Shown: positions 1 through 64,000 of the stretch, one piece after another
Layout: every line of letters starts with the position of its first letter
Numbering within the stretch: position 1 is the first letter of the stretch
DNA from: Pocillopora verrucosa
Taxonomy: Eukaryota > Cnidaria > Anthozoa > Scleractinia > Pocilloporidae
NCBI RefSeq assembly: GCF_036669915.1
Contig: NC_089325.1
Span: 9,961,231-10,025,230, forward strand
Direction of reading: 5' to 3'
DNA length: 64,000 nucleotides
Notes under the pieces: model-generated
The model's database searches: none
What the model was told of the DNA's origin: nothing
What the model saw: the letters and a program-made list of their open reading frames with translations, nothing else
Translations under genes and position numbers: made by a program

Positions 1-83
1 AGTATGAGCAAGCGAGAGAAAGCATAAAAAATGCTGAGTTGCTGGCGCGCCGAGAAGGTTATCTTAATTGGATCAAATTTTAA
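1..83 (+). CDS. Possible 3' end of an unidentified gene
   Basis: An open frame enters the window at base 3 and runs to TAA at 81-83. The last 26 codons read as a charged, helix-like tail (YEQARESIKNAELLARREGY, then LNWIKF). Codon use looks protein-like and no stop interrupts it, but only 26 codons are visible and the upstream exon structure lies outside the window. The following 1.3 kb is AT-rich, as a 3' UTR would be. I do not recognise the family. It could equally be chance reading of repeat DNA. Confidence 0.3.
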   Translation, partial: YEQARESIKNAELLARREGYLNWIKF

Positions 84-1450
84 CATCGTTTGAGATCAAC
101 TTTCCTTGGCATTATTCTCCTGTTTGTAAGAATCGTAAGAAAATTTAATTATTTGGTTGAGGATATTTTTTTTCTGACAAGATGAAATATTATTTATGAG
201 TCGTTTAGCTTTAATTCATTTTTTGGCCAATTTATGAAAGCCAGAGAAAAGAACAAAGGTTTTGCACTTTATTAAATTTTAGGAAATAGTCAGATGTCCT
301 AAAGCCGGAGGATTACCTGTAGTTGTTCGACGTAAACATAGGGAAATGTAAGTTACTTTTGATTAAATTTTTTAATGGGCGTAGGGTTGTTATAGTTTAT
401 GAAAGTAAGACCAAATGTATATACGTCGTGAAAACGGTGAGTAGTTAGCGGACTACGTTTCAGAAGAAAAATGCTGTGACGTGAACTAGTCGCACGCTAC
501 AGGCGTTGAATTCAAAGATTTAGTTTTGCCATGGTGACTGTTCATCAAAAGAAGAAAGAAAGGAATACCGTCTCAAACCCCTAAAAAATTTCCTCCACAA
601 GGTAGATAAACTGTCCGTTATATTCTCTCTGAACAATCCCATTTTAAAGCTTGACTACAACAGCTACAATCTCATTATTATTCTAAATGGCGTAATAATA
701 GCCTCCATTTGGCGCGAGAATATACACGGATATTTGTTCCCGAACGTTATCTGTTCCGAGATGCAAACAATTTTCCGAGAGTGAAGCTCGAAGAAAACTG
801 TAAGAGTCGGGGAACAGATTATGTCCAAGGAAAATATTCGAGCATATTTTTGGGCTAAAAGGAGGTTACTGTGTTTATTATCCTTCAAATTTTCTAAACA
901 CAGTTGTTAAGTGTTTATGAACAACCTACCGTTTGCTGCGCGTAGCATGATTAATTTTCAGTGTTCTCTGGTACGACTTCATAAACAAACAAAACATGTC
1001 CCTCCTCTGTAACAATAAAAATGGGTAATCACATGGGATATATCCTCGGATATTCCCCACTTTTAAGTGAAGCATATTCAATAATGTGATGAGTTTAGAT
1101 CAATCGCGTGCGAGCAAAAATAATCGAGGGATTATCAACACCTTTAACCTGGTAGTACTTAAGTGATTACTTTTGTTTCCAGGGATCTTGTCGAGTCCTA
1201 ACCCATTTGTCGGAAAAGACAGCAAAATTAAAGGTCCATTTTCAACCTTAATGCAACGCGCGCCGCGACCCAATTTCCTGTAACACGAAATTCCCAGATC
1301 ACTGAAAACCTTCTAAAACCGTCTTTCTCAAGAGCCATCCTGGACATATAGTCAACTGCTTTACGGTAAATACATTCGCCGTTCGTCATTTTATAGTTTC
1401 CTTACAGTATTTTTAGTTTTGTCAGCAAGAATCCGAAGAAATTTTTGTCA
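84..1450. other. Intergenic AT-rich DNA
   Basis: No gene is supported here. The only structure seen is a segment (824-979) that recurs downstream at 4758-4915. Short open frames on both strands show no recognisable domain or splice context. Confidence 0.5.
824..979. repeat. Dispersed copy of the 4758-4915 segment
   Basis: About 155 bp, from TCCAAGGAAAATATTCGAGC to GTACGACTT, matches 4758-4915 at near identity, with one small difference in the middle (TGTTTATGAACAAC against TTTTTTTTGAAAAG). It is therefore a separate copy of part of the unit duplicated at 3813-5990, about 3.9 kb away. No terminal inverted repeat was found, so it may be a fragment of a larger dispersed element or an older segmental copy. 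Confidence 0.75.
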
Positions 1451-2040
1451 CGCTTGGATCTCTTCGTACTCTGTGAACAGAGTCGGCGAAAAGGACAACG
1501 TTCAAATTTTTCCACTTTCTAGAAGCGCTTGAGGATTCTAGACGAAGATAAAATATTTCCAATAGAAATTGATATTTTTCGAAGAGAAATATGGAAAAAT
1601 ATCAGACTGCCGGACGTTTAATTATTCGAAAACCGTGTCTGGTAGTGTCCGGTTAAAATGTTCTTTGTGTCACGCTTGGATCTCTTCGCACTCTGTGTAC
1701 AAGGTCAGCGAAACGGATAACGTTGGCATTTTTTCACTTTCTAGAAGCGCTTAAGGATTGTAAATGAAGGTAGAATATTTTCCAACGAAAAATTTGTATA
1801 TCTCAAAGAAAAATATGGAGTTTTTTGAGTACCGTGTCCAAGAATAGTTTTAAAGTGTAAAGCTTGGATGGCTTCGTACTCAGTATACAGGGTTAGCGAA
1901 AAACATTAAGTTCGAAATTTTAGGCTGCCTGGAAGCGCTTGAGGGCTGTAAATAAAGGTAAAACATTTTCGTATAAATATTTTTTGGATTTCGAAGAGAA
2001 ATATGGAAAAATATCGGACTGCTAGACGTTTAATTATTTT
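1451..2040. repeat. Three-copy tandem repeat, units of about 190-220 bp
   Basis: Copies begin at 1451, 1673 and 1861 with variants of CGCTTGGATCTCTTCGTACT. They continue through CTGTG/CTGTA..CAGCGAAA, a TAGAAGCGCTT(G/A)AGG block, a GAAGAGAAATATGGAAAAAT block and GGACGTTTAATTATT. Units differ by substitutions and small indels, so the array is old. No open frame is conserved across units, so it looks non-coding. Confidence 0.75.
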
Positions 2041-2825
2041 AAGTTAAGTCACTTCATTGGAGGAACGTCAGCGACACTGACAGTTTGCGTTACAATTCTT
2101 ATTTCCTGCTTTACATGGACAGCAACCTCAACCACTCTTTCGAGTGCAAGCTCCTCTCCACGGGCAGAGAACTTCAACTGACCCTTGGTTCTATTTAACA
2201 AGGATGACAAACTTCAATTAAAAAAAAATTATGAATGAATGAAAACGTGGTGGATGAACATTTTCACCTTCTTCGAAATGCTCGCAAGGATTCTCGCGTT
2301 CCTCTTTAGCAACAACCGACCATAAGCATTTACTGCCTCGGAATCTACTAAATCAATGGATTCATCTGATTCCATACCGGATTAAAACGTATAGAACTGT
2401 TTTAAACAGAATTATTTTGATAAGCTCTTCAAATTCATCAGAGAAAACGCCGAAGGTATTTTGAGACGTGACAAGGTAAAAATAACTGACCAATCAGAGG
2501 CGCTATTTAAACAAAAGCGGTGGTTCAAAACAAAAGCAAACAACCGCGTTGCACCAAGGTTGGAAATGGGCATTTTTTAAAGCGGTCAGTTGGCAGTGCA
2601 GACAAAACAAACGCAGTCATTCCCATGATGCCTGTGGACGAGGCAGACAGGAAGAAAGCGCTGTCTACAGGTATCGTCTCGCCTTAGTTTTCGATAGTTT
2701 CTGTTTATAAATACTGCGTATTGTTTTTTTAAGACGCAAAACGCTTCAATGAGTTGAAGTTATTTTTATCACAATCGTTAATAACTACGTTTACTCATTA
2801 ACAATTGGTTCATAAGTCAGCGTGC

Positions 2826-3020
2826 GTTCATCGAGATATGAAGCACGCGGGAAGTTTGGAGAGCACGAAAGATGCGTAACTTCTTGAGTTTATTTATGAG
2901 TTTTATAACATTTTCGACCCGATGGAAAATTATTTTTCGCGAAGGATTTGTTTGCTGACGTCATGAGCGTGCACAATAGGAATATGAAGCACGCTCGCGC
3001 AATTGAATTTGATTAGACAA
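2826..3020. repeat. Copy of a dispersed GAAGCACGC / AGAGCACGAAAG repeat family
   Basis: ATGAAGCACGCGGGAAGTTT followed by GAGAGCACGAAAG at about 2838-2872, and a second AATATGAAGCACGC at about 2980, resemble the arm of the foldback element at 6587-6775 (AAAGCACGCAGGAAGCGG, AGAGCACGAAAGAAG). Related short pieces lie near 6882 and 7890. These look like scattered members of one non-autonomous family. Confidence 0.45.
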
Positions 3021-3812
3021 ATTTACTAGCTGTGTTGCGCGGAGTAACCGATGGATTTAGTCAATCGTGGAAATTTATGCGACGCATCTTTTTCTAACTA
3101 TTTGTAGTCTCTAAGGCTTTCGTCGCATTAGTCATTTCAGCTTTGCTCCATATTGGCCATCTTTGGAGCAAATGACAAATGTTGCGACCTGGACGTACAC
3201 ACCCATCCGCTTTGAACCATAAACGTATCGCATATCTCGGTGGTATTTTTAAATAAGTCAGAAGGAACACTTGTTTCCTTGTGGTGCATAAAACCCGCAT
3301 TAAATTGTCGCTCAATACTTCGAACGAACGAAGCAAGAAAAAATGTACATAGACCTATGCTTTAAGACTACACCGAAGCCGGGATAGATTTGTCGCAATT
3401 TTTATTATTTTATCTAAGCAACTCTAGCTTGAGGAATATAATGCAAATTTGTTATCGCGGCGCAAGCCCAGTTTCAGTAAGAAACTGCTGATGTCAACAG
3501 GTCACATAATTCTTTCTCATACTTTAATTACTATATAAAACAATCAAGAAATTAAATCATTTGACCCATGAGATCTACTAGGATTCTCCCTCAAAAACAC
3601 ATATGGGCAAGTCACTTCTTCTTGCTGAACTGAACGTTAACCAGCGAAGCGTTCTAAGGAAAAATAGAAACGGATTACATGAAGAAGCTAACGATTGTAG
3701 GAACCATTCGCTTTGAAAATACTCCGATTAGTGACTTTCGCGTGTATTTTGATTTAACACATTTTTTGGCGGTGAACAATGGTCGCCTTGACATCGTGAA
3801 CGAATTTCAACC
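3021..3812. other. No supported gene
   Basis: AT-rich sequence. Short open frames (for example 61 codons starting at 3679 on +) lack domains, splice context or a duplicate that preserves them. Nothing else is seen. Confidence 0.5.
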
Positions 3813-4086
3813 GCTGTGTACCATCATACTCAAGCGTGTTGCTCTTGTTTTGGTCAGGTGCTGAATTCAACCAGTTTGTTTTGTTGCATTCCGGCCATGA
3901 ATTTTATGATTTCTCCTATATATGTACGCGAAAGTAATAAATACAACGAAAAGAAAATAAAGCTAGTATATTAAAATGTAAAAGAAATGATTCATTTTAA
4001 ATATAAAATTAGGGAGGTGGTAAAAACAATTTAATTGGTTTTGACCACACGAGCGCGAGAGTAAATTTCTAAATGCCTACTTTTTG

Positions 4087-4353
4087 TCAGAGAGGCTCGT
4101 CGTGCTCCTGAGGCTTCGGACGCTGTCGCAGCGGTGAATTAGCGGTGAAGTTTTCATTTATGGGGCTGTCAGTACCTATCCCTCGTCCTCTTCTTCTGTT
4201 TCTTTGCTGACGGTCGTTGTCAAGTGCTCGCTCTTCTGGGCGATCCTCCCCCAAGCTACGGTACAGGTTGGTATCACAGAAAAAATACATAAATCCAGCC
4301 GCTGTAACGCACAGACCCAATGCTATCGTAGCTAGTTGAAAGCTCAGCTTCAT
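4087..4353 (-). CDS. Small single-pass membrane protein, 88 aa
   Basis: On the minus strand, ATG at 4353-4351 opens an 88-codon frame to TGA at 4089-4087. The N-terminus is a hydrophobic helix (residues about 5-24, FQLATIALGLCVTAAGFMYF), followed by an acidic stretch (GEDRPEERALDNDRQ), an arginine-rich patch (RNRRRGRG) and a polar tail ending in HDEPL. This is the layout of a small single-pass membrane protein with a charged tail. The frame stays open 30 codons upstream of this ATG. I chose the internal ATG because the paralogue at 5202-5468 is the same length from it (267 bp including the stop) and keeps the frame but for one nonsense codon. Family unknown. It may be one exon of a longer gene. 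Confidence 0.5.
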   Translation of the reverse strand: MKLSFQLATIALGLCVTAAGFMYFFCDTNLYRSLGEDRPEERALDNDRQQRNRRRGRGIGTDSPINENFTANSPLRQRPKPQEHDEPL

Positions 4354-4920
4354 TTCGGCCACAATAACAAAAGAGAGCACACTTTGATACACCGAGTTAG
4401 AGAAAATCTGAAACGACTCAGCAGGGGCAAGTGAAGAAACCAAAGAGGCAATGAGGTGTATATGTGATTGGTGCCCTTGACTGCACGTGCTTGCGCGGAC
4501 TAAACTTTAACCCACATGCCAGAAAATACGCTTGCTATATTTGACAATTATTATTTGACAATTTATATTTGATCCATTATGATTGCTTAAACTGAACTTT
4601 AACCCGCATGCCAGAAAATACGCCTGCTATATAGGCTAATAGAAAACTGAGGCAGCTGACCTCAGTGTTATTTCGTCTATTTTTAGCTGCTGGTGATCGT
4701 ATCCGACCGATCTTATGGTCGCCAGAAATTAAACGGCCAAAGACTGAACCTTCCTTTTCCAAGGAAAATATTCGAGCATATTTTTGGGCTAAAGAGAGGT
4801 TACTGTGTTTATTATCCTTCAAATTTTCTAAACACAGTTGTTAAGTTTTTTTTTGAAAAGCCTACCGTTTGCTGCGCGTAGCATGATTCATTTTCAGTGT
4901 TCTCTGGTACGACTTAATAC

Positions 4921-5201
4921 GACTTCTGCGTACCATCATACTCAAGCGTGTTACTCTTATTTTGGTCAGGTGCTGAGGTCAGTCAATTGTTGTGTAGCAT
5001 TCCAGCCGTGAATTTTATGGTTTCTCCAATAAATGTACGCGAAAGTGATAAATACAACAAAAAGAAAACAAAGCCAGTATATCAAAAACGTAAAAGAAAT
5101 GTTTCATTTTTAAATAGAAGATGAGGGAAGGTAGTAAAAATAATTTAATTGGTTTTTGACCACACGTGCGCGAGAAAAAATTCCTAAATGCCTACCGTTT
5201 G
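4921..5201. other. Duplicated downstream flank of the small membrane gene
   Basis: This is the unit-B copy of the sequence at about 3813-4086. It contains AATAAATG-type AT-rich sequence but no open frame of its own. Confidence 0.5.
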
Positions 5202-5468
5202 TTAGAGAGGCTTGTCGTTCTCCTGAGGCTTCGGCCGCTGTCGCAGCGGTGAATTGGCGGTGAAGTTTTCATTTATGGGGCTTTCAGTACCTATCCCTCG
5301 TCCTCTTCTTCTGTTTCTTTACTGACTGTGGTTATCAAATGCTCGCTCTTCTGGTTGATCCTCCTTTAAGCCACGGTACAGGTTGGCATCATAGAAAAAA
5401 TACAGAAATCCAGCCGCTGTAACGGACAGACCCAATGCTATCACAGCTAGTTGAAAACCCAGCTCCAT
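5202..5468 (-). pseudogene. Tandem paralogue of the small membrane protein, stopped by one nonsense codon
   Basis: ATG at 5468-5466 opens a frame homologous to 4087-4353: the hydrophobic helix FQLAVIALGLSVTAAGFLYF, then the acidic stretch. At 5321-5319 the codon matching CAA in the paralogue is TAA. Beyond it the frame is still open for about 38 codons and ends at a stop (5204-5202) at exactly the equivalent position. The only visible lesion is therefore one substitution. It could be a recent pseudogene, a truncated 49-residue membrane peptide, a sequencing or allelic variant, or a stop bypassed by splicing. Confidence 0.6.
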
Positions 5469-6005
5469 TTTGGCCACGATAACAAAAGAGAGCACACTTT
5501 GAAACAATGAGTTAGCGTGACGAGAAGCAGATTTAAAACGACTCAGCAAGAGTAAATGAAGAAACGAAAGATTAACTTTTTTGTTTTTAATGCAGCGTGT
5601 GTGTTGTAAGATTGGTGCCCTTGACTGCGCGTGGTTGCACGGACTGCCCAATCGTCACTCTCACCGGTCTGCCGTTGTCACTTAGAATACTTTCTTAGCC
5701 GTTCTGGAATTTTCGGTCACGACCTTATCAATCCATTACGATCGCTTAGACTAAACTTAAACACACATGCCAGAAAATACGCCTGCTACATGGGCTACTA
5801 GAAAATTGAAGCAGCTAACCTCAGTGTTATTTCGTCTATTTTCAGCTGCTGGTGATCGTATCCGACCGATCTTATGGTCGCCAGAAATTAAACGGCCAAA
5901 GACTGAACCTTCCTTATCCTCAAAGAACAACAATAATTCAACACTGCCGGCCTTGGTCAGTGAACCGGAAAAATTCACAGAATGTCAGTGAACCATTCAA
6001 TCCGG

Positions 6006-6206
6006 TTATGTTGGTATACCCTCTAGGCCATGTACTCTCATATTTTTCTCAGAATTGTGACGGAAATCGTTGGTTACGACATCAAATCCGTCAACTGATG
6101 CAGTGTTTTGCATTGTTATGTTGGTATACCTTCCAACTTACCCTCATATTTTTCTAAGAATTGTGACGGAAACCGTCAACTAATACAATGTTTTGCATTG
6201 TTTATC
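6006..6206. repeat. Two-copy tandem repeat, offset 110 bp
   Basis: Copy 1 starts at 6006 and copy 2 at 6116, both with TTATGTTGGTATACC. Both pass through CTCATATTTTTCT(C/A)AGAATT and end in GTGTTTTGCATTGTT or its variant. Copy 2 lacks about 20 bp internally. No coding potential is seen. Confidence 0.75.
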
Positions 6207-6586
6207 TGTTCGATATTTGTATTGGCTCAAGTCCAAAATTCTGTTAAGTGAACATACTGTCTGGCAGCAAAGCCACTCAATAGAATTTCTTTTTACAGTG
6301 TCCCAGTTAAATGGCAACATGACTTAACACACAAAAATCTGTAACGAGCGGGTGAATTGTCAATGTCAATGTGTTATTCTAGGAATCTAATCATCATTGA
6401 AAATATGGATCAGGATCATTGTCATGTTATGCAACTGTTCCAATATCAGAGCATAACTTCATTTCGAATTGTTAGATAATTGTTATACATTATTTTATAA
6501 TTCATGTTGTATGATTAAGTTGATATCACGCTGAAAGTTGAGCGTCTCGGCTTATAGCCGAGATCAGCTTACAGCCGAGTATATTT
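6207..6586. other. No supported gene
   Basis: AT-rich spacer. The short palindrome-like GGCTTATAGCCGAGATCAGC at about 6549 precedes the foldback element and may belong to its flank. Confidence 0.4.
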
Positions 6587-6775
6587 AACAAATAGAGAAG
6601 CCTTGACTGTGCTCTGTTCTGTTATAAAGCACGCAGGAAGCGGCTAGAGCACGAAAGAAGTGTAGGTAGAAACACGAGACGTAGTCGAGTGTTTTTTCCC
6701 ACTTCTTAAGTGCTCTAGCCGCTTCCTAAGTGCTTTATAACAGAACAGAGCACAGTCAAGGCTTCTCTATTTGTT
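6587..6775. mobile_element. Foldback (long inverted-repeat) element, 75-bp arms
   Basis: The left arm (6587-6661) begins AACAAATAGAGAAGCCTTGA. The right arm (6701-6775) is its reverse complement with only about four mismatches in 75 bp. The 39-bp loop holds a weaker nested inverted repeat around ACGAGACGTAGTCG. No transposase or target-site duplication can be read. Such near-perfect arms point to a recent insertion or to arm homogenisation. It is best called a non-autonomous foldback/MITE-like element; transcription through it would give a strong hairpin RNA. Confidence 0.8.
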
Positions 6776-7711
6776 TTATAATAAAGAATCCGTTAAATTA
6801 CCCAAGCATTACTTTCAATTTTCAAAACAAACTTTATTTCCAAAGCGAACAACAATGTCGTCAGCATGCTCTATACTCTCATAAAGCACGCTACAATAAG
6901 CCAATAAGAATCCTTGTTAGAATGGTTCAAATAATTTGATTGGCTGTACAAGACTAAAGCTGTCAAAAGTGTCAAACCATCAAAGTTCAAAAACCATCAA
7001 AGTTCACATTCTACGATAGTTTACAAACTAAAATAGTTCGGCAAGTCGAATTTAACACTTTTGCCTGAAGTTTTTAAGTCTCTAATACAGAATCTTGAAG
7101 TGAAATGTTCGGTGAACTTCAGCCGAATTATGGCTCATAAAAACACGCGAGTTTTTTCACATGACAAGGTAGAAAACAAACTGTTCAAGGCGAGTGTTTT
7201 TTGAATGAACGACAGCCGAATTCACCGGAACATGAAGATCGCTCGTAATGACAGCGCCGCAAAACTCGGCTGAAGTGACTGATATGACTTTCCACTCAAC
7301 GTATCGGAAAGGATATCAGAACAAGCTCTTATTTTTTCACTCGAAGGGTGGCCGATGTAGTTTCTGAGGCTTGCTTTACTGTGATGATCGGAGATCGCCA
7401 TGATGAGCGAGCCGCGATGAACTTAGCATGATATATCATATTCGCTCAGACACCGTCATGGTTAGTACGAATTTTAACAATTATGCCAGTTTGGTTATAT
7501 TTGTCATCATTTCTGTTTTGTTCTGTTTTGTTTTTGAACACTGAACTTTATATACTTTTCGAATGTTAGCTGTGTTTGATTTTTATTACCGTACGTAAGC
7601 TTGCAATTTAACTGAGCGTGAAAATCTTTAAAACTCGGAATGTTTATTGTTTTTCCTTTGAGGATTTTCGTATCTGCTCACGTTTTAATAACGTAAATTA
7701 CGGCGCCCAGT
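6776..7711. other. Repeat-derived spacer
   Basis: Contains a further short member of the CTCATAAAGCACGC family (about 6875-6900) and AT-rich DNA. No gene is supported. Confidence 0.4.
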
Positions 7712-7912
7712 ATGTTTACAAACCTTTGTTTGATTCTTCTGTTGCTACTTGCCGGCTCGCTTCAGTTCCGAAATTTCACTTTCAATTATCGGAAAAAAGA
7801 TAAAAAGAAGTCCCGGAAAAGCTCGAACACGGTACAATTGGCAGATGGCGTGACAGCTTTAGCTCAGCTCTATGCTCTATACTCTCATAGAGCACGATCT
7901 TTCAACCAATGA
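7712..7912 (+). CDS. Possible small secreted-peptide frame (weak)
   Basis: ATG at 7712 opens 66 codons. The first 18 residues resemble a signal peptide (MFTNLCLILLLLLAGSLQ). A basic stretch follows (YRKKDKKKSRKSS). The last part (LYALYSHRARSFNQ) is translated from the same CTCATAGAGCACG repeat seen near 6880, so the 3' end at least is repeat-derived. It may be the first exon of an interrupted gene or a chance frame. No homologue is recognised. Confidence 0.25.
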   Translation: MFTNLCLILLLLLAGSLQFRNFTFNYRKKDKKKSRKSSNTVQLADGVTALAQLYALYSHRARSFNQ

Positions 7913-8189
7913 CAGCGCGCGTTATATCCGAACTTTATTATAAACGTAAACATTCAATGCTTCTTCACTAATTTAAAGCTTTTAAAACTAAATAAAGATA
8001 CTTGTTACCATCATCTCCTACAGAAAGTAATACGCAATATTCTAGGAACTCAAATCAATCGGTAATTGCCACAATAAATTTTTTTTCACCCCAGAAAAAA
8101 GCGAAAAATGTGACTTTAATGGGACGCCTGAGCGCATTATCTCGAGATGGTGAGTTTATCAAAATGTTTAGGTGGATTTTTAAGGAGTC

Positions 8190-9157
8190 AGGAGTTTTTC
8201 TCACAATTTTGGCTGAGTCATTCTTCACAATTGGCTGAGTCATTCTTCTCAATTTTGGCTGAGTCATTCTGCACAATTTTTGCTGAGTCATTCTGCACAA
8301 TTTTTGCTGAGTCATTCTTCACAAATTTTTGCTGAGTCATTCTTCTCAATTTTGGCTGAGTCATTCTGCACAATTTTGGCTGAGTCATTCTGCACAATTT
8401 TGGCTGAGTCATTCTTCACAATTTTGGCTGAGTCATTCTTCACAATTTTGGCTGAGTCATTCTTCATAATTTTGGCTGAGTCATTCTGCACAATTTTGGC
8501 TGAGTCATTCTTCACAATTTTGGCTGAGTCATTCTGTACAATTTTGGCTGAGTCATTCTTCACAATTTTGGCTGAGTCATTCTTCATAATTTTGGCTGAG
8601 TCATTCTTCACAATTTTGGCTGAGTCATTCTTCATAATTTTGGCTGAGTCATTCTGTACAATTTTGGCTGAGTCATTCTTCACAATTTTGGCTGAGTCAT
8701 TCTTCATAATTTTGGCTGAGTCATTCTGTACAATTTTGGCTGAGTCATTCTTCACAATTTTGGCTGAGTCATTCTTCATAATTTTGGCTGAGTCATTCTG
8801 CACAATTTTGGCTGAGTCATTCTGCACAATTTTGGCTGAGTCATTCTTCACAATTTTGGCTGAGTCATTCTGTACAATTTTGGCTGAGTCATTCTTCACA
8901 ATTTTGGCTGAGTCATTCTTCATAATTTTGGCTGAGTCATTCTTCACAATTTTGGCTGAGTCATTCTTCATAATTTTGGCTGAGTCATTCTGTACAATTT
9001 TGGCTGAGTCATTCTTCACAATTTTGGCTGAGTCATTCTTCATAATTTTGGCTGAGTCATTCTTCACAATTTTGGCTGAGTCATTCTTCATAATTTTGGC
9101 TGAGTCATTCTTCATAATTTTGGCTGAGTCATTCTTCACAATTTTGGCTGAGTCAGT
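8190..9157. repeat. 24-bp minisatellite with 40 TGAGTCA sites
   Basis: The unit is ATTTTGGCTGAGTCATTCTT plus CACA or a close variant. TGAGTCA starts at 8214, 8236, 8260, 8284, 8308 and 8333, then every 24 bp up to 9149, giving 40 copies by my count. Units vary almost only in the last third (TTCACA, TGCACA, TTCATA, TGTACA, and TTCTCA in early units), never in the TGAGTCA core. Because 24 is divisible by three and the unit lacks stops in some frames, both strands read open for hundreds of codons; this is a by-product of periodicity, not evidence for protein. Confidence 0.95.
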
Positions 9158-12100
9158 CACTTGTTATACTTGTAAATCTTCTTTATATTCAGCCCCTTTT
9201 GTTCCTTTTTTGTTCAACTTCGCCTTTCGTCTAAGAGCCTTCTAAAACCGGTTATGATTTATTGCCTTGGGATGGGGATTTCGTTTGAGTAAGAATAAAA
9301 TTTACCTGTTCCCTCAACCCCTCCAACCCAACCCCCCTTCCCCTACTAAGGCACTGTAATACTCTAATTATCTCTCTCATTAGCATTCGATTTTTCATAA
9401 TGTCCCCTTTGAACTCTACTAGAGACGACTAAGTTCCCTTCCATTCCCCCTGAAAACCATGTGACCCTCCCCCAAATTCTCAACCCCCCGCGATAAAAAA
9501 TGAGTAACATTTCAGAGCATTTTAGTCAGTGAAAGCCTCTACTGCATTCTGCGTTCTATCGAGAAGTAGTTAAACAGGAGAGAACAGGAAGCCAACTTAT
9601 TACCATCTTTTACGGACGTCGCTAAAAAGTAATTTTTTTGTTGCTTTTCATCATGCAGTCAGAGGTAAAGAAAAACATGGGCAGGAAATTGAACGCCTCC
9701 ACAAACGGATTAATAATGTGGAAATCCCCGAAATAAAACTCTTTCGGTGAGTACTGAGAGCTCTTTTTTTTCCTCTCCTGCATGAAATCACGACAGTTAA
9801 TAGCCTGGTTAGGGTTGATGATTGTTACTCCGATGAAAGGGCGTGGCTAAGATAGGGGTGGAGTCCATGTAACCCTCTCCCTCTCTTTCTCAGGAAAAAA
9901 GGTGATAGGTCAGAACGCTAAGGGAATTTTCATACTCTCAAGTGCCTGTAACATATAATTATCGATACCAGCATCATCGTCATCGCTATCATGGTAAATT
10001 CTCTTAACGGCTAAGCCCAGGTTGAAGAAGGACAAAACACATTCTAGCGTAGGTTTTGGTTGTTATCAGTAAAAGGAAATTCACCCTAAAAGAAAAAAAT
10101 GATAGAAGCTTGTATCATTGTTATTCCAAAACAACAAAAGACAATTAGAGACACTAGAGGCGGAGTCAAAGACGGGCAAGTGGTTGTGCAGATAGAATTA
10201 CTTAAACCCAAGGATCAGTTTGTAAGTGATTCTATTATAAACTATAATGAGAAAGAATCAGACTCAAAGAGTGACTCTCTCACATAGGCCAAACTCTAAG
10301 GGGAGTCCTTCTTACGTTATTTTTTTATCATTTCGGAGAGTACTTGGAAAAAGTGATCTTTAGTCGTGGAGTTTGTTCTCAGAGACAATAATCCCACACG
10401 GCTTAGCTTCCCTCGGTTGCTCTCCATCCACACAGAAAATGACTCGCTTTCCACATGTAAAATTATTCCGTGAGTTCAAAGACTTTTAGCCCTATTTAGA
10501 ATTTAACCTTTTAGGTCAAAATGGGACACATAGTATCACTCCCTCGTCCCAAAACTTCTTAACCTCCAAGTATATTTTAAGTATTATTTACAATATTTCA
10601 TTTTTCCTCTTCTAGGGTCTGTCGATGCTACTTTTCGATAATCCTGCCGTCAAATGCCATTTGTTAAGAACATCTGATAGCAATTTTAATTTCTACCTGT
10701 TAGTTTTACTTCCTACTCTGAGGTAGTTCATCTCTTTTGACTCTATATGTAGGAGAGACAAACATCTTTAACTCAAGCTGTACTTCTTGCATCCCAACAC
10801 AAATTTGAAGCTAGAGCTGTTTTTCTCTTTGTCCCTCTAATGTGCACTTTGAAGGAGACTGATGAAAGCGTATTTCGTCTTAAGGTAACTGTTATGTTTT
10901 GTGAATTTTTCAGCTCAGTAATGGAGCGGAATGTGTTCTGATAAAGAAAAGTTGGTTCCCGCAGCATGCTACAGAAGCAACACTGCGAAAACTTAGAAAT
11001 CAAATAATTAGCTTACGATTTGTTTCTTAAAGCAGCTTAATGGTAGCAAGTGCATGCTTTGTGATATCCGTGTTTACAATTCTGAAGCCATGTAATAATG
11101 CTGTGTGGGTATGAGCATGGGCATGGGTAGAAATTTAGTTTTCACTTCTTTTTGCAAGATAATTTAGATGTGTTGCAAAAACTGACTCAGAAACTTCCAA
11201 CCAGAGAGGCAAATTGATACCAGACATTGACGGTAATGTCATGTGTCGGTCAACTTAGTAGGTAGTGTATTTACATGAATACTTATTTTTGAGAAAAAGA
11301 AGGCTTTGTTCTATTTATTTTTGTAATTATTACAATGTTATAATACCTGTGCTTATATTTATGTATTTAGAGCAAATAAAAGAAATATTTTTAATACCAA
11401 AATTTTGGAGAATTTTTCTCATTGGCTTACAAACTCTCTCAATTTTAAAGCATCTGCACCTGCAAACTCCGAGGGTGAACCTAGAAAGGAAACACTTTTC
11501 ACTTTCAGCCTGACCGACACATCAATTTAATGCGTTTTACACATTACGTCTACGATATTTCTTATCTTGATGAAAATCTTTGTTGAGTACTTATTCTGTT
11601 ATTCTTTTTTTCCTTTTTTCTACAAATTTTTCAGTATATCTCCATACAGGATAGCAAGACTCCTCTGTGTTTTTAAGCCTTCCATGCATGGATATTTAAA
11701 ACGAACAATTTGAAATTTTAAATCATTTTTATTTTGTAGTTTCTGTTTGATACTTCTGGCTTCCGCTCGAAGATAATTCTGTTAAACTTGGCGTTACTCG
11801 GGATATTTGAACAATACGTGAGAAATACCTGATACCCATTGTTTTTCGTGATACATATTACTTTCATCACGGTTCGAGCGATATGCCGTACTTTATACTA
11901 TTTCTTATTTTCCAGGCTTAATTCATGACGTTTTCATGACGTTACTCAAACTTTCCAAACAAGTTTAAGCTCGTCAGGCAAGAAGTCATTTATGATTAAA
12001 AGAAAACCGCGTAAACAAAAGGCCGCCAAAGATGAAGTTGGCAGAGCAATTGTAGAACAAAGTAAACATGAGTTATTTTTAAAAATCAACGAAAAAAGGT

Positions 12101-12490
12101 TTTTTTTTAGTTGAAAATACAGCGGTTTTTTTGTTTTAACCGGTCGAGTTTAGATTCGAAATCAGTTTGTTCGTTAACGAGCCTGCATGAAACAGTAGCC
12201 TCCTTTTGCAGAGAAGAAAAACACGAACTAAGATAGAATCTTATTGTTCTGTATCATCATCGTTTACAAAGAAAATTTCATTAAAATTCGTCAAATGCGC
12301 ATCTGTGTTTGTGTTTCACTGGCCGGGTGTTTTATTGTTAATTCATAATGCGCAATGATTCATATTACATTTTGTCAACAGTGGAAACAAGACTGGAAGT
12401 GAACCGGTCTCTGTTTGAAGTTGCGTCAAGAGCATGTAAGGAAAAGAAAAACCAATTTTCCCTATTGTAAGCTCTCTAGTTTGAGGTACA
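9158..12490. other. Intergenic DNA, no supported gene
   Basis: C-rich and T-rich patches at about 9320-9350 and 9430-9490, then AT-rich sequence. A 62-codon frame at 10099 (+) is acidic and lysine-rich but has no domain, no splice partner and no paralogue. The promoter and 5' UTR of the Ig-domain gene should lie at the end of this stretch, but no element could be placed. Confidence 0.5.
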
Positions 12491-15400
12491 ATGCGGTCTG
12501 AGACAATTTTAAGACTGCCTTTGTTTTTCAAGGTCATTCTGCTGTTCGTAGTACAAGGTAAGCGGTTAGATTGCCGTTTGAATGAATTTTAAAATGATTA
12601 GAAATCGCATCTTAATGCTTTCATAGTTTTTCTATACAGAGCTGTCTAAGGAAACTGCCTATTTTTGTCAAAGGAAAACGAATTTTCATATTCCACGTCT
12701 CTTTTGCGTCACGTCTCTTATTCCACGTCTCTTTTCCTAGCATAAGCCTGAATACGTGCAAAATGTTCCTGTGTCTGTTTATTGACTTTTCATTAGCGGA
12801 GCAGATGAGACAATTCAAAATGCCATCTGGAAAAAAACATAATTTATAGGGTTTCACAGCGAGATCGGTACATTTTTATTTATCGGAACAATAGATGTGC
12901 ATTCGTAACTGATTTGGCCACTGTGCTAAAGTAGAATTGAAGATTTCTCTTAACGAAGTACTTTATTAAAGGAGAGGCTGTCATTTGGGCTAATAAACTG
13001 ATTAAAAGTTGAAATTATTTTTGGCTTAACATCCAGACTAAAAAAGACATCGAAAAAATACAAAAAGATCCATTGTTTAGGTTTGGTTCAATCTTGCAAA
13101 AGATACTCGCCACAAAATACGAAAGGATAAAAGATTTTTTTCAATGAAATCCTTAATGCATATAGGATTTATCTGAGATTAATGCATGGTGACTACTCCT
13201 TCGTTCACAGGGACGTGTGATAAGGAATTTGCATTAACAGGTACAACTTTTCTTCAAGCACAGCGCGGAGAGTTGATTACAATTAAAGGTACGTCGGTTT
13301 TTTTTCCCATCAATCTGGCATAAGAGGGTCATCAGGTTTTCAAGACTTTCAAATCTTTGAATAAGTTCATTTCTAACCTTGTTGATGCACCTGAGAAGTT
13401 TGGGAAACGCAAGAGAAGGGTTAAAGTTGTCCAAGACGCTTTCGGCTTGTTTAATGCTCTCCAAATTTCCCATGCGCTTTCATATTAGATCTTGATATAT
13501 TCAGTTAAAAACACAAACTATTTATTAATAACATAGAGGGGACAGTGTGTATACAAAAAAATGCGTTTTGTACGTGCATGACTGCAGAGTTCTGACGATA
13601 CAGGCTGAAGAGAGTATAATGACGGAAAAAGGATCCTACTGGCAGGTGAAAACGACGTTAAAAGAGTTTTCGCAAGCGAAAAAATGCTCTTTGGTTTGTG
13701 CTAAAATAGCGAAGAATTTTTTTCCTTTAGTAACAAGCTTGAGCTCGCATTGAAACTCGATTTAAACTTTGCAGTCAAAACCTGATAATACTAATATTAA
13801 TTTTCCCAGGTTATTACAAATATTGTCTTACACCTTCGTTCTATTGTCCGTCCTGCGTACGACAAGTGTATCTGAATCTCTTCAACAAAAGCATCTGTCT
13901 TGCGTCCTTTGGAAAAGCGCAGCTGGACTGTCAGGAAAAACATTTCTCTCAGCCATTTACTGCTCCCAATTCTGGTGGTACCTATGAAATTAAGGTAATT
14001 TTAGCTTAATACAATATGACCCCGCTAACATGTAAGGGAAATAGAAAAAAAAAAGCAATTGGAGTCGTCAAGAACATCCAGGTTGAACTAGGTGATAAAT
14101 GAACCTAAAAAGGACAGGCCTCTGCTTTGATTTTGTGGGGCACTTTGTGGATAATCCAAATCTTTCCATAGACATTAAATTTGTCGGAAACGAAAATGCC
14201 CGAGAGTACTATTGTTCTAAAGGTGATTTCCTTTTTGAATTGTCTGGAGGGGCGACGAGCGGGAAACAGATTCTGCCATTTCTGATCTGCAGTTTACCTT
14301 ACTCCTCGTTAAATTATGATTGGTTGCATTTTATTGGTGATCATGTGGCGTTGAATAGATTTATTTAAATCCCACCAGCGATGCATTTTAAACAAATGTT
14401 TCCTCGCGGAATAAATGTTACTGAAAGTGAAAGTGCGTGATCAGCACGTGGCAAAGGCCAGTGGTCAGACGCCCATTTTGCTGGACCAAATTTTTTTGCT
14501 CGAGACTATTTTATGTATTTTAAATGCCGTCCATCATGACCTACCCGAATATTTATTTTCAGATGGAAGAAATACTGGATTTTAGCTGTGTACTAAGCCG
14601 AAAATCAAACACCGGCCTATCGCTTGGTACAGTTTTAGTTACAGGTTGGTTGACGACAGACTTATGAGGAGTTTTGACGGTAACATTGCAGTTCATAGTT
14701 GTATCCAGTTATTTTTCGATGAAAATACTTGTTTGGTGACAGAAAGTCATGTGACAGTGTATTATAGGGTGGTGTGTAAATTGCATGAGAACAATGCGGA
14801 AAAGATTTAGTTCAAGACGACGACACTCGGAAATGAGATTAAATTAAAGTAACTCATTGCTTCGTGAGGATAATTATGAAGCGACGGAAAGGAGAAGTTA
14901 TGATCTTAAAGGGTTTTGTGCTTTTTTCCCTGAGGACGATACATGTACTGTAATAATGCTTTTGCAACCCTTGTAGAAGGAATCTATTGACAAGTTATTG
15001 CGACATAAAATTTCATTCGTTTCTCAGAACCACCCACCACCATCAACGTCTCCAGTTTTCTATTTGAAGTTGTCACAGGAGATTCCTTGACACTTCAATG
15101 CTCCGCGCGCGGCTATCCTTCACCAGCAGTCCGCTGGTACAAAGACAGTAAACTGGTCCATAATGATACAAGTCTTGAGCTCTCCTCGATCAAACAGTCC
15201 GATGCAGGACTCTATGCTTGTAATGCGTCAAACGTCGCTGGGAGTGACTCTCGTGTTGTGGAGGTCCTGGTGAGAGGTGGGTGTTCACGAGGATTTTCAC
15301 ATGACTCATACGGCTCCGCGCGCGATTCCATTGAAAAGAATTGAAAAAAGAAAGCATTCCCGTGTAAAAGCCGGGGGTGATGGTGCATAAAGGGCCCTAC

Positions 15401-17930
15401 CTACAGGCCATAAGTCCCAGCTCAAGGCCTTGCGAGAAGCACGGCGAAAAAATCGGGTGCAAAGAAAGGAAGAAGGAGTAAAATCGGCAGCCATAAATTG
15501 CTGTTGACCGAGAATTAGGGGAAAAAGATCCCAGGAGTTTAAAGTTTAAGGTTTATTTGTAAACTCTTTAAACCGTGAAATTAAGCATTAATTTTCTTTT
15601 TGCAGCAAGGAGACCTACAGTACACCAGACCGTATCAACATACGATGCCAACAATTTGTTTCAAAAGTGAGTGAAAACTGAACTAATTTTTTGCTCACAG
15701 ATTACATCGTTTTCCTACAACCAACAACTTATTAAGTTTTCTCCATAATGAGTTATTAATTTCTGTGCTTACATCCTTTTATAGTGATTCAGTAACATTT
15801 ACAGTAATTTTATCGCACGACTTGTGGTCGCGTGACACTGCCTTTAATACAATATTGGTTTGGACTCTTCCTTACTACGCGAGTATGCTGAATCACGTGC
15901 CTTTGACAAATGTGTCTAGTCCTTACCCTGGAGAGTATAATTTTAAGGTGAGCCCATGAAAAAAATACGTAAGGCTCATTTACCTTAGGCTTCATTTCCT
16001 GCTGTTCGATGCATAGTTTTGTTGCATGCCAAGGAGGTAACCTCTCAATTGTCCGTTGATTAATAAAAAGTTCGAAAGCTTAGGGCCAACTGAAAGCGTT
16101 TTTGCAAGACAACGTCTTTTCCAGCACGCAGTGCCTTTTAAAAAGCCAATTGACTGAAGTTCTGAGACTTAAGTCATGACCGTCTCAGTGAGAAGAAGAA
16201 GAGTCGTTAACTTTCGGCAGATGTTCAATTCAGCTCGGGGCATTTGCCTCACACGACTGTACTGCATAAGGAAAGCCTATACAATGCTTATTTAATCAAA
16301 GCCAATAGTGGTTTCTTACGGCTAACAGCTTCGACAATAGTTTTCAGTTATCTTTCTCTAGGTTAATGGTATCGTCATGAATTGTTATTCAAGCGAGGCG
16401 CGCAGACGCCATAAGACAATCAAATGCAAATGACATTTTTAACTCAATCCTACTTTTGTAATTTTTTATGTTTGTTAGATTGGAGAAATTCAGCCCGGGT
16501 CATCAAAGCAAATTAACATCACGGTCCAAATTGATCCTAAACGTGTGCTTTCTGTTGGAAAATACTTCCTGTCTGTACCAAGCTTCATTCTGTATGAACA
16601 ACGCATGGCAAGTAATGCTGCCAAGTTGTTCGTGGGCTCAATAGAGTCCGTAACGCTTAACTTTACAGTGAGAGAAGGTAATTAAATATGGCGGACAACG
16701 AGAGAATTTGGACCTCGATTTAACCTCAAAAATCAATTATTTAAATTTTCAGGGGATAATATGCGAAGCTAACTTAAAGATTTCAATTTTGTCAGTAATA
16801 GATATGGTAGTAACGAATTCGAATATTTGAAAGAAAGTAGTGAGTTGTTAGATTTGTAAAATTATGTTTGGTAGATCTTAAAGAATATTTTTCTATATCT
16901 TGTTAGATGCTCAGAGAGGATTTCTGTTGAATCCATTGTTTGACGAAGTATACCTCTGCCAAGAGAAGAAAAGGTCATTAAATTATTTGCAAGGGAGCAT
17001 GATTTCTTGCTTAGTAGTTAAAATTATATGAGATCTTCGTAAAATTACAGTTAAAAAGGATAGCGCTCTCGTACTGCCCCTGGCGGTAGAGACGAATAAC
17101 GACGAGTCAACAATTAACCGCTAAAAAATAGGAATGTTCACCTAAAAAAACATAAGCATTGTAAGTGATCGGCGTTAGTAATCCACTGATTTCGTAATTT
17201 TTGCGGTTTGTAATCTTTACTTTATTGTCATCCTCTTCTATAGTGATTTGAAACCTTCCTGTTACTTTTCAAATGATGGTGTTCAATGGATTGGTATGTA
17301 TAAGTAATGCTTTCTCGTTAAAGTTGTCCAATGTATTTTATTTCAATGCCGCTATGAAGCAAAGACTGGCATCTTTTTACCCATAGGGCTAGATCCGCGA
17401 GTGAAAACGATTTTTGGGATGACTGTTCGTGGATCGTACAAAAGGATTTTTGGCTTGGGAACAGATAGTCGATGTCACGCAGTCAGTAGGGATGGCGTTA
17501 CTTGGAGTTGCATTTTGCCTGAGAAATGGAAACGGGAATCGTCTTCTAGGGATTTCGTACCTGCTATTTCAGTTCCTGAAAGGCTCAAGTCTGATCTGCC
17601 CGAAAGCAATTACATTGCTACGAAAACTGATGGAACAGTCTCATATGGAGGTAAAGTATGATATTTCATTGTTATTGTCAATGGCGACTGGGTGTCTTAT
17701 AGGATAGTGCAATGTAATCGGGATTAAATATCAGATTTCGTATCTTAGGGAAAGTCTTGACTCCAGTGTTGATTGTCTGCACCAAGGAGTACTTATGGGT
17801 TGATATGTCTGGGAAATGTTACAAGTATTTGAGGGTAACTAGCTGCGATGAGCTATGTACAGCATTTTACCCCTGGAGAATAGCAACACCCCTTATGACC
17901 TCTTTCCTTAGAAATCAGAATATTTTATAG
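12491..17930 (+). CDS. Secreted Ig-domain protein, 12 exons, about 548 aa
   Basis: Proposed exons: 12491-12557, 13211-13288, 13810-13994, 14563-14644, 15028-15276, 15606-15666, 15785-15947, 16479-16677, 16907-16973, 17244-17293, 17387-17650, 17749-17930. Every border is AG/GT and the phases join without a break (1647 nt, stop TAG). Exon 1 encodes a signal peptide ending near FFKVILLFVVQG. Exons 2-4 form a cysteine-containing region. Exon 5, phase 1 at both ends, is an I-set Ig domain: LTLQCSARGYPSPAVRWYKD with the second Cys in SDAGLYACNASNVAG. Exons 6-8 look like a beta-sandwich (SVTFTVILSHDLW, INITVQID). Exons 10-11 carry two S-x-DGVxW motifs (SNDGVQW, SRDGVTW). If exon 12 instead ends at a donor near 17835, an acceptor at about 18000 would add a hydrophobic membrane-anchor-like tail. 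Likely extracellular; ligand unknown. Confidence 0.6.
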
Positions 17931-20359
17931 TAGTTGCAGTCTACAAGCTGCTTGAATTTTTCTTTTGTTTTGTTACTCTCCTTCTATCATTTTATGAAAC
18001 AGAGTGTTCAAAGCAGGCATGTATCTCTTGCCTTTGCAATCACGGTATCACTGGCTTTTAGTTTTAGTGTTATTATTTTTGCCTTTCGTTTCAGCATCAG
18101 CGAAAGGTTTACACATGAAGATCAGATCAGGAGTATGGAACTTAGTAGCCTCTTGGGAGTGTCCATAACAGTCGTATCGTAGAAACTGTAATGGAAATGA
18201 GAAACTTGTTCATGACCTCTACATAACGTCGTAGGTTTCATATTGTTTCTGCTGACCCTATGTCTGGCATTACATGCACACCACTGTAAGTAGAAAGTGA
18301 ACTCCAAGCAAGTCCCTTTTCGCTTTGCCCGGTGAGACAAATTCCTTTTGAATTGGGCACACTTAGCATAACATTGTTAAATCCTGCCACCTTAAATTCT
18401 CGTTGGTGCATCACAGTCCAACGATGTTGGACCTATATTGGACCATTGTTAGGGTATAATTTCACCTACGGAAAAATACGTTGTAAAGGTATCTTATATG
18501 GCCATTTATTTATGTAACCTTACTTCATAGGGTAATCGTTACAGCAGAGTGACTTCTAAGCAACACAATCTATCACGGACTGAGCTAAGCCCACGGCTAA
18601 GGGTTCAGTCGCCATTGACAAAAAACTTACAGCAATCTCTCCTAGAACCTTTAGGGTGTATAAAACTTTCTAGGCATACAGAAGTAGTGCTCCATAGCTT
18701 CTCCAAACAGTCGGTCTCCGCTCTGCCGATAACAACAAAGCTATGTGGATGACTGATGCCATAAGTACACTTACGACGCATTCTATAAAAACTAGAATAA
18801 ACACAAAACAGACTGTTCCACGGCGTGATGACATGTAAAATACTTTACCAGATTAAATTTCGTCAGAAATTGAAGCATAAAATAATTTTATCTACGAATT
18901 TGACAATAGGAAGTATCTTGTAACTGTCCTGTAAAATCTTTAAAAATAATTCATATTTACAGTACAGTTTGTCGTGCATATTCATCTGAGACATCCACCA
19001 ATTTCCTTAAAAACATTATCAATCAAACAAATTGCAAAATCTAATATAGACAAGCTTTTGACCAGATTGTTTACTTTGGCAGTTTGACATGAGGTGTCAA
19101 ACTGTCGATCTTCGGGCCTAGAAATAGCCAGTTCAATTTCGTTCAAACGGTGCTTTTCAAACGAAATAACTGACTTTGCATTTTCGTTTATGTCCAAGCG
19201 TTGCTTTAAAAAGACTATTATTTTGCCTTTAGAGAGCTTAGAGAGGCTGAAACATACAAATATAAATTTGTTTGCAACTACAAACTAATTTTCTTTCTTG
19301 TTGAATTATGGAATACGCCAATTAAAATGTGCGGTAATTGACTATCAGGAAAAGGAGATCACAATGATGTAGTTTTTGTGGAGACAGACTTAGATTAAGC
19401 AGGCTTCCGCTCATATTTTCCCTTGCCTCGGTTTTGCATTAGTAAGAAGAATAAAAAGTAAATTACCTCGACATCAATATAAATGATTACTATTTTTTTA
19501 TCAATAATTTTCATTGTTGCACCTTTATGAGAAAATATCTGCAAACATGGAACTACGAAAGGGCCCATTTTATATTGGTGAAGTTTTGTCTTGGAATTTT
19601 GCAATATTCTAGAAAAAACTTAAAATGAGCTAATTTAGTGATCAAAACTGCCATTAAAAATTGCTTATCCGTTCCTATTTTTTGTCCTTTTAAGCCACCT
19701 TCCTTTAGTACTTAATATTGCCTCTTCATCTTTAAGTTTTCCATCTTTTTTTATTAATGTCCTGTGACTATACCTTTGTTTTTTTACTGAGCACATAAAA
19801 TTGGTCATTTCAATATTTTTCATTAAGACTAATGAATTATGTGTTGGCTCAGAATATTGCTGGTGTACTTATGACAGCTGAAACAATATATTTCCCAAAT
19901 AATAAAAATTAATTTAAGAATGTGCCACCTTGGCGACTGTAGCGTTTTCGCAAACAAAATCATATCTAAAGTGTTTAGTACCCGTAGACCTCATTTCTTT
20001 TCTGGAGTGGCTGTTGTACTCACCACAAATAAAACTTTTTATCGAAACGTTTATCATTGTAAGACTTTTGAGGCCATCTTTTACTAGCTATCAGCACAAT
20101 CCTCCCACATGATAAGCAATTTATTTGAATTTATTCAAAAATTAACATGACATTAACATCAGAATCGATATTTGCTTTGGTGTTCCATTTGACGCCAAAG
20201 TTGATGTATGCAGTTTTTAAAATTGTTGGTAAGCGATTTTAATTTCAAAGACGACAAACCTCGTAAAGACAACATCTACAACTTTGTTCCGAGAATTAAA
20301 CAAGAAACGCAAATCTGAACGGTAGGAACGAAATATTTCATTTTGACTCTTACATCGGA
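17931..20359. other. Intergenic DNA between the Ig gene and GPCR 1
   Basis: No coding region is supported except the alternative tail exon of the Ig gene near 18001-18182, which would encode a hydrophobic segment (AFAITVSLAFSFSVIIFAF) followed by a short charged tail. The remainder is AT-rich and holds no recognised RNA gene or repeat. Confidence 0.45.
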
Positions 20360-21397
20360 ATGGAAAACAGCACTAACTCCTCAACTGGAGGCTCTCAGGG
20401 AGAAAGCTTTGAGTTCAGACTCACAAAGGCAACAATTTGCATGTTTGTTCTCGTCATGTCCTTAATTGAAAACATGTTGGTGCTAGTGATTCTTAAGAAG
20501 AACCATCAAAACCGTATGAGAACAGCTAATACCTTTTTCATCGCAAACATGTCAGTGGCCGACGTTCTGTTCGCTTTACAGAACATACCCCATGCTTATA
20601 ACAATTATTTACTGAAAGAACGATGGAATCTTCAAGGATGGGTTGGAATTGCATTATGCAAGGTCGACATGTTCTTTTCTCTTATAACTATAGTTACTGG
20701 AAATCTTACTATCTTAGCCATTGCCGTGGATCGAGTGTTTGCAGTGTACGTTCCGCTCAAGAAGATCATTACCCGAAGAATCTGTTTTATGATCATATTT
20801 GTGACATGGTTAATACCCACGCTTTTCGCTTCACCCCTATTGTACTACGGTGACTTAATAATTAGAAACGGTGTCACCTCGTGTAATCTCACAGATAGAA
20901 GGATTCTGAAAACGTGGTACATGGTTTTGGCGGGAATTTTAGCCACAACTCTCGCCACCATCCTGGCGTTGTATACAGCCATTGGTTTCAAGCTTTCGGG
21001 TCGAAAATTTCCTGGCAATGCAAGTCAAAAAAATCGCGAGCGCAGATTGAAAAGAAACCGCGATATTTTTAAGATGCTCATTACTTTGATTGTCGTGTTT
21101 TACATCTGTTCCTTGCCAATTCTGAGTTTACATGTGTCTTTGGTCCTTGGTTTCTACGAATTGTTAAAAATAAACCACATCCGGTTTATTGCATTTTTGT
21201 TATACTTCTCGAACGGTGCCATTAATCCAATTATTTACCTCATTTTCAATGAGAGCTTTCGTGATGGGATCAAGGCTGCTCTGTCTCATTGCAAATGCTC
21301 TAGGAGTCTTGCTTATTCTGTTGAAACTAAGGCTGCTGCAAGGAAAAAAAGCACAGATGATGGAAATGATGGACTGAGATCCTCGACTCAGTTGTAA
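20360..21397 (+). CDS. Class A (rhodopsin-like) GPCR 1, 345 aa, intronless
   Basis: Seven hydrophobic segments at about 23-45, 57-79, 97-126, 139-161, 185-210, 238-262 and 272-296. Family marks: D68 in SVAD (TM2), C100 and C175 for the extracellular disulfide, DRV at 124-126 in place of DRY, W150 in TM4, CSLP at 250-253 in place of CWxP in TM6, and NPIIY at 289-293 in TM7. The N-terminus has two early Asn-glycosylation sites (N3, N6), and the tail has a palmitoylation-like cysteine pair (CKC, 311-313). The TM1 Gly-Asn pair is Glu-Asn (IENMLVL). The start is the first ATG. It is a clear paralogue of GPCR 3 (shared IPHAYNN, NRxxFKMLITLIV, NPIIY). The ligand cannot be told; a peptide or small-molecule receptor of a cnidarian-expanded clade is likely. 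Confidence 0.95.
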   Translation: MENSTNSSTGGSQGESFEFRLTKATICMFVLVMSLIENMLVLVILKKNHQNRMRTANTFFIANMSVADVLFALQNIPHAYNNYLLKERWNLQGWVGIALCKVDMFFSLITIVTGNLTILAIAVDRVFAVYVPLKKIITRRICFMIIFVTWLIPTLFASPLLYYGDLIIRNGVTSCNLTDRRILKTWYMVLAGILATTLATILALYTAIGFKLSGRKFPGNASQKNRERRLKRNRDIFKMLITLIVVFYICSLPILSLHVSLVLGFYELLKINHIRFIAFLLYFSNGAINPIIYLIFNESFRDGIKAALSHCKCSRSLAYSVETKAAARKKSTDDGNDGLRSSTQL

Positions 21398-22644
21398 ATT
21401 CAGAAGCAGGGAGCGAGGAATCCTTACTCACGCTGGAACTTCGACGTGTATGAACAAGAAAACTTCTCTATGAAAACCAATTAAACATATGAATCGGCAA
21501 AGAACTTGGCTTGTCATCAACAACTGTCGACGAGGAGTCACTCTCAGTATTATGATTATCAAAATTCACCTTATACTTCTTACCAGATTTGCCGTGAGAA
21601 TGTCTCCGTTTCCTTATGAAAAATCATCGTAACTTCACACATAAACTGTCAAGAGAAGTCGTCAAGGGACGTCTTAGCCATTTTAGGTGGGGCCATTACA
21701 AAACATTGCCAAATGGACTCCATACTTAACGAGAATTATTCAATCGTTTTTTCGTTTGCTGCATGTAAATGACCTGTTTATCTACTACAATCTTTAAAAT
21801 TTTTTAAATGTAAGCCAGAAAAGTTTGAATACCAACGACTGATCGAAAATATATGATATGGAAGAAAAAAAATGACAAACACTGAACTTACTTGAGAAAT
21901 TTATTACACACCATCTAAATATTTCATCAGGCACGAGTAGTGACAATCCTCCTAAAGTCGCGGATGTGGTTTATTGCATAGTAAGACCCGTGATTGTACA
22001 TGTCAGACTTATCAAGTTGCATCTATTGATAACAGAAGTCGTTTAAAATGTCTACGTTTTCGTTCTAAAAGGCAGTCACCTGCGATCAAAAAGATGATAT
22101 TGATATCTCCGTACAAATACTAACGACAATAAAAAGCCTGTTTCTGCGGGTGTTACTCTGGTCTCTTACACTTTATTTGAAAACGGGTCTGGCATTTGCT
22201 CGTTAAATAAATTGACATGTCCGTGACGGTTTTTTGGTTTAAATTTTCAATTATTTAGTTTGAGTAGTTTGCTCGGAGAGAGATCGAGAGCTTGGGAGGT
22301 AGTGGTGAACATTTAGAAAACGTTTTAATGAAATGCGGCCATTACCAATGATGCCAGTTTGTTTGTTTTAATGTGAGTAACGATTTTGTAATGAAAATAT
22401 TCATATGCAATGAAAACTGAAATATGATTTGAATTAGGGAGCGACACAAAAAAATTATTCCAATGTTGCAAAAAGCGAATTTTGTGCAACCAAAAGACAA
22501 CCAATTGACTCTCGAGATGAAATTAACGTTAATGGCTTTTTTTTAAAAAGTTCGCTTAAATTAGGCATGTACTTGTCCTTTGTTTAAACATCTGAAAGCT
22601 GACGCCTATGAGCAGAAGCGTCGTGTAAAATAGTGCAATGTAGA
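21398..22644. other. 3' flank of GPCR 1 and 5' flank of GPCR 2
   Basis: No gene. An AATAAA at 22129-22134 could serve as the GPCR 1 poly(A) signal, though it lies 730 bp past the stop. Promoter elements are not recognisable. Confidence 0.45.
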
Positions 22645-23757
22645 ATGATTCTCGAGAACGCAACAAATTTGAGCGATTGCTCCACTGCATTGTCTGAGCC
22701 AAATGAAGATTCACAGATTACAGGGCTTGCAACTGGAAGGTTTTTCCTAGTATCCGCATATTACCTTACAGCTTTTCTCTCCCTGGTTGGAAATGCAGTC
22801 GTCATCAGGATATTTAGACGAATTGGGAGCAAGTCGCGAAGAAGAGTCCATCATCTTTTCATAATGAACTTGTCCCTAGCCGACTTGTTGTTTTCGATAG
22901 AAAATATCCCAATAATCTATACTCACTTGATACTGGACGGAGCATGGCAAATTCGTGGCCGTTCTGGAAATTATCTCTGCCAGCTTGATATGTTCTTCTC
23001 AGCGCTCTTAATTCTGACCTCGAATCTGACCATTTTAGCTACCGCCGTGGAGAAGTTTTTGGCGATATTTTTCCCATTGAAGGCATTAATTTCCACGAAA
23101 CGGGCATATTTTATAATCTTATCTACTTGGCTTGTCAGCGGTATTTATTGTGCACCATTATTTTCCTTTGCGTACCTTGAGAAAGACAATGAAGATCCCG
23201 ATGGAAAGGTAACATGTACTGCCTGCCTCAGCTGCGAAAAAGTTATCCGCTGGTTTATTTTTCAAACTGTGCTATTAGCAGCCGGATTTGTCGTCACACT
23301 GGCTCTTTATTCTGCCATTCTGTTAAAGATATGGCTTCGGAAAGTACCGGGGATTCAACTTTACGACGTTAAGGGAAAGAAACCAGCCAAGAAACATAAA
23401 GCTTTGAAGTTACTGGCGACTTTAGTTTTTGTATTTTATATTTCCTTTATTCCATTTTGGATTTATCAGCTTTCTCTTCACTTCAACTTCTACAAAAAAC
23501 TTGGTTCGTACTACAGCATAATTTCAGCTTTCTTAATGCTTTGTAATGGAGCAATAAATCCTGTGATCTACTATACATTTAACTCTGATATTCGCCGTGA
23601 ATTTAAAGTTTTATATACATGCAAATCGCCCAGTTCAGCGATCACACTGCAATCGTATAGCAACAGGAGGCAACTCAATGGAAAAAAGCAGTTTAGTACC
23701 GAAAGGAACGCGCCCTGTGTTAACAATGATACCCTATATGAAGACTCGCGCTTATAA
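22645..23757 (+). CDS. Class A (rhodopsin-like) GPCR 2, 370 aa, intronless
   Basis: I place the start at ATG 22645 (MILENATNLSDC); the frame extends four codons upstream but without an ATG. TM1 keeps Gly-Asn (SLVGNAVVI). TM2 has SLADLLF with D80. C112 and extracellular loop 2 supply the disulfide, and the loop holds three cysteines (C191, C194, C197). TM3 ends in EKF (136-138) instead of DRY, so the arginine is replaced by lysine. TM6 has a Phe-Ile-Pro motif, and TM7 NPVIY at 305-309. The C-terminal tail is long and basic-polar, with no tail palmitoylation pair. It is more distant from GPCRs 1 and 3 than they are from each other but shares the ENIPxxY stretch after TM2, so it probably belongs to the same expanded clade. 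Ligand unknown. Confidence 0.95.
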   Translation: MILENATNLSDCSTALSEPNEDSQITGLATGRFFLVSAYYLTAFLSLVGNAVVIRIFRRIGSKSRRRVHHLFIMNLSLADLLFSIENIPIIYTHLILDGAWQIRGRSGNYLCQLDMFFSALLILTSNLTILATAVEKFLAIFFPLKALISTKRAYFIILSTWLVSGIYCAPLFSFAYLEKDNEDPDGKVTCTACLSCEKVIRWFIFQTVLLAAGFVVTLALYSAILLKIWLRKVPGIQLYDVKGKKPAKKHKALKLLATLVFVFYISFIPFWIYQLSLHFNFYKKLGSYYSIISAFLMLCNGAINPVIYYTFNSDIRREFKVLYTCKSPSSAITLQSYSNRRQLNGKKQFSTERNAPCVNNDTLYEDSRL

Positions 23758-26439
23758 CAGCTAACGCTACGTTAATACAACATAATAGACGCAACATTAT
23801 TCTAGCTTTAAAGGTGCGAAACAAAGTGTACGGAAATTAATTGTTCCATGGCTATCTTGTCGTTAGTGACAAGCAAAAATGAAATGTTTGAAGTTATTTC
23901 CGATTCATTGGTCAGTAGAAAAACAGACATTTATAGTTGTCTTTAGTTTAACTCTATTAAAAATATTGTCCATAATAGTTTTTCGAAAATTAAAATTGAT
24001 TAAAGCGGAGACAGACCAACTAAAGTGTCAATTTTACGAATTTTGTAAGCTTGACTAAATCAATCGTCAGAATTACCCTAAAATTGCTTAAAACCAAGCT
24101 ACTGTCAAATGAGATAGGAAATGATCTAGCGTCTCACTTCAAGACTCTCCCGTGCCCCCTCCCTTGAGTAAAGCGGAGGCACCTGTAATAAAGCGCTTAT
24201 TCCTTGTATTTACGCTTATGGAGCTGCGCTCCTTTCGGTCAGCGCCAAGGATTGAAATGAGTTTAGTATGTGTTTTCCTTGGCCACATGACCACCTGAAA
24301 AAGTTGTAATTTGTTAAGTCATCTAAGTCTGATGTCTCCTGTTAATGGTTTTGCTCAGAACTAGCTTCAGGTTGTTGACATACCTGCCAACGTCATGTCC
24401 ATATACCACGAAAAAATGATTCATTATGTAAAAAGGATCATGATTATTAAAAATTTATTTTATTCAAGTATCTTCTGGGCTATTTTCCGGTAATTTTCAT
24501 CTTTATTATCAGTCAACTTTTATCATTGATCTTAGTGACGAAATCGATCACTTCAACAGAATATAAATCTTATTGGAAAGGACGGAAAGAAGTGATTCTA
24601 TAAAAGCTTCCGTGGGCGAGTCTGCAAGTCGTTATATTACATGATATCTGGGTTAAAAAAAGGGACTCTTTTGAGGGAATAAAGACGAATACTTCCATTT
24701 TTGATAGCTGATCCATCTTTCCTCCTATTTTTTAGCATCTGTCAGTGAAAGGCAATATTGCAGACAGTGTTTTTTCACTGGTCAGCTGACAAACCTAATT
24801 CGACCATTTAAAATAAAACTTTCGAGTAAATTAAACTTTTGAGCAAATACTTAGTTCGCGTTAAAATATACTGGTAATTTCTATTTACTGTTTTGTTTTA
24901 AAAATTTGAGTTCAGTAATAAATCATTATGGGTATTTAGATGCAATCTTGCATGGATTTTCACCTTAAATGATTGTGCTTGCGCTCAAAGGCAGAATTGT
25001 TCCTGTTTCGTGCTTTATTACATTTTCACGAGCAAGGGCATATATAATAGCGCTTCTCTCTACTGATCTTCTTTTTCTGCGTAATTGATGCAATCTTACG
25101 TGGAGTTTCACCTTAACTGATGTGTGCGTGTTCAACAGGGCAAAATGATTGTTCCGCGAGTGCAAAGGTTTATCTGACAGGACTCTCTCCAAATACTGTT
25201 CCACAAGACATTATAACGAACGCAAAAGGTGGAGAATTTGGTGAAGATAAAAATAAAAAGCACTTGTAGATAACATCTTGGATCACCATAGATAAATACT
25301 CGTCGTGATATTGTGTCTCGTGTCTTGCTAGAAATGCTTGCTAAAAATAACCTTCCAAAAACATTTTCGGCGACAGAATTCTGCTCTGAACAGCAGCTGA
25401 TTTTTTATTTAATGTCGCAGTTTCCGCTAAGTCCTCTTTTCTATCAACTTTCATTGTCTAGTGCATGGACACTGTCGTCATCATTTTTTTATGGTTTGTT
25501 TTTCAATTCTAGGATTCTGCATGCAGCTATTATGCCCTCAAGAGTAAATGATTATCTTATATTGTGTACGCACGTACCGTTGTTAGCCCGTCCAACGTCC
25601 GTTTTGTTTGATGCAAGCTGCAGTCCACACCATTATCACAAAGACTTTTCAATTCGTTCTACGATTTTTCGGTTTTATTTGTCTATCTATGCCTTTGCTC
25701 CAACTGTCTAGATCCTCTTTTGAAGTTAACTTGAACGTGAATCCCAGCGATACCGCCGAAAGTCATTCTAAAAGTATCACAACATGTTTTATTGAAATAT
25801 TCTGTCAACTTCCTGTGACCTAAAATATATTATACAACAATATTACTTCTCGGTTTTGTAACTTGGCTCATAATAGCGCCAACATTATGATAAAACAAAT
25901 ATAAAAAATAATTAACCGCGAAAGTACGTCACACGTGGGAACTCAACAAACGGAAAAGCTTGTAATGGATCACGTCCTTGAGTCAAAAGCTTTCAATCCC
26001 TTAAAACTTCCCAATCCCAATTGCCTATCGTTTTCAGTGATAAGATACGCTTCATGCGGTGAATTTGCTATATTCGTCCTGAAAATGGCCGGGTAAAGAT
26101 TCTTCCTGTTCAGCTTGCTGTAATTGTCTTTTCTGACAGATTCTTAATAAACTGAACTCCAAACAAAAGGAAATCTTACTTTAGAGCGACTACCACTTCG
26201 GTTCAAAATTCCTTTTTACTTAAAAACAATGGCTGTCTTTGTCCTCGTGCTATAGAACTTATGGAAATGAAGTGAAAATGCAGGAGTGACTTTTCGGTTA
26301 TGTAAATCAATATTTAGACAGCCGCAGGCGCCCTCAAAAAGGGTTTGTATGCGCTTGCACGTTTCACTCCTAACCAAATCTCATTTCATGACCTAGTTTC
26401 GACGGGAAAACTAAAGCGTTTAACAAATATTTCTTGGAA
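23758..26439. other. Intergenic DNA between GPCR 2 and GPCR 3
   Basis: No gene is supported. A frame of 132 codons at 25313 (+) starts with GTG, is low in complexity and shows no domain. A two-copy repeat lies at 24938-25165. Otherwise AT-rich. Confidence 0.45.
24938..25165. repeat. Two-copy imperfect tandem repeat, offset about 147 bp
   Basis: GATGCAATCTTGCATGGATT, then TTCACCTTAAATGAT, at about 24940 recurs at about 25087 as GATGCAATCTTACGTGGAGT, then TTCACCTTAACTGAT. Both are followed by a diverged GATTGTTCC-like block. The copies are imperfect, so this is an old duplication. Confidence 0.6.
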
Positions 26440-27393
26440 ATGGAAAACGCTAGTGATTCATCGCCTGTTCATGAAAGAAAAACCGAAGCAATAGCGAAAG
26501 CCACACTTTGCATGTCTGTTCTTGCGGTATCTCTCCTTGAAAACGTTATGGTTGTGCTCGTTCTGAAAAAGAATTTCAGACGAAGTCCCATGAGGAATGC
26601 CAACAGCTTATTCATTGCAAATATTTCTGTGGCGGATATTTTCTTTGCTATTCAAAATATCCCGCATGCGTACAATAATCTAGTGCTGAACGGCCACTGG
26701 ATTCTACAGGGAAACTTTGGAACAGTTCTTTGTAAGATAGACATGTTCCTTTCTGTCATTACCATGGTAACTGCAAACCTGACAATTCTGGCTATCGCAA
26801 TTTATCGTCTTTGTGTGGTGTTCTTTCCTCTACGAAAAATTATCACGCGGAAGACCTGCTTCTTTATTATTTTTCTGACATGGCTGGTACCAGCTCTGTT
26901 TGCTTTGCCGATATTTTATTTCGCAAAATTCATCAGCAACGAGGGCATCACAATCTGTAGTCTCAAGGATCAAGTCAGAAAAATTTTCTATGCAGGTTTC
27001 GCCGTAATTCTCTTCATGACGCTTCTTGCTATGCTCGTTTTGTACGCAGCCATCGGATTCAAGCTTTGGCGTCGAAACTTCCCCAACAACATTAGTGAAA
27101 GAGCTCGTGCATTGAGAGAGAAGCGAAATCGTGAGATTTTCAAGATGTTAATAACTCTAATAGTCGCATTTTATGCCTGTTCCTTGCCGATTCTAACCCT
27201 TCAATTGTCTTTCGCGCTTGACTTCTATGTGGTTTACAGTGAAACTCGACATTTCCGTTTCATTGCTCTTCTAATGCTGTTCTTAAATGGTGTCATTAAT
27301 CCGATAATCTATATAGTTTTCAACAGGAGTTTTCGCAGTTGTGTTAAGGAAGTTTTGTCTAAGCGCTATTGTTGTCAACCTGTGTTTGCTTGA
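26440..27393 (+). CDS. Class A (rhodopsin-like) GPCR 3, 317 aa, intronless
   Basis: The start is taken as ATG 26440 (MENASDSSPVHE); the open frame begins two codons earlier at a non-ATG codon. Seven membrane segments; D66 in SVAD, C98 and C173 for the disulfide, W148 in TM4, CSLP in TM6, NPIIY at 287-291. The TM3 ionic-lock motif reads IYR: Asp is replaced by Tyr while Arg is kept, a change often linked to altered basal activity. The C-tail is short and ends in a cysteine cluster (KRYCCQPVFA), a likely palmitoylation site. AATAAA occurs at about 27593 and again near 27654. This gene is the source of the truncated copies at 38010-38206 and 51885-52081. Confidence 0.95.
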   Translation: MENASDSSPVHERKTEAIAKATLCMSVLAVSLLENVMVVLVLKKNFRRSPMRNANSLFIANISVADIFFAIQNIPHAYNNLVLNGHWILQGNFGTVLCKIDMFLSVITMVTANLTILAIAIYRLCVVFFPLRKIITRKTCFFIIFLTWLVPALFALPIFYFAKFISNEGITICSLKDQVRKIFYAGFAVILFMTLLAMLVLYAAIGFKLWRRNFPNNISERARALREKRNREIFKMLITLIVAFYACSLPILTLQLSFALDFYVVYSETRHFRFIALLMLFLNGVINPIIYIVFNRSFRSCVKEVLSKRYCCQPVFA

Positions 27394-28806
27394 CTTTAAT
27401 TACATAGTGGAGACCAGTTCAAATGTAAAATTGGTTTCAGCGGACTGTCCAATGTCTTTAGTTAGTGAGAATATGCTAAGTCTTGTCACTCCAACTGGTG
27501 GCTGCTACAAAGGACGCTAAAGAATCCTTTACTTAGGTTTAGAAAATTTGATGTATTGCTAAAGAAGTCTTTTCCTAGAATTTTCTCTTAAATAAAGAGC
27601 TTTTTTATGAATAGATAAATGCGTCTGTTCTGTAATAGATCTCAGATGTCTTCAATAAATAAATAATGACCTGAATAAGAATAAAGGGGCAACTGTTTTA
27701 AATAGAAAGCATCATCTATGCGTGCGACCTCCTATAGATAATAACAGAGCACCAATCACAATGCTTGTATAATTTAGGTTATCATGTAAAAAAAAAAAAC
27801 TTCGTTCTGATCCCTTGTAACCCTATTCAAAAGCTAACATCCCAGTCTTATCAGCCAAGAGGTCTGTTCAACAAAGAGCCAAGGACGAACTGGGAATTTG
27901 CTGATGTAGATGACCCGACAGGACACTTCCAGGGAAATTGCCGACGCAGACCAATGATGATGATTGTTTTTCTACCTCATAAAGAGGCAGCGAAGCGCTT
28001 TGACCCATGATAATAAAGAAAGAGGGGCAAAAATAACGACACTGATTTCCCAATCGATATGTGAGAGGGCTTTGCGAATTTTACCCACATCAAAACATTA
28101 AAACAAGAGTAGTAAGAAAAAAACAAACAATAAAAACAAAGCAAATTAAAATTGTAACACGTCTTAGCAACAGATATCCAGACACCCTTCCTCCTTATCA
28201 TAAGGGCTATGTTATTTTTTTTTTCTGACACAGACCGGAGTTAAATATTTTTCTTTTTTCTGCATCATTTTTCGGAAAGTTATAGGTATTCAATGTTGCC
28301 TTTAAAGACGATTAAGCCCAACGTTTATCCATGTTAACAATAACAGCTGTGTTTAACTAAGAGGTTTAGCCTTAAAAATGAAATAATTGGGTTATTAACT
28401 ACTTTCAGATTCTGCCAACGTGGCTGACTTCCCTTCCGTGAAGTTTAAAATATTTTAGTGGCGTTTCTCATCAGTCCGATTCCTTGCTGCTATCAATTTT
28501 ATGCGTTCATTATTTTGCAAAAATGGATGACGCATAATCTGAAACATATCAGTCTACTTTCGTGAAATTGGTAATCGATATATAGTTAATTCATTTCTTG
28601 CCATTGATTGAGTTTACTTTATTCCCCTAAATTGAAGGATCGACGGAAAAATCGCACCTGTGACCAAATCAGGCAAAGACAGCTGCGTAAACAATCCCAC
28701 AATCCTATAGTTCCTCTAACATCGCTTCCCGACTGCCTTTTTCCTGAAGCGTTAATTTGCTTGAGCATCTCACCGCAATCGTATCACTTAGAGACGTCTC
28801 TACGCC
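27394..28806. other. GPCR 3 3' flank and HYR copy 1 promoter region
   Basis: Relative to the flanks of the two GPCR fragments, about 900 bp (roughly 27483-28388) is present here and absent there, between CTAAGTCT and GGGTTATTAACTAC. I could not tell whether this is an insertion here or a deletion there. From about 28389 onward the sequence matches the upstream regions of HYR copies 2 and 4, so conserved promoter and 5' UTR sequence is probably included. Confidence 0.5.
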
Positions 28807-31238
28807 ATGATTTTCCAGTATTTCATTTTGAATGCTATTCTCGCTTCACTTACGATAGCATCAGTGGGTAAGAGATCTCCATCTCGTCATCTTGAATAAA
28901 GAAGATGGGAGAAGCGCATTACAACTTATTATACAAAAAGTTGTTTTTCAAGAATATTTATGTAGTTGTTGAACCTTATGAAGACGTTAATTTAAGACGT
29001 TTTGAGTTGTTCTAGAACTGTCGATGAGGGGCTAAAACTATCATATGAAATGCTGACTCCCACTCATCGCTAATTACAAACGTTATATTTTGTTCATATC
29101 ATCGTTTCAGACCATCAAGCGCCGGTTTTTACGTATTGCCCAAAGTGCATCACAATGAAAGAAATCACAGAGCACGAGATCCACGTTGACTGGTCTAGAC
29201 CTAAAGCAACTGACGATTCTGGTGAGGAGCCCGAAATAATATGCAGCAGGCCAAGTGGAGACTTATTCCCTGTTCCCAGTACAACTGAAGTTGTTTGTAC
29301 GGCGAGAGATTCCGCTGGTAATAGAGCCACTTGCAGCTTCAGGATCACTCTAAAACGTAAGCTGAAGCTCTTGCATTTTAATAAACAATTTCTCAAGATG
29401 ATCTTATCAAGTAAAAGAAAAGGTTAGAATTTGGAAGTAACAGTTGATTGCGTGCTTTCGTTGTCCAGGTGAATATATTCCCGATATGGCTGTTCTCGGT
29501 AACAATACCTGACAACGAGAAGCTTAGCTGAAGTCTAATGTAACCCTTGACTCTAATGATGGTTTCTGCTAACGATGTCATAACATCAATCACCGTTGCC
29601 AACAGCAGTCCTTTTTAGGTTTACTCGAACCCAGGCCATTAGAATTCATGATCAACAGATTCAGTAACTGAAATATATAAGAGAGAAAAAACCGCTTTTG
29701 TGCAGCATTATGCTGTCTGTTATCGAAGTATGAGTTATACCTTGACTAACCGAAAATCTAAAAAAATTCGACATCTTTACTATATTTTACATCTATCAAT
29801 TATCTCTGCAATTCGAAAATAGAAGGTAAAGAAAATATGAAATTTTCTACTTACTGGACAGGCAGGGCGGCATTTTAAAGGTCGGCGTCTTCTTTGCAAC
29901 AATGATTTTAAAGTTTTTCTATCTTTTTTTTGTCAACAGGAAAGGAGTGCCCCATTTTCGATCCTCCTCAAAACGGGGCTCTGGCGTGCAACAAGATTGG
30001 TGTAGAATATTTTTGCGCTGCGATGTGTCAAAATGACTTCGACTTCACTTTCAACCCCCCCGTACTGTACTTCTGTTCAAGTGGCCAATGGAATTTTTTT
30101 GGAATCCCCGGCTTACCGTACAACACACAACTTCCATGGCCTAATTGTTCAAGTAAGTTTGTTGCCAAAGGACTGACCTGACGTTTCCGGGGTATTTAAA
30201 AACCCTTTAAATTGATAAACGTGGAAGTACGAACAAGTAAAGGTTATCAGCTGAGAAGGGGGAGATTCATATCATAAAGAGCTGTACGCGGGTACGAAAC
30301 CAAAAAAGTGCAAAATCTTTGATAGTGTCAAGAAGCCCAGAGAATGAGTAATATTTTTGCAAAAAAAGAGGGTATTGCAATTACTAATTCAAGTCATATA
30401 TTCACAACAAAACCCCCTGTCTATATTTCCGCTGTAAATATGAAATATCTTAGGGACAAATTTTACTCAAGGGATATAAAAAACGAGTCGAATATGAATC
30501 ATGTTCTATAAAGTAGACGTTAAAGTCTTGGATCCTAGACTGGAGAAACTGCTACACATTTTGGTTGTGCACCCGTCCTCCAAGAATCGGCTGTAAACAA
30601 CACTAAGGCTCACTTGTTTGATGTATCAACAATTTTCAGGGATTGTCAATTCATTAAGAAACACTGAAAAAACATATTCATATCTCAAAAAAAGTATTCC
30701 ACATTGTTTGATTGCCAATTTTCCCTTGTTCATTCTCACAAAAGTTAATAAACCATAACGACATGCAAAGAATTTTCTTAATCATTGCTATGTTTACAAA
30801 CAGTATTAAAATACCATGACTGTTGAAGCACCTCTCCTAAATAAGTCAAAGCAGTTTCTATCAGATGCCTGATGACAAAAAGCATACACAAAATATATGT
30901 ATTGCTTTGTTTGCTTCTCTACAAAATAACAAGGTATCCCTTCATTCTGAAAGTTAATATACTACCAATGTTTTCGGAAATGATAATAGCTACAGAGTCA
31001 ATTTCACTTCAATTTCTTTCCTCCTTGTTTATTTGCAGGGACAGCAAATCCATCCATATTGAAGTTATATAATCTCCCTGGTTATTTCTTTGATGGTGAC
31101 ATCAACGATCCCAATGTCCTGCAAAGCGTTAAAGTAAATTTCATGACTTTGGCAACCTCACACTTCATCCCTCCGTTTTTTTGTAAAGAGAAACCGGACG
31201 AGTGCAACGTTAAAACAGTTGAGGTGTATCATAAATAG
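28807..31238 (+). CDS. HYR-sushi secreted protein, copy 1, 239 aa
   Basis: Coding exons 28807-28867, 29111-29356, 29940-30152 and 31039-31238 (720 nt), all GT..AG with phase-1 introns, the arrangement typical of shuffled extracellular modules. Exon 1: signal peptide, MIFQYFILNAILASLTIASV. Exon 2: HYR domain with the hallmarks YCPKC, ATDDSG, a short PSGDLFPVPSTTEVVCTA stretch and DSAGNRATCSF. Exon 3: a six-cysteine sushi/CCP-like module (ECPIFDPPQNGALAC ... FCSSGQW ... WPNC). Exon 4: a C-terminal module (GYFFDGDINDPNVLQSVKVN, then FCKEKPDECNV) ending VYHK. A 3' UTR intron is likely (donor about 31495, acceptor about 31653), followed by AATAAA at 31706. HYR-sushi proteins act in adhesion and complement-like recognition; the exact role here is not known. 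Confidence 0.85.
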
Positions 31239-32633
31239 GGCCGCTCAAAGTAAGAAAAATAACATGCACATATATGTTACAACCCCTTTAAGGAGAAGTA
31301 TGTAGTAATCTGAATGGTTACGTTACGCTAAATATGTTCCGTGATAAAAAGTGAGGGAAGGAGTGGCCTTAGAGTGTGCAGTTGTAAACTAAAGAAAATA
31401 AAAACATTAAACTGTCTTGTTGTTGACTGTTTTGAACGACTGTTAGATTTAAACTATAACAGTTACCTTATTCGTTTTTCGATTTCTATGCGAGGTAAGT
31501 GATGTCAAACAATTGTTAGCCAAACATTTCAGCTCAAAATTCCGCGACGAAAGAGATTTAAGATGAAATGACGGATAAATTGGAAAAAGACGTTTGGGAG
31601 AACTAACCAAAATAAAATTGAAAATAATCTCTGATTTTACTTTCTATTTACAGGCTCACAAGAAAACTTGGGTAATTTCAAGAACACGACCTCATGTTCA
31701 TGTTCAATAAAGATAAAACTTATGTCAAATGGAGAATCTGTACTTTATTTACATATATGATATCAGTCGTCCAGTCTAAAAGAGAGCGGATTGATGACGA
31801 GAGTGACTAAGTCGCTATGGGTTTTAGCATTTCTTTTGATTGGTTAAGAATGACGCAAGTTTCCTGGACTAATTACAGAGGGAAGTTGAGCAGAAGCAAT
31901 GTTATCGTGAATTACTATCGACGTTCACTATAAATTACTCTGTCGTTATTAACCCCTGAGTGACCAAGACAGAATTCTCCTTTCAAAATTGAGGAAATAA
32001 TGATTAAGCAGACGAGTCATGCATGAGAAGAGGAATAAATATCAATTAGGGAATCACTCCTTGATCCAATATTAAAGTTTTCGAACTAACAATGAAAGAA
32101 TTGTATGAAAAACAGCAAGGAGAATTACTAATTAGATCTTGGGAGTAAATGGGTCCACCAAATTTTCCTTACAGTTAGAATAACTGAAGTCACAAAGGAC
32201 GGAAATATTGAAATTCCTTGAAAAAAGGTCGTTACATGAGAAATCTTTTTTCAAAATGAAGAATCATACATATGAAATGTAAATAATATTATCATCAGAT
32301 GGTTTAGTCAAACACAAGCGATCGGCTGAGAAAATAACGTCAAAGCCGAGAAGTTAATTTGATTTATGAATCAATCATTAGTACTTATAAACAGGGCTGC
32401 AAAAATTTGGGATTGAATGCTCCAAAAAAAATTTCACAGACTTACGTACAAATTTTGAACATTAAACTTATCTATCAAACTATCAGCCTGTGCCAAAAGG
32501 GTAAATAGTCCTCTCATACAAAAACCATCGTAACATCTAAAGGGATTTCTGACCAAACGATATGGGCCTGAAAATATTTTTCGCGGCATATTTGTAGCCT
32601 CAAAATTTACTTCTGGGCGATTTATTATCTTAA
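31239..32633. other. 3' UTR and duplicated downstream flank of HYR copy 1
   Basis: Holds the spliced 3' UTR exon with AATAAA at 31706-31711. About 900 bp of non-coding sequence follows that is repeated after each HYR copy (41020-42415, 47135-48525, 54911-56300). No open frame is conserved between copies. Confidence 0.6.
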
Positions 32634-34644
32634 GGCGGGGGTAAACCTGAAAAAATGCCCATTTTTCACTCATTTTTCACAGCTAGGACTTAATTCAAAA
32701 CTTAGGCAAACTATATATCCCTGGAAAGCTTATGACTTGAAGATCATGAAAAAAAATATTTCAGACTCAACATGTCAATTGTAATAGGATACCACTCATT
32801 TAATTGAGCCACCTGCTGGGTTCTACCAGGGGTTACTTCAGAAAAGATAACTCCTTCTGGAATTAATGAAAAATAACGTTTTTAGTATCAATTCAAAGAA
32901 GACATGTTGCTTATTGTTATAAGCAGAGGGATTTCTAATATGTTGAAAACATTTTAAATGATGATCAATTAAATTTGACATGGAAAATCAGAGGGGTGTT
33001 TCACTTCATAACTTTAAGTACATACATCATATGGAAAATTGCTCTGCTTATAACACAAAACTTATCAAAAGGAACAAATGCTGAAAATTTCAGATCAATT
33101 GGATAAATTGTTGTCAAGATATCCTTTCTGGAAGACAAAATTATTGCGTAATGAGAAAATGGCCTTTAAACTTACAGATAGCAATCAAACTTAATTTTTT
33201 ACAATATGTAACCACTATAGTGGCCCAAGTGTCCATATTTTGTCCACAGGAGTATCTAAAAGTAATTTAAAAACATCCTGGTTCATAAGTAACTCCTTCA
33301 GCTTCTCGAAGGGCTTCCTCTCGACGAGTCCTCAGAAGTCGCTCCCCTTTACGCCGTCTCTTTTCCTTCTGCATAACCTGCAAATCGGACTTAGCCTATC
33401 TTTTACTGTCTTTTGCATGTGTTGCCACTCTTGTACAAACACCACCAGGGATACAAAGCCTCTCCATGATTTTTAGCCTACTAAAAGACTCGGCGGTTAA
33501 TGTCATATGATTTCCCTAACTGGGTCACACCACTGGATGGTGGAAGTGGACTGGATTCCTCACAGGAACTACACTGAAGGGAAAACTGTAACCCCCACTC
33601 TTGCACTTTTATCTTCCTCAAGAGTTAAGGTGCCTAAAGACAAATCAAGTGAAAATTGTTAGATAAATCGGGCAATTTTGTTATAAGCAAAGTAAAGACC
33701 TCAAGTCAGAAATACACATTCTGTGATTTTTCCCCATAATTTTTTGTTTACAGTGTATATGCACAATACCTAAAAATCTTTCTCTTACCCAATCCAAGAT
33801 TTAATAGATAAATCAGTGTATTTAGCAGGGAAAAACTGGAACTATGGGTCGATATGATATGGGAAATAAGTCATAATCGAGAACAGAGAAAGACAGAGAT
33901 TTAAAAAAATTTCTCACCTTTCTCACACACGTGTGCCTTTGAGACGGCCGTGGATAAATTTTTCTCATTTATTAATCTAAATCCCTCGCTTTCCTCGGTA
34001 TTGAAGGTATACTCTTCATCAGAGCTGTCTAAAAGAAGCGGCATATTTCATTTTCTTTCTGGAGGAACCAACGGTTTCTTTAGAGTCCGAGTCAGAGAGC
34101 TGATTTTCATCCAGCGAAGTGCTCGGAGTTGAGGCGGCGATTTCGTCAACATCGGGAGCTGTTTCTTCAGACTCTTGTTTTGTTTTCGCCTTCCAGAAAA
34201 ACTTCTCTTTCTTTTCTTCCTGTAGACAGATCTACTTTTCTTTCCGACCATTTTCGATATAACTTTTCCTTTGATTGCTCCGAGTACATCGAGTGTCACA
34301 TTCGACAAAAACTGCCTCTAAATCTATCCCATAATGGGTTTGACCCTAGAAAACCCTTCAGATAAGACTACATAAAGTATCTCTCGTTAAATCCTGCCCG
34401 TTTGGGAGCTTGGTTGCCAGAATAACACATCATAAACAACTGAAAAATCAAAAAATGCTCTTCTCGTTGCCATGGTAACCACACCATTAACCAGAGCGGG
34501 AATTTTGAAATCGCTCAAAAAGGCAAAAATAGTGAAAATAAATAGAAAATTATTTTTCCACAGCGAAGTTGAATACCCAAAGCTGCAAATTCCGAGGAAA
34601 ACAAAAAACTCAGTTTTTGAGCAAATTTCAGGTTTACCCCCGCC
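32634..34644. mobile_element. TTAA-flanked DNA transposon, Kolobok-like, 2011 bp
   Basis: Both ends carry the 19-bp terminal inverted repeat GGCGGGGGTAAACCTGAAA, and the element is bordered by TTAA at 32630-32633 and 34645-34648. Paralogous positions in units 2 and 3 hold a single TTAA (42412-42415, 48522-48525) with no insert, which fixes the borders. TTAA duplication with GG..CC ends fits Kolobok (purine start, pyrimidine end); piggyBac also uses TTAA but usually starts with C. No intact transposase is present. On the minus strand at about 34260-34020 a frame reads a very basic start (KKSRSVYRKKRKRSFSGRR), then shifts by one base into an acidic serine-rich stretch (QESEETAPDVDE), so the element looks like a decayed or internally deleted autonomous copy. 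Confidence 0.85.
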
Positions 34645-34648
34645 TTAA

Positions 34649-34980
34649 CTTGGCTGAAACAATGTGTTGATGAGGAGTTACTCATATGTAGGAACCGTTG
34701 AAAACGTTTTAATGATTTAAACATCAGTCAAATATCAGTCAAATCCTCCTCTCGCACGTGCATGACTTACAGGAATTTTACTTAGCTTTAGATTGGAATA
34801 CGTGATTCGTGCGTTGGCTAAAACAATGTGTTGATGAGGAGTTACTCACATGACGGAACCGTTGAAAAAGTTTTAATGATTTAAACATCAGTCAAATATC
34901 AGTCAAATCCTCCTCTCGCACATGCATGACTTACAGGAATTTTACTTAGCTTTAGATTGGAAATACGTGATTTGTGCGTT
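34649..34980. repeat. Two-copy 165-bp tandem repeat in unit 1
   Basis: TTGGCTGAAACAATGTGTTG at 34650 and TTGGCTAAAACAATGTGTTG at 34814 each lead into a block with TTTAATGATTTAAACATCAG and CTCTCGCAC(G/A)TGCATGACTT. The same pair exists in units 2 (about 42417-42745) and 3 (about 48527-48850). Unit 4 has one copy only (about 56300-56465), so the doubling is not universal. Non-coding. Confidence 0.8.
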
Positions 34981-35249
34981 GTTCTTTTTAAGAAAATATG
35001 ATGCCACGAAAAAAGGGAAATAGTTGTTTAGTTTTCCGGGACTTTTGTTCTTTTCCAAATGCAAGTTGAAAATTATTCGTTAGGAAATAAAGTTCAATCA
35101 TCCGACGAAGAACTGTTTGTAATATTGCACCTTTGACAAAGACAGTTGCAAAAAGTCTGATTTCTCGGTCTCTTGTAAGAACTTTCCACAGCTAACAAAC
35201 TGCAACTCCTATTGGTCAAATCTTTTAGAAGAGTTACATCTCCATTAAG

Positions 35250-35317
35250 ATGATTCCACGATTCATCATTTCGCCATTCTTCTTGCCAACGTTGTTATGG
35301 CGGCAGTACAAGGTAAG
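35250..35317 (+). pseudogene. Orphan signal-peptide exon, frameshifted copy (unit 1)
   Basis: Homologue of the open exon at 56735-56798 in unit 4. ATG at 35250, then ATTCCACGATTC as in unit 4, but one T is missing in CATTTCGCC (CATTTTCGCC in unit 4), so the hydrophobic frame is lost before the donor (TACAAG/GTAAGC). The same deletion is seen in units 2 and 3. No downstream coding exon remains. Confidence 0.5.
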
Positions 35318-35587
35318 CAAGCTTTCAGCAAAAATTACACAGTTCATGAGGTCTCAAGTGTCTATGACACAACATTTTTTAGCGTCTTCTTGTTGATAGC
35401 TGTATTCAGAATTTAAAATAATCGACCTTAGCGCTAAGTGACTTTTCCTTGACCATTTTTTACGCATTGAAAGTATCCCATTCAACGTGCGGCTCAAACG
35501 ATCAAGCATGTTACACAGCTGTGACGGCAGAAAACTGTGAAGACATGTCGGCAACTATGGTAGTAAAGGAAAAATAAAGAGGAGAGG

Positions 35588-35806
35588 ACGAACGTATTGC
35601 GTGGCAGGAGCGCCAAATGATGTAAGCTACAGGAATAATACATATACACTGGGGTTATTCTATACACTACTTTCCAAAGGATGTAGCTATACGGCCAAAA
35701 TGGACGCATTTCGATCGTCGACATCGGGGACATTTTACTCTTCAAAGTCCGCGTCGGCCTTATACTCCATCTCGGCTTCGAAAATGGCTGTTACAAAGGG
35801 TAACCA
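35588..35806 (+). pseudogene. Decayed THAP-like zinc-finger fragment (unit 1)
   Basis: The frame reads TYCVAGAPNDVSYRNNTYTL, as in the THAP start (Y-C-V-A-G). In sister copies the next part reads HYFPKD and PKWT, matching the THAP xHxFPkD..kW block. Here frameshifts break it, and a later frame shows FEN/GCYK remnants of the terminal HF block. The second zinc cysteine is not present. Either a host THAP gene or a P/Kolobok-type transposase fragment captured in the tandem unit. Confidence 0.5.
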
Positions 35807-36262
35807 ACCCTAGATAATAATACCGAAAAAAACTGGAGAAGTGTAAGAACGTATCTTAATAAACACTCTGATATATCGCATAACATTTACGTCGCATCGT
35901 AATTCCTTCCATATTCCTGTCCTTTATTGCATTCCACTGTACTGCTACCGTAACTCGCTACAGCTGGAGAAAGGCTCCAAATCTTTACTAAGAATTGCAA
36001 ATAATATAACTTAAGTCTAAAACGGTTTTCAGCCGGGGAAAGTTTCCAAGTCTTCACTAAAAATTACACATAATATAACTAAAAGTCCACAACGTTTTAT
36101 GCTCACTCGAGCTCTTGATCAATGACTGATCTTGAGCCCAAAAATTCTCACCCTAACAAGCTTTTTTAAAAAAATATTAAGCAGTTTTTTCAATCAACTT
36201 TAAAACAGCAATCTAGTGCTGATTGTTTCTTTTAACCAAACACGACAGATTGTGTGCATTAC
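35807..36262. other. Non-coding spacer of unit 1
   Basis: Contains two similar AT-rich segments: CTGGAGAAAGGCTCCAAATC and CGGGGAAAGTTTCCAAGTC, each followed by TTCACTAA or TTACTAAG and AATATAACTTAAG/AATATAACTAAAAG. Repeated in units 3 and 4; deleted in unit 2. Probably the 3' flank of the patatin gene copies. Confidence 0.5.
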
Positions 36263-37945
36263 TTAGATCTTTGTTTCGTCAACATTCTCTACACGAATGT
36301 GATCTACATTGATCACTTGAGCTGATTGTTCCCTCAGAAATTCAGCAGCTTTTGCCTCCAAACATGCGCGATAGCCTTCTCTATGATAAGCAGCAAACAT
36401 TACTGGCGTGTAGAATTGATTCGAAGTAGAATGCTGCGGAAATGCTCCACAAATCCCCACTGAAAAACCCCAAACCTACAAGCGTCACCATGACAACACT
36501 CGCAGCAACAGAACGTCAGCCTGTCGACCTCCTTGGCATGAAGCTCTGGTCCAGTTCCCCGATGCCCCTCATCAAGATTCTCCTTCCAAGCCTCCTTCCA
36601 CGTCATAGATTGCGTCATCTTAATTCCCTTATTGGGGTGTCTAGGAGCAATGAAAAGCACCTCTGCCTCACCGACCATGTGGTCGCCGTCTCCTTCTGGA
36701 TCTCTGTCAAAGTATTGGACTTTGAACCTTGGGATAATAAAATCTTTCCTTTAAATATTAATAGACTGTCTGACTTTTAAGACGAGCAAGCTTCTTTCCA
36801 GATTTAACTGTAGGTTTTACGAATTGCCTAGAGTGTTTCTTTAATCGTGCAAACTTAAGAGTGCGTTTCGATTGTGGGATGTTGGACAAAACTTAACAAA
36901 GGTGCGGAGGAACAATTTGAAAAAGTGTCAGGTGGGGGGGACTTATCATAAACTAAGCCAAACGCATATCTTAGGAGCCAATTGGAACTCAAACGTACAA
37001 ACTGTTTGAAGCGCGGAAAGAGGCAAGGGACCTAGTAGGTCGCCATTGTTTTTAGTTTTGCATCTGAATGACCGGAGGAATGGCGCGCACATTCCTCGCC
37101 AAGAGCAGAGGGGTAGTAAAACACCAGTCCCAGTCACTGTTAAGTCTCAATGAAAAAAACCGCTTGACTACATTTTTCGGATTGGTCCAAAAACTTTGTT
37201 CAGCTAATACTAAGTATTTCCAACTAAATTGAAATGAGACGTTTGTGCGCAGCACCTTAAATGAAAGCGGTTAAACAACACTTCATATTAGTGAGTTTTC
37301 GTGCAACATACAAGTTAGCTGAACCTTAAAAACTAAGTCACAAACCTGTAACTCCTAGGTTGGTTTCCGGGACTTCTCTCCACAAAGTTTATTCGAATGT
37401 CTTCATTGATGTCTCGACCATCCATTCCTGTAAATGAACATCTCAGTTTTTTCCTGGCCATTTCGAGCGCGTTCATCAAGGTGTTACAAAACGCTTGTTC
37501 TGAAGCCGCACATCCACCATAAACAGAGATGATCCTTTTCAGTCTGAGTCTCAGAAGAGGCAAGATTCCAAGGTTTTCAACATGACCACCATCATTTAGA
37601 CGCAACACAGGAGGGGGACTGGGCCCAAGGTTTAGTATCCCGAGTGTTTACCGAACATAACTGATGTAAGGTATGTGGACAGCAAAACATCTGACGAAAA
37701 AAAAACAGCACTGATCACAAAACGACTTTCCTCTCCATAAAAAATTTTGAAAATTTTCATCGAAACTTTTCTAGAAATCAGATGCGACAAATCTTTCACC
37801 TGTGGTGTGTATGGCTTTTAGTGTAAAAGGCTAGCCAGTATTAGCTGTTCAACTTATTGGTTAGGGTCAAAGCGCACTAAAAGCAAGTGTATACGTGCGT
37901 GCCTTTCGGTCATCACTGCGCCAGCAGTGTTCGTTCCCTCCTTTT
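36263..37945 (-). pseudogene. Partial patatin-like gene copy, 3' exons only (unit 1)
   Basis: Minus-strand homologues of exon 6 (about 36728-36263) and exon 5 (about 37692-37345) of the intact gene at 57716-61872. Lesions: a frameshift near 36465-36475 inside the exon 6 copy, and TAA at 37650-37648 in the exon 5 copy where the intact gene reads AAA. Past 37860 the copy continues into the exon 4 border region, then jumps to a scrap of exon 3 (GCGCCAGCAG..CGTTCCCTCC at about 37919-37943) with exon 4 deleted. It cannot make an active lipase. The conserved DGGHVENLG block shows its origin. Confidence 0.8.
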
Positions 37946-38009
37946 GAACCTTGGGATAATAAAATCTTTCCTTTTTTTCTCCGTTCCGCTCTTCGCATTC
38001 TGGGACTGT

Positions 38010-38206
38010 TTTACTATGCAGGTTTTGACGTAATTCTGATCATCACGAAGCGAAATCGTGAGATTTTCAAGATGTTAATAACTCTGATAGTTGCATTTTA
38101 TGCCTGTTCCTTGCCGATAATCTATATAGTTTTCAACAGGAGTTTTCGCAGTTGTGTTAAGGAAGTTTTGTCGAAGCGCTATTGTTGTCAACTTGTGTCT
38201 GCTTGA
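38010..38206 (+). pseudogene. Truncated GPCR 3 copy with two in-frame deletions (unit 2)
   Basis: Matches GPCR 3 from TM5 (YAGF) to its stop. It lacks 99 bp (27022-27120; rest of TM5 and loop 3) and 114 bp (27187-27300, or equivalent within a CCGAT repeat; TM6 end to TM7 start). Both deletions keep the frame, so a short open frame ends at the same TGA (38204-38206). TM1-4 are absent, so it cannot be a receptor. About 38 bp upstream resemble patatin exon 1 (CTCTTCGCATTCTGGGACTG), showing a fusion of neighbours. Confidence 0.85.
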
Positions 38207-38700
38207 CTTAAATTACAAAGTGGAGACCAGTTTAAATGTAAAATTGGTTTCAGCGGACTGTCAAATTTCTTTAGTTAGTGAGAATACACTAAGTCTAAGT
38301 TGGGTTATTAACTACTTTCAGATTCTGCCAACGCGACTGGCTTCCTGTCCGTGAAGTTTAAAATATTTTAATAGCGTTTCTAATCAGTCCGATTCCTTGC
38401 TGCTATCAATTTTATGCGTTCATTATTTTGCATAATCTGAAAAGTCTCAGTTTACTCTCGTGAAATTGGTAATCGATAGTTAATTTGTTTCTTGCCATTG
38501 ATTGAGTTTACTTTATTCCCCTAAATTGAAGGGTCGACGGAAAAATCGCACCTGTGACCAAATCAGGCAAAGACAGCTGCGTAAACAATCCCATAATCCC
38601 ATAGTTCCTTTAACATCGCTACACGACTGTCTTTTTCCTGAAGCGTTAATTTCCTTGAGCATCTCACCGCAATCGTATCACTTAGAGACGTCTCTACGCC

Positions 38701-41019
38701 ATGATTTTCCAGTATTTCATTTTGAATGCTATTCTCGCTTCACTTACGATAGCATCAGTGGGTAAGAGATCTCCATCTCGTCATCTTGAATAAAGAAGAT
38801 GGGAGAAGCGCATTACAACTTATTGTACAAAAAGTTGTTTTTCAAGAATATTTATGTAGTTGTTGAACCTTTTGAAGACGTTAATTTAAGACGTTTTGAG
38901 TTGTTCTAGAACTGTCGATGAGGGGCTAAAACTATCATATGAAATGCTGACTCCCACTCATCGCTAATTACAAACGTTATATTTTGTTCTTATCATCGTT
39001 TCAGACCATCAAGCGCCGGTTTTTACGTATTGCCCAAAGTGCATCACAATGAAAGAAATCACAGAGCATGAGACCCGCGTTGACTGGTCTAGACCTAAAG
39101 CAACTGACGATTCTGGTGAGGAGCCCGAAATAATATGCAGCAGGCCAAGTGGAGACTTATTCCCTGTTCCCAGTACAACTGAAGTTGTTTGTACGGCGAG
39201 AGATTCCGCTGGTAATAGAGCCACTTGTAGCTTCAGGATCACTCTAAAACGTAAGCTGAAGCTCTTGCATTTGAATAAACAATTTCTCAAGATGATCTAA
39301 TTATGTAAAAGAAAAGGTTAGAATTTGGAAGTAACAGTTGATTGCGTGCTTTCGTTGTCCAGGTGAAAGTATTCCCGATAAGGGTGTTCTCGGTAACAAT
39401 AGCTGACAACGAGAAGCTTAGCTGAAGTCTAATAGTAACCCTTGACTCTAATGATGGTTTCTGCTTACGATGTCATAACATCAATCACCGTTGCCAACAG
39501 CAGTTCTTTTTAGGTTTACTCGAACCCAGGCCATTAGAATTTAAGATCAACAGGTTCAGTTTATACTGAAATATATAAGAGAGAAAACCACTTTTGTGCA
39601 GCATTATGCTGCCTGCTATCGAAGTATGAGTTATACCTTGACTAACCGAAAAATCTAAAATTCGACATCTTTACTACATTTTATATCTGTTAATTATGTC
39701 TACAATTCGAAAATAGAAGGTTAAGAAAATACGAAATTTCTACTTACTGGACTGGCAGGGCGGCATTTTAAAGGTCGGCGTCTTCTTTGCTACAATGATT
39801 TTATATTTTTTCTATCTTTTGTTGTCAACAGGAAAGGAGTGCTCCATTTTCGATCCTCCTCAAAACGGAGCTTTGGCGTGCAACAAGATTGGTGTAGAAT
39901 ATGTTTGCGCTGCGATGTGTCAAAATGACTTCGACTTCACTTTCAACCCCCCTTTACTGTACTTCTGTTCAAGTGGCCAATGGAATTTTTATGGACTCCC
40001 CAGCTTCCCGTACAGTACACAACTTCCGTGGCCTAATTGCACAAGTAAGTTTGTTGCCAAAGGACTGACCTGACGTTTCTGGGGTATTTTAAAACCCTTT
40101 GAATTGATAAACGTGGAAGTATGAACAAGAAAAGGTTATCAAATGAGAAGGGGGAGATTCATGTCATAAGGAGCTGTACGCGGGTACAAAACCCAAAAAG
40201 TGTAAAATCTTTGAGAGTGTCAAGAAGCCCGGAGAATGAGTAATATTTTTACAAAAAAATAGGGTATTACTATTACTAATTCAAGCCATATATTCACAAC
40301 AGAATCCCCTGTCTATATTTCCGCTCTCAATATGAAATATCTTAGGGACAAATTTTACTCAAGGGATATAAAAAACGAGTCGAATATGAATCATGCTATA
40401 TAAAGTAAGGTTAAAGTTTTGGATCCTAGACTGGAGAAACTGCTACACATTTTGGTTGTGCACCCCAGTCCTCCAAGAATCGGCTGTAAACAACACTAAG
40501 GCTCACTTGTTCGATGTATCAACAATTTTCAGGGATTGTCAATTCATTAAGAAACACTGAAAAAACATATTCAATAAAAACAATGTCAAAATAAACATGA
40601 CTGTTGAAGCACCTCTCCTAAATAAGTCAAAGCAGTTTCTATCAGATGCCTGATGACAAAAAGCATACACAAAATATATGTATTGCTTTGTTTGCTTCTC
40701 CACAAAATAACAAGGTATCCCTTCATTCTGAAAGTTAATATACTACCAATGTTTTCGGAAATGATAACAGCTACAGAGTCAATTTCACTTCAATCTCTTT
40801 CCTCCTTGTTTATTTGCAGGGACAGCAAATCCATCCACATTGAAGTTATATAATCTCCCTGGTTATTTCTTTGACGGTGACATCAACAATCCCAATGTCC
40901 TGCAAAGCGTTAAAGTAAATTTCATAAATTTGGCAACCTCGCCCTACATCCTTCCGTTTTTTTGTCAAGAGAAACCGGACGAGTGCAACGTTAAAACAGT
41001 TGAGGTGTATCATAAATAG
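38701..41019 (+). CDS. HYR-sushi secreted protein, copy 2, 239 aa
   Basis: Exons 38701-38761, 39005-39250, 39832-40044, 40820-41019, with the same borders, phases and length as copy 1. The signal peptide is identical to copy 1. The HYR exon differs from copy 1 by four bases (two replacements, I to T and H to R). The sushi exon differs at about ten residues, concentrated in the loop after QWNF (YGLPSFPYS against FGIPGLPYN). The C-terminal module has SPYILPFFCQEKP. The 3' UTR intron and AATAAA (41487-41492) are conserved. The gene lies downstream of a GPCR 3 fragment and converges on patatin pseudo-exons. Its closest relative by position and flank is copy 4. Confidence 0.85.
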
Positions 41020-43343
41020 GGCCGCTCAAAGTAAGAAAAATAACATGCACATATATGTTACAACCCCTTTAAGGAGAAGTATGTAGTAATCTGAATGGTT
41101 ACGTTACGCTTCATATATTCCGTGATAAAAAGTGAGGGAAGGAGTGGCCGTAGACTGTGCGTTTGTAAACTAAAGAAAATAAAAACATTGACCTGTCTTG
41201 TTGTTGACTGTTTTGAACGACTGATAGATTTAAACTATAACAGTTATCTTGTTCGTTTTTCGATTTCTATGCGAGGTAAGTGATGTCAAACAATTGTTAG
41301 CCAAACATTTCAGCTCAAAATTCCGCGACGAAAGAGATTTAAGATGAAATGACGGATAACTTGGAAAAAGACGTTTGGGAGAACTAACCAAAATAAAATT
41401 GAAAATAATCTCTGATTTTACTTTCTATTTACAGGCTCACAAGAAAACTTGGGTAATTTCAAGAACACGACCTCCTGTCCATGTTCAATAAAGATAAATC
41501 TAATGTCAAATGGAGAATCTGTACTTTATTTACATATATGATATCAGTCGTCCAGTCTAAAAGAGAGCGGATTGATGACGAGCGCGACCAAGTCGCTATG
41601 GGTTTTTAGCATTTCTTTTGATTGGTTAAGAATGACACAAGTTTCCTGGACTAGTTACAGAGGGAAGTTGAGCAGAAGCAATGTTATCGTGAATTACTTT
41701 CGACATTCACTATAAATTACTCTGTCGTAATTAACCCCTGAGTGACCAAGACAGAATTTTCCTTTCAAAATAGGGGAAATAATGATTAAGCAGACGAGTC
41801 ATGCATGAGAAGAGGAATAAATATCAATTAGGGAATCACTCCTTGATCCAATATCAAAGTCTTCGAACTAACAATCAAAGAATTGTATGAAAAAAAGTGA
41901 GGAGAATTACTAATTAAATTTTGGGAGTGAATGGGTCCTCCAAATTTTCCTTACAGTTAGAATAACTGAAATCACAGAGGACGGAAATATTGAAATTCCT
42001 TTAAAAAAGGTCCTTACACGAGAAATCTTTTTTTAAAATGAAGAATAATACATATGAAATGTATATAATATTATCATCAGATGGTTTAGTCAAACACAAG
42101 CGATCGGCTGAGAAAATAACGTCAAAGCCGAGAAGTTATTTTGATTTATGAATCAATCATTAGTACTTATAAACAGGGCTGCAAAAATTTGGGATTGAAT
42201 GCTCCAAAAAAAATTTCACAGACTTACGTACCAATTTTGAACATTAAACTTATCTATCAAACTATCAGCCTGTGCCAAAAGGGTAAATAGTCCTCTCATA
42301 CAAAAACCATCGTAACATCTAAAGGGATTTCTGACCAAACGATATGGGCCTGAAAATATTTTTCGTGGCATATTTGTAGCCTCAAAATTTACTTCTAGGC
42401 GAATTATTATCTTAACTTGGCTAAAACAATGTGTTGATGAGAAGTTACTCATATGACGGAACCGTTGAAAACGTTTTAATGATTTAAACATCAGTCAAAT
42501 ATCAGTCAAATCCTCCTCTCGCACGTGCATGACTTACAGGAATTTTACTTAGCTTTAGATTGGAAATACGTGATTCGTGCGTTGGCTAAAACAGTGTGTT
42601 GATGAGGAGTTACTCATATGACGGAACCGTTGAAAAAGTTTTAATGATTTAAACATCAGTCAAATATCAGTCAAATCCTCCTCTCGCACATGCATGACTT
42701 ACAGGAATTTTACTTAGCTTTAGATTGGAAATACGTGATTTGTGCGTTGTTCTTTTCAAGAAAATATGATGCCACGAAAATAGGGAAATAGTTATTTAGT
42801 CTTCCGGGACTTTTGTTCTTTTCCAAATGCAAGTTGAAAATTATTTGTTAGGAAATAAAGTTCACTCATCCGACGAAGAACTGTTTGTAATATTGCACCT
42901 TTGACAAAGACAGCTGCAAAAAGTCTGATTTCTCGGTCTCTTGTAAGAACTTTCCACAGCTAAACTGCAACTCCTATTGGTCAAATCTTTTAGAAGAGTT
43001 ACATCTCCATTAAGATGATTCCACGATTCATCATTTCGCCATTCTTCTTGCCAACGTTGTTATACGGGCAGTACAAGGTAAGCAAGCTTTCAGCAAGAAT
43101 TACACAGTTTATGAGGTCTTAAGTGTCTATGACACAACATTTTTTAGCGTCTTCTTGTTGATAGCTGTATTCAGAATTTAAAATAATCGACCTTAGCGCC
43201 AAGTGACTTTTCATTGACCATTGAAAGTATCCCATTCAACGTGCGGCTCAAACGATCAAGCATGTTACACAGCTGTGACGGCAGAAAACTGTGAAGACAT
43301 GTCGGCAACTATGGTAGTAAAGGAGAAATCAAGAGGAGAGCAC
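41020..43343. other. 3' UTR and duplicated spacer of unit 2
   Basis: Spliced 3' UTR with AATAAA at 41487; the empty transposon site TTAA at 42412-42415; the 165-bp doublet at about 42417-42745; and a frameshifted orphan signal-peptide exon near 43015-43078. No coding gene. Confidence 0.6.
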
Positions 43344-43555
43344 GAACGTATTGCGTGGCAGGAGCGCCAAATGATGTAAGCTACAGGAATAATACACATA
43401 CACTGGGTTTTTCTATATACTACTTTCCAAAGGATGTAGCTATACGGCCATAATGGACGCATTTCGATCGTCGACATCGGGGAGATTTTACTCTTCAAAG
43501 TCGTCGGCCTTATACTCCGTCTTGGCTTCGAAGACGGCTGTTACAAAGGGTAACC
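43344..43555 (+). pseudogene. Decayed THAP-like fragment (unit 2)
   Basis: Starts at ERTYCVAGAPNDVSYRNN like the other copies, then loses frame at the THTLG position. Later frames show TAIRP(K/*) and FEDGCYKG remnants (TTCGAAGACGGCTGTTACAA at about 43525-43550). An in-frame stop is present in the PKW block (CCATAATGG). Non-functional. Confidence 0.5.
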
Positions 43556-43672
43556 AACCCTAGATAATAATACCGAAAAAAATGGAGAAGTATAAGAACG
43601 CATCTTAAAAAAACACTCTGATATATCGCATAACATTTACGTTGCATGGTAATTCTTTCCATAAACCTGTCC

Positions 43673-45157
43673 TGGAAATGCTCCACAAATCCCCTCTGGA
43701 AAACACCTACAAGGGTCACCATGACAACACTCGCAGCAGCAGAACGTCAGCCTGTCGACCTCCTTGGCATGAAGCTCTGGTCCAGTTCCCCGATGCTCCT
43801 CGTCAAGATTTTCGTTAATGTCACTTAATGCCTCCTTCCACGTCATAGGTTACGTCATCTTAATTCCCTTATTAGGGTGTCTAGGAGCAATGAAAAGCAC
43901 CCCTGCCTCACCGACCACGTGGTCGCCGTCTCCTTCTGGATCTTTGTCAAAGTATTGGACTTTGAACCTTGGGATAATAAAATCTTTCCTTTAAATATTG
44001 GTAGACTGTCAGACTTGTAAGACAAGCAAGCTTCTTTCCGGATTTAACAGTAGGTTTTACGAATTGCCTAAGAGTGCGTTTCGATGGTGGGATGTTGGGC
44101 AAAACTTAACAAAGGCGCAGAGGAACAATTTGAAAAAGTGTCAGGTGGGGGGGACTTATCATAAACTAAGCCAAACGCATATCTTAGGAGCCAATTGGAA
44201 CTCAAACGTACAAACTGTTTGAAGCGCGGAAAGAGGCAAGGGACTTAGCAGGTCACCATTGTTTTTAGTTTTGCATCTGAATGGCCGGAGGAATGGCGCG
44301 CACATTCCTCGCCAAGAGCAGAGGGGTAGTAAAACACCAGTCCCAATCACTGTTAAGTCTCAATGAAAAAAAAACCGCTTGACTACATTTTGCTGATTGG
44401 TCCAAAAGCTTTGTTCAGCTAATACTAAGTATTTCCAACTAGTTTGAAATGAGACGTTTGTGCGCAGCATCTCAAATGAAAGCGGTTAAACATCACTTCA
44501 TATTACTAAGTTTTCGTGCAACATATAACACAGCTGAACCTAAAAACTAAGTCACCAACCTTTAACTCCTAGATTGGTTTCCGGGACTTCTCTCCACAAA
44601 GTTTATTTGAATATCTTCATTGATGTCTCGACCATCCATTCCTGTAAATGAACATCTCAGTTTTTTCCTGGCCATTTCGAGCGCGTTCATCAAGGTGTTA
44701 CCAAACGCTTGTTCTGAAGCCGCACATCCACCATAAACAGAGATGATCCTTTTCAGTCTGAGTCTCAGAAGAGGCAAGATTCCAAGGTTTTCAACATGGC
44801 CGCCATCACTCAGACGCAACACAGGAGGAGGACTGGGCCCAAGGTTTAGTATCCCGAGTGTTTTCCCAACATAACTGTGATGTAAGGATGTAAGGTATGT
44901 GGACAGCAAAATATCTGACGAAAAAAAAAACAGCACTCATCACAAAACGACTTTCCTCTCCATAACAAATTTTGAAAATCTTCATCGAAACTTTTCTAGA
45001 ACTCAGAGGCTTAGGGTCAAAGCGCACTAAAAGCAAGTGCATATGTGCGTGCCTTTCGCTCATTAGGGAACAGGACCATAGACGTCTTTAGATGCGGATG
45101 GTACCCAGACGTTGAAAGTTCTTCTTGCTGTCGCTTATTACGAGTAATTTGTTACCA
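43673..45157 (-). pseudogene. Partial patatin-like gene copy (unit 2)
   Basis: Exon 6 copy (about 43973-43673) lacks its 3' third: homology stops at CATTTCCA, where the sequence jumps to the THAP spacer. Exon 5 copy (about 44925-44572) has a small duplication (GATGTAAGGATGTAAGG) at about 44880-44897 that shifts the frame. About 45003-45157 is the exon 4 copy, cut at its upstream end where it meets HYR copy 3. Its WKEALSDINENLDE block matches the intact gene, unlike units 1 and 3, which carry a 12-bp shorter version. Confidence 0.8.
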
Positions 45158-47134
45158 AGGTGATCACAATGAAAGAAATCACAGAGCCTCAGACCCGCGT
45201 TGACTGGTCTAGACCTAAAGCAATTGACGATTCTGGTGAGGAGCCCCGAATAATATGCAGCAGGCCAAGTGGAGACTTATTCCCTGTTCCCAGTACAACT
45301 GAAGTTGTTTGTACGGCGACAGATTCCGCTGGTAATAGAGCCACTTGTAGCTTCAGGATCACTCTAAAACGTAAGCTGAAGCTCTTGCATTTTAATAAAC
45401 AATTTCTCAAGATGATCTAATTAAGTAAAAGAAAAGGTTAGAATTTGGAAGTAACAGTTGATTGCGTGCTTTCGTTGTCCAGGTGAAAGTATTCCCGATA
45501 TGTCTGTTCTCGGTAACAATAGCTGACAACGAGAAGCTTAGCTGAAGTCTAATAGTAACCCTTGACTCTAATGATGGTTTCTGCTAACGATGTCATAACA
45601 TCAATCACCGTTCCCAACATCAGTCCTTTTTAGGTTTACTCGAACCCAGGCCATTAGAATTCATGATCAACAGATTCAGTAACTGAAAATATATGAGAGA
45701 AAAACCGCTTTTGTGCAGCATTATGCTGCCTGCTATCGAAGTATGAGTTACACCTTGACTAACCAAAAAATCTAAAATTCGACATCTTTACTATATTTTA
45801 CATCCATCAATTATGTCTACAATTCGAAAATAGAAGGTTAAGAAAATACGAAATTTCTACTTACTGGACTGGAAGGGCGACATTTTAAAGTCGGCGTCTT
45901 CTTTGCTACAATGATTTTATATTTTTTCTTTCTTTTGTTGTCAACAGGAAAGGAGTGTCCCATGTTCGATCCTCCTCAAAACGGAGCTCTGGCGTGCAAC
46001 AAGATTGGTGTAGAATATGTTTGCGCTGCGATGTGCCAAAATGACTTCGACTTCACTTTCAACCCCCCTTTACTGTACTTCTGTTCAAGTGGCCAATGGA
46101 ATTTTTTTGGAATCGGCTTACCGTACAGCACACAACTTCCATGGCCTAATTGCTCAAGTAAGTTTGTTGCCAAAGGACTGACCTGACGTTTCCGGGGTAT
46201 TTTAAAAACCCTTTAAATTGATAAACGTAGAAGTACGAACAAGAAAAGGTTATCAGCTGAGAAGGGGGAGATTCATATCATAAAGAGTTGTACGCGGGTA
46301 CAAAACCCAAAAAGTGCAAAATCTTTGAGAGTGTCAAGAAGCCCGGAGAATGAGTAATATTTTTACAAAAAAAATAGGGTATTACTATTACTAATTCAAG
46401 TCATATATTCACAACAGAATCCCCTGTCTATATTTCCGCTCTCAATATGAAATATCTTAGGGACAAATTTTACTCAAGGGATATAAAAATAGGGGTCGAA
46501 TATGAATCATGTTATATAAAGTAAGGTTAAAGTCTTGGATCCTAGACTGGAGAAACTGCTACACATTTTGGTTGTGCACCCCAGTCCTCCAAGAATCGGC
46601 TGTAAACAACACTAAGGCTCACTTGTTCGATGTATCAACAATTTTCAGGGATTGTCAATTCATTAAGAAACACTGAAAAAACATATTCAATAAAAACAAT
46701 GTTAAAATACCATGACTGTTTAAGCACCTCTCCTAAATAAGTCAAAGCAGTTTCTATCAGATGCCTGATGACAAAAAGCATACACAAAATATATGTATTG
46801 CTTTGTTTGCTTCTCCACAAAATAACAAGGTATCCCTTCATTCTGAAAGTGAATATACTACCAAGGTTTTCGGAAATGATAACAGCTACAGAGTCAATTT
46901 CACTTCAATTTCTTTCCTCCTTGTTTATTTGCAGGGACAGCAAATCCATCCATATTGAAGTTATATAATCTCCCTGGTTATTTCTTTGATGGTGACATCA
47001 ACGATCCTAATGTCCTGCAAAGCGTTAAAGTAAATTTCATGAATTTGGCAACCTCGCCCTACATCCCTCCGTTTTTTTGTAAACTGAAACCGGACGAGTG
47101 CAACGTTAAAACAGTTGAGGTGTATCATAAATAG
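45158..47134 (+). pseudogene. HYR-sushi gene copy 3, 5'-truncated
   Basis: Exon 1 (signal peptide) and about the first 50 bp of exon 2 are missing. Homology begins within exon 2 at about 45160, directly fused to patatin exon 4 antisense sequence. Exon 2 remnant to 45370, exon 3 at 45948-46157 (one codon shorter: FFGIGLPYS), exon 4 at 46935-47134 with stop, and AATAAA at 47602. All remaining splice sites are intact. An ATG at 45169 could start a protein without a signal peptide, so secretion is not expected. Against copy 2 the exon 2 remnant has six base changes, all replacements (H-P, E-Q, T-I, E-R, R-T). Confidence 0.75.
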
Positions 47135-49465
47135 GGCCGCTCAAAGTAAGAAAAATAACATGCACATATATGTTACAACCCCTTTAAGGAGAAGTATGTA
47201 GTAATCTGAATGGTTACGTTACGCTTCATATGTATTCCGTGATAAAAAGTGAGGGAAGGAGTGGCCGTAGAGTGTGCGTTTGTAAACTAAAGAAAATAAA
47301 AACATTGACCTGTCTTGTTGTTGACTGTTTTGAACGACTGATAGATTTAAACTATAACAGTTATCTTGTTCGTTTTTCGATTTCTATGCGAGGTAAGTGA
47401 TGTTAAACAATTGTTAGCCAAACATTTAAGCTCAAAATTCCGCGACGAAAGAGATTTAAGATGAAATGACGGATAACTTTGAAAAAGACGTTTGGGAGAA
47501 CTAACCAAAATAAATTGAAAATAATCTCTCATTTTACTTCTATTTACAGGCTCACAGGAAAACTTGGGTAATTTCAAGAACACGACCTCCTGTCCATGTT
47601 CAATAAAGATAAAACTTATGTCAAATGGAGAATCTGTACTTTATTTACATATATGATATCAGTCGTCCAGTCTAAAAGAGAGCGGATTGATGACGAGAGT
47701 GACCAAGTCGCTATGGGTTTTAGCATTTCTTTTGATTGGTTAAGAATGACACAAGTTTCCTGGACTAGTTACAGAGGGAAGTGAAGCAGAAGCAATGTTA
47801 TCGTGAATTACTTTCGACGTTCACTATAAATTACTCTGTCGTAATTAACCCCTTAGTGACCAAGACAGAATTCTCCTTTCAAAATTGAGGAAATAATGAT
47901 TAAGCAGACGAGTCATGCATGAGAAGAGGAATATCAACTAGGGAATCACTCCTTGATCCAATGTCAAAGTTTTCGAACTAACAATGAAAGAATTGTATGA
48001 AAAACAGCAAGGAGAATTACTAATTGGATTTTGGGAGTGAATGGGTCCACCAAATTTTCCTTACAGTTAGAATAACTGAAGTCACAAAGGACGGAAATAT
48101 TGAAATTCATTTAAAAAAGGTCCTTACATGAGAAATCTTTTTTCAAAATGAAGAATCATACATATGAAATTTAAATAATATTATCATCAGATGGTTTAGT
48201 CAAACACAAGCGATCGGCTGAGAAAATAACGTCGAAGCCGAGAAGTTAATCTGATTTATGAATCAATCATTAGTACTTATAAACAGGGCTGGAAATATTT
48301 GGGATTGAATGCTCCAAAAAAAATTTCACAGACTTACGTACCAATTTTGAACATTAAACTTATCTATCAAACTATCAGCCTGTGCCAAAAGGGTAAATAG
48401 TCCTCTCATACAAAAACCATCGTAACATCTAAAGGGATTTCTGACCAAACGATATGGGCCTGAAAATATTTTTCGTGGCATATTTGTAGCCTCAAAATTT
48501 ACTTCTAGGCGATTTATTATCTTAACTTGGCTAAACCAATGTGTTGATGAGGAGTTACTCATATGACGGAACCGTTGAAAACGTTTTAATGATTTAAACA
48601 TCAGTCAAATATCAGTCAAATCCTCCTCTCGCACGTGCATGACTTACAGGAATTTTACTTAGCTTTAGATTGGAAATACGTGATTCGTGCGTTGGCTAAA
48701 ACAATGTGTTGATGAGGAGTTACTCATATGACGGAACCGTTGAAAACGTTTTAATGATTTAAACATCAGTCAAATATCAATCAAATCCTCCTCTCGCACA
48801 TGCATGACTTACAGGAATTTTACTTAGCTTTAGATTGGAAATACGTAATTTGTGCGTTGTTCTTTTCAAGAAAATATGATGCCACGAAAATAGGGAAATA
48901 GTTATTTAGTTTTCCGGGACTTTTGTTCTTTTCCAAATGCAAGTTGAAAATTATTTGTTACAAAATAAAGTTCACTCATCCGACGAAGAACTGTTTGTAA
49001 TATTGCACCTTTGACAAAGACAGCTGGAAAAAGTCTGATTTCTCGGTCTCTTTTAAGAACTTTCCACAGCTAACAAACTGCAACTCCTATTGGTCAAATC
49101 TTTTAGAAGAGTTAAATCTCCATAAAGATGATTCCACGATTCATCATTTCGCCATTCTTCTTGCCAACGTTGTTATGCGGGCAGTACAAGGTAAGCAAGC
49201 TTTCAGCAAGAATTATACAGTTTATGAGGTCTTAAGTGTCTATGACACAACATTTTTTAGCGTCTTCTTGTTGATAGCTGTATTCAGAATTTAAAATAAT
49301 CGAACTTAGCGCCAAGTGACTTTTCCTTGACCATTTTATACGCATTGAAAGTATCCTATTCAACGTGCGGCTCAAACGATCAAGCATGTTACACAGCTGT
49401 GACGGCAGAAAACTGTGAAGACATGTCGGCAACTATGGTAGTAAAGGAGAAATCAAGAGGAGAGG
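47135..49465. other. 3' UTR and duplicated spacer of unit 3
   Basis: Spliced 3' UTR with AATAAA at 47602-47607, empty transposon site TTAA at 48522-48525, the 165-bp doublet at about 48527-48850, and a frameshifted orphan signal-peptide exon at about 49130-49191. No gene. Confidence 0.6.
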
Positions 49466-49678
49466 ACGAACGTATTGCGTGGCAGGAGCGCCAAATGATG
49501 TAAGCTACAGGAATAATACACATACACTAGGTTATTCTATACACTACTTTCCAAAGGATGTAGCTTACGGCCAAAATGGACGCATTTCGATCGTCGACAT
49601 CGGGGACATTTTACTCTTCAAAGTCGTCGGCCTTATACTCCATCTCGGCTTCGAAGATGTTACAAAGGGTAACCAACC
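49466..49678 (+). pseudogene. Decayed THAP-like fragment (unit 3)
   Basis: Reads TYCVAGAPNDVSYRNNTHTL, then GYSIHYFPKDVAYGQNGR: the HYFPKD block is in frame, then a small deletion (GTAGCTTACGG for GTAGCTATACGG) shifts the rest. Terminal block broken. The second zinc cysteine is absent. Same origin as the unit 1, 2 and 4 copies. Confidence 0.5.
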
Positions 49679-50138
49679 CTTGATAATAATACCGAAAAAA
49701 AATAGAGAAGTGTAAGAACGCATCTTAAAAAAACACTCTGATATATCGCATAACGTTTACATTAACGTCGCATCGTAATTCCTTCTATAATCCTGTCCTT
49801 TATTGCATTCCACTGTACTGCTACCATAACTCGCTACAGCTGGAGAAAGGCTCCAAATCTTTACTAAGAATTGCAAATAATATAACTTAAGTCTAAAACG
49901 GTTTTCAGCCGGGAAAAGTTTCCAAGCCTTCACTAAAAATTTCACATAATATAACTAAAAGTCCACAACGTTTTATGCTCACTCGAGCTCTTGATCAATG
50001 ACTGATCTTGAGCCCAAAAATTCTCACCCTAGCAAGCTTTTTTAAAAAAATATTAAGCAGTTTTTTCAATCAACTTTAAAACAGCAATCTAGTGCTGGTT
50101 GTTTCTTTTAACCAAACACCACAGATTGTGTGCATTAC

Positions 50139-51822
50139 TTAGATCTTTGTTTCGTCGACATTCTCTACACGAATGTGATCTACATTGATCGCTTGAGCTG
50201 ATTGTTCCCTCAGAAATTCAGCGGCTTTTGCCTCCAAACATGCGCGATAGCCTTCTCTATGATAAGCAGCAAACATTACTGGCGTGTAGAATTGATTCGA
50301 AGTAGAATGCTGCGGAAATGCTCCACAAATCCCCTCTGAAAAACCCCTACAAGCGTCACCATGACAACACTCGCAGCAACAGAACGTCAGCCTGTCGACC
50401 TCCTTGGCATGAAGCTCTGGTCCAGTTCCCCGATGCCCCTCATCAAGATTCTCCTTCCAAGCCTCCTTCCACGTCATAGGTTGCGTCATCTTAATTCCCT
50501 TATTAGGGTGTCTAGGAGCAATGAAAAGCACCTCTGCCTCACCGACCATGTGGTCGCCGTCTCCTTCTGGATCTCTGTCAAAGTATTGGACTTTGAACCT
50601 TGGGATAATAAAATCTTTCCTTTAAATATTAATAGACTGTCTGACTTTTAAGACGAGCAAGCTTCTTTCCAGATTTAACTGTAGGTTTTACGAATTGCCT
50701 AGAGTGTTTCTTTAATCGTGCAAACTTAAGAGTGCGTTTCCGATTGTGGGATGTTGGACAAAACTTAACAAAGGTGCGGAGGAACAATTTGAAAAAGTGT
50801 TAGGTGGGGGGGACTTATCGTAAACTAAGCCAAACGCATATCTTAGGAGCCAATTGGAACTCAAACGTACAAACTGTTTGAAGCGCGGAAAGAGGCAAGG
50901 GACCTAGTAGGTCGCCATTGTTTTTAGTTTTGCATCTGAATGGCCGGAGGAATGGCGTGCACATTCCTCGCCAAGAGCAGAGGGGTAGTAAAACACCAGT
51001 CCCAGTCACTGTTAAGTCTCAATGAAAAAAACCGCTTGACTACATTTTGCGGATTGGTCCAAAAACTTTGTTCAGCTAATACTAAGTATTTCCAACTAAA
51101 TTGAAATGAGACGTTTGTGCGCAGCACCTTAAATGAAAGCGGTTAAACAACACTTCATATTAGTGAGTTTTCGTGCAACATACAAGTTAGCTGAACCTAA
51201 AAAAAAACTAAGTCACAAACCTGTAACTCCTAGGTTGGTTTCCGGGACTTCTCTCCACAAAGTTTATTCGAATGTCTTCATTGATGTCTCGACCATCCAT
51301 TCCTGTAAATGAACATCTCAGTTTTTTCCTGGCCATTTCGAGCGCGTTCATCAAGGTGTTACAAAACGCTTGTTCTGAAGCCGCACATCCACCATAAACA
51401 GAGATGATCCTTTTCAGTCTGAGTCTCAGAAGAGGCAAGATTCCAAGGTTTTCAACATGACCACCATCATTTAGACGCAACACAGGAGGGGGACTGGGCC
51501 CAAGGTTTAGTATCCCGAGTGTTTACCGAACATAACTGATGTAAGGTATGTGGACAGCAAAACATCTGACGAAAAAAAAACAGCACTGATCACAAAACGA
51601 CTTTCCTCTCCATAAAACATTTGGAAAATTTTCATCGAAACTTTTCTAGAAATCAGATGCGACAAATCTTTCACCTGTGGTGTGTATGGCTTTTAGTGTA
51701 AAAGGCTAGCCAGTATTAGCTGTTCAACTTATTGGTTAGGGTCAAAGCGCACTAAAAGCAAGTGTATACGTGCGTGCCTTTCGGTCATCACTGCGCCAGC
51801 AGTGTTCGTTCCCTCCTTTTGA
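50139..51822 (-). pseudogene. Partial patatin-like gene copy (unit 3), last exon still open
   Basis: Exon 6 copy (about 50596-50139) is open throughout, from KVQYFDKDPEGDGDHMVGEA to ENVDETKI and stop, so this exon alone is not damaged. The exon 5 copy (about 51567-51220) carries TAA at 51525-51523, the same mutation as unit 1. Exon 4 is deleted and exon 3 is reduced to a scrap near 51795-51818. Offset from unit 1 is 13,875-13,876 bp along this whole stretch, showing they are copies from one recent dimeric duplication. Confidence 0.8.
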
Positions 51823-51884
51823 ACCTTGGGATAATAAAATCTTTCCTTTTTTTCTCCGTTCCGCTCTTCGCATTCTGGGACTGT

Positions 51885-52081
51885 TTTACTATGCAGGTTT
51901 TGACGTAATTCTGATCATCACGAAGCGAAATCGTGAGATTTTCAAGATGTTAATAACTCTGACAGTCGCATTTTATGCCTGTTCCTTGCCGATAATCTAT
52001 ATAGTTTTCAACAGGAGTTTTCGCAGTTGTGTTAAGGAAGTTTTGTCGAAGCGCTATTGTTGTCAACTTGTGTCTGCTTGA
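51885..52081 (+). pseudogene. Truncated GPCR 3 copy with two in-frame deletions (unit 4)
   Basis: Almost identical to 38010-38206, with the same two in-frame deletions and the same stop. Two visible differences (CTGACAGTCGC for CTGATAGTTGC). It therefore arose by duplication of the already deleted fragment, not by an independent event. Confidence 0.85.
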
Positions 52082-52590
52082 CTTAAATTACAAAGTGGAG
52101 ACCAGTTTAAATGTAAAATTGGTTTCAGCGGACTGTCAAATTTCTTTAGTTAGTGAGAATACACTAAGTCTAAGTTGGGTTATTAACTACTTTCAGATTC
52201 TGCCAACGTGACTGGCTCCCTGTCCGTGAAGTTTAAAATATTTTAATAGCGTTTCTAATCAGTCCAATTCCTTGCTGCTATCAATTTTATGCGTTCATTA
52301 TTTTGCAAAAATGGATGATGCATAATCCGAAAAGTCTCAGTTTACTCTCGTGAAATTGGTAATCGATAGTTAATTCGTTTCTTGCCATTGATTGAGTTTA
52401 CTTTATTCCCCTAAATTGAAGGGTCGACGGAAAAATCGCACCTGTGACCAAATCAGACAAAGACAGCTGCGTAAACAATCCCACAATGCCATAATTCCTC
52501 TAACATCGCTTCCCGACTGTCTTTTTCCTGAAGCGTTAATTTGCCTGAGCATCTCACCGCAATCGTATCACTTAGAGAAGTCTCTACGCC

Positions 52591-54910
52591 ATGATTTTCC
52601 AGTATTTCATTTTGAATGCTCTTCTCGCTTCGCTTACGATAGCATCAGTGGGTAAGAGATCTCCATCTCGTCATCTTGAATAAAGAAGATGGGAGAAGTG
52701 CATTACAACTTATTGTACAAAAAGTTGTTTTTCAAGAATATTTATTTAGTTGTTGAACCTTATGAAGACGTTAATTTAAGACGTTTTGAGTTGCTTTAGA
52801 ACTGTCGACGAGGGGCTAAAACTATCATATGAAATGCTGACTCCCACTCATCGCTAATTACAAACGTTATATTTTGTTCTTAACATCGTTTCAGACCATC
52901 AAGCGCCGGTTTTTACGTATTGCCCAAAGTGCATCACAATGAAAGAAATCACAGAGCCTGAGACCCGCGTTCACTGGTCTGCACCTACAGCAACTGACGA
53001 TTCTGGTGTGAAGCCCAACATACAATGCAACAAGCAAAATGGAGACATATTCAGTGTTCCCAGTACAACTGAAGTTGTTTGTACGGCAAGCGATTCCGCT
53101 GGTAATAGAGCCACTTGTAGCTTCAGGATCACTCTAAAACGTAAGCTGAAGCTCTTGCATTTGAATAAACAATTTCTCAAGATGATCTAATTAAGTAAAA
53201 GAAAAGGTTAGAATTTGGAAGTAACAGTTGATTGCGTCCTTTCGTTGTCCAGGTGAAAGTATTCCCGATAAGGGTGTTCTCAGTAACAATAGCTGACAAC
53301 GAGAAGCTTAGCTGAAGTCTAATAGTAACCCTTGACTCTAATGATGGTTTCTGCTTACGATGTCATAACATCAATCACCGTTGCCAACAGCAGTCCTTTT
53401 TAGGTTTACTCGAACCCAGGCCATTAGAATTCATGATCAACAGATTCAGTAACTGAAAATATATGAGAGAAAAACCGCTTTTGTGCAGCATTATGCTGCC
53501 TGCTATCGAAGTATGAGTTACACCTTGACTAACCGAAAAATCTAAAATTTGACATCTTTACTATATTTTACATCTATTAATTATGTCTGCAATTCGAAAA
53601 TAGAAGGTTAAGAAAATACGAAATTTCTACTTACTGGGCTGGTAGGGCGGCATTTTAAAGGTCGGCGTCTTCTTTGCTACAATGATTTTATATTTTTTCT
53701 TTCTATTGTTGTCAACAGGAAAGGAGTGTCCCATGTTCGATCCTCCTCAAAACGGAGCTCTGGCGTGCAACAAGATTGGTGTAGAATATCTTTGCGCTGC
53801 GATGTGCCAAAATGACTTCGACTTCACTTTCAACCCCCCTTTACTGTACTACTGTTCAAGTGGCCAATGGAATTTTTATGGACTCTCCAGCTTACCGTAC
53901 AGTACACAACTTCCGTGGCCTAATTGCACAAGTAAGTTTGTTTCCAAAGGATTGACCTGACGTTTCCGGGGTATTTTGAAACCCTTTGAATTGATAAACG
54001 TGGAAGTACGAACAAGAAAAGGTTATCAGCTGAGAAGGGGGAGATTCATATCATAAGGAGCTGTACGCGGGTACAAAACCCAAAAAGTGCAAAATCTTTG
54101 AGAGTGTCAAGAAGCCCGGAGAATGAGTAATATTTTTACAAAAAAAATAGGGTATTACTATTACTAATTCAAGTCATATATTCACAACAGAATCCCCTAT
54201 CTATATTTCCGCTCTCAATATGAAATATCTTAGGGACAAATTTTACTTAAGGGATATAAAAAACGAGTCAAATATGAATCATGTTATATAAAGTAAGGTT
54301 AAAGTCTTGGATCTTAGACTGGAGAAACAGTCTGCTACACATTTTGGTTGTGCACCCCGGTCCTCCAAGAATCGGCTGTAAACAACACTAAGGCTCACTT
54401 GTTCGATGTATCAACAATTTTCAGGGATTGTCAATTCATTAAGAAAAACTGAAAAAACATATTCAATAAAAACAATGTTAAAATACCATGACTGTTGAAG
54501 CACCTCTCCTAAATAAGTCAAAGCAGTTTCTATCAGATGCCTGATGACAAAAAGCATACACAAAATATATGTATTGCTTTGTTTGCTTCTCCACAAAATA
54601 ACAAGGTATCCCTTCATTCTGAAAGTGAATATACTACCAATGTTTTCGGAAATGATAATAGCTACAGAGTCAATTTCACTTCAATTTCTTTCCTCCTTGT
54701 TTATTTGCAGGGACAGCAAATCCATCCATATTGAAGTTAAATAATCTCTCTGGTTATTTCTTTGATGGTGACATCAACGATCCCAATGTCCTGCAAAGCG
54801 TTAAACTAAATTTCATGAATTTGGCAACCTCGCCCTACATCCCTCCGTTTTTTTGCAAAGAGAAACCGGACGAGTGCAACGTTAATACAGTTGACGTGTA
54901 TCATAAATAG
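52591..54910 (+). CDS. HYR-sushi secreted protein, copy 4, 239 aa, diverged HYR domain
   Basis: Exons 52591-52651, 52895-53140, 53719-53931, 54711-54910; 720 nt, all borders intact; AATAAA at 55380. Signal peptide intact (one I to L change). The HYR exon keeps all structural marks (YCPKC, ATDDSG, cysteines, DSAGNRATCSF), but between 52958 and 53091 fifteen codons differ from copy 2 by amino acid and only one silently: for example HWSAPTATDDSGVKPNIQCN against DWSRPKATDDSGEEPEIICS. The sushi and C-terminal modules also carry mainly replacements (KLNNLSG, VKLNF, NTVDVYHK). Framework kept with surface changes suggests a functional, rapidly changing secreted protein. Confidence 0.87.
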
Positions 54911-56734
54911 GGCCGCTCAAAGTAAGAAAAATAACATGCACATATATGTTACAACCCCTTTAAGGAGAAGTATGTAGTAATCTGAATGGTTACGTTACGC
55001 TTCATATGTATTCCGTGATAAAAAGTGAGGGAAGAAGTGGCCGTAGAAGGTGCGTTTGTAAACTAAAGAAAATAAATACATTGACCTGTCTTGTTGTTGA
55101 CTGTTTTGAACGACTGATAGATTTGAACTATAACAATTATCTTATTCGTTTTTCGATTTCTATGCGAGGTAAATGATGTCAAACAATTGTTAGCCAAACA
55201 TTTCAGCTCAAAATTCCGCGACGAAAGAGATTTAAGATGAAATGACGGATAACTTGGAAAAAGACGTTTGGGAGAACTAACCAAAATAAAATTGAAAATA
55301 ATCTCTGATTTTACTTTCTATTTACAGGCTCACAGGAAAACTTGGGAAATTTCAAGAACACGACCTCCTGTCCATGTTCAATAAAGATAAAACTTATGTC
55401 AAATGGAGAATCTGTACTTTATTTACATATATGATATCAGTCGTCCAGTCTAAAAGAGAGCGGATTGATGACGAGAGTGACCAAGTCGCTATGGGTTTTA
55501 GCATTTCTTTTGATTGGTTAAGAATGACACAAGTTTCCTGGACTAGTTACAGAGGGAAGTGAAGCCGAAACAATGTTATCGTGAATTACTTTCGACGTTC
55601 ACTATAAATTACTCTGTCGTAATTAACCCCTGAGTGACCAAGACAGAATTCTCCTTTCAAAATTGAGGAAATAATGATTAAGCAGACGAGTCATGCATGA
55701 GAAGAGGAATAAATATCAATTAGGGAATCACTCCTTGATCCAATATCAAAGTCTTCGAACTAACAATGAAAGAATTGTATGAAAAACAGTGAGGAGAATT
55801 TTCAATTAAATCTTGGGTCCACTAAATTTTCCTTACAGTTAGAATAACTGAAGTCACAGAGGACGGAAATATTGAAACTCCCTTAAAAAAGGCCCTTAAA
55901 CGAAAAATTTTTTTTCAAAATGAAGAATAATACATATGAAATGTAAATAAATATTATCATCAGATGGTTTAGTCAAACACAAGCGATCGGCTGAGAAAAT
56001 AACGTCAAAGCCAGGAAGTTAATTTGATTTATGAATCAATCATTAGTACTTATAAACAGGGCTGCAAAAATTTGGGATTGAAAGCTGCAAGAAAAATTTT
56101 TTTACAGACTTACGTACAAATTTTGAGCATTAAACTTATCTATCAACTATCAACCTGTGCGAAAAGGGTAAATAGTCCTCTCATACAAAAACCATCGTAA
56201 CATCAAAATAGATTTCTGACTAACCGATATGGGCCTAAAAATATTTTTCGTGGCATATTTGTAGCCTCAAAATTTGCTTCTAGGAAATTTATTATCTTGA
56301 ATTGGCGAAAACAATGTGTTGATGAGGAGTAACTCATATGACGTGCCGTTGAAAAAGTTTTAATGATTTAAACATCAGTCAAATATCAGTCAAATCCTCC
56401 TCTCGCACATGCATGAGTTACAGGAATTTTACATAGCCTTAGATTGGAAATACGAGATTCGTGCGTTGTTCTTTTTTATAAAACATGTTGCCACGAAAAC
56501 AGGGAAATAGTTAGATAGTTTTCAGACTTTTGTTCTTTTCCAAATGCGAGTTAATTATTATTTGTTAGGAAATGAAGTTTACTCATTCGACGAGGAACTG
56601 TTTGCAATATTGCACCTTTGACAAAGACAGCTGTAAAAAGTGTGATTTCTTGGTCTCTCGTGAGAAATTTCCACAGCTAACAGACCGCAACTCTTATTCG
56701 TAAAATCTTTCAGAAGAGTCACATCTCCATAAAG
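54911..56734. other. 3' UTR and duplicated spacer of unit 4
   Basis: Spliced 3' UTR with AATAAA at 55380-55385. The site homologous to the transposon target reads TTGA at about 56297 and is empty. Only one copy of the 165-bp block is present. More diverged from the other units than they are from each other past about 55800. No gene. Confidence 0.6.
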
Positions 56735-56798
56735 ATGATTCCACGATTCCTCATTTTCGCCATTCTTCTTGCCAACATTATTATGGCGGCAGTATTGG
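56735..56798 (+). other. Orphan signal-peptide exon, open only in unit 4
   Basis: ATG at 56735 opens 21 codons plus one base (phase 1) to a TTGG/GTGAGC donor: MIPRFLIFAILLANIIMAAV, then LG. This is a good signal peptide and the same phase and size as HYR exon 1 (61 nt). The sister copies in units 1-3 lost one T and are frameshifted. No matching downstream exon was found before the THAP fragment; an acceptor at about 57027 would add a short frame ending at the stop in TTCCAAAGGATATAG. It may be the remains of a second secreted-protein gene that was part of the ancestral unit. Confidence 0.4.
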
Positions 56799-57053
56799 GT
56801 GAGCAAGATTTCAGCAGAATTATGAATGAGGTCTTTAAGTGCCTATGACATCAATTTTTTTTTTTTTTGCGTCTTCTGGTTGATAGCTGTATTTAGAATT
56901 TGAAATGATCGACCTTAGCGCCAAGCGAGTTCTCCTTGACCATTTTTTACGCATTGAAAGTACGATTTCGCGGCCAAAAAGGGTTCCCATTCAACCCGCG
57001 GCTTAAACGATCATGCATGTTACACAGCTGTGACGGCAGAAAACTGTGAAGAG

Positions 57054-57280
57054 GACGAACTTATTGCGTGGCCGGAGCGTCAAATGATGTTAGCCATAAG
57101 AATAATACACATACACTGGGTTTTTCTATACACTACTTTCCAAAGGATATAGCTGTACAGCCAAAATGGACGCGTTTCGATGGTCAACATCGGGGAGATT
57201 TTACTCTTCAAAGTCGTCGGCCTTATGCTCCGTCTCGGCTTCGAAAACGACTGTTACAAAGGGTAACCAACCTTAGATAA
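57054..57280 (+). pseudogene. THAP-like zinc-finger fragment (unit 4), longest open copy
   Basis: The most complete copy: TYCVAGASNDVSHKNNTHTL, then GFSIHYFPKDIAVQPKWTRF, matching the THAP pattern Y-C-V-A ... H-x-FPKD ... kW. After GDFTLQS the frame departs from the family; a +1 frame supplies the expected SSALCSV and a later frame an FE(N)DCYKG-like block, so the domain has at least two frameshifts. The second Cys ligand is missing. No downstream exon. Not expected to bind zinc. Confidence 0.55.
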
Positions 57281-57715
57281 TGATACCGAAAAAAACTGGA
57301 GAAGGCGCAAGAACGTATCTTAAAAAAAACACTAATATATCGTATAACGTTTACGTTAGGCTTCCATATTCCTGTCCTTTATTGCATTCCACTGTACTGC
57401 TACCGTAACTCGCTACAGCTGGAGAAAGGCTCCAAATCTTTACTAAGTATTGCAAATAATATAACTTAAGTCTAAAACGTTTTCAGCCGGGAAAAGTTTC
57501 CAAATCTTCGCTAAAAATTTCACATAACATTACTTTAAGTCTACAACGTTTTTTGCTCACTCGAGCTCTTGATCAATGACTGATCTTGAGCCCAAAAATT
57601 CTCACCCTAACAAGCCTTTTTAAAAAAATATTGTGCATTTTTTTCATCAACTTTAAAACAGAAATCTAGTGCTGATTGTTTCTTTCAACCAAACACCACA
57701 AATCGTGTGTATTAC
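57281..57715. other. 3' flank of the patatin-like gene
   Basis: Convergent spacer between the THAP fragment (+) and the patatin gene (-), with the same paired GGAGAAAGGCTCCAAATC / GGGAAAAGTTTCCAAATC blocks as in units 1 and 3. It should contain the patatin 3' UTR; no clear poly(A) signal was picked. Confidence 0.45.
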
Positions 57716-60700
57716 TTAGATATTTGTTTCGTCAACATTCTCTACACGAATGTGCACTTGAGCTGATTGTTCGCTCAGAAATTCAGTGGCTTTTGCCTCC
57801 AAACATGCGCGATAGCCTTCTCTATGATAAGCAGCAAACATTGCTGGCGTGTAGAATTGATTCGAAGTAGAATGCTGCGGAAATGCTCCACAAATCCCCT
57901 CTGAAAAACCTCTACAAGCGTCACCATGACAAGACTCGCAGCAACAGAACGTCAGCCTGTCAACCTCCTTAGCATGAAGCTCTGGTCCAGTTCCCCAATG
58001 GCCCTCGTCAAGATTTTCGTTAATGTCACTTAACGCCTCCTTCCACGTCATAGGTTGCGTCATCTTAATTCCCTTATTGGGGTGTCTAGGAGCGATGAAA
58101 AGTACCTCTGCCTCACCGACCATGTGGTCGCCGTCCCCTTCTGGATCTTTGTCAAAGTATTGGACTTTGAACCTTAGGACAATAAAATCTTTCCTTTAAA
58201 TATTGGCAGACTGTCAGACTTGTAAGACGAGGAAGCTTCTTTCCAGATTTAACTGTGGGTTTTATGAATTGCCTAATGCGTTTCTTTAAAGGTGCAAAAT
58301 TAAGAGTGCGTTTCGATCGTGGGATTTTGGGCAAAACTCAACAGAAGGGCAGTGGAACATTTTGAAAAAGTGTCGGGTGTGGGGGAGGACTTGCCATAAG
58401 CTGAGCCAAACGCATATCTTATTCACAAGCTCCAGTCAGAAAAAAGGAAACAATACAAGGAGCCAATTAGAACTCAGATCAAAACGTACAAACTGTTTGA
58501 AGCGCGGAAAGAGTCAAGGGACCTGGCCAGTCGCCATTGTTTTTAGTTTTGCATCTGAGTGACCGAAGGAATGGCGCGCACATTCCTTGCCAAGAGCAGA
58601 GGGGTGGTAAAACACAGGTCCCAGTCATTGTTAAGTCTCAATGGAAAATCGCTTGAGTACATTTTGCTGATTGGTCCAAAAACTTTGTTCAGCTAACACC
58701 AAGTATTTCTAGTTTGAAATGAGAGGCTTGCGTGCAGTACCTCACATAAAAGCGGTTAAACAACATTTTAAATTAGTGAGTTTTCGCGCAACATACAACA
58801 CAGCTGAACCTTAAAAACTAAGTCACCAACCTGTAACTCCTAGGTTGGTTTCCGGGACTTCTCTCCACAAAGTTTATTCGAATGTCTTCATTGATGTCTC
58901 GACCATCCATTCCTGTAAATGAACATCTTAGTTTTTTCCTGGCCATTTCGAGCGCGTTCATCAAGGTGTTACAAAACGCTTGTTCTGAAGCCGCACATCC
59001 ACCATAAACAGAGATGATCCTTTTCAGTCTGAGTCTCAGAAGAGGCAAGATTCCAAGGTTTTCAACATGGCCGCCATCACTCAGACGCAATACAGGAGGA
59101 GGACTGGGCCCAAGGTTTAGTATCCCGATTGTTTTCCGAACATAACTGATGTAAGGTATGTGGACAGCAAAATATCTGACAAAAAAAACAGTATGGCTTT
59201 TAGTGTAAAATGCTGGCCAATATTGGCTGTTTAACTTATTGGTTAGGGTCAAAGCGCACTAAAAGCAAGTGCATACCTGCGTGCCTTTCGGTCATTAGGG
59301 AACTGGAGCATAGACGTCTTTAGACGCGGATGGTACCTAGACGTTGAAAGTTCTTCTTGCTGTCGCTTATTACGAGTAATTTGTCGGAAGAGTTTATTTT
59401 AAAATGCTACAACAAAAGATTATAAAATTCTTTTTTTTGGTACCAAGGCGCGCCAGCAGTAGACGTTCCCTCCTTTTATTCACCATCCCCATCTTAAATG
59501 CCAGGGTTGCGGACATGCATATCACCATGAGCAGGGGCGTTCTTACAATATAGGGAAGGATTTCAAAGAAACGCGCACACACAGGAATAGTAATACCCTC
59601 GAATAAATACTCCAAAGGTTGTCCTTCCTCGACGAGAGTGAAACCCTTAGAGGCGAACATTAAATTACTGTTAGTGACGATAAAAAAGGCATATTGAAAC
59701 CTGGCCATCCTCTCCACCCGGCTGGGATTAGCAGATCCCGTAGGTATCAAGGCGATTACGGTCAACAGCAACAGAAGCAAGAAGAAACAAAATACTCCAA
59801 AGGTGAGATAGTCGTCACCGCCAAAATTATGGTAGAAAACGTATGATATCAAAAGTGGAGAGACTCTGAATATCTCGATGAAGTACGGAAGAATCTGAAA
59901 AAAAAAACGACGTACCACATTAAACGTTTAATTCTGCTGTCCTAAGAATCAAGGACACTGAAGTATGTGTCAAAATATGATATTACCCCACGAAACTTCG
60001 CTCATCGGTTATTGATTGTCCTGATTCTTTTTTCGGAAGAACAAAGTTATACCAACCTGAAGGCAAATATTGAGTTTCCTGACATGCCTCGGGTCGCTGA
60101 CAACAGAGTTACCCATAGCAATTCCCAAGGTGACTTTCAGGTCTTTAAACATCTCTTCACCTTCCAGGGCACCCATGTGATGATCAACAGCAGCAGCTGA
60201 CGTTGCCATGGCATCGGACAAGTAAATGTCCTCCGGCATAAGCTTGCCTTCTAACTCGCGCTCATGCGCAGGTCGATCCAGTCGTTCAATCCCTTGGGGG
60301 GACATGATAAGTGCTTCGTAGTCGGGTTCCGTGGAGGAGGTGGTGCGTCGCCATCGGTTGACCGCTGCATTGCTGATAAAGATAGGCTTGACGTTCTCAA
60401 GATCTTCCAAGGTCAGCGGGCGTTCAGGGTCGAGGTTAACACGCTGTTTGTGATCGAAATATGGGCAGCTGAGAAAAAAGTTGCGGAAGGAAATGCCGGC
60501 ACAACCACACAATCCTCGACTGGTTGGCGTGAACAAGGCTTTTTGTAGCCGCCACCTGCAACTCAAAGAAGATCAAACGGCGTATTTAGATCTAGAGTTA
60601 CATGCTCAATGGGCCAATTAAGGCCAACGCGATACAGACGCTTACTAAAACGCCCACGTGCCATCCCCATGCGCGCGAGATTGTTTACAAGGGCGCACGC

Positions 60701-61872
60701 AACATGTTATTATTTCATACGTAATAAGCGCTTGCATTGATTAGATGGCGGCACCATTATAAAGGCTAGAGCTCCACCTCATTGAACTTCGTTAATTTCA
60801 TAATCAACGAGTAAAAGGAACTATCGCTTCTATACAATTCCGCGAAAACGTGAAATGAAAACTTTTTAGGTACCCATAAATTTTGATATAATTATGTTTT
60901 AATCTCATGGTACTAGCTAAAGGGGAGAGAAAAGGGAGACATACAATTCACATACCTGTTGTAGACATGACCCAGACGCTGTTGTATCGTTCCTATCAGG
61001 GGTGAGATCCATAAGAGTAACCCTGAAGCCCACAACTGCTGAGCAAAGAAGTGGTCCGTGTAGGGATAAAAACTAAAGCTCTTCTTGTACACCCTATACA
61101 CAATTACGTACGCGTAGAAATAAACAATTACGACGAGCGTAGCGTTTTTTCTCATCACAGGAAACGAAAACCAAAGCACCACGGTGGGTAGAATGATCAG
61201 AACTCTCATCCAATCAGGTATGAACTCGAGCACGTCATGAAAAAACCAGGGCAGAAACACAAGGCCGAATATGACTCCAAACGAAGTGGTCAGGAAGGAG
61301 GAGGCGTTTTTTAATCCAGGTAACATTGGTGCGATGAAGTAAGAAGCAAATGCTAAGACAAGAGGAGCACCAAACAAAAGGAACCTTTCAATAGCTTTCC
61401 TCTCCCGTCTCTCTTCGCATTCTGAGACTGTTTCGTTCACCAGTAGCGCTGAGCTGTCACAATGTGTTATGATTCCGCCGCGGATGATATCCCCCGCTAA
61501 ATAGTCGACAGCGAAAGCTAGAGGGCATGCGTAAGCACTCCACAAAATAAATGGAACAACAAGGGTGACGAAAACTGGAAGACAGAAAAGAACTGTACAA
61601 TCAAATACTCCATGTATAGGCCGCTGCCAGTCGCAAAAAATCCCACTCCGCTCGCGCAGATGGTTAAAGAATTTGAAATGCCAGTCTTTGCTGTCTTGCT
61701 TGCCATGACGGTACTTCCAGTCCATGTAAGCAGAGCCTGTGTAACCTCCCCCAGACACGCAACTCAGATAATCCAAGTTGGTCTCTCGCTGAAGCAGTCT
61801 GCGTAAGACTCCAGAGCAGAAGGCCGCTGACCGAACTCCGCCGCCTGAGAATGCTAACCCAGCTTTGGCCAT
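57716..61872 (-). CDS. Patatin-like phospholipase, multi-pass membrane, about 905 aa, 6 coding exons
   Basis: Minus strand, proposed exons 61872-60956, 60555-60057, 59894-59484, 59365-59277, 59175-58831, 58172-57716; total 2718 nt, phases consistent, stop at 57718-57716. The end of exon 3 and start of exon 4 are the least certain. N-terminus: MAKAGLAFSGGGVRSAAFCS, the glycine-rich oxyanion loop, then the nucleophile Ser40 in LSCVSGGGYTG. About six hydrophobic helices follow in exon 1 (100-305) and several more in exon 3. Exon 2 has FISNAAVNRW and LSDAMATSAAAVDHHMG; exon 5 has the catalytic Asp near 672 in LRLSDGGHVENLG. These motifs, in this order, are those I know from large bacterial membrane patatins (SGGGIRS, TVSGGGYIGS, AxSGAAxS, LSDGGHFENLG). 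Predicted serine acyl hydrolase of membrane lipids. It is the only complete copy of the array. Confidence 0.8.
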
Positions 61873-62224
61873 ATTCTATGAAAGATTAAAACAATTTGAA
61901 TGATACTCAAATTTAGTTGGGGACTATAGGATTGGACGCTATTCAGTTAAAAAAAATTCATTAGGGAAAAAAAAGCATAAAACCTATGGAAATGCTCCTT
62001 AAAGAACCCGGCACCGGGTGCTCTCGTAGTTCTAATTACATGACTTACAAAGATAGTGTATATCTCCTTAATATTTGTTTGTTGATTTTTGATTTCCTAC
62101 TTTTATCTTCCCTTTCCATCTTGCCATTATTCTTCGCATATTTAGGCGTCTTTTTCTCTATTTTTGTTTCTTTGTTTGTTTGTTTTTTTTTTTTTCCAGA
62201 AAACGCTCTCTCGGTTTAAGGAGA
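61873..62224. other. Patatin 5' flank
   Basis: Reading from the gene, TTTAATCTTTCATAG precedes the ATG by three bases, so a 5' UTR intron acceptor may lie there. T-rich run at about 62188-62200. No promoter motif is certain. Confidence 0.4.
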
Positions 62225-62640
62225 GTCTTAATGGGGCGATGGCTTTTACGGCTAATGGTTAAAATTTTGGCCAATGACGGTTAACACTTTTCCATTGTTT
62301 CCACCAGACATATTTTTTACGATGAACTTTTCTTACGACTAACGGTTTAAATTTGTCAGTTTTTACGCCAAAGGGCTAAATTTTTTGGCCGTTTTACGGG
62401 TAACGGTTAACCCCATTGAGACCCTATTTAAAGCAGAGCGTTACGGTCCTTCTTAGAGGTTCAAAAGCGGTTAACCGTCAGCAGTAACACGGCCAATAAG
62501 TTTACTCGTCAGGCGTAAAAAATTCTCAAATTTTAAGAGCCAATCGTAAAATACGTCAAAGAAACTAGCTGGTAAACATAAAAAATAGCCAAAATTTTAA
62601 CCGATAACCGTAAAAAGCCATTACTTCATTGAAAACCTCT
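62225..62640. mobile_element. Inverted-repeat (MITE-like) element rich in ACGGTTAAC motifs
   Basis: ATGGCTTTTACGGCTAATGG, then TTAAAATTTTGGCC at about 62239-62273, is answered by the reverse complement at about 62590-62624 (AGCCAAAATTTTAACCGATA, then ACCGTAAAAAGCCAT). Inside, TAACGGTTAA-type words recur on both strands (about 62279, 62340, 62400, 62408, 62470). About 400 bp, no open frame, no clear target duplication. Most likely a non-autonomous DNA element with subterminal repeats. Confidence 0.65.
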
Positions 62641-63500
62641 TCTTACATTCTTTATTCAGTTATCGTTTTCCTCTATCTTGGATCTTTGGTCTCACTAATT
62701 TACTATTGTTATTATTGTTTTTGTTAGCAATATTATCATTATAATAAGTATTTTTCCTTTTAAAAGCAAAGTCTTAAGTGGTCTTTAACCTGCGCCAGAG
62801 GTCCCCGACCTGGCAAAAATTACAGTTTAGAAATTGAAAGACTTACAGGAAAGGAAATATGATCATTTTCATTCTCTTCCTGCATGAATATATTGATCGA
62901 TCAGTCATCCATGAAGTCATCATGCAACTGAGCAAGAGTAAACATGTGAGCCGCTTTGTGTCTGTTTTAATCCGACTGTTGTGAGTTTGCCAAAGAAAAC
63001 GGTTTTTGTGGGATTAGTGTAAATCATTGATCCATGAAAGGACAGATAATTTATCGATCTTATGTGAAACGACAACTCCAAATTAGATATAGACGCCACG
63101 ATTGACTTTTTTTCCCTTTCGCTTCGTTTAAGCACTTCCGCACAAAATTATGTTCCACCTATTTCATGATATCTCTCATCCACCATCAAGACAACTGATC
63201 GATGTCGTCGATTAATTACCTTTTGAAGATTTGGACCTTCGAAGCAGAACGGGATTACTTGCCTAATGTCTCTGTCTTAAACGCTAAACATACTAAATCA
63301 TGCCACAAGTTTGCTTCGTGTTTACTCACCTAATGGGAAGTTAGTAGATTGACAGCGTGTATTCCGCGTTAAAAGTAACCTCACTTTGTTAGAGAGCTAA
63401 ATTAATGAGTCGAGCGGCGTCTGAACCAGGCCTAACGAACTTACAAACCACTCGCTTGTGATAAATTAAGTCAACGACGTGAGACAGTAATACGATACAG
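62641..63500. other. Intergenic DNA, no supported feature
   Basis: AT-rich. Short frames without domains. Nothing recognisable. Confidence 0.45.
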
Positions 63501-63510
63501 GTTCAATTGA

Positions 63511-63522
63511 CCCCCCCCCCCC
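63511..63522. repeat. Poly-C tract
   Basis: Twelve C residues in a row. Next to it (about 63585-63660) lies a short degenerate repeat of GGACCAT(A/T)TTTTGGG-like words on both strands. Confidence 0.8.
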
Positions 63523-63659
63523 ACTGTTAGGACAGAAGCTTTTTTCCAAACCAGGGCCCGGAGAGGCATACAGTAATGTGGACCCTTGGACTATTTTTCG
63601 GACCATATTTTTGGGTCCATTGTTTGGACCATTTTTTGGGAACAATTTTGGACTACCAG

Positions 63660-63805
63660 TGGGAGGCGAGGGAAGGCAGACCATTAGTAGTCAGGGAGGG
63701 GTGGGATGCAGTCTACCACTACTGAGGGAGGGGTGGGAGGCGGACTGTTATTACTCAAGGAGGAGTGGGAGACTGTTATGCAGGGAGGGGTGGGAGGTGG
63801 TTGTA
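63660..63805. repeat. G-rich minisatellite
   Basis: CAGGGAGGGGTGGGA occurs at about 63692 and 63780, and GAGGGAGGGGTGGGAGGCGG at about 63724, with a weaker copy (AAGGAGGAGTGGGAGACTG) between them. Spacers include AGTAGTCA / CTACCACTACT words. The G runs on the + strand could form a quadruplex. Non-coding. Confidence 0.7.
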
Positions 63806-64000
63806 TTAGTAAATACTACTGATTAATTAAGTTTTTACGAAATCATACAAATTATTTTGAGCAGTGGCACGAACAATATCATAACCGAGCGTTCAAATAC
63901 AAATGTAAGATCTAAGCTTGCGGAATGCTGTAAATTGTTAATTAGAGTGTTGCTGCTGTTACGCGTCGTCTCAATTAGTGTTTTTTCAACCGGTTAGTCA

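What the first reader, a model, noticed from the sequence alone, without database searches (positions are those of the whole stretch)
52895..53140. HYR exon of the youngest gene pair differs by replacements, not silent changes, and more than its introns
Seen: comparing copy 2 (39005-39250) with copy 4 (52895-53140) by hand, 20 of 246 bases differ. They change 15 codons by amino acid and one silently. The neighbouring intron 2, which was copied in the same 13.88-kb event, differs at only about 2-3 percent by eye. Cysteines and the ATDDSG and DSAGN framework are untouched. Copy 3 against copy 2 gives six base changes in this exon, all replacements. The sushi loop after QWNF and the C-terminal module show the same bias (about 32 replaced codons to 6 silent over the whole protein, copies 2 and 4). 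Inference: diversifying selection on an exposed recognition face of a secreted protein, as in host-microbe or self/non-self recognition. Conversion from an unseen paralogue is the main alternative, but it should also bring silent changes.
Basis: partly seen in the sequence, partly recalled or inferred. Interest (0 to 1): 0.87.

Follow-up and report, generated by a model that had tools for sequence, protein, structure and literature searches.

The report
Fast-changing domain in duplicated secreted gene
One copy of a repeated animal gene for a small secreted protein has changed many amino acids in a single domain while its introns hardly changed, which most likely reflects selection for a new binding surface, although copying from an older relative is not ruled out.

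Summary
Copies 2 and 4 differ at 20/246 bases of the HYR exon (15 replaced codons, 1 silent); their introns differ by 2.9-4.2%. The excess is copy 4's: 18 copy-4-only differences in 134 bp, its strongest cluster. With the silent rate tied to introns, omega for copy 4 is 8.4 (LRT 37); with that rate free, 7.4 (p=0.0096, post hoc). Replaced-to-silent counts alone are weak: simulated neutral changes give at most one silent codon in 5-21% of runs.

Corrections: exons 3 and 4 show no significant excess; copy 3 lacks exon 1 and part of exon 2, so it is poor evidence; 'youngest pair' is doubtful because the copies are mosaics.

Best explanation: diversifying selection on part of the HYR surface (0.55). 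Main rival: a tract from an older copy (0.33); the neutral-donor model needs about 9% divergence, close to adjacent B4's 10%, and noncoding clusters exist too. Sea-urchin EBR1_5 is a precedent for selected HYR domains (PMC5521101, passage). Species, ligand and expression are unknown.

The parts
52591..52651 (+). Copy 4 exon 1: start codon and presumed signal peptide
   Evidence: signal peptide judged by eye, no predictor run
52895..53140 (+). Copy 4 exon 2: HYR domain, 246 nt, phase 1-1
   Evidence: PF02494, 52.4 bits against cut-off 21.7
52958..53091 (+). 134-bp core of exon 2 holding all 20 differences from copy 2, 18 of them copy-4-only (codons 42-86)
   Evidence: copy-2 coordinates 39068-39201 plus the offset 13890
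53719..53931 (+). Copy 4 exon 3: sushi-like module with 6 cysteines
   Evidence: no Pfam Sushi match at E<=1; end corrected to the GT donor
54711..54910 (+). Copy 4 exon 4: C-terminal module and stop codon
   Evidence: start corrected to the AG acceptor
38701..38761 (+). Copy 2 exon 1
39005..39250 (+). Copy 2 exon 2 (HYR)
39832..40044 (+). Copy 2 exon 3
   Evidence: end corrected to the GT donor
40820..41019 (+). Copy 2 exon 4
   Evidence: start corrected to the AG acceptor
28807..28867 (+). Copy 1 exon 1
29111..29356 (+). Copy 1 exon 2 (HYR), 4 differences from copy 2
29940..30152 (+). Copy 1 exon 3
   Evidence: end corrected as above
31039..31238 (+). Copy 1 exon 4
   Evidence: start corrected as above
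45155..45370 (+). Copy 3 exon 2 remnant; exon 1 and the first part of exon 2 are absent
45948..46157 (+). Copy 3 exon 3, 3-nt in-frame deletion
46935..47134 (+). Copy 3 exon 4
   Evidence: start corrected as above
56300..59384 (-). B4: 3' part of the patatin-like gene, which appears to continue to about 61875; 9.6-10.3% from the other B copies
   Evidence: gene extent inferred from open frames
34644..37785 (-). B1: copied fragment like the 3' part of the patatin-like gene
42411..45152 (-). B2: copied fragment like the 3' part of the patatin-like gene
48521..51660 (-). B3: copied fragment like the 3' part of the patatin-like gene

Best explanation
Shown: this is a four-unit tandem array of a four-exon gene encoding a 239-residue protein (presumed signal peptide, one HYR domain, a sushi-like six-cysteine module, a short C-terminal module); one of the four copies is truncated. 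In copy 4, codons 42-86 of the HYR exon carry a burst of amino-acid replacements against the other copies, while silent sites and flanking introns stay near background and the HYR framework is kept. Inferred: positive (diversifying) selection acted on the lineage separating copy 4 from copies 1-3 and altered one part of a beta-sandwich surface that binds a partner. The array would then supply variant forms of a secreted adhesion or recognition protein. The partner is unknown; gamete, microbe or other extracellular ligands are all open.
For: Three-taxon codon model (copies 1, 2, 4) with introns: omega(copy 4)=8.36, LRT 37.0 with the silent rate tied to introns; omega 7.41, silent-rate multiplier 1.13, LRT 6.72 (p=0.0096) with it free. 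It is the largest of 9 exon-by-branch tests (exons 2-4, three branches) in both settings. Equal-parameter models: in-situ selection lnL -3182.90, neutral donor -3186.25, constrained donor (one omega on all branches, fitted 0.81) -3190.05. Copy-4-only differences: 18/134 in the core against 6/243 in intron 1 and 5/576 in intron 2. Framework kept: copy 4 scores 56.0 bits on Pfam HYR, above copy 2 (53.7) and above 18 of 18 scanned random variants with 15 replacements each (22.7-52.7; 20 were generated, 2 not scanned). Substitutions are 7 transitions to 13 transversions, against 38:16 in introns (Fisher p=0.008). In the AF2 model, strand residues 47, 62, 64, 72 and 74 are replaced while 46, 63, 65 and 73 between or beside them are unchanged. 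Sites 62 and 86 also differ, to other residues, in truncated copy 3. Precedent: positively selected codons cluster in one HYR domain of sea-urchin EBR1_5.
Against: The free-rate test is post hoc; times 9 tests its p becomes about 0.09, and without the four double-hit codons the LRT falls to about 2.7 (lnL -3136.25 against -3137.62). Neutral simulations reach at most 1 silent codon in 5-21% of runs. Copy 1 against copy 4 gives only dN/dS 2.4, p=0.12. Two noncoding stretches of the same pair reach 15 differences per 134 columns, and at width 246 a noncoding window (23) exceeds exon 2 (21). Copy 4's 3' tail has extra copy-4-only differences, so older sequence may exist in this copy. There is no outgroup, so direction is unknown. 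The structure model is of moderate to low confidence. No expression, species or polymorphism data.
Confidence: 0.55

Rival explanations
1. Gene conversion, or a spared island: copy 4 exon 2 holds a short tract from an older, about 9-10% diverged copy, either converted in from an unseen paralogue or left behind when the rest of copy 4 was homogenised. No positive selection within this array is needed.
For: The neutral-donor model fits a multiplier of 6.4 on a copy-4 branch of about 0.014, which is about 9%; this is close to B4's 9.6-10.3%, and copy 4's 3' tail is also unusually divergent. Local clusters exist in noncoding sequence too. Mosaic patterns occur elsewhere: copies 1 and 2 differ by 1.6% in exon 2 but 7.8% in intron 2, and six sites in exon 3 group copies 1 and 3 against 2 and 4. 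The block edges are sharp.
Against: 3.35 log units worse than selection for a neutral donor and 7.15 worse for a constrained one (1.36 and 4.17 without double-hit codons). Flanking intron and exon ends show no donor trace. All 18 scanned random variants lose HYR score while copy 4 gains. The transversion excess is not seen in B4 (170 transitions to 106 transversions against B1). No further copy was found in the window; the rest of the genome could not be searched.
Confidence: 0.33
2. Relaxed constraint: copy 4's HYR exon drifts after duplication.
For: Redundant copies; omega near 1.1-1.2 for exons 3 and 4 on the other branches.
Against: Relaxation cannot push the replacement rate above the intron rate (LRT 37); reading frame, cysteines and HYR score are intact.
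Confidence: 0.04
3. Assembly artefact: the tandem units are partly unmerged haplotypes or a chimera, so the comparison is allelic or mixed.
For: Several stretches of the units are only about 2-5% apart, which high heterozygosity could also give; no reads available.
Against: Units differ in breakpoints and spacing and one is truncated; even then the replacement excess would need explaining.
Confidence: 0.08

Closest known systems
EBR1_5 putative egg receptor, strongylocentrotid sea urchins (PMC5521101; one passage seen)
   Same: A protein with HYR domains in which positive selection is restricted to HYR domains, with seven codons clustered in a 76-residue stretch of one.
   Different: EBR1_5 has 1243 residues, seven HYR domains, a SEA domain and a transmembrane domain; here Pfam finds one HYR domain and nothing else at E<=1 in 239 residues; no transmembrane predictor was run. 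The sea-urchin result is across species, this one across tandem copies.
Sushi/HYR extracellular proteins such as SRPX, SRPX2 and SVEP1 (architecture recalled, not tested)
   Same: HYR next to sushi-type modules.
   Different: Much shorter; the sushi-like module is not recognised by Pfam at E<=1.
Tandemly amplified gene families of corals, many linked to innate immunity (PMC10236652; passages seen)
   Same: Tandem birth-and-death duplication; the paper also reports amplified GPCR-like genes, and GPCR frames lie upstream here.
   Different: 'HYR' and 'sushi' occur 0 times in its main text, and the species of this window is not established.

Membership tests
HYR domain (PF02494) | Match above the curated profile cut-off | tested here: met
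   50.2 bits (copy 2) and 52.4 bits (copy 4) against 21.7, profile 1-80 of 81
Sushi/CCP domain (PF00084, accession recalled) | Match to the Sushi profile | tested here: not met
   No match at E<=1 for copies 2 and 4; only the cysteine/NG/W pattern resembles sushi, by eye; AF2 model pLDDT 56
Egg bindin receptor (EBR1_5-type) | Several HYR domains in a large egg-surface protein | tested here: not met
   One HYR stretch in 239 residues; expression not testable
Gene under diversifying selection | Replacement rate above the neutral (intron) rate | tested here: met
   LRT 37 with the silent rate tied to introns
Gene under diversifying selection | dN/dS above 1 with its own silent rate, robust to double hits and multiple tests | tested here: inconclusive
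   p=0.0096 post hoc; about 0.1 after either correction (from the likelihoods)
Self/non-self or immune recognition locus | High allelic variation, and binding to a partner | not testable with these tools
   One sequence only; no genome held for this window

The most novel reading that the evidence does not exclude
In a tandem array of small secreted single-HYR proteins, most sequence is kept alike by duplication and conversion while one face of the HYR exon is driven apart by selection, making HYR domains a diversifying recognition module, perhaps outside echinoderms, for gametes, microbes or self.
Probability: 0.3. Interest if true: 0.7.

Novelty: new member of a known kind. Interest (0 to 1): 0.45.

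Why it matters
If real, it is a compact, testable case of an extracellular domain diversifying between neighbouring gene copies, with introns as an internal neutral yardstick. It would add a within-genome, single-HYR case to the sea-urchin precedent for selected HYR domains and give a starting point for finding the ligand.

Tried and rejected
Copy 3 as support for selection: rejected, because it lacks exon 1 and the start of exon 2. Replaced-to-silent count alone as proof: rejected. Same bias in exons 3 and 4: not supported. Relatives: none confirmed in viral contigs or genome contigs, each searched once with the copy-2 protein; no further copy in the window (best other hit E=0.72). The solved-structure search found nothing at E<=1 for the copy-2 protein and 8 weak tenascin/Tencon hits (E 0.22-0.4) for the HYR alignment. 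Foldseek gave no match at E<=0.001 among 562 at E<=10; the best was an S-layer protein SlpX domain at E=0.11, with PKD and cadherin domains lower down. The sushi-module model was too poor to use (pLDDT 56), so no fold search was run on it. Controls in the patatin-like gene: pN/pS 0.30 for one exon of B3 against B4; a second open frame, whose ends may include noncoding bases, gave 0.92 (B2 against B4) and 0.73 (B3 against B4, coordinates guessed by me). The model called 'constrained donor' forces one omega on all branches and fits 0.81, so it is only a mild constraint. The clustering probability printed is mislabelled (20 sites were used where the label says 18) and is not used. tRNA scan: none in the window. 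Paper searches touching HYR, hyalin, coral, cnidarian or positive selection. Seen as passages only: PMC5521101, PMC11212366, PMC10236652; other papers were seen only in search listings.

Full report
What is there. The right half of the window holds a tandem array made of a HYR gene (A, + strand) and a copied fragment like the 3' part of a patatin-like gene (B, - strand). A copies start near 28.4, 38.3, 45.1 and 52.2 kb; B copies near 34.6, 42.4, 48.5 and 56.3 kb. B4 appears to belong to a longer patatin-like gene that runs to about 61.9 kb (the patatin match has 26 bits, just under the curated cut-off of 27.7). Upstream lie three single open frames of rhodopsin-type GPCRs. No genome is held and no relative was confirmed in the two collections scanned, so the species is unknown; a cnidarian such as a coral or anemone is my guess from gene content.

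Gene A has four exons. Exon 1 ends in phase 1, and exons 2 (246 nt) and 3 (213 nt) are symmetrical phase 1-1 modules. Copies 1, 2 and 4 are open throughout. Corrected for the GT donor of exon 3 and the AG acceptor of exon 4, the coding sequence is 720 nt including the stop, giving 239 residues. Residues 20-100 match Pfam HYR. Exon 3 has six cysteines and looks sushi-like, but no Sushi match appears at E<=1. Copy 3 has lost exon 1 and the start of exon 2 at a junction with B2 and is probably not functional.

Observation. Copies 2 and 4 differ at 20/246 positions in exon 2 (15 replaced codons, 1 silent). The introns differ at 7/243, 24/578 and 23/774. All 20 lie within 134 bp (codons 42-86), the most divergent 134-column window in the collinear pair (7910 columns). 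Eighteen of them are unique to copy 4 among the four copies, one is shared with copy 3, and at one site three states occur. The event lies on the path between copy 4 and the others; without an outgroup the direction cannot be told. Noncoding windows at 41.9-42.5 kb reach 15 differences per 134 columns, and at width 246 the top window is noncoding (23 against 21 for exon 2), so exon 2 is not the only cluster.

Tests. Nei-Gojobori for copies 2 and 4, exon 2: dN 0.111, dS 0.016, ratio 6.8, binomial p 0.024. Copies 1 and 4: ratio 2.4, p 0.12. Copies 3 and 4: ratio 3.5, p 0.044. Copies 1 and 2: ratio 0.33 (all). Simulated neutral changes give at most one silent codon in 5-10% of runs for 20 changes over the whole exon, 8-14% over codons 42-86, and 8-21% for 16 events (double hits counted once), depending on the transition bias. 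The silent count alone therefore does not exclude a neutral donor. A three-taxon codon model with introns as yardstick gives omega 8.36 for copy 4 (LRT 37.0); using only intron 1 and the near part of intron 2 gives omega 7.2 (LRT 25.3). With a free silent rate omega is 7.41 and p 0.0096; for all exons together the free-rate test gives p 0.094. Over nine exon-by-branch combinations only copy 4 exon 2 exceeds 3.84 with omega above 1. Dropping the four codons with two changes leaves omega 4.9 in the tied model, and the free-rate LRT falls to about 2.7.

Conversion or selection. With equal numbers of parameters, selection in place beats a neutral donor by 3.35 log units and a constrained donor (one omega on all branches, fitted 0.81) by 7.15; without double-hit codons by 1.36 and 4.17. 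The neutral-donor fit implies about 9% divergence, close to B4 (9.6-10.3%), and copy 4's 3' tail carries excess private differences. A diverged older lineage therefore probably existed next door, and this rival is serious. Against a decayed donor: copy 4's HYR score is 2.3 bits above copy 2, while all 18 scanned random variants with the same number of replaced codons fall below copy 2 (22.7-52.7 against 53.7; 18 of 20 generated). Against a normally constrained donor: too few silent changes. What fits best is selection in place, or a donor that had itself been diversified by selection.

Structure. AlphaFold2 on the four HYR exons gives a beta fold with mean pLDDT 67 and a poor N-terminus. In its strands 45-47, 62-65 and 72-74, residues 47, 62, 64, 72 and 74 are replaced in copy 4, while 46, 63, 65 (Cys) and 73 (Phe) are not; 45 changes only in copy 1. 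Ten further sites changed in copy 4 lie outside those strands: 42, 50, 52, 59, 60, 66, 67, 68 and 69 between strands, and 86 at the end of strand 77-86. Strand 92-101 has no replacement. Net charge by K+R minus D+E moves from -2 (copy 2) to 0 (copy 4).

Known context. Sea-urchin EBR1_5, a putative egg receptor, has positive selection restricted to three HYR domains, with seven codons clustered in 76 residues of one (PMC5521101, passage). Hyalin genes are over-represented among introgressed genes in sea urchins, and the authors suggest a possible link to defence (PMC11212366, passages). Coral genomes have many tandem families linked to innate immunity (PMC10236652, passages). So selected HYR domains are not new; a tandem single-HYR array showing the pattern within one genome is a new example if confirmed. 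I found no paper on such an array in the listings.

Verdict. Diversifying selection is the favoured but not proven cause (0.55), a tract from an older copy is the main alternative (0.33), and the function as a recognition molecule is inference.

Noticed in passing
45011-45370: Copy 3 of the HYR gene is 5'-truncated at a junction with the B2 fragment, leaving exons 3 and 4 with open frames but no start exon.
   Followed up: partly
39988-40044 and the same stretch in the other copies: Six sites in exon 3 group copies 1 and 3 against copies 2 and 4, a mosaic sign of conversion or duplication order.
   Followed up: partly
55800-56300 (copy-2 equivalent about 41900-42415): Copy 4's 3' tail has more private differences than most of its body, next to the 10%-diverged B4, suggesting a duplication or conversion boundary.
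   Followed up: partly
8201-9155: A 24-bp minisatellite of about 40 copies, with long open frames on both strands.
   Followed up: no
20300-27393: Three single open frames of rhodopsin-family GPCRs in a row on the + strand.
   Followed up: partly
3814-5919: A roughly 1-kb tandem duplication at about 82% identity.
   Followed up: no
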